A stretch of 32,569 nt of DNA, taken from NCBI RefSeq assembly GCF_023487995.1, contig NZ_JAMFKN010000015.1:1-32569 (forward strand). Reading direction: 5' to 3'. This document shows, piece by piece, positions 1 to 32,569 of the stretch. Position numbers and translations under genes: made by a program. The notes under the pieces are model-generated. The model did no database searches and was not told where the DNA came from. It worked only from the letters and a program-made list of their open reading frames with translations. Source of the stretch: Thermohalobaculum sediminis. GTDB taxonomy: Bacteria > Pseudomonadota > Alphaproteobacteria > Rhodobacterales > Rhodobacteraceae. Positions within the stretch are counted from its first letter, which is position 1; every line of letters begins with the position of its first letter.

Positions 1-230
1 TACTGCCCCTCCATCCTGGGCGATCATAGCCGGAGAACTCTCACTCACACTGGTCCAGGAAACCGGGAGGAGACCACTTTGTAAATTGAATCGCGACCCG
101 TTCTGTTAACCTCCTGGTGGCTGGCGCCGGCCGGATATCAGCGAGACCACGCAGGGCGTCGACGACGGCCAGATACAGCGCACGGCTGCGACCACGAACC
201 ATCGAGATCGAGTCTCGGGAGGAGACGCAA

Positions 231-1571
231 ATGAGCTTGAGCACACTGTTTCGAGGGGCACTGGTCGGCCTCGCTTTCATGTCCCCTGCCTTTGCGCAGG
301 ACGCAGATCCGGACGTGACGCTCTTCACCAACGTCAACGTCTTCGACGGCGAGAACGAGGCGCTGATCGAGAACGCCAACGTCGTCGTCACCGGAAACAC
401 GATCACCGCGGTCTCGACCGAATCCCTCGCGGTGGCCGGAGGGACCGTCATCGACGGCGGCGGGCGGACCCTGATCCCCGGGCTCATCGACGCGCACTGG
501 CACACGATGTTCAACTTCGCGCCGATCAGTCAGATTCTCGGCGCCGACTTCGGCTACCTCAACATCGCCGCCGCAAAGGCGTCCGAGGACACACTGATGC
601 GCGGGTTCACGACCGTGCGTGACGTCGGCGGCAACAGTTTCGGTGTGAAGCGTGCGATCGACAGCGGCCTCGCCGTGGGCACACGCATCTATCCGTCCGG
701 GGGCTATATCGGTCAGACTAGTGGACATGGCGATTTCCGGGGGCCGAACGACGTTCCCACGAACCCGGGCGAGGCGCTGGACTATCAGCAGCGGGTCGGA
801 AACACGCTGCTCGCAGACGGCGTTCCCGACGTGATCAAGCGAACGCGCGAGGTGCTGCGTATGGGCGCCAGTCAGGTCAAGGCCATGGGCGGCGGTGGCG
901 TCTCGTCGCTCTACGACCCGCTGGACGTCACCGAATACACTTTCGAGGAGGCGAAGGCGCTCGTCGATGTCGCGAAGACGTGGAACACCTATGTCGCGGT
1001 CCACATCAACACGAGGGACGCCATGAAGATGTGGATCGAGGCCGGGGCGATGTCCATGGAGCACGGTTTCTACCTTGACGATGAAGTGGCCCAGTTGATG
1101 GCCGAGAAGGGCGTCTGGTGGAGCATGCAGCCGATGCAAGCCGAGGGCGAGATCGCCCTGACGTTCGAAAGCCCGATCAGCACGGCGAAATACCTGACTC
1201 TCGTCCAGGGACTGGAAGACGCCATCGCCAGCGCGAAGAAGTTCAACGTGAATACAGCGTTCGGCACAGACATCCTGTTCGACGCCGAACTTGGTACGAA
1301 ACAGGGCATGTTCCTCGCCAGCCTTCAGAAGTGGTACACGCCCTACGAAGCGCTGAAGATGGCAACCCACGACAACGCGCAGCTTCTGAAGCTGAGCGGA
1401 CCGCGCGATCCCTATCCCGGCGAACTGGGTGTGGTGAAGGAGGGCGCGCTGGCCGACCTCATCCTGGTTGACGGCAACCCCCTCGAAAACCTCGACCTCG
1501 TGGCCGATCCACACGCGAACTTTGACCTCATCATGAAGGACGGGGTGATCTACAAGAACGAGATCGAGTGA
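231..1571 (+). CDS. Secreted metal-dependent amidohydrolase family protein
   Basis: This is a 446-residue amidohydrolase-superfamily enzyme, probably periplasmic. The frame is open further upstream, but the ATG at 231 follows a GGAGGAG ribosome site and begins a clear signal peptide (residues 1 to about 22, AFA before QD). The metal-binding HxH lies in LIDAHWHT (His89, His91). Lys217 in QVKAMG is the candidate carboxylated bridging lysine, followed by His258 (VAVHIN), His278 (MEHGF) and Asp347 (FGTDIL), the order expected for imidazolonepropionase-like and Xaa-Pro-dipeptidase-like members. The C-terminus carries the usual small beta-sandwich return (GALADLILVDGNPL). The substrate cannot be read from sequence; relatives hydrolyse cyclic amides, dipeptides and similar compounds. 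It stands alone on the plus strand, and a long antisense frame across it is a shadow. Family call is firm, substrate unknown. Confidence 0.9.
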   Translation: MSLSTLFRGALVGLAFMSPAFAQDADPDVTLFTNVNVFDGENEALIENANVVVTGNTITAVSTESLAVAGGTVIDGGGRTLIPGLIDAHWHTMFNFAPISQILGADFGYLNIAAAKASEDTLMRGFTTVRDVGGNSFGVKRAIDSGLAVGTRIYPSGGYIGQTSGHGDFRGPNDVPTNPGEALDYQQRVGNTLLADGVPDVIKRTREVLRMGASQVKAMGGGGVSSLYDPLDVTEYTFEEAKALVDVAKTWNTYVAVHINTRDAMKMWIEAGAMSMEHGFYLDDEVAQLMAEKGVWWSMQPMQAEGEIALTFESPISTAKYLTLVQGLEDAIASAKKFNVNTAFGTDILFDAELGTKQGMFLASLQKWYTPYEALKMATHDNAQLLKLSGPRDPYPGELGVVKEGALADLILVDGNPLENLDLVADPHANFDLIMKDGVIYKNEIE

Positions 1572-2162
1572 GGCGGTCGGGGCCGATGGTGCCTAGCCGC
1601 TGCCCGCTTTTGCGTCAGTCGATCTTCGCGGCGGTCTGTCTCATCTACGGACTCCCGAATTGCGTTCTGTATGCAGTTGGTCTTGGCGGTCTGCAAAGCC
1701 TTGCGAAACGGCCGTTCGTGCCAGCCGATTGAACGACCCCGATGTCCGGGTTGCGGACAAAGCAGTCCTATGCACATGCCGCACGATCGGTCATTTCGGC
1801 GAACGCAAGGGAGAGTTGATCGGCGGCGCTGATGCTGCGATGCAGCACCCATTCCCTAACCGGCCATTCGCGTGGGACTCGTTCCGCATGATCGGAACAG
1901 GCTATTCGCTGCGCAAGCACATCCGGCGCCGAACGCGAACGAGCCACTCATTGACGCGATCTTCCGCCCGATCCGCGCGGCGTCGCTCCTAATCGAAGAA
2001 TGGTGCGACCACGAAAGGACTGCCCGGCCGTACCGCGCTCTCGAAGACGGTCTGCAAGCATTCAAGGTTATCGCGTCAATAGACCCGTCGACCGGCATGC
2101 ACTAACACATTGCACGGGCCTGCCAATCTTGGCCGCTCGCAATGATCGATGGAGCCGGGACG
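1572..2162. other. Intergenic stretch without a recognisable gene
   Basis: About 590 bases between the amidohydrolase and the MscS gene. Short open frames exist on both strands, but none starts with a convincing ribosome site or gives a protein I recognise. A frame ending near 2105 has a plausible-looking C-terminus (IEEWCDHERTARPYRALEDG), which could be a decayed gene end, but nothing supports it further. The stretch may hold degraded remnants. Confidence 0.4.
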
Positions 2163-3491
2163 ATGTTCATCAAGTACGCGGCTGGCTTCCTGCTCGGTCT
2201 TCTCCTCGTTGCCCACCCGATCCAAAAGGCCGCGTCACAGCCGGTCGACGCCGCTCCGAACGCGACCGTTGCATCGCAGAGCGGGGCGTTGCCGTCACTC
2301 TTGTTGGATCCAGAGACACCCTCCAATCGCCTCGAAGCGTTTCTTATCCCCCTGACCGAAGAGGACCTGGCGAAGCTCGCCGCTCACTGGCAGGGGCTCC
2401 TGAAGGCGCACATGTTCAAGATGAGCGACCAGTATCTCAAGCTGAACTCGCACGACGAGGCCGTCCGGACAGAGGCGCGAGCGACCTGGAACAGGCTTGC
2501 CGATCAACGTCAGGAACTGTTTCTGAAGTTCGACGCGATCCTCGTTGCGTGGAACGAAAAAGGCGGGGACCCCAAGGCGATCGCCGGCTACAGGCGCTAC
2601 GAGATTGCCAGTGTCGTTGAGGGCGCACGCGATCTCGACGCAGTCACGGCATCGGAGCGGCTATGGGCGTGGATGAAGACCCCGAGCGGAGGCATTGCGC
2701 TGGCAATCAAGATTGCGATCTTCGCAGGCTCTCTGATTGGATTGATCACCGTCGCGGCATTGGCTCGAGGCTTCGCCCAGATCCGCTTGAGGCGCGTTAA
2801 GAGAGTTTCGCAGCTTTTGAAGACCTTCGTCGCAGGAGCGATCTACTGGGTCGTCACGGCAGTGGGCCTCGTCATCGTCCTTGGCAGCCTCGGCGTCGAT
2901 GTGACGCCTCTCTTTGCCATCTTCGGCGGGGCGTCGTTCATTCTCGCCTTTGCCTTTCAGGACACGCTGGGCAATCTGGCCAGCGGACTGATGATCATGG
3001 TGAACAAACCCTTCGACGAAGGCGATTTCGTCAACATCGGAGGATCATACGGAACCGTGAAGTCGGTCAGCATCGTCGCGACACGGATCGTGACCCCAGA
3101 CAATCAATCGATCCTGATCCCCAACAAACAGGTCTGGGGGAGCATTATCGTCAATCTGAACGCCTCTAGAACGCGCCGTGTGGATTTGGTCTTCGGCGTC
3201 GGCTACGGTGACGACATCCCGACGGTCATCGAGATCCTTCGCGAAGCGGTGGCGGAGAACCCTCGCACGCTCGACGACCCGAAGCCGGTAATCATGGTCG
3301 GCGAACTGGCCGACAGCTGCATCAACATCCTTTGCCAACCTTGGGTGCTCACACCCGATTACATGACGGCGCGCTCCGAGCTGATCGCCAATGTGAAGAA
3401 ACGCTTCGACGCGGCTGGCGTTTCAATCCCCTATCCACAGCGCGACGTGCATCTCTACCGCTCCGATACTTCAGAAAGCATAAAACAATGA
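2163..3491 (+). CDS. MscS-family mechanosensitive ion channel
   Basis: A 442-residue MscS-type channel. The ATG at 2163 is chosen because GGAG lies 8 bases upstream and it begins a signal peptide (MFIKYAAGFLLGLLLVAHP); an ATG at 2142 is less likely. A periplasmic N-terminal domain (to about residue 170) precedes three membrane segments near 176-203, 215-242 and 248-280. The third is the pore helix with the family signature (FGGASFILAFAFQDTLGNLA). The soluble beta domain follows (DEGDFVNIGGSYGTVKSVS; IPNKQVWGSIIVN), then the C-terminal alpha/beta domain. Such channels release solutes under membrane tension. Its position in a cluster of exported DUF1254 and DUF2092 proteins suggests envelope-related work, but this is inference. 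Family assignment is secure. Confidence 0.93.
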   Translation: MFIKYAAGFLLGLLLVAHPIQKAASQPVDAAPNATVASQSGALPSLLLDPETPSNRLEAFLIPLTEEDLAKLAAHWQGLLKAHMFKMSDQYLKLNSHDEAVRTEARATWNRLADQRQELFLKFDAILVAWNEKGGDPKAIAGYRRYEIASVVEGARDLDAVTASERLWAWMKTPSGGIALAIKIAIFAGSLIGLITVAALARGFAQIRLRRVKRVSQLLKTFVAGAIYWVVTAVGLVIVLGSLGVDVTPLFAIFGGASFILAFAFQDTLGNLASGLMIMVNKPFDEGDFVNIGGSYGTVKSVSIVATRIVTPDNQSILIPNKQVWGSIIVNLNASRTRRVDLVFGVGYGDDIPTVIEILREAVAENPRTLDDPKPVIMVGELADSCINILCQPWVLTPDYMTARSELIANVKKRFDAAGVSIPYPQRDVHLYRSDTSESIKQ

Positions 3492-3836
3492 CGATAGTCA
3501 TGACCTGCCGAAGGAAAAAGCCGAAGCCTTAGCATCAGTTTTGGCCTCGCCGTCGTTCGACATCTTGCGTTCGCATGCAGCGGAATGGCCGGCCCCGATT
3601 GCGGATCCAAGATGAATCTTAGTGGATGTTCGCAGGGTTCCTGACCCGGCTTGCGACTGAACGCATCGATGCGTGGTAGAGATGCGGCCTTCAAGGGGCA
3701 GAGTCAGAGGAAAGGCGACCCGATCGGGCAGAGAGCAGCCGTTTGCAGCGCGAGGAAGGAGTGGCCGCCGGGGCCGATCGCGCAACTCGACGTGCGCGCG
3801 ACGAAACAGCCGCGCGAGTCTAGTGATTTGTTTTTC
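3492..3836. other. Intergenic stretch between convergent genes
   Basis: About 345 bases between the ends of the MscS gene and the DUF1254 gene. I see no recognisable gene and no clear intrinsic terminator with a T tract. Short frames on both strands look like chance. Confidence 0.45.
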
Positions 3837-5285
3837 TCAGCTTACCTTTCTGGCCGGGGGAATGACCCATGAGCCGTCAAGGATCGATGGATTGCCTTCC
3901 TTAGGCCAGTAGAGACGCATCATCAGGACGAATTTGCCCTTCGGTGCCGGAAGCCAGTTCGACTCCTTGTCTTTCCCAGGCGAGTCGTTCTGTATGTAGA
4001 TATCGACCGAGCCATCCGCATTGGCTTTCAGGTCCTGCCGCGCGCTGATCGAATAGCGGTTGAGCGGGTTCGCGACGAAGAAGTACTCGGCGCTGTACAT
4101 CGTAATCGACCAGAATCCGTTGACGGGGGGCAACTGACCCTTGGGAAAGGTGAGAACGTATTCTTCTGATCCTTCATAGTCGCGGTGGATGATCCCACTC
4201 GCAGACTTTGTGCTGGTTGGATAGACAGCGTCCTGCGGCCGGTTCGCGCCAAGGCCGATAGCAGTCACGAGGGCGCGCTGGATGTAATTGGTGCCGTAGA
4301 GACCTGTCTTCGTCGTGTAGTTCCAACCGTTGGTGTCCGTGAAATCCCCGTCGCTGTCCTTGAAATGAAGCATGATGCGCGCGAATGCAATCTGGGGAAG
4401 ACGCCCCTGAAGCAAAACGTCGAGCTTGCTGGCGTCGAAATCCTGACCGGGGACGATCCCGATCTCGGCCAGTCTTTCAATCAGAGGCGCGTCCGCCGCG
4501 GCCGGGGGATTGGCCTTCATCAGTTCGCAGAACAGGGTGAAGTATTCCACGGCGCTGAGCGCGTTGACCTGGTCGCGTACGGCCGTCTTCATGTCGATGG
4601 ACGCATCCACTGTGCCATCTGGCGGCGTGTAGGTCGTGCCGTATGCGCTGAGTGGGACGAGCGACACCGCGTCTTGAAGCTTGTGGACGGCGTCGTAGTC
4701 CCCTGACGTCCCAGTGCAGTAGATGCGGCCCAGAAGCCAGACCATGCCGGTGGGTGATTTATACTCCTTGACGCCGTCTGGCAGGGTCCCAGTCCATCCC
4801 GGCCCTGTGATCGCATAGGTCTGCGTACCGGTTCCCGTCGTCCTCTTGCCGGGCACCTCGAAGACGTTCGTCCACCCATCCAGCATCGGGAACAACGCAT
4901 AGCGATCGTCCATGTCCGGCAGGCTCACCACATAGGGCTCCTTGCTGACATCGAAGAAGGCATAGGTGTAGAGCGTATCTGCGTTCGGCGCGGTCACATC
5001 CCGGAACGACGCGTCGGGATATTGCCGCAAGCGACCAATCTGTCCCATTGGCGCCTTTGTCCCCGCCGGCTTGGCGACATTCGTCATGACCCGGCGGGTG
5101 TATTCCATCGTGACCAGAGGATAGGCGAAGGCGTAGGCCTCGAGCGCCGTCCAGAAGTCAGTGCGGCTCAGCAGTCCGTCGCTGATCTCGGCTTCGGAGG
5201 ATGCAGCCTGTCCTCGGAGTGGAAACATGGCCGCGGCGGTCAGCCCGATGGCTCCCGCCGAGAGTGTCCTGCGTGTGATGTCCAT
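3837..5285 (-). CDS. Tat-exported DUF1254/DUF1214 domain protein
   Basis: A 482-residue exported protein of the DUF1254 plus DUF1214 family. The start at 5285 begins a twin-arginine signal (MDITRRTLSAGAIG, cleavage near GQA-AS); an upstream ATG at 5321 lacks a ribosome site and would bury the signal. The N-terminal DUF1254 part (roughly residues 50-190) includes AYAFAYPLVTMEYTRR and SLPDMDDRYALFPMLDGWTN. The C-terminal DUF1214 part (roughly 350-470) ends with FWSITMYSAEYFFVANPLNR, then RYSISAR and MMRLYWPKEGNPSILDG. The biochemical role of the family is not established to my knowledge. It is divergent from the AraC-type regulator at 5470, which is the natural candidate to control it. The Tat signal suggests folding before export to the periplasm. 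Confidence 0.9.
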   Translation of the reverse strand: MDITRRTLSAGAIGLTAAAMFPLRGQAASSEAEISDGLLSRTDFWTALEAYAFAYPLVTMEYTRRVMTNVAKPAGTKAPMGQIGRLRQYPDASFRDVTAPNADTLYTYAFFDVSKEPYVVSLPDMDDRYALFPMLDGWTNVFEVPGKRTTGTGTQTYAITGPGWTGTLPDGVKEYKSPTGMVWLLGRIYCTGTSGDYDAVHKLQDAVSLVPLSAYGTTYTPPDGTVDASIDMKTAVRDQVNALSAVEYFTLFCELMKANPPAAADAPLIERLAEIGIVPGQDFDASKLDVLLQGRLPQIAFARIMLHFKDSDGDFTDTNGWNYTTKTGLYGTNYIQRALVTAIGLGANRPQDAVYPTSTKSASGIIHRDYEGSEEYVLTFPKGQLPPVNGFWSITMYSAEYFFVANPLNRYSISARQDLKANADGSVDIYIQNDSPGKDKESNWLPAPKGKFVLMMRLYWPKEGNPSILDGSWVIPPARKVS

Positions 5286-5469
5286 CTTTGAGTCTGCCTT
5301 GTTGAAATGTCCAAAGTGCATTTGGCGGTAGCGCGCGAATTGCTGCCACCCGCACCGTTTCCGAGTGCCGCTAGCTCAATCGCTTTCCGATCGGTAACCA
5401 CCCTAACACAACTTTAAGACAGCTGACGGAAACGCGCTTCGGTTTCGGCGACAATCTCGGGAGAAATCG

Positions 5470-6495
5470 ATGCACGGCAAGATGACACAACGCGCAGGAG
5501 TTCTCTCGGAGTTGCCAGTCCTCCTGTGCGATCTCGGCGCAGACACGGCTGACGTATTTGATGACAGCGGCGTCAATCCGACGACACTCGGTCCGGAGAC
5601 CCGCGTTCCGTTCGACGCCATGTTGAAGATTCTGGATCGCGCCTCGCGGAAGACAGGCTGCGAGCATCTTGGCCTGCTGATCGGGCTGCGCTTCACATTC
5701 GCGATCCACGGACCGATCGGGCGACTGATGCTGACCGCCCCAACTCTTCGCGAGGCACTTATCGACTTCGTGTCGTGGCAGCCCGGGTATTCGAGCGGCG
5801 CCATCGTCTATCTGAACCCTTTGGGTGACGAATACGCGCTCGGCTTTGGCACCTTTGCCGCTTCGATGCCTGGCAGTCAGATATTGTACGATGCCGTCAT
5901 TGGCGTCGGTGCCAGAATGGTTCACGATCTGACGAACGGTGCGGTAACCCCCGTAGAGGTGCAATTCTCCCACCGCGCACCAAGCGACGTGTCTTCCTAC
6001 GCGCGCCTCTTGAAGGTCCCGATGCGGTTCAACCAGCATCGGAGCTGCTTGATCCTTGGCGCCGAGGCGTTGCAGACGCCGCTGCCACGGTTTGATCCCG
6101 AGAAACGGAAGCGTACTCTCGCCGAGATACAACGAGCCGTCTTCACGGATCCACAGAGTTGGTCGACGCGCACGCGGCGCGCCCTCCGCCATGTGCTCTG
6201 CACGGACAAGCCGACCGTTTCCGCAGTCGCTTCGGAAATGGGCCTGCATCGGCGCACCCTCGAGCGGCGCCTCGCGGACGAAGGGCAGACATTCGAGGCG
6301 CTGCGCGATGAGGTGCGGTTCGCAGTCGCGCGCGAACTGCTTGAGCTGACCGATATCCCCATCGGCGAAATCGGGGCAATCCTTGGCTTCGCCTCCCCAA
6401 GCGTCTTCACCGACGCGTTTCGCCGTATGAGCGGGATGCCGCCATCCGTCTGGCGAGAAGAGAAAACGGGGTGCAGCCAAAGGAAACCGGCTTGA
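5470..6495 (+). CDS. AraC-family transcriptional regulator
   Basis: A 341-residue regulator of the AraC/XylS family, of the type with an N-terminal arabinose-binding-like sensor domain (about residues 20-200, including CEHLGLLIGLRF) and a C-terminal double helix-turn-helix (about 240-335). The first HTH reads VSAVASEMGLHRRTLERRL; the second contains IGEIGAILGFASPSVFTDAF, the conserved recognition segment. Start at ATG 5470; a GGGAG lies shortly upstream. It is divergent from the DUF1254 gene across 184 bases, the usual layout of a local activator and its target. The inducer cannot be inferred. Confidence 0.92.
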   Translation: MHGKMTQRAGVLSELPVLLCDLGADTADVFDDSGVNPTTLGPETRVPFDAMLKILDRASRKTGCEHLGLLIGLRFTFAIHGPIGRLMLTAPTLREALIDFVSWQPGYSSGAIVYLNPLGDEYALGFGTFAASMPGSQILYDAVIGVGARMVHDLTNGAVTPVEVQFSHRAPSDVSSYARLLKVPMRFNQHRSCLILGAEALQTPLPRFDPEKRKRTLAEIQRAVFTDPQSWSTRTRRALRHVLCTDKPTVSAVASEMGLHRRTLERRLADEGQTFEALRDEVRFAVARELLELTDIPIGEIGAILGFASPSVFTDAFRRMSGMPPSVWREEKTGCSQRKPA

Positions 6496-6931
6496 GGAAG
6501 GGGAACGGCCTCCCTACCTCCGCAAGGTGAACGAGCCGAACCCCCTTCGATGTTTCTGGGCACCCTCCGAAATCATGCGCCCGGCCGAGATACTGCGCCT
6601 TCGCTTCCTGCCTTCGCTCCGGAACGTCGAGGACCTGCTCCTCTATTCCTGATCAAACGCCTCACAGCGAAGGCCGGCCCTGATTGCCACACGGATGCGA
6701 AGACGCCGGCCGTTCGGCGGTTGCAGGTCCACTGAAGCCCTTGAGATCCACTGCGAATGAGGGTCGGCCTTGATCCCGCCGCGGACGGGGTTTCCTACCG
6801 TTGGGGGTTGCACAGCATCGCGTGTTGAGCTGGATCAAGGACAGTCATTGGCGGACGTGATAGCCGCAATAACTCACTGATCTGTTTTAATAATTTCCTA
6901 GGCACCTTGAACCTCCGAGAAGGAGATCTCC
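6496..6931. other. Intergenic stretch carrying an FNR-like box
   Basis: About 436 bases between the AraC regulator and the DUF2092 gene. The first 320 bases hold no gene I can support; a 61-codon frame from 6550 resembles nothing known. The last 110 bases are AT-richer and act as a promoter region: an FNR-like box at 6825 and a GAGAAGGAG ribosome site just before 6932. Confidence 0.45.
6825..6838 (+). promoter_or_regulatory. FNR/FnrL-type binding site (TTGAG-N4-ATCAA)
   Basis: TTGAGCTGGATCAA differs by one base from the FNR-family consensus TTGAT-N4-ATCAA. It lies about 94 bases before the DUF2092 start. A weak -10 candidate (GATAGC, 6859-6864) sits roughly at the distance expected if the box is centred near -41, the class II activator position. 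This suggests oxygen-responsive control of the DUF2092 pair. Binding itself is inferred. Confidence 0.5.
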
Positions 6932-7735
6932 ATGCGCTCGGTTCATCCAGCAGCTCTGCGGCGCTCGGTTGCCGCGGTAGCTATGATGCTCGCGATAATT
7001 GCGCCTCCCGGCTCGTCCGCGCGGGCGGACGAGTCAGATGCGAAGGCTCTGTTGAAGGCCATGTCCGACTACCTGGCGTCTCAGGAAAGGATCTCGTTCG
7101 AGTACGACGCGACCCTTGAGGTCGTCACCGAGGAGGATCAGAAGCTGGGCCTTGCGAGTTCGGGCAGCGTTACGATGGGCCGCCCGAACCGGATCCGGGC
7201 GACGCGGCATGGCGGTTTCGTTGACCTCGAAATGGTGTTCGACGGCGAGACCCTGACGCTGCTGGGCAAGAGCGCCAACCTGTTCACGCAGGTCGCGGTC
7301 CCCGGTGATGTCGACCATCTGATAGACGAGTTGCGAAACACCTATGACCGTCCGCTGCCTGCGGCAGATCTCCTGATGTCGAACGCCTATGACGCGTTGA
7401 TGTCGGAAGTGACGGATGTGAAGGATCTCGGCAGTGGCGTGATCGATGGCCAGGAATGCGACTGGCTTGCCTTCCGAACACCGGATGTCGACTGGCAGAT
7501 CTGGATCGCTCAGGGCGAGCGCCCGTATCCCTGCCGCTACGTGATCACGACGAAGGGTATGGAGCATTCGCCACAGTACGTGATCCAGGCACGGAACTGG
7601 CGCACCGGCACCGACGCCAAAGCCGATGACTTCACGTTCGTGAACGAGACGGACGCCTCGCGGATCGAACTCGACGAACTGCGCGAGAAGGTTCGAGAGC
7701 TGCCTGATCACTTCATCATGGGAGAGGGACAATGA
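6932..7735 (+). CDS. Exported DUF2092 family protein
   Basis: A 267-residue protein with an N-terminal signal peptide (cleavage near SARA-DE, about residue 32) and the DUF2092 fold over most of the rest: AMSDYLASQERISFEYDATL, then MGRPNRIRATRHGG, FDGETLTLLGKSANLFTQV, GQECDWLAFRTPDVDWQIWI and PYPCRYVITTKG. The pattern resembles LolA-like periplasmic lipid or lipoprotein-binding beta folds, but the family function is not known. The start is fixed by GAGAAGGAG shortly upstream. The stop overlaps the start of a 70-residue protein by ATGA, so the two are translationally coupled. An FNR-like box upstream suggests anaerobic induction. Confidence 0.9.
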   Translation: MRSVHPAALRRSVAAVAMMLAIIAPPGSSARADESDAKALLKAMSDYLASQERISFEYDATLEVVTEEDQKLGLASSGSVTMGRPNRIRATRHGGFVDLEMVFDGETLTLLGKSANLFTQVAVPGDVDHLIDELRNTYDRPLPAADLLMSNAYDALMSEVTDVKDLGSGVIDGQECDWLAFRTPDVDWQIWIAQGERPYPCRYVITTKGMEHSPQYVIQARNWRTGTDAKADDFTFVNETDASRIELDELREKVRELPDHFIMGEGQ

Positions 7736-7944
7736 GCCTCTGGAAACGGATCGGCATTGCCGTATTGGGCATCGTCGCAATTGGCCTCGTGCTCGAGAGC
7801 GGATCCTGGCTTTCCGGGGGGCGGCTTCCGGGCGTGGTGACCGAGGCGAAGGCCGTCGTCGGCCGCCCGCTGACCCCAGTGAGCGTGGCAGGCGTTGCCC
7901 GTCGAACCGTGCGACGCTGTGCCGTGGGTGTCTATAATTGCTAG
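7732..7944 (+). CDS. Small membrane-anchored partner of the DUF2092 protein
   Basis: A 70-residue protein whose ATG overlaps the DUF2092 stop (ATGA). Residues 6-22 form one hydrophobic segment (IGIAVLGIVAIGLVLES), possibly an uncleaved anchor. The C-terminus is short, basic and patterned: RPLTPVSVAGVARRTVRRC, then AVGVYNC, with two cysteines seven positions apart. I recognise this VAGVARRT tail as the kind of small protein that travels with DUF2092 genes, but I know of no assigned function. The overlap and matching codon use make it a real gene rather than a chance frame. Confidence 0.75.
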   Translation: MSLWKRIGIAVLGIVAIGLVLESGSWLSGGRLPGVVTEAKAVVGRPLTPVSVAGVARRTVRRCAVGVYNC

Positions 7945-8350
7945 AAACCACTCTCGGCGGCCTGAAATGTGGCAGAGTACTGGAGCGTCTCAGCCAATTA
8001 CGACTCTTGAGATGGCTGCGCCTTTTCGAACTGATGAGACTGGTAAAGCCGCACGTCCCGATGAGGATAGGTCCCACTTCAGCCTCGGATCTATATTCAG
8101 TGCTACTCGATAACGCTGTGCTACGGTGTCAGAGACGCCTTGGTTGCCCTTGATGCTGCGGCCGCACATCGTGGCGTCGGATTACGTCCGCTCTGGGCTC
8201 GGAGCGGTCATTCGCTGCATGCTGCACCAACGACCGCTGTGCGAACATCCCGTCGATGCAAAGATTCGTCATCGAGGTCGCTGTCCGACACGCATCCGGC
8301 ATCGCTTCGTGTCATGGTAGCGAGGGAGGCAATCGTTTCGGGGGTATCGC
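7945..8350. other. Intergenic stretch without a recognisable gene
   Basis: About 405 bases. A 71-codon frame from 7938 is leucine- and arginine-rich but has no ribosome site and no recognisable family. No terminator, tRNA or insertion-sequence end could be identified. Confidence 0.4.
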
Positions 8351-8752
8351 ATGCCCGATGACGCCAAGACCGAGTCTCTTCTCTCGGCCATGCATGCATT
8401 TGGAGAGGCGTGGGCGCGCGGGGATACCGCCAGACTCACTTATCTTCTCTCCCCGACTTATACCCATAACGACGCGACCGGAACCCACCTGAAGCGCCAA
8501 GCTTGGCTTGCATACGCCGCCAAAAGGAGCGGCCGCGTAACGCAGGTCGCCTTTCGTGACGTCGAAATCCGTCTCTTTGGTGATCTTGCCGTCGTGACAG
8601 GTTTCAATGACCTCTCAGGAGGTGGGATCTTGAACCCTGGAGACAGGCGAGATCTCTCGATCGCATTCACTCAGGTCTGGCGTCAAGAAGGAGATCAATG
8701 GCTGAGGGAGGCTTTTCAGGCCACACCGGTTCAGGGCCTGAAGTACGAATAG
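8351..8752 (+). CDS. DUF4440/SnoaL-like (NTF2 fold) protein
   Basis: A 133-residue single-domain protein of the nuclear transport factor 2 superfamily, DUF4440 type. Visible pieces are the N-terminal helix (AMHAFGEAWARGDTARLTYL), the pocket strand with YTHNDATG, the central strands (FRDVEIRLFGDLAVVTGFND) and the C-terminal strand (SIAFTQVWRQEGDQWLREAF). Proteins of this fold act as small isomerases, dehydratases or ligand-binding domains; nothing here shows which. The start at 8351 follows a G-rich site. It lacks a signal peptide, so it is probably cytoplasmic. It is the last intact gene before the insertion-sequence debris next to tRNA-Phe. Confidence 0.85.
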   Translation: MPDDAKTESLLSAMHAFGEAWARGDTARLTYLLSPTYTHNDATGTHLKRQAWLAYAAKRSGRVTQVAFRDVEIRLFGDLAVVTGFNDLSGGGILNPGDRRDLSIAFTQVWRQEGDQWLREAFQATPVQGLKYE

Positions 8753-8802
8753 CCTTCGACGCTAGCCGTAATTCCTTCCGGAGCACTGCCCAAGGCAGTT
8801 AG

Positions 8803-8913
8803 CTTGAGGCAGGATGCCTTCCTCCCTACCCTCGCGGCATGAGCAGACGCAGCCCCTTCCACTACTTCAAGACGTCACCCGAGATCATCCGCCTGGCGGT
8901 CATGATGATGGGG
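8803..8913 (+). pseudogene. 5' remnant of an IS6-family transposase
   Basis: The frame from ATG 8839 begins SPFHYFKTSPEIIRLAVMM, the conserved N-terminus of IS6-family (IS26-like) transposases. Similarity stops after about 25 codons and the remainder of the roughly 230-residue DDE transposase is missing. The leader from 8803 also matches, inverted, the leader of the second fragment at 9144-9252 (CCTCCCTAC before the ATG in both). The two are diverged rather than identical, so they are different elements or an old duplication. Confidence 0.75.
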
Positions 8914-9143
8914 TGGATGCCCCCCGGCGGCATCGATGTGCCAGGGCAGGTGTCGTTGAGGGCTCTGTCGTGTGTCGACGGCTCCGTTTGCGCAAGTGTT
9001 GTTCGAGCTTTTGGCGATCGGTGCGGGTTGCGGTCATGTGTCCGGCCTTTCTGCGCGGTGCCTCTGAACGCTGGCCCTGATGAAGTCCGCGTACCGAGTC
9101 CCAATCAGATCAGCGAGCTTCGACGCCCTGACGGCACCTCGGG
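8914..9143. other. Spacer between two inverted IS6 remnants
   Basis: About 230 bases bounded by the two transposase 5' ends. On the minus strand one frame reads KLADLIGTRYADFIRASVQR and ends at a TGA that overlaps an ATG starting a second short basic frame (MTATRTDRQKLEQHLRKRSR). This could be the truncated junction of two coupled genes carried between insertion sequences. I do not recognise either, and the segments are short. Confidence 0.3.
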
Positions 9144-9252
9144 GCGTACATGATGACAGCCAGGCGGATGATCTCCGGGCTCGCCTTGAAGTAGTGGAAT
9201 GGATTGGGTTTGCTCATCCTGAAGCGTAGGGAGGCGGCTAACCCGCCGCAAG
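9110..9252 (-). pseudogene. Second IS6-family transposase 5' remnant, opposite strand
   Basis: On the minus strand from 9217 the frame reads MSKPNPFHYFKASPEIIRLA, a textbook IS6-family N-terminus, then leaves the family after about 25 codons and stops at 9110. The upstream leader (9218-9252) mirrors that of the fragment at 8803. Further out, 9257-9274 reads, on the minus strand, GGGTCCTGTCAGAGCAAA, a possible IS6 terminal inverted repeat. The element is truncated and cannot encode transposase. Confidence 0.78.
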
Positions 9253-9298
9253 CCGGTTTGCTCTGACAGGACCCTAAAGGCGCCTCATGGCCGTTTCG

Positions 9299-9319
9299 CG
9301 GACCCCCAACGGACCCCCA
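9299..9319. repeat. Tandem CGGACCCCCA pair just 3' of tRNA-Phe
   Basis: The ten-base unit CGGACCCCCA occurs twice in direct repeat (9299-9308 and 9310-9319), about 45 bases beyond the 3' end of the tRNA-Phe gene. It may be part of an old integration site or core-type binding site. Function is not shown. Confidence 0.45.
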
Positions 9320-9363
9320 CGCGGCGCGGGCTTATCGCGGATTTCTGTAAGATATTGAAATAG

Positions 9364-9439
<76 letters not shown>

Positions 9440-9497
9440 CCTCGTCACGGCACCTTCGGTGCCGGTCGGGTGCGCCGGCGGGCGGCGCGTGGGGGGC

Positions 9498-9527
9498 TAA
9501 TTAGGCGATTGGGCGGGGGCTTGTCCA
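9498..9527 (-). promoter_or_regulatory. Candidate promoter of tRNA-Phe
   Basis: On the minus strand TGGACA (9522-9527) matches five of six -35 bases. An AT-rich TAATTA (9498-9503) follows after 18 bases in otherwise GC-rich DNA. The predicted transcript would start about 50 bases before the tRNA. The -10 match is weak. Confidence 0.4.
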
Positions 9528-9635
9528 GCGCCAAATTCGGCCGGCGCGCAGGATGCGCGACACATGGTGACGTGCCCGCGACGCCGTCGCCATGCGTGCC
9601 ACCCACGGGCGGCGCGGACGTTGCGCGGAACGCCT

Positions 9636-10145
9636 TCAGGGTGCGGCCGCCCGCGCGGCGATCGCGGCGAAATGGCTGTCGAGCTCGGCCGCCGCATCGA
9701 CCAGCGGCTGACCGCCGTCGTCCGCATAGGGCGCGAAGACCTGCGACGGCAGCTTGTAGGCCAGCGTTGCCGTGCCGTCGGGGTTCTCGGTCACGTAGAA
9801 GCGGACCGGGGCCTCGATCATCGCGGCGACGCTCTGCTCGAGAATGCGGACCGCGAAGACGTTGTTGAAGACGCCGAGCACGCGGTTGCCGGGGATCTCG
9901 ATCCCGCGGGCGCGAGCGGCCCCGGTCGGTCCGGCTTCGGTCACAACGGCCAACCCCTCGGCCTTGACCGCGTCGCGGAGCCGGGACAGAAGCCCCTCGA
10001 AGTCGTGTGGCGTCGGCTTGACCGCCCACCCCGCGCGCGGCGCGAGCGGCACGTCCCAGGCCGCCTCGGCCGCCACGGCGGGCGTCGACAGCACCGTGAG
10101 GTCCACGACGATGGCGGCAAGACCGGATCCTCGCATCCTTCGCAT
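9636..10145 (-). CDS. Exported DUF302 domain protein
   Basis: A 169-residue protein with a signal peptide (MRRMRGSGLAAIVVDLTVLS, cleavage near AVA-AE) and one DUF302 domain. The domain reads FEGLLSRLRDAVKAEGLAVV, then GIEIPGNRVLGVFNNVFAVR, and IEAPVRFYVTENPDGTATLA. The start at 10145 follows GAAGGAGA. The frame stays open into the upstream gene, but the ribosome site and signal peptide settle the start. It follows the YeeE/YedE transporter by 13 bases and is surely co-transcribed. DUF302 proteins have a small alpha/beta fold of unknown role and often sit near sulfur or redox genes, so a periplasmic helper of the transporter is a fair guess. Confidence 0.88.
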   Translation of the reverse strand: MRRMRGSGLAAIVVDLTVLSTPAVAAEAAWDVPLAPRAGWAVKPTPHDFEGLLSRLRDAVKAEGLAVVTEAGPTGAARARGIEIPGNRVLGVFNNVFAVRILEQSVAAMIEAPVRFYVTENPDGTATLAYKLPSQVFAPYADDGGQPLVDAAAELDSHFAAIAARAAAP

Positions 10146-10158
10146 TACTCTCTCCTTC

Positions 10159-11361
10159 TCAGGCCGGAACGCTCCGCGCAGGAACCGGCGGATCCATCGC
10201 CAGCGCCGCGCGCAGGCGGGTGCCGATGGCCGAGCCCGCGAACCCCCAGACGAGCCACCAGAAGCCGTGCATCGATCCCGAGACGAGGCCGCCCAGATAC
10301 GCCCCGATGTTGCAGCCATAGGCAAGTCGCGCGCCATAGCCCATCAGCAGGCCGCCGATCACCGCAGTCAGGAGCTCGCGCGCCGACAGCCGCCAGACCG
10401 GCGCGAACCGGCCCGCCAGCGCCGAGGCCGCGAGCGCCCCCAGAACGATGCCGAAGTTCATCACCGAGACGGCATCGGCGAGGACGCTGGCCCGCAACTG
10501 ATCGGCCCGCCAGCCCTGCCAGTAGGGCCAGGCGGCAACGTCGCCCCCGGCCGCCTCAAGGATCTTCGCCCCCCACAGCGCAAAGCCCGAGGTGATGCCC
10601 CAGGGCTGCTGAAACACGAGGAAGCACCCGATCGAGACAAGCGCGAGCGCGACCGCGCCGGCCTCCATCGACCACGGGCCGCGCAGCAGGCTCCCACTCG
10701 GCCGGGTCGTCTCGAGGGTTCCGTGCGCGTGCCGCTCGATGGCGGCCGAGATCACCCAAATCGCTCCGAGTACGAGGAGGAGCGCGGCGAGCCCGCCCAG
10801 TGGCCCGAACAGCGCGATCAGCGAGGTGCCGGGAATGTTCGGAATCCCCGTGATGCGGTCAAGCTGCGCCCAGAAGCCCGGGATATGCGCCGTCGCCCAG
10901 ACGCTGCCGGCGATGAAGAAGGCCAGCACCACCGTCATCCGGGTCGAGCCGCCGCCGACCGTGAACAGTGTTCCCGAGGCGCAGCCGCCGCCAAGCTGCA
11001 TACCGATGCCGAACAGGACCGCGCCGAAGGCCGAGGCCACGCCCATCGGCATGATCACCGGGCGCATGTCGATGCCGGTCGCATCCTCGTAGCCGATCAG
11101 CAGGAAGGTGCCCGCGCAGGCAATCGCGAGCAGCAGCATCTGCGCGCGCAGGCCCGCGCCGCGCCGCTCGCGCACCATCCGGCGCCAAGCGGCGGTGAAG
11201 CCGAAAGACGCATGGTAGAGCGCGAAGCCTGCCGCGCCGCCAAGCAGGGCGCCCGCCGCATAGGCCCCGCCCCCGCCCTGCCAGCCGCCGCGCGCCGCGA
11301 ACGCGGCGAGGGCCAGCCCGGCCAGTCCGGCGACGGAAAGGGCCAGCACGTTGCGTTGCAT
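10159..11361 (-). CDS. YeeE/YedE-family sulfur compound transporter
   Basis: A 400-residue polytopic membrane protein of the YeeE/YedE (sulf_transp) family, related to the thiosulfate transporter TsuA. The start at 11361 (MQRNVLALSVAGLAGLALAA) is chosen because GAGGA lies six bases upstream; the longer frame adds a basic, non-membrane N-terminus. Two family cysteine motifs are visible: GGGCASGTLFTVGGGS in the first half and YGCNIGAYLGGLVSGSMHGF near the C-terminus. These are the sites known in TsuA to pass thiosulfate by hydrogen bonding. About nine hydrophobic segments can be traced. It heads a two-gene minus-strand operon with the DUF302 protein and is divergent from the TPR gene at 11561. 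The substrate is probably thiosulfate or another sulfur anion. Confidence 0.9.
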   Translation of the reverse strand: MQRNVLALSVAGLAGLALAAFAARGGWQGGGGAYAAGALLGGAAGFALYHASFGFTAAWRRMVRERRGAGLRAQMLLLAIACAGTFLLIGYEDATGIDMRPVIMPMGVASAFGAVLFGIGMQLGGGCASGTLFTVGGGSTRMTVVLAFFIAGSVWATAHIPGFWAQLDRITGIPNIPGTSLIALFGPLGGLAALLLVLGAIWVISAAIERHAHGTLETTRPSGSLLRGPWSMEAGAVALALVSIGCFLVFQQPWGITSGFALWGAKILEAAGGDVAAWPYWQGWRADQLRASVLADAVSVMNFGIVLGALAASALAGRFAPVWRLSARELLTAVIGGLLMGYGARLAYGCNIGAYLGGLVSGSMHGFWWLVWGFAGSAIGTRLRAALAMDPPVPARSVPA

Positions 11362-11560
11362 CCGCGGTCCTCTTCGCTGTGCGTGTCGATGAGATGTACT
11401 TCTGGGCATTCCGCCTGTCTGCCGCAAGTCCCCGGCGCGGCCGCCGATTTCGCTCCGCAGCGGTCACATGTCGGTGAGCGGGTGTCGTTTCCATGGCGTT
11501 CAACACGCATTCTCACGGAAGCAGGCGAGAGTTGCGCCGCGATCGAACACAGGACGTGCG

Positions 11561-12919
11561 ATGACATCCCACCCGACGACGCCCCTGGTCGGCCCGGTCG
11601 GCACCGGTGCCCCCGCAAGCTGGGACCGCACCGTCACCGCCTTTCTCGCCCACGCCGCCAGCACGCCCGGGCATCTGGGCGAAACCCTGGCCGCCCGGCC
11701 CGACTTCGCGATGGGCTGGATCGCGAAGGGCTTCTTCTACCTGCTGCTCGGGCGGGCCGAGCTTGTCGGTGTGGCCCGCGAGGCGCTGGCCGAGGCGCGG
11801 CGGATCGCGCGCGGGGGCGGCCTCGACTGGCGCGGCCACTACTATCTCGACGCGCTGGCGGCCTACGCGGCGGGGCGGCCGTCGGTCGCTGTGCGCCACC
11901 TGGCTGAACTGCTGGAGCGCGATCCGACGGACACGCTCGCGTTCAAGCTCGATCACGCCATCCGCTTCGTGCTCGGCGACCGGCGGGGGATGCTCGCGGC
12001 CACCGCCGCCGTGCTGCCGCAGATCGGCGCGGATCACCCGCATCTGGGCTACGTGCTCGGCTGCCGGGCCTTCGCGCTCGAGGAGAACGGCGCCTATGCC
12101 GAGGCCGAGGCGACCGGCCGGCGCGCGGTCGAGCTTTCGCCCGACGACGCCTGGGGCCTGCACGCGGTGGCGCATGTCTACGACATGACCGGCCGGGCCG
12201 AGACCGGCATCCGCTGGCTCGAGCGGCGCACGGCATCGTGGGAGCACTGCAACAATTTCGGCACCCATGTCTGGTGGCACCTCGCGCTGTTCCACCTCGA
12301 CCGGGGCGAGTACGATCGGGTCTTCGACCTCTACGACACGCGGGTGCGGGCCGAGTCGACCGACGACTACCGCGACATCGCCAACGGCGCCTCGATGCTC
12401 ATGCGGCTCGAGGCCGAGGGGCTCGACGTCGGCACGCGCTGGGAGGAACTGGCCGATCTCGCCGCGAACCGGGTCGAGCCGGGCTGCGTGGTGTTCGCCG
12501 ACCTGCACTACCTGCTCGCGCTGGGCGGCGCCGGCAGGACCGCCGAGGCGGACCGGTTGATCGAGCGGCTTGCGCGCGACGCCCAAAGCCGGGAACATGA
12601 CATGCACGAGGTCGCCGCAGTGGCCGGGCATCCTGCCGCCCTCGGTCTCGCCGCCTTCCGCGCCGGCAGGTACGGGGTGGCGTTCGACAAGTTTCGGGCC
12701 GTGCGCCCGGCACTCCAGCGGGTGGGCGGCAGCCACGCGCAGCGCGACATTTTCTCGCGCCTGATGATCGAGGCCGCCATCCGCGCCGGGCGCTATGTCG
12801 AGGCCGAGGCGGAGCTGGCCGCGCGGGCCGCACGGCGCGGTGCCGAGGATGGCTTCACCGCCCGTCGCCGCGCCGCGATCTCGCGGGCGAGAGTTGCGCG
12901 AGGGGTTGCCGCGGAATGA
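11561..12919 (+). CDS. TTC38-like tetratricopeptide repeat protein
   Basis: A 452-residue soluble protein built of TPR-like helical repeats, matching the layout of the TTC38 family found in animals and many proteobacteria. The ATG at 11561 is preceded by AGGA six bases upstream; the frame is open before it. Typical stretches are FAMGWIAKGFFYLLLGRAEL, ALEENGAYAEAEATGRRAVE, DDAWGLHAVAHVYDMTGR and THVWWHLALFHLDRGEYDRV, the last being the family core. No signal peptide is present. The stop overlaps the start of the OpgC gene (ATGA), so it leads a plus-strand operon. The molecular role of bacterial TTC38 proteins is unknown to me; the fold suggests protein or small-molecule binding. Confidence 0.85.
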   Translation: MTSHPTTPLVGPVGTGAPASWDRTVTAFLAHAASTPGHLGETLAARPDFAMGWIAKGFFYLLLGRAELVGVAREALAEARRIARGGGLDWRGHYYLDALAAYAAGRPSVAVRHLAELLERDPTDTLAFKLDHAIRFVLGDRRGMLAATAAVLPQIGADHPHLGYVLGCRAFALEENGAYAEAEATGRRAVELSPDDAWGLHAVAHVYDMTGRAETGIRWLERRTASWEHCNNFGTHVWWHLALFHLDRGEYDRVFDLYDTRVRAESTDDYRDIANGASMLMRLEAEGLDVGTRWEELADLAANRVEPGCVVFADLHYLLALGGAGRTAEADRLIERLARDAQSREHDMHEVAAVAGHPAALGLAAFRAGRYGVAFDKFRAVRPALQRVGGSHAQRDIFSRLMIEAAIRAGRYVEAEAELAARAARRGAEDGFTARRRAAISRARVARGVAAE

Positions 12920-14526
12920 TCGAGGGGGGGATGCGACAGACCGGGCACGCGGCAGGTGGCGCCCCGGCGGCCAGGAGGCCCCGGGACCTGCGTCTCGACT
13001 TCTTCCGCGGCCTCGCGATGTTCATCATCCTGCTCGCGCACACGCCCGGCAACAGCTGGACGCTGTGGATCCCCGCGCGCTTCGGCTTCTCGGACGCGAC
13101 CGAGATCTTCGTGTTCTGCTCGGGTTTCGCCTCGTCTCTGGCCTTCGGAGCGGTGTTCGCGAAGAAGAGCTGGCGGCTTGGCGCCGCGCGGATCGCCTAC
13201 CGGGTGTGGCAGGTCTACTGGGCGCATATCTGCATCTTCCTCGCGACCGCGACGCTGCTGTTCGCGATCGACCATTTCGGGGTGGGGATCGAGGGTCACC
13301 GGCATGTGACCGAGCCCTATGTCGTGCCGCTCTTCACCCGCACCGGCGAGACGCTGATCGGTCTGTTTACCCTCACCTACGTGCCGGGGCTGTTCGACAT
13401 CCTGCCGATGTATCTCGTGATCCTTGCCATGGTGCCGATCGTGATGGCGCTTCATCGCGCAGGCGGGCGCGGGGCGGTCGCGGTCTTCGTCGTGACGCTG
13501 TGGCTTGCCTCGAACCTCGCAGGGCTGGGCCGCATGGCGCAGGCGGGCGAGGAGCCGGGCGCGCTGGTCGCCGCGCTCGCGCCGCTCGGCCACGCGCTGG
13601 CCTGGATGAACCTGCCCTCGAACCCGTTCGGCGGGGGCACGTGGTTCTTCAACCCGTTCGGCTGGCAGCTCGTGTTCTTTACCGGCTTTGCCTTCGGGAT
13701 GGGCTGGCTGCCGGCGCCGCCCGTGAGCCGCGGGCTGATCCGGCTCGCGCTCGCGATCGTCCTGATTACGGTGCCCTTCGCCTGGTTCAAGATCCACGAC
13801 GGCCACTACCTGCCCGCCGGCTGGGTGCTGCACGAATGGATCGTCGCCGTGCGCGGCTGGACCGAGCCGATGTGGTGGAAGTCGTGGCAGGGGGGGCTGC
13901 GCTTCCTCCATTTCCTCGCGGTGGCCTACCTTGCCTGGGTCGCGGTCGGTCCCGGCGGGCGGCGCCTGACCGAAGGCTTCCGCCCGCCGGCCCCGGCGCG
14001 GGCGGCATGGCTTGCCGTGGCGGCGGTCGTGGCGCTGGCGACCATCCCCTACGCCTATGTCGACGAGATCCGGCGGCTATCGCCGGCGCTGGACGGCCTC
14101 CTCCTCGAGACGGTCCCGCTGGTGTCGGGCGACCGGATCGGGCTCCTGCAGCTTGCGCATCTGGCGGCCCTCGTGGTGCTCGCCTGGTCGGCGATCGGCG
14201 CGGCGCGGCGCGAGGCGGTGGCGCGCCGCTGGCTGCCGGCGGCGGTGCCCGTGATCCGCAAGGTGGGCACGCAGAGCCTTGCCGTCTTCATGATGTCGAT
14301 CCCGCTCGCGCAGGTGAACGGCTGGCTCCTTGGCATCATGCAGCCCGACGTCTGGAACCGCGCGGCGGTCAACCTGTCGGGGTTCGCCATCCTGATCGCG
14401 ACGGCCTATATGGTCTCGTGGTTCAAGTCGCAGCCCTGGCGCGGCAGCCATGTCGCACCATCTCATGCGACTGAGGCCGAGAGCCGCAAGGCCGGAACCT
14501 CCGGCGGGGCCGCGGTGCAGACGTGA
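12916..14526 (+). CDS. opgC: OpgC family protein (periplasmic glucan modification)
   Basis: A 536-residue integral membrane protein of the OpgC type, related to the acyltransferase-3 superfamily and linked to succinylation of osmoregulated periplasmic glucans. The N-terminal signature is clear: RDLRLDFFRGLAMFIILLAH, then FGFSDATEIFVFCSGFASSL, and a tryptophan/tyrosine-rich helix (AYRVWQVYWAHICIF). About ten membrane segments follow. The ATG at 12916 overlaps the upstream stop; an ATG at 12931 right after GAGGGGGGG is an equally possible start and would remove five residues. opgH lies 4.7 kb away on the same strand, separated by the RibD, cytochrome and pteridine-type genes. opgG is not in the window. 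Family call is firm, transfer of succinyl groups is inferred. Confidence 0.9.
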   Translation: MIEGGMRQTGHAAGGAPAARRPRDLRLDFFRGLAMFIILLAHTPGNSWTLWIPARFGFSDATEIFVFCSGFASSLAFGAVFAKKSWRLGAARIAYRVWQVYWAHICIFLATATLLFAIDHFGVGIEGHRHVTEPYVVPLFTRTGETLIGLFTLTYVPGLFDILPMYLVILAMVPIVMALHRAGGRGAVAVFVVTLWLASNLAGLGRMAQAGEEPGALVAALAPLGHALAWMNLPSNPFGGGTWFFNPFGWQLVFFTGFAFGMGWLPAPPVSRGLIRLALAIVLITVPFAWFKIHDGHYLPAGWVLHEWIVAVRGWTEPMWWKSWQGGLRFLHFLAVAYLAWVAVGPGGRRLTEGFRPPAPARAAWLAVAAVVALATIPYAYVDEIRRLSPALDGLLLETVPLVSGDRIGLLQLAHLAALVVLAWSAIGAARREAVARRWLPAAVPVIRKVGTQSLAVFMMSIPLAQVNGWLLGIMQPDVWNRAAVNLSGFAILIATAYMVSWFKSQPWRGSHVAPSHATEAESRKAGTSGGAAVQT

Positions 14527-14561
14527 GAGAGACCGTCCCGGTCTGACGAGGGAGTGACGCA

Positions 14562-15299
14562 GTGTTCGTCCATGCCGGCAAGGGAAGCGGGAGGCGCCGT
14601 TCATCGGATTACGACCCCGAAACCGCGCTCGACCGCCTGCTGCGGTCGCGCGGGACAGATGGCGTGGTGATCGGCCAGCTCGGCCAGTCGCTCGACGGCC
14701 GCATCGCGACGCCCACTGGCGCCTCGAAATACATCAATGGGCACGAGGCGCTGTGCCACCTTCATCGGATTCGCGCCAATGTCGATGCGGTGATCGTCGG
14801 CGTCGGCACGGCGGTGGCGGACGATCCGCAGCTCACGACGCGCCATGTCGAGGGGGCGAACCCGGTCCGCGTCGTCATCGACCCGGCCGGCAGGATGCCG
14901 CGGGACCTCGCGATGCTGCGCGACGGCGCGGCGCCGGTTCTGGTCGTCACCACCGCGGACCGGCCAGTGCCCGAGGGCGCCGAGGCGGTGCGGCTCGCCT
15001 GCGACGGCGAGGGGCGCATCCATCCAGGCAGGATCGTCGCGGTGCTGCGCCAGCGCGGCCTCGGGCGGCTGCTGGTCGAGGGCGGGGCCGAGACGCTCGC
15101 GCGCTTCATCGACGCGGGCGAGCTGGACGAGCTGCACCTGATGGTCGCGCCGATCGTGCTCGGCTCGGGCAAGACGGGGCTCAACCTGAACCCCATCGCG
15201 GGGCTCGACCAGGCACTGCGCCCGCTGGTGCGGACGATGCGCTTCAAGGACGGCGACATGCTGTGCATGTGTGACATGCGGCGCCCGATCGCGGCCTGA
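14562..15299 (+). CDS. RibD reductase-domain (RibD_C/DHFR-like) protein
   Basis: A 245-residue protein containing only the reductase domain of RibD; the zinc deaminase domain of bifunctional RibD is absent. Start is GTG 14562, with GAGGGAG seven bases before it. The first about 35 residues are a divergent extension, then the domain follows: GQLGQSLDGRIATPTGASKY, IRANVDAVIVGVGTAVADDP, NPVRVVIDPAGRMP, LLVEGGAETLARFIDAGELD and LHLMVAPIVLGSG. The NADPH and substrate motifs (SLDGRIA, GVGT, DDP, EGG) are intact, so it should be an active reductase of a pyrimidine, pterin or related ribosylated substrate. It follows opgC by 35 bases. It converges, together with cytochrome b561, on an operon with a QueD homologue, so it may serve that pathway rather than riboflavin synthesis. 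Confidence 0.9.
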   Translation: MFVHAGKGSGRRRSSDYDPETALDRLLRSRGTDGVVIGQLGQSLDGRIATPTGASKYINGHEALCHLHRIRANVDAVIVGVGTAVADDPQLTTRHVEGANPVRVVIDPAGRMPRDLAMLRDGAAPVLVVTTADRPVPEGAEAVRLACDGEGRIHPGRIVAVLRQRGLGRLLVEGGAETLARFIDAGELDELHLMVAPIVLGSGKTGLNLNPIAGLDQALRPLVRTMRFKDGDMLCMCDMRRPIAA

Positions 15300-15328
15300 G
15301 CCGCGTCGGCGACAGAGGGGACACTGGC

Positions 15329-15880
15329 ATGCAACCTGCCCGCTATCACGTCGCCCAACGCCTGATCCACTGGCTGATCGCCCTCGTCGTGCTCGGGGCG
15401 CTCACGGTCGGCTTTACGCTGGGGACACTCGGCTTCGAGGGCGCGCGCGACCGCTTCGGGCTCGAGGCCACGAATGCCCTCTACAAGTATCACAAGAGCT
15501 TCGGCGTGCTGATCCTCGGACTGATGGTACTGCGCCTCGGGCTCTGGGTGGCGCTGGGCCGCCCGGCGCTGCCGCAGGACATGACGGTGCCGCAGCGCCT
15601 TGCCGCGATCGCCACGCATGCGGCGCTCTATCTCCTGCTGATCGCGATGCCGGTGGTCGGCTGGATGGCGACGGCAGCCGGCGGCTTCCCGATCGAGTTC
15701 TTCGGCTGGGTGCTGCCCGGCCTTATGGCCAAGGACCCCGCGCTGTCCGAGTGGCTCTACGGCCTGCACGGGACGCTGGGGATCGCCATCCTCGCGGTCG
15801 CGGGCCTGCATGTCGCGGCCGCGCTGTGGCACTGGCGGGTGCGGCGCGACGGGATCATGCGGCGCATCAGCCTGCCTTGA
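15329..15880 (+). CDS. Cytochrome b561
   Basis: A 183-residue inner-membrane dihaem cytochrome b561 of the bacterial CybB type. Four hydrophobic helices are visible. Candidate haem ligands are His in VAQRLIHWLIAL (helix 1), YHKSFGVLILGL (helix 2), LHGTLGIAIL and LHVAAALWHW (helix 4). GAGGGG lies eight bases before the ATG. These proteins pass electrons between quinol and periplasmic acceptors such as superoxide. It lies 29 bases after the RibD-type gene on the same strand and ends only six bases from the convergent methyltransferase gene. Confidence 0.92.
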   Translation: MQPARYHVAQRLIHWLIALVVLGALTVGFTLGTLGFEGARDRFGLEATNALYKYHKSFGVLILGLMVLRLGLWVALGRPALPQDMTVPQRLAAIATHAALYLLLIAMPVVGWMATAAGGFPIEFFGWVLPGLMAKDPALSEWLYGLHGTLGIAILAVAGLHVAAALWHWRVRRDGIMRRISLP

Positions 15881-15886
15881 AGGCGC

Positions 15887-16669
15887 TCAGCCGGGCGGAA
15901 GGGCCAGCAGGTCCTTGTGACCGATGACCACGCGCGCGGCACCCTTGCGCACAGTCCACCAGTCTCCCGCCGCCCTCCCCAGCGCGGGCCTGACCGCGGC
16001 GGCGCTGCCCTCGGCCAGCGCGGCGATCAGGGCGGCATCGCGGGGCGCCTCCAGCGCCCAGTCGCTCGGCCCCTCCTCGACCCGGTAGCCGCGCGCGGCT
16101 AGGCAGCGGGCGAGGTGGTCATGCGCATCCGGCCCCATCGCCGGCCCCAGCCCCTTGTCGCGCCGCTGGTCGGCATGGAAGGCCGAAAGGGCCGCGGCGT
16201 CGCCCGCGAAGGCGGGCTCCCAGACCTCGCGCCCGTCATAGCTGAGCACCGTGTAGAGCGCCGCGCCCGACACCGCGAGCGCATCCGCGAAACGCTCGAT
16301 CCAAGCCGCGCCGCAGAGATCGAAGAAGGCCGAGGCCGTCACGAGATCGGGCGCCGGGCGCAGCAGTGCGCCCACGCCGCAGGCAAGGTCGGTCAGCTGC
16401 AACTCGACCGTCGCCCCCCGCGGCGCCCGTGCCCGGGCGCGCGCCAGCAGGCCCGCATCCGCATCCGCCAGCACCCAGTGCTGAGCCGGCCCCAGCAGCG
16501 GCGCCGTCGCCGCCATGTTGTTGCCGCTGCCGGCGCCGAGATCGACGATCCGCAGCCCTCCCGTGCGCTCCGCGAAGTGGCCGGCAAGCCGCGCCGCCAG
16601 CGCCGCGTTGCGCGCCCGCCCATCGGCCCCGGCGCGAAGGCCCAGCCAGTCGGCCGAGAAGCCGCTCAT
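15887..16669 (-). CDS. Class I SAM-dependent methyltransferase
   Basis: A 260-residue Rossmann-fold methyltransferase. The SAM-binding motif I is LRIVDLGAGSGNNMAATAPL (about residues 40-59). Motif II is HWVLADADAGLLARAR, and DLVTASAFFDLCGAAWIERF carries the motif IV region. The ATG overlaps the glycosyltransferase stop (ATGA), so it is the last gene of the four-gene minus-strand operon. The substrate is unknown. In this context a small-molecule target, such as the product of the preceding glycosyltransferase, is likely. It is not close to rRNA or protein methyltransferases I can name. Confidence 0.88.
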   Translation of the reverse strand: MSGFSADWLGLRAGADGRARNAALAARLAGHFAERTGGLRIVDLGAGSGNNMAATAPLLGPAQHWVLADADAGLLARARARAPRGATVELQLTDLACGVGALLRPAPDLVTASAFFDLCGAAWIERFADALAVSGAALYTVLSYDGREVWEPAFAGDAAALSAFHADQRRDKGLGPAMGPDAHDHLARCLAARGYRVEEGPSDWALEAPRDAALIAALAEGSAAAVRPALGRAAGDWWTVRKGAARVVIGHKDLLALPPG

Positions 16670-17751
16670 GCCCCGGCGGCCGCCACCGCCCCGCCAGGGA
16701 TTTCGGCCTCGACCGCGGCCAGGGCTCCCGCGACCGCGGCGACCGTTGCCTCCCAGCGCGGCAGCCGGGGCGCCGCGCCCAGTGCGCGCGCGGCCAGCGC
16801 CCGGCGGGCCGCGGGGTCGGCGATCACGCCGCGAAGCGCCGCGGCCAGCGCCGCCTCGTCACCCGGCGGCACCAGCAGCGCTGCGCCCAGCGTCGCCTCG
16901 GCCACCGCGCCCGCGTCGGTGCCGACCACCGGCAGGCCGCGGGCGATGGCCTCGGCATAGACCATGCCGAACCCCTCGTGATGCGAGGCGAGGGCAAAGA
17001 GGTCCGCGCCGTCATACGCCAGCGCCAGCGCCGCCGCATCGGCGGCCCCCGCGAAGCTCACGCGACCCTCCAGCCCCAGCGCCGCCACCTGCGCCCGAAG
17101 CCACGCCACATGGCCGGGGTCACGGTCGTCCGCGCCGACGATGGTGAGGCGCCAGTCGAGATCGCCCAGCCGCGCCAGAGCCCCGATCAGCACGTCATGC
17201 CCCTTGCGCGGCACCAGGGTCCCGACCGAGAGGATCGCCACTCCCGGTCCGCCCGAGCCACGCGCCGGCGGCGCGGGGTCGGTCCCCGGCGGCGCCACGG
17301 TGATCCGCGCCATCGGCACCCCGTACTCGGCGGCGAGCGTCGCAGCCGTCGCCCGGCTGGTTGTGACCACCCGCGCCGCGCGGGCCAGCGCCGCGCGCTC
17401 GGACGCCGCGAGTCGGGCGGCCTCGGCCGGCGCGAGGCCCGTCTCGAGCGCAAGCGGATGGTGGCACAGCGCGACCAGAGGACCGTCGACGAGGTCGAGC
17501 AGATCGCACCCCATCCCCCCCAGCGCCAGCCCGTCGATCATCACCGGCCAGCCCGACGGGATCGCCGCCAGCCGCCGAGCGGTCTCGGCGAGCGCGGCCT
17601 CGGACGGCACGGGCCAGCCGCCCGGCAGTGGCCAGTGCACGAGATCGAGCCCCGCGGCCTTCGCCCCGGCCAGCAGCCGGCGGGCATAGCCATAGCCGCC
17701 CGTCGGCGTCTCGAGCGCGCCGGGAACAGCGAAGACCGCGCGAGCGATCAC
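16666..17751 (-). CDS. Family 4 glycosyltransferase (GT-B)
   Basis: A 361-residue GT-B retaining glycosyltransferase. The GTG at 17751 overlaps the stop of the QueD-like gene (GTGA) and starts the family N-terminus (IARAVFAVPGALETPTGGYG); the frame extends upstream only in shadow. The C-terminal nucleotide-sugar domain is typical: SVGTLVPRKGHDVLIGALAR, then LASHHEGFGMVYAEAIARGL with the E-x7-E motif near residues 258-266, and PVVGTDAGAVAEATLG. It sits between a pterin-synthase homologue and a methyltransferase, and there are no polysaccharide-export genes beside it, so a soluble small acceptor is more likely than a lipid or polymer. Donor sugar unknown. Confidence 0.88.
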   Translation of the reverse strand: MIARAVFAVPGALETPTGGYGYARRLLAGAKAAGLDLVHWPLPGGWPVPSEAALAETARRLAAIPSGWPVMIDGLALGGMGCDLLDLVDGPLVALCHHPLALETGLAPAEAARLAASERAALARAARVVTTSRATAATLAAEYGVPMARITVAPPGTDPAPPARGSGGPGVAILSVGTLVPRKGHDVLIGALARLGDLDWRLTIVGADDRDPGHVAWLRAQVAALGLEGRVSFAGAADAAALALAYDGADLFALASHHEGFGMVYAEAIARGLPVVGTDAGAVAEATLGAALLVPPGDEAALAAALRGVIADPAARRALAARALGAAPRLPRWEATVAAVAGALAAVEAEIPGGAVAAAGA

Positions 17752-18146
17752 GGCCGCCCCTCGTACCAGGCGCGGGCCACGTGGCTCTCGTTCAGCGTGA
17801 CGCGAATCAGGTTCAGCCCCTCGGAGCCCGGCCCCAGCCGCCCTTCGCGCGCCGCCGCGGCCACGGCGTCGAAGATGTGGCGGCACAGGAATTCGGTCGT
17901 CGTCTTGATGCCCTGGAACTGCGGCAGCGCGTCGAGATTGGCGTAGTTGATGGGCGCGAGCGTGGCCTTCAGCACGTCATGCGCGCGGCCGATGTCGACG
18001 ACGATGCCATCCTCGGACAGCGTCTCGCGCATGAAGGCCACGTCGATCACATAGGTCGCGCCGTGCAGCTTCTGCGCGGGGCCAAAGACTTCGCCGGGGA
18101 TGGAGTGGGCGATCATGATGTGATCGCGAACCTCGACGGCATACAT
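17748..18146 (-). CDS. QueD/PTPS-fold protein lacking canonical active-site residues
   Basis: A 132-residue protein of the 6-pyruvoyl-tetrahydropterin synthase/6-carboxytetrahydropterin synthase (QueD) fold. By eye alignment with E. coli QueD, the first zinc His is kept (IAHSIPG, His14). The catalytic Cys and second half of C-x3-HGH are changed: here AQKLHGATY, so Cys becomes Ala24 and one zinc His becomes Ala30. The Asp-His pair of LDHxxLN becomes INYANLD, so the Asp and His of the triad are Asn and Tyr. The pterin-anchoring Glu (TLNESHVARAWYEG) remains. It may bind a pteridine but should not do standard chemistry. It starts two bases after the dehydrogenase stop, with GGGAGG upstream. Automatic annotation would call it QueD, which I doubt. 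Confidence 0.85.
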   Translation of the reverse strand: MYAVEVRDHIMIAHSIPGEVFGPAQKLHGATYVIDVAFMRETLSEDGIVVDIGRAHDVLKATLAPINYANLDALPQFQGIKTTTEFLCRHIFDAVAAAAREGRLGPGSEGLNLIRVTLNESHVARAWYEGRP

Positions 18147-18148
18147 GC

Positions 18149-19141
18149 TCAGACGGCCTCCCTGCCATATGCGACGCGCGTAGCGATACCCGCTGCACCC
18201 GGCGCCAGCAACCCGGCCAGCGCCCCGGGAAGCGCCTCGAAAGTCACTTCGCCGGTCACGAATGCGTCGACGCGCGGATCGTCCAAAAGCGCGAGCGCCC
18301 GCGACAGCCGCTCGCGGTGCGTCACCCGGACGCGCCGGGTGGGGGCGACATGGCCCACCTGGCTCGACCGGATCGTCAGGCGCTGCGAATGGAACGCCCC
18401 CCCCAGTGGCGCCGGCACCGCCGCGTCGCCGTACCAGCTCAGTTCGATCAGCGTCCCCTCGAAGCGCAACGCCCCAAGCCCCGCCGCGAGACCTGCCGCC
18501 GTCGCCGAGGTGTGAAAGACCAGATCATGATCGGGCACGAGTTCGCCGGGATTACGAAACTTCACGCCAAATTCAGCCGCGAGCGCCTCGCGCTCCGGTA
18601 GAATGTCGCAGGCCGTGACCTCGAGATCCTCCCGCCGCGAGAGCAGCGCCATGACAAGAAGCCCCAACAGCCCCATCCCGATCACGGCGACCCGCGCGCC
18701 GGGTGCCAGGGCGGGCGCCGCGTCCCAGATCGCGTTCAGCGCCGTCTCCATGTTCGCGGCCAGGACGGCGCGGCCCGGGGGCACGCCCTCGGGCACCGGC
18801 AGGACGGAACTGGCCGGCAGGCGGATGCGGTCCTGATGAGGATGCAGCGCGAAGACGGTGCGGCCGATCAGGCGTGCGTCGCCCGCGACGACTCGACCAA
18901 CGGCGGCATAGCCATATTTCACCGGGAACGGGAAGTCGCCCTGCTGGAACGGCGCGCGCATCCGCGAGTGTTCGCCGGACGGAACGCGGCCCTCCCAGAC
19001 CAGCCGCTCGGTCCCCCGGCTGAGCGCCGAGGCGCAGGTCTCGACCTCGACCCAGCCGGCGTGGAGCGGCGGCAACGGGTTCGGGCGAAGTTCGGCCGCG
19101 CGCGGGGCGGTGTACCAGAGGGCGCGAGCCGTGTCGGTCAT
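18149..19141 (-). CDS. MDR-type zinc-binding-like alcohol dehydrogenase
   Basis: A 330-residue medium-chain dehydrogenase/reductase and first gene of the operon dehydrogenase, QueD-like, glycosyltransferase, methyltransferase. The NAD(P) site is VAVIGMGLLGLLVMALLS (GxGxxG). The N-terminal domain has CASALSRGTERLVWEGRVP and FPVKYGYAAVGRVVAG, where classical zinc enzymes have a Cys-Gly-Ser-Asp start and a GHE motif; the structural-zinc cysteine cluster is also absent. It therefore belongs to the SRGTE/BchC-like branch that may work without catalytic zinc. The ATG at 19141 has AAGGA eleven bases upstream; the long frame before it is a shadow of the divergent opgH gene. Predicted role is reduction or oxidation of a small intermediate, substrate unknown. 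Confidence 0.85.
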   Translation of the reverse strand: MTDTARALWYTAPRAAELRPNPLPPLHAGWVEVETCASALSRGTERLVWEGRVPSGEHSRMRAPFQQGDFPFPVKYGYAAVGRVVAGDARLIGRTVFALHPHQDRIRLPASSVLPVPEGVPPGRAVLAANMETALNAIWDAAPALAPGARVAVIGMGLLGLLVMALLSRREDLEVTACDILPEREALAAEFGVKFRNPGELVPDHDLVFHTSATAAGLAAGLGALRFEGTLIELSWYGDAAVPAPLGGAFHSQRLTIRSSQVGHVAPTRRVRVTHRERLSRALALLDDPRVDAFVTGEVTFEALPGALAGLLAPGAAGIATRVAYGREAV

Positions 19142-19155
19142 GCCGGGGGCCGTCC

Positions 19156-19207
19156 TTGAAGGTTTCGGGGCGCGCGACAACATAGGCACCGCAACGCGGT
19201 CCGGAAA
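19156..19207. promoter_or_regulatory. Candidate divergent promoters sharing one -10 box
   Basis: In the 81-base gap between opgH and the dehydrogenase operon, plus-strand TTGAAG (19156-19161) is followed after 17 bases by AACATA (19179-19184). On the minus strand the same hexamer reads TATGTT and has TTTCCG (19202-19207) 17 bases upstream. Either or both may be real; the matches are modest, so this is a proposal only. Confidence 0.3.
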
Positions 19208-19222
19208 GGACGATCGATCACC

Positions 19223-21082
19223 ATGCCGACTGACATCACCCCGCCCGCCCAGACCGCCGACCGGATCGGTGCCGTGGCCGCGCATCCGGGGCAGGTGGCG
19301 CTGACGCCAGCGGGCCTGCAACCGCGGGGCGCGCTGACGGCGCGGCGCGCAGCCTTCCTGAGCCTCAACCTGGCCACCCTGGCCGCGCTGGGCTGGGGAG
19401 TGGCGCAGGTGTTCGGCGCGGGAGGCTGGTCGGCTGCGGACATCGTGATGATGGCCTGCTTCCTTCTGGGCGCGCCCTGGACGGTCATGGGGGTGTGGAA
19501 CGCGCTGGTCGGCGTCTGGCTGCTGCATGGCCGCCGCGACGGGCTGGCGCTGGCCGCGCCGCATCTGGCGGCGGCCGAGGGCGGCGCGCCGCTGACGCAG
19601 CGCACCGCCATCGCGATGACCGTTCGGAACGAGGACCCCACCCGCTCGTTCCAGAAGCTAGCCGAGATCCGCCGCAGCCTCGACGCCACCGGGCAGGGCC
19701 ACCGCTTCGACATCTTCGTGCTGTCGGACACCACCGAGCCCGAGGTCGCCACGGCCGAGGAGCGGCTGTTCGAGGCCATGCGACCCGCCCTTGGACAGGG
19801 CGCCGCCTACCGCCGCCGCACCGGCAACACCGGCTTCAAGGCCGGCAACGTGCGCGATTTCCTGATGACGATGGGTCGCGATCACAGCTTCTACCTGCCG
19901 CTCGACAGCGACAGCCTGATGTCCGGCGAGGCGATCGTGCGGATGCAGCGGATCATGGAGGCATACCCCCGCATCGGCATCCTGCAGAGCCTCGTGGTCG
20001 GCGCCCCCGCCACCAGCTTCTTCGCGCGCGTCTTCCAGTTCGGCATGCGCCACGGGATGCGCAGCTACACCATGGGCGCAGCCTGGTGGCAGGGCGACTG
20101 CGGCCCCTACTGGGGCCACAACGCGCTCATCCGCGTGCAGCCCTTCCGCCGCCACACCCGCCTGCCGGTGCTGCCGGGCAAGCCGCCGCTGGGCGGCCAC
20201 ATCCTCAGCCACGACCAAGTCGAGGCCGTGCTGGTGCGCCGAGCGGGATACGAGGTGCGCGTCATGCCCGTCGAGACCGAGAGCTGGGAGGAGAACCCGC
20301 CGACCCTGATGGACTTCACCAAGCGCGATCTGCGCTGGTGTCAGGGTAACATGCAGTACTGGCGCCTTCTGGGGCTGCGCGGGCTTCAGCCGGTGTCGCA
20401 TTTCCAGCTGTTCGCCGCGATCATGATGTATTTCGCGGCGCCTGCATGGATGGTGATGACGGTGGCCGCCGCCGCGCGCATGGTGCAGGGCGACGTGGCG
20501 GGCATCGACGTGGCCTTCGGCATCGCGATGTTCTTCGTGATGTTTGCCGTCAGCCTCGTGCCGAAGCTTCTGGGCATGTTCGACATCCTGCTGACCCCTG
20601 GCGGCACGGCGCGCTACGGCGGCACGGCGCGCTTCCTCGCGGGCGGGCTGGTCGAGACGGTGTTCTCGATTCTGATGGCGCCGGTCGTGGCCTTTCGGGT
20701 GAGCCTGTTCCTCGCGGGGCTCGCGATGGGCAAGTCGGTGATCTGGGGCGCGCAGAACCGCGACGCCTACCGCCTCTCATGGGCCGATGCTGCGCGCGGG
20801 CTGTGGCCGCAGACGCTGTTCGGGGCGGGGCTGTTCGCGCTGATCCTCGTCTATGCGGGGCCCGGCGTCGTGGTCTGGGCGGCGCCGATGCTGACGGGGC
20901 TCATGCTGGCGATCCCCTTCGCGGTGCTGACGGCGAGCCCGTCCCTGGGAAGGCTTGCGGCGCGGCTCGGCCTGTGCGCCGTGCCGGACGAGCGCGCGCT
21001 GCCGCGCGAACTTGCCAGTACCGGGTATGCCGGCACACCCGCGCCCGAAACACCCGCGCCCGCGCCCCTGCGCGCCGCCTGA
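19223..21082 (+). CDS. opgH: Glucans biosynthesis glucosyltransferase OpgH (MdoH)
   Basis: A 619-residue inner-membrane family 2 glycosyltransferase that polymerises UDP-glucose into the backbone of osmoregulated periplasmic glucans. Two membrane helices precede the catalytic domain, which shows FVLSDTTEPEVAT (Asp near 169), LPLDSDSLMSGEAI (the DxD-type motif near 227-231), ILSHDQVEAVLVRRAGY (catalytic-base region, near 330) and RDLRWCQGNMQYWRLL (the QxxRW-equivalent, near 368-373). Several helices follow (FQLFAAIMMYFAAPAWMVMT). AAAGGA lies about 12 bases before the ATG. It is divergent from the dehydrogenase operon. opgC is 4.7 kb upstream on the same strand, and opgG, normally the partner gene, is not next to it. 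The family assignment is firm. Confidence 0.93.
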   Translation: MPTDITPPAQTADRIGAVAAHPGQVALTPAGLQPRGALTARRAAFLSLNLATLAALGWGVAQVFGAGGWSAADIVMMACFLLGAPWTVMGVWNALVGVWLLHGRRDGLALAAPHLAAAEGGAPLTQRTAIAMTVRNEDPTRSFQKLAEIRRSLDATGQGHRFDIFVLSDTTEPEVATAEERLFEAMRPALGQGAAYRRRTGNTGFKAGNVRDFLMTMGRDHSFYLPLDSDSLMSGEAIVRMQRIMEAYPRIGILQSLVVGAPATSFFARVFQFGMRHGMRSYTMGAAWWQGDCGPYWGHNALIRVQPFRRHTRLPVLPGKPPLGGHILSHDQVEAVLVRRAGYEVRVMPVETESWEENPPTLMDFTKRDLRWCQGNMQYWRLLGLRGLQPVSHFQLFAAIMMYFAAPAWMVMTVAAAARMVQGDVAGIDVAFGIAMFFVMFAVSLVPKLLGMFDILLTPGGTARYGGTARFLAGGLVETVFSILMAPVVAFRVSLFLAGLAMGKSVIWGAQNRDAYRLSWADAARGLWPQTLFGAGLFALILVYAGPGVVVWAAPMLTGLMLAIPFAVLTASPSLGRLAARLGLCAVPDERALPRELASTGYAGTPAPETPAPAPLRAA

Positions 21083-21136
21083 GGGGGGGGGGCGTCCGGG
21101 GCGCGCTGCGGGGCTCGGGCGTCGTCGCGGCCCGCC

Positions 21137-21163
21137 TTGACGCGGCGGCGCTGGACCTATCGA
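21137..21163 (+). promoter_or_regulatory. Candidate promoter of the dgcN operon
   Basis: TTGACG (21137-21142) is followed by TATCGA (21158-21163) after 15 bases. Read as CTTG...CCTAT, it also resembles the alphaproteobacterial heat-shock sigma-32 pattern. It lies about 85 bases before the dgcN start. Which sigma factor applies cannot be decided here. Confidence 0.3.
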
Positions 21164-21246
21164 ATGTGGCCGCTGGCCCCTTGTGGCATTCCGAAGCCTC
21201 GGGATAGCCACAAGCTCAAATCCCGCTTTCCCCGGAGGTCCGTCCC

Positions 21247-22242
21247 ATGTCGCTCGCGCATCCCTACCTGCTGTTCTTGGGCGACGCGCCCGACCCGCTC
21301 GCCGCCAAGGTCGCGCAGGGCATCCGCGACTGGCGTCCCGAGGCCAGCGTCGGTCAGTTCCGCATGCCCGGCTGCAACGCCGACATGCGGCTGCCGGACA
21401 TGACCATCGCCGAAGCCGCGGCCGCCGGCGCGCGCACGCTGGTGATCGGCGTGGCCAACCGCGGCGGGGTGATATCGGAGGCCTGGCAGTCCGTGCTCAT
21501 CGAGGCGATGGAGGCGGGAATGGACATCGCCGCGGGCCTTCACACCCTGCTGCGCGACCAGCCCGCGCTGGTCGAGGCGGCAGCCCGCACCGGCCACCTG
21601 CTGCACGACGTGCGCCTGCCCGACCGCAAGTATCCCATCGGCGACGGGCGCAGGCGCAGCGGCAAGCGGCTGCTGGCGGTCGGCACCGACTGCTCCTGCG
21701 GCAAGATGTACACCGCGCTCGCGATGGAGAAGACCATGCGCGCGCGCGGCATGAAGGCCGATTTCCGCGCCACCGGCCAGACCGGCATCCTGATCACCGG
21801 CGAGGGCGTGCCGCTCGACGCGGTGATCGCCGACTTCATGGCCGGCGCGGTCGAGGTGCTGACGCCCGACAACGACGCCGACCACTGGGATCTGATCGAG
21901 GGCCAGGGGTCGCTGTTCCACCCGTCCTATTCGGGCGTGACCATGGCGCTGATCCATGGCGGGCAGGCGGACGCGCTGGTGCTGTGCCACGAGCCCACGC
22001 GCAGCCACATGCGTGGCCTGCCACACTATCCCTCGCCGTCGATCGACGATCTGGGGCCGCTGGTGCTGCCGCTCGGCCGGATCGTGAACCCGGACGTGCG
22101 CATCATCGGCTGCTCGATCAACACCGCGGCGCTGTCGGAGGACGAGGCGCAGGAATACCTCGCCGCGACCGAGAAACGTCTCGGCATGCCCTGCGTCGAT
22201 CCCTTCCGGCACGGCGCCGACCGGCTGGTGGACGCGCTGTGA
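21247..22242 (+). CDS. dgcN: DUF1611 family D-glutamate N-acetyltransferase (DgcN)
   Basis: A 331-residue DUF1611 protein of the DgcN type, described in marine bacteria as acetylating D-glutamate to N-acetyl-D-glutamate, the first step of a D-glutamate catabolic route. The N-terminal Rossmann-like domain is followed by a P-loop-like motif, VGTDCSCGKMYTALAMEKTM (about residues 144-163). ITGEGVPLDAVIADFMAGAV and EGQGSLFHPSYSGVTMALIH then form the C-terminal core. GGAGG lies upstream of ATG 21247. Its stop overlaps the GTG of dgcA (GTGA), and a D-amino acid transaminase gene follows, which supports the assignment. Acetyl-CoA as donor is family knowledge, not visible here. Confidence 0.88.
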   Translation: MSLAHPYLLFLGDAPDPLAAKVAQGIRDWRPEASVGQFRMPGCNADMRLPDMTIAEAAAAGARTLVIGVANRGGVISEAWQSVLIEAMEAGMDIAAGLHTLLRDQPALVEAAARTGHLLHDVRLPDRKYPIGDGRRRSGKRLLAVGTDCSCGKMYTALAMEKTMRARGMKADFRATGQTGILITGEGVPLDAVIADFMAGAVEVLTPDNDADHWDLIEGQGSLFHPSYSGVTMALIHGGQADALVLCHEPTRSHMRGLPHYPSPSIDDLGPLVLPLGRIVNPDVRIIGCSINTAALSEDEAQEYLAATEKRLGMPCVDPFRHGADRLVDAL

Positions 22243-23225
22243 GCCTGACGCTGGTAACGGAAGTCCGCAGCTTCCCCATCGCGGGCAGGTTCACGATCAG
22301 CCGCGGCAGCCGGACCGAGGCGGTGGTGGTCGAGGCCCGCCTCTCGGCCGGTGGCATCACCGGCCGAGGCGAGTGCGTGCCCTATGCCCGCTATGGCGAG
22401 ACGGTCGAGAGCGTGACGGCGCAGATCGAAGGGCTGCGCGGCGCGCTGACCGCCGGCCTCGAACGCGCCGGGCTGCAGGCGGCGCTGCCCGCGGGCGCCG
22501 CGAGGAACGCGCTCGACTGCGCCTTCTGGGATCTCGAGTCGAAGCGCGCCGGGCGCCGGGTGTGGCAGCTTGCGGGCCTGCCCGCGCCGGGGCCCGAGAT
22601 CACCGCCTACACGCTCTCGCTGGACACGCCCGAGGCGATGCGCGCCAAGGCGGCCCAGCACGCCCACCGCCCGCTCCTCAAGATCAAGCTGGGCGGCGGC
22701 CCCGAGGACATCGCGCGCCTGCAGGCGGTGCGCGAGGGCGCGCCCGATGCGCGCATCATCATCGACGCAAACGAAGGGTGGACGGCCCAAAGCTATGCCG
22801 AAATTGCCCCCGTAATTCTCGCCCTCGGCGTCGAGATGGTCGAGCAGCCCCTGCCCGCGGGCGACGACGCGGCGCTCGCCACCATCGCCCGGCCCCTGCC
22901 CGTCTGCGCGGACGAGAGCTGCCACGACCGCGCCTCGCTGCCCGGGCTCGCGGGCAAGTACGACATGGTCAACATCAAGCTCGACAAGACCGGCGGGCTG
23001 ACCGAGGCGCTGGCGCTGCGCGCCGCAGCCGAGGCCGCGGGCTACAAGGTGATGGTGGGTTGCATGCTGGGCTCGTCGCTTGCGATGGCGCCCGCGCTGC
23101 TGGTGGCCCAAGGCGTGGCGGTCACCGACCTCGACGGCCCGCTGCTGCTGGCCGAGGACCGCCCGCACGGGCTGAAATTCGACGCGGCGGGGGTCCACCC
23201 GCCCGAGGCGGCGCTCTGGGGCTGA
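22239..23225 (+). CDS. dgcA: Enolase-superfamily N-acetyl-D-glutamate racemase (DgcA)
   Basis: A 328-residue enolase-superfamily protein of the dipeptide epimerase/mandelate-racemase branch, here best read as DgcA. GTG 22239 overlaps the dgcN stop. All catalytic elements are visible: KxK in LLKIKLGGG (about 147/149), metal ligands in IIDANEGW (Asp about 175), EQPLPAGDD (Glu about 201) and CADES (Asp about 225), and the second base Lys in NIKLDKTGGL (about 247). The N-terminal cap domain has RFTISRGSRTEAVVVEARL and ECVPYARYGETVES. Annotation pipelines often call this an L-Ala-D/L-Glu epimerase. The fusion-like overlap with dgcN favours racemisation of N-acetyl-glutamate, and peptide epimerase activity remains possible. 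Confidence 0.88.
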   Translation: MSLTLVTEVRSFPIAGRFTISRGSRTEAVVVEARLSAGGITGRGECVPYARYGETVESVTAQIEGLRGALTAGLERAGLQAALPAGAARNALDCAFWDLESKRAGRRVWQLAGLPAPGPEITAYTLSLDTPEAMRAKAAQHAHRPLLKIKLGGGPEDIARLQAVREGAPDARIIIDANEGWTAQSYAEIAPVILALGVEMVEQPLPAGDDAALATIARPLPVCADESCHDRASLPGLAGKYDMVNIKLDKTGGLTEALALRAAAEAAGYKVMVGCMLGSSLAMAPALLVAQGVAVTDLDGPLLLAEDRPHGLKFDAAGVHPPEAALWG

Positions 23226-23253
23226 TGCCCGGGGCCGATGGACGGAGACGGGA

Positions 23254-24108
23254 ATGAGCAGGACGGTCCATGTGAACGGCGCCTATGTGCCCGAGGAGGA
23301 GGCGAAGATCTCGGTCTTCGACCGCGGCTTCCTGATGGCGGACGGCGTCTATGAAGTCACCTCGGTGCTGGAGGGCAGGCTCTGCGACTTCGCGGGTCAC
23401 ATCGCGCGCCTGCATCGCTCGCTGCGCGAGCTCGACATGCCCGCGCCGGTGAGCGACGACGCGCTCCTCGTCATCCACCGCGAACTGGTGGCGCGCAATG
23501 GCGTCGAGGAGGGGCTGGTCTATCTTCAGGTGACCCGCGGCGCGCATGACCGCGACTTCGCCTGGCCCGAGGGGCTGACGCCGTCCCTTGTGCTGTTCAC
23601 GCAGGCAAAGCCCCTGATCCGGTCCGCCGCCGCCGCCCGCGGCATCCGGGTCGTCTCGGTCGAGGACCTGCGCTGGCGCCGGCGCGACATCAAGACGGTG
23701 CAGCTGCTCTACCCCAGCCTCGCCAAGATGGATGCAAAGAAGCGCGGGGTCGATGACGCCTGGCTGGTCGAGGATGGGCTGGTGACCGAGGGCACCTCGA
23801 ACAACGCCTGGATCGTGACGAAGGGCGGCAGCATCGTGACCCGGCAGCTCTCGAACGACATCCTGCACGGCATCACCCGCGCGGCGGTCCTGAAGCTTGC
23901 CGCCGAGGCGCAGCTGAGGGTCGAGGAGCGCCCCTTCACCATCGCCGAGGCGCAGGACGCGGCCGAGGCCTTCTCGACCGCCGCGTCGAGCTTCGTCATG
24001 CCGGTGGTCGAGATCGACGGCAAGCGGCTCGGCGACGGCAAGCCCGGGCCGGTCGCCCGGCGCCTGCGCGACATCTACGTCGAGAACGCGATGGCCACCG
24101 CCATCTGA
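23254..24108 (+). CDS. dat: D-amino acid transaminase (class IV, PLP)
   Basis: A 284-residue fold-type IV aminotransferase. Residues EEAKISVFDRGFLMADGVYE form the conserved start of the domain. The PLP lysine is in RRDIKTVQLLYPSLAKM (about Lys146). EDGLVTEGTSNNAWIVTKGG and SNDILHGITRAAVLKLA carry the phosphate and substrate-loop residues. It most resembles D-alanine/D-glutamate transaminases, which interconvert D-alanine plus 2-oxoglutarate with pyruvate plus D-glutamate. It starts 28 bases after dgcA. Together the three genes can make D-glutamate, acetylate it and bring it into the L-form. A branched-chain or aminodeoxychorismate lyase role is less likely. Annotated here with good but not complete certainty as D-specific. 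Confidence 0.87.
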   Translation: MSRTVHVNGAYVPEEEAKISVFDRGFLMADGVYEVTSVLEGRLCDFAGHIARLHRSLRELDMPAPVSDDALLVIHRELVARNGVEEGLVYLQVTRGAHDRDFAWPEGLTPSLVLFTQAKPLIRSAAAARGIRVVSVEDLRWRRRDIKTVQLLYPSLAKMDAKKRGVDDAWLVEDGLVTEGTSNNAWIVTKGGSIVTRQLSNDILHGITRAAVLKLAAEAQLRVEERPFTIAEAQDAAEAFSTAASSFVMPVVEIDGKRLGDGKPGPVARRLRDIYVENAMATAI

Positions 24109-24189
24109 CGCCGCACTGGGCTGGCGCGGGCCGGCCGGCTGCCGTCTCCCGCTTCTCACGAGTCTGACTGATACCGCCCGGCCCCTGCC

Positions 24190-24260
24190 GCCCCGGGCTT
24201 GTGCCCCGGGGCGTCGCGCAGTCGTCGCTTGGAACGAGGCCCCGGCGCTGTGGCCGGGGC
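24190..24260. terminator. Two GC-rich hairpins between convergent genes
   Basis: The first hairpin is GCCCCGGGC-TTGT-GCCCCGGGGC (24190-24212, nearly perfect). The second is GCCCCGGC (24239-24246), a six-base loop and GCCGGGGC (24253-24260), a perfect eight-base stem. They lie between the transaminase and metY ends. No T tract follows on either strand, so they may be dispersed palindromic repeats or rho-assisted stops rather than classic terminators. Confidence 0.45.
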
Positions 24261-24303
24261 AGCGGGCCTTCGAACGCGCGGTTCCGGCCGGCGCAGGTTT
24301 CCG

Positions 24304-25608
24304 TTACGCCGTGCGCTTGATCCCGGTCGCCTTCTCCAGCGCCTGGTCGAGATCGGCGATGATGTCCGCCGGGTCCTCGATGCCGATCGAAAGGCGGACC
24401 ACCCCGTCGCCCGCCCCCGCCGCCGCCCGCTGCTCGGGCGAAAGCTGGCGATGCGTGGTCGAGGCCGAGTGGATGATCAGCGAACGCGCATCGCCGAGAT
24501 TGGCGACATGGCTGAAGATCTCGACCGCATCGACCATCTTCACACAGGCGTCGTAGCCGCCCTTGAGCTCGATCGTGAACAGCGCGCCCGCGCCCTTCGG
24601 GTAGAGCCTGCGCACCCGCCGGTAATAGGGCGACGACTTGAGCCCGGCATAGGTGACCGCCGCGATGCGCGGGTCGGCCTCCAGCCAGTCGGCCACGCGC
24701 CGCGCGTTCGCCACGTGCCGCCCCATCCGCAGACTCAGCGTCTCGATGCCCAGAAGCGTGATGAAGGCGTTCTGCGGGCTCTGGCACATGCCGAGGTCGC
24801 GCAGGCCCACCGCGTGACCGTGCAGCGTGTAGGCGAGCGGCCCGAAGGTCTCGTGGAACCTCAGCCCGTGATAGGCCGGCTCGGGCTCGGACAGCGAGGG
24901 GAACTTGCCTGCGGCCGTCCAGTCGAACTTGCCGGAATCGACCACCGCTCCGCCCATCACGGTGCCGTTGCCCGAGAGATACTTGGTGGTCGAATGCACG
25001 ACGATGGTCGCGCCCTGCTCTATCGGCCGGCACAGATAGGGGGTGGCCGTGGTGTTGTCGACGATCAGGGGCACGCCCTTCTTCTCGGCTACGGCCGCGA
25101 TCTTCGGAATGTCGGCGACGTGGCCGCCGGGGTTCGCGATCGACTCGCAGAAGATCGCTTTCGTGCGTTTGGTGCAGGCCTTGGCGATCTCGCCCGGCTT
25201 GTCGATGTCGACGAACTTCGCCTCCCACCCGAAGCGGCGGATGGTCTGGCTGAACTGCGTGACGGTGCCGCCATAGAGCCGGTTCGACACCACGATGTTG
25301 TCGCCCGGCCCCATCAGCGGGAACAGCGCCATGATCTGCGCCGCATGGCCCGACGAGGTGGCCACGGCGCCCACGCCGCCTTCCAGCGTCGCAATCCGCT
25401 CCTGCAGCACCGCGACCGTGGGGTTGGTGAGGCGCGAATAGATGAAGCCCACTTCCTGCAGGTTGAACAGCGCCGCCGCGTGCTCGGCGTCGCGGAAGAC
25501 ATAGGCGGTCGTCTGGTAGATCGGCGTCTGGCGCGCCCCGGTCGCGGGGTCCGGCCGCGCGCCTGCGTGGATCTGGAGCGTGTCGAAGCCGTAGCTGCGT
25601 TCGGTCAT
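24304..25608 (-). CDS. metY: O-acetylhomoserine sulfhydrylase (MetY)
   Basis: A 434-residue PLP enzyme of the Cys/Met metabolism family that makes homocysteine from O-acetylhomoserine and sulfide. The start at 25608 (MTERSYGFDTLQIHAG) follows GGGGGAA; the frame is open upstream for another 80 codons without a start of quality. Visible motifs are FIYSRLTNPTVAVLQER, AVATSSGHAAQIMALF, PLIVDNTTATPYLC, the PLP lysine in HSTTKYLSGNG (about Lys209), HGLRFHETFGPLAYTLHGHA and HVANLGDARSLIIHSASTTH. Length matches MetY rather than the shorter MetB/MetC. It is downstream of the CoA-binding and ABM genes on the same strand, with a 104-base gap. Confidence 0.92.
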   Translation of the reverse strand: MTERSYGFDTLQIHAGARPDPATGARQTPIYQTTAYVFRDAEHAAALFNLQEVGFIYSRLTNPTVAVLQERIATLEGGVGAVATSSGHAAQIMALFPLMGPGDNIVVSNRLYGGTVTQFSQTIRRFGWEAKFVDIDKPGEIAKACTKRTKAIFCESIANPGGHVADIPKIAAVAEKKGVPLIVDNTTATPYLCRPIEQGATIVVHSTTKYLSGNGTVMGGAVVDSGKFDWTAAGKFPSLSEPEPAYHGLRFHETFGPLAYTLHGHAVGLRDLGMCQSPQNAFITLLGIETLSLRMGRHVANARRVADWLEADPRIAAVTYAGLKSSPYYRRVRRLYPKGAGALFTIELKGGYDACVKMVDAVEIFSHVANLGDARSLIIHSASTTHRQLSPEQRAAAGAGDGVVRLSIGIEDPADIIADLDQALEKATGIKRTA

Positions 25609-25712
25609 GGTCGTTCCCCCGATGCTGGTCCGGGCGCCATGCATATCGCGCCGCCGCACGAAGTTACAGACGGGATTTGGCACCCCAGCGGCATCGGTGG
25701 CGGGCCGGGGCT

Positions 25713-26021
25713 TCAGGCTCCCTCGACCGGCTCGTAGCCCTCGAACTCGGGCGGGCCCAGGTAGAGGCCGCGACTGTCGCCCGCCTGCGCATGGGCCCGG
25801 CGGAACGCCTCGGAACGCGTCCAGGCCTCGAAGGCAGCGCGGCTTTCCCACACCGAATGCGAGCAGTAGAGCGAATGGGCGTCCGTACGCGGCCCGCGCA
25901 GCAGGTGGAACGACCGGAAGCCGGGCACCGCTTCGAGATGCGACTTGCGCCCGGTCCAGATCGCCTCGAACTCGGCCTCGCGGCCGGGCACGATGCGGAA
26001 GCGGTTCATCGCGACGAACAT
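25713..26021 (-). CDS. ABM-domain (antibiotic biosynthesis monooxygenase-type) protein
   Basis: A 102-residue dimeric alpha/beta-barrel protein of the ABM family. NRFRIVPGREAEFEAIWTGR, VPGFRSFHLLRGPRTDAHSL and VWESRAAFEAWTRSEAFRRA are the characteristic pieces. Relatives include quinone-forming monooxygenases and IsdG/HmuQ-type haem-degrading enzymes; a conserved proximal His is not obvious enough here to claim haem degradation. The ATG at 26021 follows a G-rich site and begins 13 bases after the CoA-binding gene. It lies between that gene and metY. Confidence 0.85.
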   Translation of the reverse strand: MFVAMNRFRIVPGREAEFEAIWTGRKSHLEAVPGFRSFHLLRGPRTDAHSLYCSHSVWESRAAFEAWTRSEAFRRAHAQAGDSRGLYLGPPEFEGYEPVEGA

Positions 26022-26034
26022 CGCCCCCCCGACC

Positions 26035-26529
26035 TCAGCGCAGGCGCGACGAGAGCACGCCGGAATTGATCCCGCCCCAGCTCAACTCGCCCCACAGGCG
26101 CTGGTATTCCATCTTGGGGCACCGGTCCATGATGACCGTCAGCCCCTTTGCCTCGGCCCGCGCGGCGGCGGCATGGTCGATCACGCCGATCTGCATCCAG
26201 ATCGTCTTCAGGCCGCGGTCCAGGAGAACCTCGATCGCCTCGTCCACCACCGCGCCCGCCTCGGACGAGCGGCGGAAGATGTCCACCATGTCGATCGGGT
26301 CGTTCTCGCGCGGGATGGCGGCAAGGCTCTCGATCACGGTCTCGCCAAAGGCGGTCTGCCCGGCATAGCGCGGGTTCACCGGGATCACCTTGTAGCCCTT
26401 GAGCTTGAGATACCGCGCGACGTAGAAGCTTGGCCGCACCTCGTTGAGCGAGACGCCGACCGTGGCGATGGTTCTGGTGCCCGTCAGCACCTCGCGCAGA
26501 TGCTCATGCGTGTAGCTCAGTTCTGGCAT
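26035..26529 (-). CDS. CoA-binding domain protein (YccU type)
   Basis: A 164-residue single-domain protein with the succinyl-CoA-synthetase-like CoA-binding Rossmann fold. Motifs are TRTIATVGVSLNEVRPSFYV, VARYLKLKGYKVIPVNPRY, the acidic segment IDMVDIFRRSSEAGAVVDEA, and GLKTIWMQIGVIDHAAAARA. The conserved cysteine is in VIMDRCPKMEYQRL. In Rhodobacterales such genes commonly precede metY, which suggests a sulfur-amino-acid link, perhaps sensing or supply of an acyl-CoA. The gene begins about 36 bases after the terminator-like hairpin at 26565 on its own transcript, so its expression may depend on read-through of that hairpin. Confidence 0.87.
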   Translation of the reverse strand: MPELSYTHEHLREVLTGTRTIATVGVSLNEVRPSFYVARYLKLKGYKVIPVNPRYAGQTAFGETVIESLAAIPRENDPIDMVDIFRRSSEAGAVVDEAIEVLLDRGLKTIWMQIGVIDHAAAARAEAKGLTVIMDRCPKMEYQRLWGELSWGGINSGVLSSRLR

Positions 26530-26564
26530 AACCCGATCCCGCGCCGCGGCGCCCCAGCGACGAT

Positions 26565-26608
26565 AAAAAAGTCCGCCGGCTTACCTTTTGGGGAGAAGAC
26601 CGGCGGAC
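26565..26608 (-). terminator. Strong intrinsic terminator
   Basis: On the minus strand the arm GTCCGCCGG (26608-26600) pairs perfectly with CCGGCGGAC (26579-26571) across a 20-base loop and is followed directly by six T (26570-26565). This is a textbook rho-independent terminator. It stands between rlmB and the CoA-binding gene, so it either ends an upstream small transcript or acts as an attenuator in the leader of the CoA-binding/ABM/metY genes. Confidence 0.8.
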
Positions 26609-26666
26609 ATCAAGTCGGAACGAGGGACAGTGAGTGTCGGAGCGGGGTGTTCAGATCCGCTCCCAT
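26565..26666 (-). ncRNA. Candidate structured leader or small RNA with tiny ORFs
   Basis: Upstream of the terminator is a second hairpin, GGAGCGG (26663-26657) pairing with CCGCTCC (26645-26639). Two minute frames fill the segment: MGADLNTPLRHSLSLVPT (26666-26610) and, overlapping its stop by TGATG, MSAGLLPKR (26610-26581). The latter covers the left arm and loop of the terminator. A ribosome on the second frame would melt the hairpin, which is what a translation-dependent attenuator needs. Neither frame has a good ribosome site, and the promoter is unclear, so an independent small RNA is equally possible. It matches no riboswitch I know. Confidence 0.4.
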
Positions 26667-26776
26667 TAACAATATGGGACGAGCGCGAAGATTCCGTAAC
26701 CCTCTGTCGCAATGTCGTGAGGAATTTTTTCCCGCCTGCCGGATTGGCTCTGCACAGGGCGGATGCAACCTGCCTT

Positions 26777-27622
26777 TCAGCCGCGCATCGCCGCCAGGTG
26801 AAGCGCGACCGCGGCCGCATTCGACACGTTGAGCGAGGCGAAATCCCGCGCCGCCGTGATTCGCGCGAGGCTGTCGCAAAGCTCGCGCGTCCGCGGCCTC
26901 AGTCCCGGCCCCTCGGCACCCAGGACCAGCCCGAGCGGCTGCCCCCGGCTTGCCGCCACTGCCGCGTCGAGCGTGGCCTCGGCCGCGCCGTCGAGACCGA
27001 TCAGCACATAGCCGAGGCCGCGCAACTCCTCCATCGCGTCGCCAAGATTGCGCACCCTCAGATACGGCTGGCGCTCGAGCGCGCCCGAGGCCGACTTGGC
27101 CAGCGCCCCCGTCTCCGGGGCCGCGTGATGGCGCGGCGCGATCACCGCCCGCGCGCCGAACACCTCGGCCGAGCGCAGGATCGCGCCGACATTGTGCGGA
27201 TCGGTCACGCGGTCCAGCAGCACCACCACCGGCGCAGGGTCCGCGGCGTGCGGGCGGCACAGCCCGTCGAGCCGGCCCCAGTCCAGCGGCTCGGCCTCGA
27301 GCGCCGCGCCCTGGTGCACAGATTGCGGGTCGAGCGGCGCCGGAAAGCGCCGCGGGTCCGCGATCTCGGGCGTCATGCCCGAGGTCTCGACCGCCTCGCC
27401 CAGCCGCTCGCGGGCGTTGGGCGTCAGGATCAGCCGTCGCCGCGCGCGCGCGGCGTTGAGGAGCGCGTCCCGCACGGCGTGAATGCCGAAGAGCCAAACC
27501 GTCTCGGCATCCCCCCCGCGCATCGCGTGCCGGCCCCGCGAGCCGCCGCCAGCCGGACCTCCACCGCCGCCGGGTTGCCGCCGGCCGCGGGGCTTCGATG
27601 GGGTCGGGCGCTCGGCTGGCAT
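26777..27622 (-). CDS. rlmB: RlmB-type 23S rRNA 2'-O-methyltransferase (SPOUT)
   Basis: A 281-residue SpoU/TrmH-family methyltransferase, probably the enzyme for 2'-O-methylation of guanosine 2251 in 23S rRNA. The N-terminal about 35 residues are a basic, Gly/Pro-rich tail. The substrate-binding domain begins at VWLFGIHAVRDALLN. The SPOUT knot motifs are all present: motif 1 in VTDPHNVGAILRSAEVFGAR, motif 2 in LGLVLGAEGPGLRPRTRELC and motif 3 in ARDFASLNVSNAAAVALH. It is divergent from tRNA-Tyr, which has its own promoter 158 bases from the rlmB start. The start could be a little further in, but the basic tail is common in this group. Confidence 0.9.
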   Translation of the reverse strand: MPAERPTPSKPRGRRQPGGGGGPAGGGSRGRHAMRGGDAETVWLFGIHAVRDALLNAARARRRLILTPNARERLGEAVETSGMTPEIADPRRFPAPLDPQSVHQGAALEAEPLDWGRLDGLCRPHAADPAPVVVLLDRVTDPHNVGAILRSAEVFGARAVIAPRHHAAPETGALAKSASGALERQPYLRVRNLGDAMEELRGLGYVLIGLDGAAEATLDAAVAASRGQPLGLVLGAEGPGLRPRTRELCDSLARITAARDFASLNVSNAAAVALHLAAMRG

Positions 27623-27779
27623 GGTCTGGCCCCTGCTTGGACGCTGCGCGGCATCCTATGCGCGATCCGCATCCGCGGCGCAACACGCCTTGGGCGGCAA
27701 AGCCCGCAACCCCGCCAAGATCGCCGCAACGTAGCCCCGGCCGGGCCCCGCGCGATCGCACCGGGCTCCAAATCCCCCG

Positions 27780-27809
27780 TTGACACGCCGCACCAACGCA
27801 TCCTACACC
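27780..27809 (+). promoter_or_regulatory. Promoter of tRNA-Tyr
   Basis: A perfect -35 box TTGACA (27780-27785) is followed after 18 bases by TACACC (27804-27809); a 17-base spacing gives CTACAC instead. Transcription would begin near 27816, about 38 bases before the tRNA. Perfect -35 boxes with weak -10 boxes are usual for alphaproteobacterial tRNA promoters. Confidence 0.65.
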
Positions 27810-27853
27810 CGCGCCCGTCACCGCATGACGCCGGGCGCCCCGCGCGCCCCCTT

Positions 27854-27939
27854 GGAGGGGTGGCAGAGCGGTCAAATGCAACGGACTGTAAATCCGTCGG
27901 GGTAACCCTACGCTGGTTCGAATCCAGCCCCCTCCACCA
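27854..27939 (+). tRNA. tRNA-Tyr (GTA)
   Basis: An 86-base tRNA with encoded CCA and the long variable arm of tRNA-Tyr. The acceptor stem GGAGGGG pairs with CCCCTCC. The anticodon arm GACTGTAAATC gives anticodon GTA. The T loop reads GGTTCGAATCC. Its 3' end opens into an AT-richer segment with an hsdM fragment, so it is another likely insertion site. Confidence 0.97.
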
Positions 27940-28028
27940 CCTTCTCCTGACAAGTGTAAACGCCTGTCGAAACTCAGCTTTCCTATGCCGACCTGCACGA
28001 AATGAGCCGGCGCGTCGTAATCGGTTCG

Positions 28029-28228
28029 TCAAGGATTGCGCCCGCCAGGGTCGTCGGACAAGGCGTGGCGCTTCGAGATCATGTGCATCGGGAACAGCAA
28101 CCCCCCTCGTTGATGTTCGACAGGCCTGGACCGAAGCGGTCGCCGAAGCCGAGCTGGTTGTGTTCCTTCCAGACGGCGTCCGCCTGCGACTTCCGCTCGA
28201 CGCCGAAGGGCGGGTTTGACGAAACCTC
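28029..28228 (-). pseudogene. Fragment of a type I restriction HsdM methylase
   Basis: On the minus strand a frame beginning at about 28228 reads VSSNPPFGVERKSQADAV and then WKEHNQLGFGDRFGPGLSNI. This is the methylase motif IV (NPPF) and following segment of HsdM, where intact proteins have NPPFGVEWK, then GRFGAGLPRINDG. In the G run around 28105 the frame shifts by one base and continues as LLFPMHMISKRHALSD, the HsdM LQHMISK region, to a stop at 28029. Both ends of the roughly 500-residue gene are missing. No hsdS or hsdR piece is recognisable nearby. It lies 90 bases past tRNA-Tyr, as expected for a decayed tRNA-linked island. Confidence 0.8.
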
Positions 28229-28399
28229 GACCTAATGTTGAAAGAGGCATTCGTAAGGATCCGGGGACCAATTCTCTGCCCTGTTTTTAGCCTCCGCCAT
28301 GTCCCGCTCTGACATGCGATCAAGCGTTCTCTGTCTTAAGGATTCCACACCAGAAATATCGTACCACAGAAATGCTTTCACGTTATCAGGTTCTACAAT
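28229..28399. other. AT-rich spacer between island remnants
   Basis: A short AT-richer stretch joining the hsdM fragment and the end of the lipoprotein gene. No gene, tRNA or insertion-sequence end is recognisable. It probably marks a deletion junction. Confidence 0.35.
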
Positions 28400-28864
28400 T
28401 CAAGCACTCGCCCATTCCTTTTCCACAATAGGCTCAAAAATTCTCCCCATATACTCTTGGGATTTTTGGCTTCCAAGGCTCGCGTGCAAGCATATATGCT
28501 CAAAGCTCTCCTTTGATTTTTGAATTTCCATGACCTTCGGATACCAGACTTCAACTCGCTCAACGCGCTCTGGACGATCTCTGTCGTCAAAGGAGACGAG
28601 GTACGATGTGGTTCGGTTGGAAAGCTCTCTCAAAATCAGGTCAGGGCCCAAGAATATCATCGCCGCCCCAAGCGTATATCCCACTCCGTAACCGACACTT
28701 CCAGGAACATCATAGTCTATTTTTACTTTGTAATGATACCAATCACCGGACAAAGTTTCGAATACGTTGGCGGGAGATCCAAATTCTCTCTCAATTTCAT
28801 TACGGGTTAAATGTGATAATTCTGGAAGCTTATCTACAGCGCAGCCTGAAAGACCTGCAATCAC
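28400..28864 (-). pseudogene. BamE/SmpA-like lipoprotein gene with truncated 5' end
   Basis: The frame holds a lipobox (IAGLSGC, then AVDK) followed by LSHLTRNEIEREFGSPANVF and YLVSFDDRDRPERVERVEVW, a BamE/SmpA/OmlA-like pattern of a small outer-membrane lipoprotein. A glycine-rich helix (GYGVGYTLGAAMIFLG) sits in the middle. Only seven residues lie between the GTG at 28864 and the lipobox Cys, too few for a lipoprotein signal. An in-frame TGA sits two codons further upstream, and no ribosome site is visible. The start and charged n-region therefore appear to have been lost at a junction near 28870. The body is intact to its stop. Base composition is markedly AT-richer than the surroundings, a sign of transfer. 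Confidence 0.7.
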
Positions 28865-28940
28865 AATAAGTCAGGCTGCAGTCCGACCGCCTGAATGAAT
28901 CGACCTCATATCTGATGGTCGCTCAAAATAGCAGAGCGCT

Positions 28941-28954
28941 TTGATCTGCATCAA
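28941..28954. promoter_or_regulatory. Perfect FNR/FnrL-type box (TTGAT-N4-ATCAA)
   Basis: TTGATCTGCATCAA is an exact FNR-family palindrome. To its left is the truncated lipoprotein gene (minus strand, about 75 bases); to its right the next intact gene begins 457 bases away. It may be the relic of the lipoprotein promoter or of a deleted gene. Confidence 0.6.
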
Positions 28955-29092
28955 TCTTCTGAAATTGAGAAATTCAATGCAGCCTTTCATTCTCGACCGC
29001 CTTCTGGGAAGTGATGCGCGCCTGCCCCGAAGGACTCTGGGAGAGTCGCTGAGCGGCATAAAGGCTTTCCGTCTTCTATGTATCCCGACCTG

Positions 29093-29111
29093 CCCCCGGT
29101 AGTCCCGGGGG
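29093..29111. repeat. Seven-base perfect hairpin
   Basis: CCCCCGG, a five-base loop TAGTC, and CCGGGGG. There is no T tract on either side, so it is not an evident terminator. It lies 106 bases from the larger hairpin at 29217. Confidence 0.5.
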
Positions 29112-29216
29112 GCCAGGCTGTTCTCTCGCCTAAGCCTTGTCGTCCGAACCCTGCACGCCGCGACGCCTCAGGTCGGCAAAGGTCATCGGCCCTCCCGGCC
29201 ATTCCTCCCCGCCTCT

Positions 29217-29260
29217 CCGCGCACCGGACTCGGCGCTCCGCGCCGTTCTCCGGCACGCGG
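29217..29260. repeat. Long nested hairpin of unknown origin
   Basis: Three stems nest with tiny internal loops: CCGCG with CGCGG, CCGGA with TCCGG, and CGGCGC with GCGCCG around a TCC loop, 16 base pairs in 44 bases. This may be a fold of a mobile RNA element or a dispersed palindrome. I could not match it to a known RNA family. Confidence 0.5.
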
Positions 29261-29296
29261 CTCGGCAATGTCGGGCAGGCGACTCGGGGAAGATCG

Positions 29297-29305
29297 TGGT
29301 ATGAT
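29297..29305 (+). promoter_or_regulatory. Candidate extended -10 promoter of the DUF2189 gene
   Basis: TGGTATGAT fits the extended -10 pattern TGnTATAAT with one mismatch and stands out in GC-rich DNA. No good -35 box is seen. It lies 105 bases before the DUF2189 start. Confidence 0.3.
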
Positions 29306-29410
29306 AATTTGAGTTGGATTGGCGGCCCGGGACTGCTCGGCCAACGCGTCTCAGATCGTGTGGACCATGCCAGGTCGCGGCTGCAACGGCTCGTGACCGG
29401 GAGGTTTGTC

Positions 29411-30316
29411 ATGGTCGCAACGATACGAAACCCCATCGAATGGCTTGCCGACCAGATCAGCGGCGGGTCCCATCACATCGAGGCGGCGGGCGAGAGCATC
29501 GGCGGCGAGAAGGGCGAGGTGGCGCTGGAGGATATCCGTATCCGCCGCATCGAGATCGCGGACCTGCGCGACGCGGTTCGCGCCGGGATTGCGGATCTCG
29601 GGGCCTGCAGGACGGATATTGCCTTCCTCAGCGTGCTCTATCCCGTCGTCGGGCTGCTTCTGACCTACTACGCCTTCCACCAGGACGTTCTGCACTTGCT
29701 GTTCCCGATGATGGCGGGATTCGCGCTTTTGGGGCCGTTGGCGGCCGTCGGGCTCTACGAACTCAGCCGCCGGCGCGAGATGGGCGAAGCCCCGGATTGG
29801 CGGAACGCCTTCTCGGTGATCGCGTCGCCGTCATTCGGTGCGATCTTCGTGCTCGGCCTTCTCCTCGTCGGGCTGTTCGTCGTCTGGCTGATCGCCGCGC
29901 AGATCGTCTACGTCCTGACGCTGGGGCCCGCGCCGCCCACCTCGCTGGCCAGCTTCGCGCGGGACGTCCTGACGACCCAGGCGGGCTGGGCGATGATCGT
30001 GATCGGCCTTGCGGTCGGCTTCGTCTTCGCGGCCGTCGTGCTCGCGGGCAGCGTCGTCTCGTTCCCGCTTCTGGTCGACCGGCATGTGGGCGCGCCTGCG
30101 GCGATCGTGGTCTCGCTTCGCGTCACCGCGAAGAACCCGCGGACGGTCGCGGCCTGGGGCCTGCTCGTCGCGGCTGCACTGGTGGTGGGGACGATCCCGG
30201 TCTTTCTGGGTCTCGTGGTGATCCTGCCGATCCTCGGCCACGCGACCTGGCACCTGTATCGGCGCGCGGTCGGCCACGAAACGGACATCGCGCCGGTTCG
30301 CAAGGGCGCGCGCTGA
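29411..30316 (+). CDS. DUF2189 family membrane protein
   Basis: A 301-residue inner-membrane protein of the DUF2189 family. The ATG at 29411 has GGGAGG seven bases upstream; the open frame before it is intergenic. About 75 soluble N-terminal residues (IRIRRIEIADLRDAVRAGIA) precede six hydrophobic segments, the first two being AFLSVLYPVVGLLLTYY and LLFPMMAGFALLGPLAAVGL. Then comes the family loop YELSRRREMGEAPDWRNAF. A second pair begins GAIFVLGLLLVGLFVVWLI. The C-terminal helix pair includes ILPILGHATWHLYRRAV, a conserved ending. The function of the family is unknown. Confidence 0.9.
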   Translation: MVATIRNPIEWLADQISGGSHHIEAAGESIGGEKGEVALEDIRIRRIEIADLRDAVRAGIADLGACRTDIAFLSVLYPVVGLLLTYYAFHQDVLHLLFPMMAGFALLGPLAAVGLYELSRRREMGEAPDWRNAFSVIASPSFGAIFVLGLLLVGLFVVWLIAAQIVYVLTLGPAPPTSLASFARDVLTTQAGWAMIVIGLAVGFVFAAVVLAGSVVSFPLLVDRHVGAPAAIVVSLRVTAKNPRTVAAWGLLVAAALVVGTIPVFLGLVVILPILGHATWHLYRRAVGHETDIAPVRKGAR

Positions 30317-30532
30317 TCGGCGTCACCCGCGCCACGGGGAGCCGCGACCCGTGCGGACAAGCGGATCTCTCGCGAAACCACAGCGCTCGCGCAGATCCGG
30401 CGGCGCGGGAGTGATTGTTGCCGCCTCGTGAAAAGACCATCCGAGATCCCTGAGCTTTCGGCACGCATTGTCACCGAGTAAGCTCAAACCCTATCGCCAT
30501 TGACATGCCGGGCCGGGCCGGGGAAGGGACGC

Positions 30533-31465
30533 ATGATCCGTGTCATCAGGGGGCTGCACCACGTCACCGCGCTGGCGGCCGACGCGCGGGCCAACAACCA
30601 GTTCTTCACCGGCGTGCTGGGACTGCGCCGCGTCAAGAAGACGGTGAATTTCGACGCGCCGCAGGTCTACCACCTCTATTACGGCGACGAGACCGGAGCG
30701 CCCGGGACGGTGATGACGCATTTTCCGTTCCCCGGCATGGCCCGCGGCCGCCGCGGCGCCGGCGAGGCCGTTCTGACCGAGTTCGCCATCCCCGCCGGCG
30801 CGCTGCCCTGGTGGACGGCGCATCTGGCCGCGGCGGGCGTGACGGGGCTGCGCGAGGACGACGTGCTGGGCGACCGGCGTCTCGACTTCGATGGACCGGA
30901 CGGCGACTCGCTCGCGCTGGTCGAGGTGGCGGGTGATGTGCGCGCGCCCTGGACGGCTGATGGCGTCCCCGGGGAGGTTGCGATCCGGGGCTTCCGCGGC
31001 GTGCGGCTGCGGCTGCGCGAGGCCGAGGGCATGACCCGCCTCCTCGCGCTGATGGGCTACGCCGAGGCCGGGCGCGACGGCGCGCTGGTCCGCCACGCCC
31101 TTGCGGCCGGCAACGGCGCGCAGGTCGTCGATCTCGAGATCGATGCGACGGCGCGCGACGCGGTGCAGGGCGCGGGGTCGGTGCACCATGTCGCCTTCTC
31201 GGTCCCCGACCGCGCGGCGCAGGACGAGGTGCGCGCGGCGCTTACGGCGTCCGGCCTGCGCGTCACCGAGCCGATCGATCGCGACTATTTCCACGCGATC
31301 TACTTCCGGGCGCCGGGCGGCGTGCTGTTCGAGGTCGCGACCGACGAGCCGGGCTTCGAGCGCGACGAGGACCGCGCGCATCTGGGCGAGGCGCTCCGCC
31401 TGCCAGCGCAGCACGAGCACCTGCGGCCCTGGCTCGAAACCCACCTGCCGCCCATCGAGGGCTAA
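30533..31465 (+). CDS. Two-domain VOC protein, ring-cleaving dioxygenase type
   Basis: A 310-residue protein with two glyoxalase/VOC modules, of the type annotated as ring-cleaving dioxygenase (MhqO-like). The ATG at 30533 follows GGAAGGG; an upstream ATG at 30500 is not supported. Domain 1 begins IRGLHHVTALAADARANNQF, with a metal His in GLHHVT, and includes TVMTHFPFPG. Domain 2 holds GSVHHVAFSVPDRAAQDEVR, DRDYFHAIYFRAPGGVLFEV and the closing Glu in GVLFEVATDEPGF. The 2-His-1-Glu set for Fe(II)/Mn is therefore plausible. Substrates of the family are hydroquinone-like aromatics, but activity cannot be read from sequence alone. Confidence 0.88.
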   Translation: MIRVIRGLHHVTALAADARANNQFFTGVLGLRRVKKTVNFDAPQVYHLYYGDETGAPGTVMTHFPFPGMARGRRGAGEAVLTEFAIPAGALPWWTAHLAAAGVTGLREDDVLGDRRLDFDGPDGDSLALVEVAGDVRAPWTADGVPGEVAIRGFRGVRLRLREAEGMTRLLALMGYAEAGRDGALVRHALAAGNGAQVVDLEIDATARDAVQGAGSVHHVAFSVPDRAAQDEVRAALTASGLRVTEPIDRDYFHAIYFRAPGGVLFEVATDEPGFERDEDRAHLGEALRLPAQHEHLRPWLETHLPPIEG

Positions 31466-31489
31466 GCGCGCGCCCCGCGGCGGCGCCGC

Positions 31490-32431
31490 TCAGCGCCCCA
31501 GCCACCCGCGCCGCCGCAGCGAGGCCGCAAGCTTGCCTGCGAGGACCGACGCATCCTGCCGCGGATTGCCGGGCGATCCGGCGAAGAGCGCGACGGCGTT
31601 CCGCCCGTCGGGCATCCTGACCGCCACCGCGAAGGACGTGCCGACGAACACGCCGTGATGCCAGAGATACCCTTCGGCCACATGCCAGCCGAGGCCGTAA
31701 TAGCTCTCCCCGAAGGCGCCGAGCGGCCGGCTGAGGGCCTCGGGCGGGATCTCGCCGCCCAGCGCCTCGAAGATCGCCGAGGCCCGGCCCGACCAGCCGC
31801 CCGCGGCCCACAGCGCGGGGCTCGTCATCGCCAGGTCGAAGCCCGCATCCGCGGCCTCCTCCTCGTAGCGCTGCCCTGCCACGCGCTCGATGACGATGCC
31901 CAGCCAGCAGTAGCCAAGGTTCGAATAGGCCTGAACCTCGCCCGGCGGGGCCAGCAAGGGGTCGTCGACAAGCGCGAGGGCGGCATCGCGGCAGTGCACG
32001 TCGGGGCCGAACAGCCCCGCCGGAGAGGGCATCCAGCGCAGCCCCGCAGTGTGCGTCAGCAGGTGGCGGACCGTGATCTCGCGATACCGGGCGTCGCCCG
32101 CCCCCGCGACCTCGGGCACGAGATCGGCAAGCCGGTCGTCGATCGACAGCCGCCCCGACCGGACCAGCCGCAGCACCACGGCGGCCGTGACCGGCTTCGA
32201 CAGGCTGGCGAGCGGCAGCACCGTCTCGGGCGTCAGCGGCCTGCCGCCCGCACCCGTCCCAAACGCCACGATCCGGGGCGCGTCGTCGTCGTCGTCGCCG
32301 CGGCCGGTGACCAGGATGGCGCCGCTCATCCCCTCGGCCCGGGCGAACCGCTTGACGACACGCTCGGGCGAGGCCGGCATCGCGATCAGGGCGCCACCGA
32401 TCGCGGCAAGGACAAGCGCAAGCTTCCACAT
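31490..32431 (-). CDS. Class C beta-lactamase-type serine hydrolase
   Basis: A 313-residue exported serine hydrolase of the beta-lactamase/penicillin-binding-protein-like family (family S12). The start at 32431 begins a signal or anchor peptide (MWKLALVLAAIGGALIAMPA). Catalytic elements are all visible: S-x-x-K in LASLSKPV (Ser76, Lys79), the Tyr-x-Asn motif YSN (Tyr169, Asn171) and HHG (258-260), replacing the KTG triad. HTAGLRW and NLGYCWLGIVIERVAGQRYE support the fold. An Asp run (DDDDD, residues 46-50) is encoded by a GTC repeat. Many relatives are peptidases or esterases, so antibiotic resistance should not be assumed. It converges on the VOC gene, 24 bases apart. Confidence 0.88.
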   Translation of the reverse strand: MWKLALVLAAIGGALIAMPASPERVVKRFARAEGMSGAILVTGRGDDDDDAPRIVAFGTGAGGRPLTPETVLPLASLSKPVTAAVVLRLVRSGRLSIDDRLADLVPEVAGAGDARYREITVRHLLTHTAGLRWMPSPAGLFGPDVHCRDAALALVDDPLLAPPGEVQAYSNLGYCWLGIVIERVAGQRYEEEAADAGFDLAMTSPALWAAGGWSGRASAIFEALGGEIPPEALSRPLGAFGESYYGLGWHVAEGYLWHHGVFVGTSFAVAVRMPDGRNAVALFAGSPGNPRQDASVLAGKLAASLRRRGWLGR

Positions 32432-32493
32432 CGGCCGAGCCTGCCCCCCGATTGCGGCCGCTCCGTGACGCTCCCCCCGCCCTGAAGCGGGGT

Positions 32494-32569
32494 TGAGCCT
32501 CCCCAGACGATTTGGTCCACCTCTATGATGAAGCAGAGGAGGATCGAGAATGGCGAACAAGCACCACAA
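32494..32569 (+). mobile_element. Left end of a probable IS3-family insertion sequence
   Basis: From 32494 the sequence TGAGCCTCCCCAGACGATTT, followed by GGTCCAC, has the TG start, the C-run and the TTGGTCCA block of IS3-type terminal repeats. A coding start follows at 32550, behind GAGGAGG seven bases before it. The window ends before the rest of the element. The identification rests on the end pattern and layout. Confidence 0.5.
32550..32569 (+). CDS. Start of an IS orfA (transposase) gene, cut by the window end
   Basis: ATG 32550 follows a strong GAGGAGG site and gives MANKHH before the end of the window. IS3-family orfA proteins (HTH transposase subunit) often start like this with a short basic run. 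Too little is present to prove it. Confidence 0.4.

Follow-up and report, generated by a model that had tools for sequence, protein, structure and literature searches.

A widespread SCO6650-type gene cluster in Thermohalobaculum sediminis that may direct a GTP-derived compound to the cell envelope

Organisation of the locus

The window, that is, the whole stretch of DNA analysed, comprises 32,569 nucleotides of contig NZ_JAMFKN010000015.1 of Thermohalobaculum sediminis. The genes considered here are as follows.

12916-14526, plus strand: OpgC-type acyltransferase (300 bits); peripheral, mostly in the window's own kin
14562-15299, plus strand: stand-alone RibD_C (DHFR-fold) reductase with no deaminase domain (RibD_C 142 bits, cut-off 24.1)
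15329-15880, plus strand: cytochrome b561 (Ni_hydr_CYTB 91 bits, above cut-off)
15887-16669, minus strand: class I SAM-dependent methyltransferase (Pfam 25 bits, under cut-off; family conserved among loci)
16666-17751, minus strand: GT4-family glycosyltransferase, GT-B (Glycos_transf_1 101 bits, above cut-off)
17748-18146, minus strand: PTPS-fold (COG0720-like) protein of the SCO6650 type (Pfam PTPS 79 bits, above cut-off)
18149-19141, minus strand: MDR-superfamily dehydrogenase (ADH_zinc_N 20 bits, under the Pfam cut-off; family conserved among loci)
19223-21082, plus strand: MdoH/OpgH-like membrane glucosyltransferase, divergent from the MDR gene (scored with MdoH models)

The MDR and PTPS-fold genes are separated by two bases (18147-18148), the PTPS-fold and GT4 genes share the four bases GTGA, and the GT4 and methyltransferase genes also overlap by four bases. 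The likely start of the GT4 gene is the GTG at 17751, the longest frame, from 17886, being an upstream extension. The start of the RibD_C gene is uncertain, since the Pfam match begins only at residue 36. The RibD_C and b561 genes converge on the methyltransferase gene, with six bases between. This layout, four closely joined minus-strand genes with RibD_C and b561 facing them, had been described in the initial annotation, and its coordinates and strands are confirmed. Two linked genes, those of the MdoH-like and OpgC-type proteins, lie beyond the interval considered there.

Conservation of the gene set

A relative of the PTPS-fold protein is encoded in at least 503 stretches of GTDB species genomes. 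We used the best 80 of these, a sample that leans to the Alphaproteobacteria, and 16 of 22 plasmid records. Out of 126 loci with the PTPS gene, 40 with a shorter flank were excluded, leaving 86 in which the gene is flanked by 7 kb or more on each side. Among these 86 loci, which include redundant ones, some from the same genomes (e.g. L011 and G001), and with neighbours called by score thresholds that we set, the PTPS gene is accompanied by the GT4 gene in 82, MDR in 79, the methyltransferase in 71, RibD_C in 54, GTP cyclohydrolase II in 35, b561 in 34 and OpgC in eight. The phylogenetic tree was built for a different set of 86 loci, where MDR was required, the flank rule was waived from L091 on, and two loci were dropped at 93% identity.

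Of 398 genomes drawn evenly from the phylum, 27 encode the PTPS-like protein, the own genome included. Twenty-six of these loci were retrieved, and the 24 with full flanks all contain MDR and GT4, with RibD_C in 21 and the methyltransferase in 16; under the same flank rule, GTP cyclohydrolase II is present in ten. Given the counts from the 86 loci and from the phylum draw, the linkage exceeds chance. Joint conservation in other genomes was the check proposed earlier for the single-pathway idea, and the genes do stay together over long distances.

The set spans the Alphaproteobacteria, Gammaproteobacteria and Actinomycetota, with clusters seen in Streptomyces, Peteryoungia, Thiodictyon, Palleronia, Agrobacterium, Microbacterium and Rhizobium. 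Methylosinus trichosporium OB3b has its copy on pOB3b1. A near-minimal version, that of L114, consists of MDR, PTPS, GT4, methyltransferase, RibD_C and GTP cyclohydrolase II; the methyltransferase and RibD_C are separated by a single additional frame. Three Streptomyces plasmid loci (L092, L110, L111) have the PTPS-like gene but not the gene set. A literature search yielded no paper recognisable as describing the gene set, which is weak evidence, as most subscription papers were outside its reach.

The opposite strand of RibD_C and b561 in the window, and their absence from 32 and 52 of the 86 loci, respectively, would fit two unrelated neighbours, an MDR-PTPS-GT4-methyltransferase operon and an independent RibD_C-b561 pair beside it. 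However, RibD_C recurs in all three of the above taxa, is co-directional with the cluster in L094 and L097, is retained in most loci of the phylum draw, and accompanies GTP cyclohydrolase II in 31 of 35 loci, compared with 23 of the 51 loci without the latter. We regard independent neighbours as very unlikely; the MDR, PTPS-like, GT4, methyltransferase and linked genes almost certainly form one pathway.

The PTPS-fold protein

Public records label relatives of this protein 6-carboxytetrahydropterin synthase, that is, the queuosine enzyme, and the initial annotation called it a QueD homologue. The QueD model TIGR03367 gives it 41.6 bits, the cut-off being 89.25. Among solved structures the nearest is that of SCO6650 from Streptomyces coelicolor (PDB 3d7j; phmmer E 4e-41, profile 218 bits), which belongs to the same family and shows the same loss of catalytic residues. 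SCO6650 reportedly contains neither zinc nor the catalytic triad; it was deposited as uncharacterised, and the cluster context is added here.

The motif AQxxHGAT is present in 126 of 126 loci and HGH in none, the third zinc histidine being replaced by alanine. To read the other positions, we assumed the catalytic and pterin-anchoring roles of the rat PTPS residues. In the alignment to rat PTPS and QueD, the catalytic Cys and Asp-His are replaced, whereas the pterin-anchoring TTE (TTTE) and Glu120 are retained, also in an alignment of 81 rows. Judged by sequence, the protein is thus predicted to be a T-fold with the pterin-anchoring Thr-Thr-Glu and a second Glu, with 3d7j as the solved homologue; the AlphaFold model has a pLDDT of 86.0.

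No QueC was found in the own genome, and no full-length copy in eight of nine cluster genomes. The ninth, G002, encodes QueC at full length and no PTPS-family gene besides that of the cluster, which, together with the family-level Pfam match and the database names, speaks for a canonical QueD or PTPS function. Nevertheless, since the catalytic residues and one zinc ligand are lost and QueC is missing from the genome, the earlier label is not supported as a statement of function. Roles in queuosine, folate or biopterin synthesis are largely refuted by the motif loss, the low QueD score and the missing QueC, and we consider them extremely improbable.

RibD_C and GTP cyclohydrolase II

The best solved matches of the RibD_C protein are 6p8c, named 2,5-diamino-6-ribosylamino-4(3H)-pyrimidinone 5'-phosphate reductase, and 2azn, deposited as putative 5-amino-6-(5-phosphoribosylamino)uracil reductase. 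The NADPH/substrate motif columns LDG, T-x(3)-D-x-P and EGG are retained in 70 or more of 72 rows. The own genome has a second RibD, of bifunctional length.

The linked cyclohydrolase is of type II, the riboflavin-type enzyme. For its residues we assumed the roles of the zinc cysteines 54, 65 and 67, Arg128 and Tyr105 in E. coli numbering. In the cluster copies the zinc cysteines are kept, and Tyr105 is found in 46 of 52 rows, with Met in two, Val in one and a gap in three. The window itself has no GTP cyclohydrolase II; an intact stand-alone copy on another contig (C21) of the own genome is 51-55% identical to the cluster copies in L097 and L162. Its role in this pathway is an assumption, because most of the family has such a copy without the cluster.

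In archaea and fungi, riboflavin synthesis proceeds by GTP cyclohydrolase, reduction and then deamination. The cluster resembles this route in having GTP cyclohydrolase II and a stand-alone RibD_C nearest to 6p8c and 2azn. It differs in that RibD_C has no deaminase domain, that MDR, PTPS-like, GT4, methyltransferase and membrane genes are added, and that the genome encodes the separate, longer RibD. The initial annotation had suggested a pteridine or related pyrimidine compound. The expected first step of such a route, GTP cyclohydrolase II, is indeed linked to a part of the clusters, but of the two branches we favour a RibA/RibD-type aminopyrimidine over a FolE-type pteridine.

SCO6655 forms a formamidopyrimidine and has Met in place of Tyr105, and the creatininase family includes the archaeal ArfB. 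We considered a creatininase acting as an ArfB-like formyl hydrolase strictly paired with the Met105 cyclohydrolase. The Met105 enzyme and a creatininase-type deformylase do occur together in two of two Streptomyces loci, but creatininase is also found in five loci with the Tyr-type enzyme. The ArfB model gives the Streptomyces creatininase 37 bits against 180 and is not among the models matched by the L173 copy; the best NCBIfam model is MftE, under its cut-off. No creatininase was found in the own genome. The strict pairing was rejected and is a hint only.

The MDR, GT4 and methyltransferase proteins

The MDR protein lacks the usual catalytic zinc ligands, at what we take to be the ligand positions, and has the motifs SRGTE and YGYA in an alignment of 19 sequences. 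The best named models are HpnZ (41 bits) and BchC (36 bits), both far under cut-off. The weak match to BchC, bacteriochlorophyllide dehydrogenase, is accompanied by the zinc-less SRGTE, which we presume to be comparable to the BchC motif. However, the score is far below the cut-off of 291 and the gene surroundings differ, so that the protein falls outside the BchC type.

The best named model for GT4 is the exopolysaccharide glycosyltransferase EpsE (111 bits, cut-off 400), and among solved structures it is closest to Tll1590, MshA and PimA; no pteridine glycosyltransferase was found among the related solved chains at E up to 1e-8. The AlphaFold model of the methyltransferase has a pLDDT of 95.9. 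A fold search with it returns generic class I methyltransferases, and a PDB sequence search gave no match at E up to 0.01. None of the GT4, methyltransferase and MDR proteins resembles in sequence anything with a pyrimidine substrate.

These observations bear on a pteridine proper, in which dihydroneopterin (phosphate), from FolE or from a cyclised product of GTP cyclohydrolase II, would have its side chain altered by MDR and the PTPS-like protein and then receive a sugar and a methyl group; the result would be a pterin glycoside of the cyanobacterial kind. The PTPS fold with the anchoring residues kept agrees with it, and pterin glycosides are described in cyanobacteria (PMC13259868) and Chlorobium (PMC5683033). 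The shared idea is that of a GTP-derived heterocycle bearing a sugar, as in cyanopterin. Unlike the pterin glycoside systems, the cluster has RibD_C, a cyclohydrolase of type II and a membrane module, the RibD_C reductase would prevent rearrangement to a pterin, and the solved relatives of GT4 are those given above. A pterin glycoside is hence unlikely, although it is the most probable of the alternatives considered here.

The membrane module

The MdoH-like protein scores 812 bits with the best MdoH model, below its cut-off of 884, and, of the nine MdoH models, clears the cut-offs of two others (514 bits for a cut-off of 419, and 496 for 328). An MdoH match lies within 8 kb in 51 of the 86 loci, and is directly divergent in 48 of these 51. 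When only matches above 600 bits are counted, 49 loci have MdoH, 19 have a CDP-alcohol phosphatidyltransferase, none has both and 18 have neither within 8 kb. The two genes occupy the same divergent position beside MDR. In the second arrangement the CDP-alcohol phosphatidyltransferase, a GT4 and an LPG-synthase-TM protein stand together, and these clusters are as complete as those with the MdoH-like gene. The exchange is clean only for MdoH above 600 bits: MdoH genes of 337-525 bits occur near CDP-alcohol-type clusters in L163, L170, L173 and L174, where they adjoin MdoG-like frames.

The second arrangement may be compared with the assembly of phosphatidylinositol mannosides (PIM), which are glycolipids. 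The likeness is in the combination of the CDP-alcohol phosphatidyltransferase, GT4 and LPG-synthase-TM proteins, and in the position of the window GT4 near PimA and MshA; the difference is that the cyclohydrolase, RibD_C and PTPS-like genes stand at the places expected for inositol genes.

Could the MdoH-like enzyme be central, with the other genes making a substituent, so that the cluster decorates or controls osmoregulated periplasmic glucans (OPG)? The frequency of the MdoH-like neighbour, OpgC in eight of 86 loci, and the two passed MdoH cut-offs agree with this; moreover, MdoG adjoins the cluster in L168 and L173, and the own genome has two MdoG genes. However, both are on contig C43 and none on the window contig C6, so that the window lacks the OpgGH arrangement of MdoH beside MdoG. 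MdoG was not found in six of nine cluster-bearing kin genomes (G002, G003, G004, G008, G012, G021), of which G003 and G012 are 85% and 82% complete. In four of the six, the MdoH-like neighbour reaches its full score (L013, L045, L012, L116), and in G003 and G012 this neighbour is interrupted by the contig end. The cluster genomes without MdoG, and the equal completeness of the CDP-alcohol-type clusters, weaken OPG synthesis as the core, and we consider it quite unlikely, somewhat less so than unrelated neighbours. The presence of a membrane module points to an envelope glycoconjugate as the product, rather than a soluble pterin glycoside.

Proposed pathway

From gene linkage and sequence motifs we infer the substrates, step order and final product as follows. 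The cluster probably converts a GTP-derived aminopyrimidine, of the kind from which vitamin B2 and pterins are made, into a glycosylated, methylated, membrane-linked compound. GTP cyclohydrolase II, here presumably the stand-alone copy elsewhere in the genome, would convert GTP to 2,5-diamino-6-ribosylamino-4(3H)-pyrimidinone 5'-phosphate. The predicted stand-alone reductase RibD_C would reduce the ribosyl to a ribityl chain; since it has no deaminase domain, the 2-amino group would stay in place. The PTPS-like protein, which appears to keep the residues gripping a 2-amino-4-oxo-pyrimidine or pterin ring and not those of PTPS catalysis, and the zinc-less MDR may remodel the ring or side chain. 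Glycosylation by GT4 and methylation by the methyltransferase would follow. The membrane module, MdoH-like here and the CDP-alcohol phosphatidyltransferase with the LPG-synthase-TM protein elsewhere, would extend or lipid-link the product and deliver it to the envelope.

A GTP-derived 2-aminopyrimidinone is a likely substrate, and the chances that the product resides in or on the membrane are about even; the order of steps as listed is doubtful. Counting against the scheme are the presence of GTP cyclohydrolase II in only 35 of the 86 loci, the loci that lack RibD_C, and the 18 with neither membrane module. Taken as a whole, the view that the locus is one instance of an uncharacterised but widespread pathway, that of the SCO6650-type cluster, leading from GTP to the envelope, is an evenly balanced proposition.

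A more specific product may be imagined, although we think it a long shot: a membrane-anchored redox-active or light-absorbing glycolipid, where a 2-amino-ribitylpyrimidine, or a deaza- or pterin-like ring made from it, replaces the inositol of phosphatidylinositol mannosides. It would be placed in the outer leaflet via the CDP-alcohol phosphatidyltransferase and LPG-synthase-TM proteins, or, in most Alphaproteobacteria seen, be exported on a glucan by the MdoH-like enzyme, and b561 would exchange electrons with it.

Implications

The SCO6650 family of PTPS-fold proteins, for which a structure is solved but no function assigned, gains a genomic context and, with it, testable predictions of substrate and pathway. 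The gene set is common in the phylum, and Streptomyces and Microbacterium have it as well. Should the product prove to be an envelope glycoconjugate whose head group derives from GTP, it would represent a chemical class with no bacterial example in the literature searched, most subscription papers being outside its reach. If, further, the glycolipid reading is true, the compound would define a new class of envelope cofactor, one common to the Alphaproteobacteria, Gammaproteobacteria and Actinomycetota.

Gene layout

The window is an entire contig of 32,569 bases from a genome of 4.31 Mb in 43 contigs. The positions given in the initial annotation for the genes it named were correct on rechecking, and two linked genes lie just beyond its range, encoding OpgC and an MdoH/OpgH-like membrane glucosyltransferase. 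The latter gene is on the strand opposite MDR, the two starts being separated by 81 bases.

12916-14526, plus strand, OpgC
14562-15299, plus strand, RibD_C reductase
15329-15880, plus strand, cytochrome b561
15887-16669, minus strand, class I SAM-dependent methyltransferase (MT)
16666-17751, minus strand, GT4 glycosyltransferase
17748-18146, minus strand, PTPS-like protein
18149-19141, minus strand, MDR dehydrogenase
19223-21082, plus strand, MdoH-like glucosyltransferase

Three further plus-strand genes occupy 21247-24108 and presumably encode, as judged by eye, DUF1611/DgcN, a dipeptide epimerase and a D-amino-acid transaminase. The first recurs beyond MdoH in eight loci of relatives, including the window.

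Distribution of the PTPS-like protein

The distribution is patchy. The protein is present in 9 of 61 relatives: all five genomes of the genus, counting the window's own, 3 of 32 other family members and 1 of 24 other class members. A profile search of an even draw across the phylum yielded 27 of 398 genomes, spread over 20 of 213 genera; 11 of these genomes lie outside the class. At least 503 stretches of GTDB species genomes encode a relative, and the best 80 of these were fetched. With an E cut-off of 1e-3, 22 plasmid records match. The final two are archaeal, with just 27-30% identity; among the others are Methylosinus, Rhizobiaceae, Palleronia, Thiodictyon, Streptomyces, Arthrobacter and Microbacterium. 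One record named Oceanobacillus sp. (locus L012, genome G008) is probably mislabelled; its PTPS-like protein and the window's share 85% identity, and the record's cluster is syntenic with those of the window's relatives.

Conserved neighbourhood

Family models were derived from the first 97 loci by unsupervised clustering and from annotated plasmid genes, and were searched in 126 loci. Neighbours were counted in the 86 loci with at least 7 kb on each side.

Families with a match at most 8 kb from the PTPS-like gene (loci of 86)
GT4: 82
MDR: 79
MT: 71
RibD_C: 54
MdoH (any match): 51
GTP cyclohydrolase II: 35
b561: 34
FkbM methyltransferase: 24
Periplasmic-looking protein, no assigned family: 21
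CDP-alcohol phosphatidyltransferase: 19
YfhO-like membrane protein: 17
LPG-synthase-TM protein: 17
HGSNAT-type acyltransferase: 10
Creatininase: 9
OpgC: 8
Sulfatase-annotated family: 7

MDR is immediately upstream of the PTPS-like gene and co-directional with it in 74 loci. In the 24 well-flanked loci from the phylum draw, selected independently of closeness to the window, MDR and GT4 occur in all 24, RibD_C in 21, MT in 16 and GTP cyclohydrolase II in 10. Three Streptomyces plasmid loci (L092, L110, L111) have the PTPS-like gene without the pathway set. The proposal of a conserved, apparently undescribed single pathway stands, and more strongly than initially stated; a literature search for this gene set found no publication describing a product.

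The solo gene of the three Streptomyces plasmids lies at about 10001-10400 of each locus, and its common neighbours are a BTAD regulator, a sigma-70 factor, a cupin and an MBL-fold protein. The secreted-looking family found in 21 of the 86 loci is exemplified by L043 6025-7236 (minus strand); this copy, the one tested, had no Pfam or NCBIfam match. In L159 and L164, GT4 is relocated upstream of MDR and the usual MT is absent. In L159 a different methyltransferase and an EamA transporter adjoin GT4, with homologues in L164; these form a third kind of accessory set. The near-minimal cluster of genome G051 (L114, about 4300-16200) looks like an insertion into a housekeeping region: by eye, the frames on either side resemble ruvA, ruvB, tolQ and the gene of a disulfide-bond protein.

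The PTPS-like protein

By sequence, SCO6650 (3d7j, E 4e-41) is the sole clear relative with a solved structure. In the alignment with rat PTPS and QueD, the zinc motif is HGA in place of HGH, GPAQ stands at the catalytic Cys region and Asn-Tyr at the Asp-His pair, and Thr-Thr-Glu and the late Glu are retained. All 126 loci have the motif AQxxHGAT, and none has HGH. The window's protein scores 42 bits with the QueD model, the cut-off being 89. In its own genome neither a second PTPS-family gene nor QueC was found. A single point favours a QueD-like role: G002, the one genome of the nine relatives with the cluster to have full QueC, has no other PTPS gene. Contamination, at 4% in G002, is a possible explanation of this QueC.

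GTP cyclohydrolase II, RibD_C and the other enzymes

Several plasmid clusters carry a gene annotated as GTP cyclohydrolase II, and this enzyme was independently recovered as the eighth-commonest family in the unsupervised clustering. RibD_C occurs in 31 of 35 loci with it, versus 23 of 51 without. Among 52 aligned rows from 51 loci, 46 have Tyr105; Met replaces it in the two Streptomyces copies, Val replaces it in one further row, and three rows have a gap. Copies in L053 (13537-14805) and L021 (13620-14513) lack the Tyr105 stretch or lose the alignment there, and could be decayed or frameshifted.

The own genome has two GTP cyclohydrolase II genes. The one on contig C21 is stand-alone, with catalytic residues as in E. 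coli and 51-55% identity to the cluster copies of L097 and L162; the one on contig C43 lies near a second RibD, of bifunctional length, and is a weak match to the cluster profile (47 bits). Since most of the family has two such genes with or without the cluster, supply from these copies is an assumption.

The RibD_C of the cluster lacks a deaminase domain. Among solved structures, its best matches are 6p8c and 2azn, both stand-alone reductases, and its conserved columns match 2azn in 72 loci. The pathway would thus leave the riboflavin route ahead of deamination, retaining the 2-amino group for which the PTPS-like pocket appears to be built.

At the zinc-ligand positions of MDR alcohol dehydrogenases, the MDR family of the cluster carries Ser and Tyr; its resemblance to the BchC and HpnZ models is weak. 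The nearest solved chains to GT4 are Tll1590, MshA and PimA. The predicted MT model is confident (pLDDT 95.9), with generic fold matches.

Membrane modules and the proposed product

Of the 86 loci, 49 have an MdoH-like protein scoring above 600 bits and 19 a CDP-alcohol phosphatidyltransferase; 18 have neither, and none has both. The two genes share one position, divergent from MDR (48 of 51 loci for any MdoH match, 17 of 19 for the phosphatidyltransferase); in Neorhizobium L112, MdoH is co-directional with MDR, two bases ahead of it. They form two interchangeable membrane modules. The exclusion fails for weaker MdoH matches (337-525 bits), found in the CDP-alcohol-type loci L163, L170, L173 and L174; these genes are more distant and adjoin MdoG or its homologues, and so look like ordinary nearby operons for osmoregulated periplasmic glucans. 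In the own genome, two MdoG genes lie about 9 kb apart on C43 (149060-160499), as in the related genome G001.

On an 84-row tree built from MDR and PTPS together, two changes account for the two labels, and the 11 rows with neither module are scattered. The CDP-alcohol type is carried by the module-bearing Actinomycetota and non-alphaproteobacterial loci and four of the five Rhizobiaceae plasmid loci. Most remaining Alphaproteobacteria are of the MdoH type, the window grouping with Thermohalobaculum inside it.

As several peripheral families (CDP-alcohol phosphatidyltransferase, YfhO-like, HGSNAT and LPG-synthase-TM) are membrane proteins and one starts like a signal peptide, we propose an envelope product. 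The QueD label given initially and a plain pteridine glycoside are both less likely than a pathway in which an aminopyrimidine derived from the GTP cyclohydrolase II reaction would end in the envelope.
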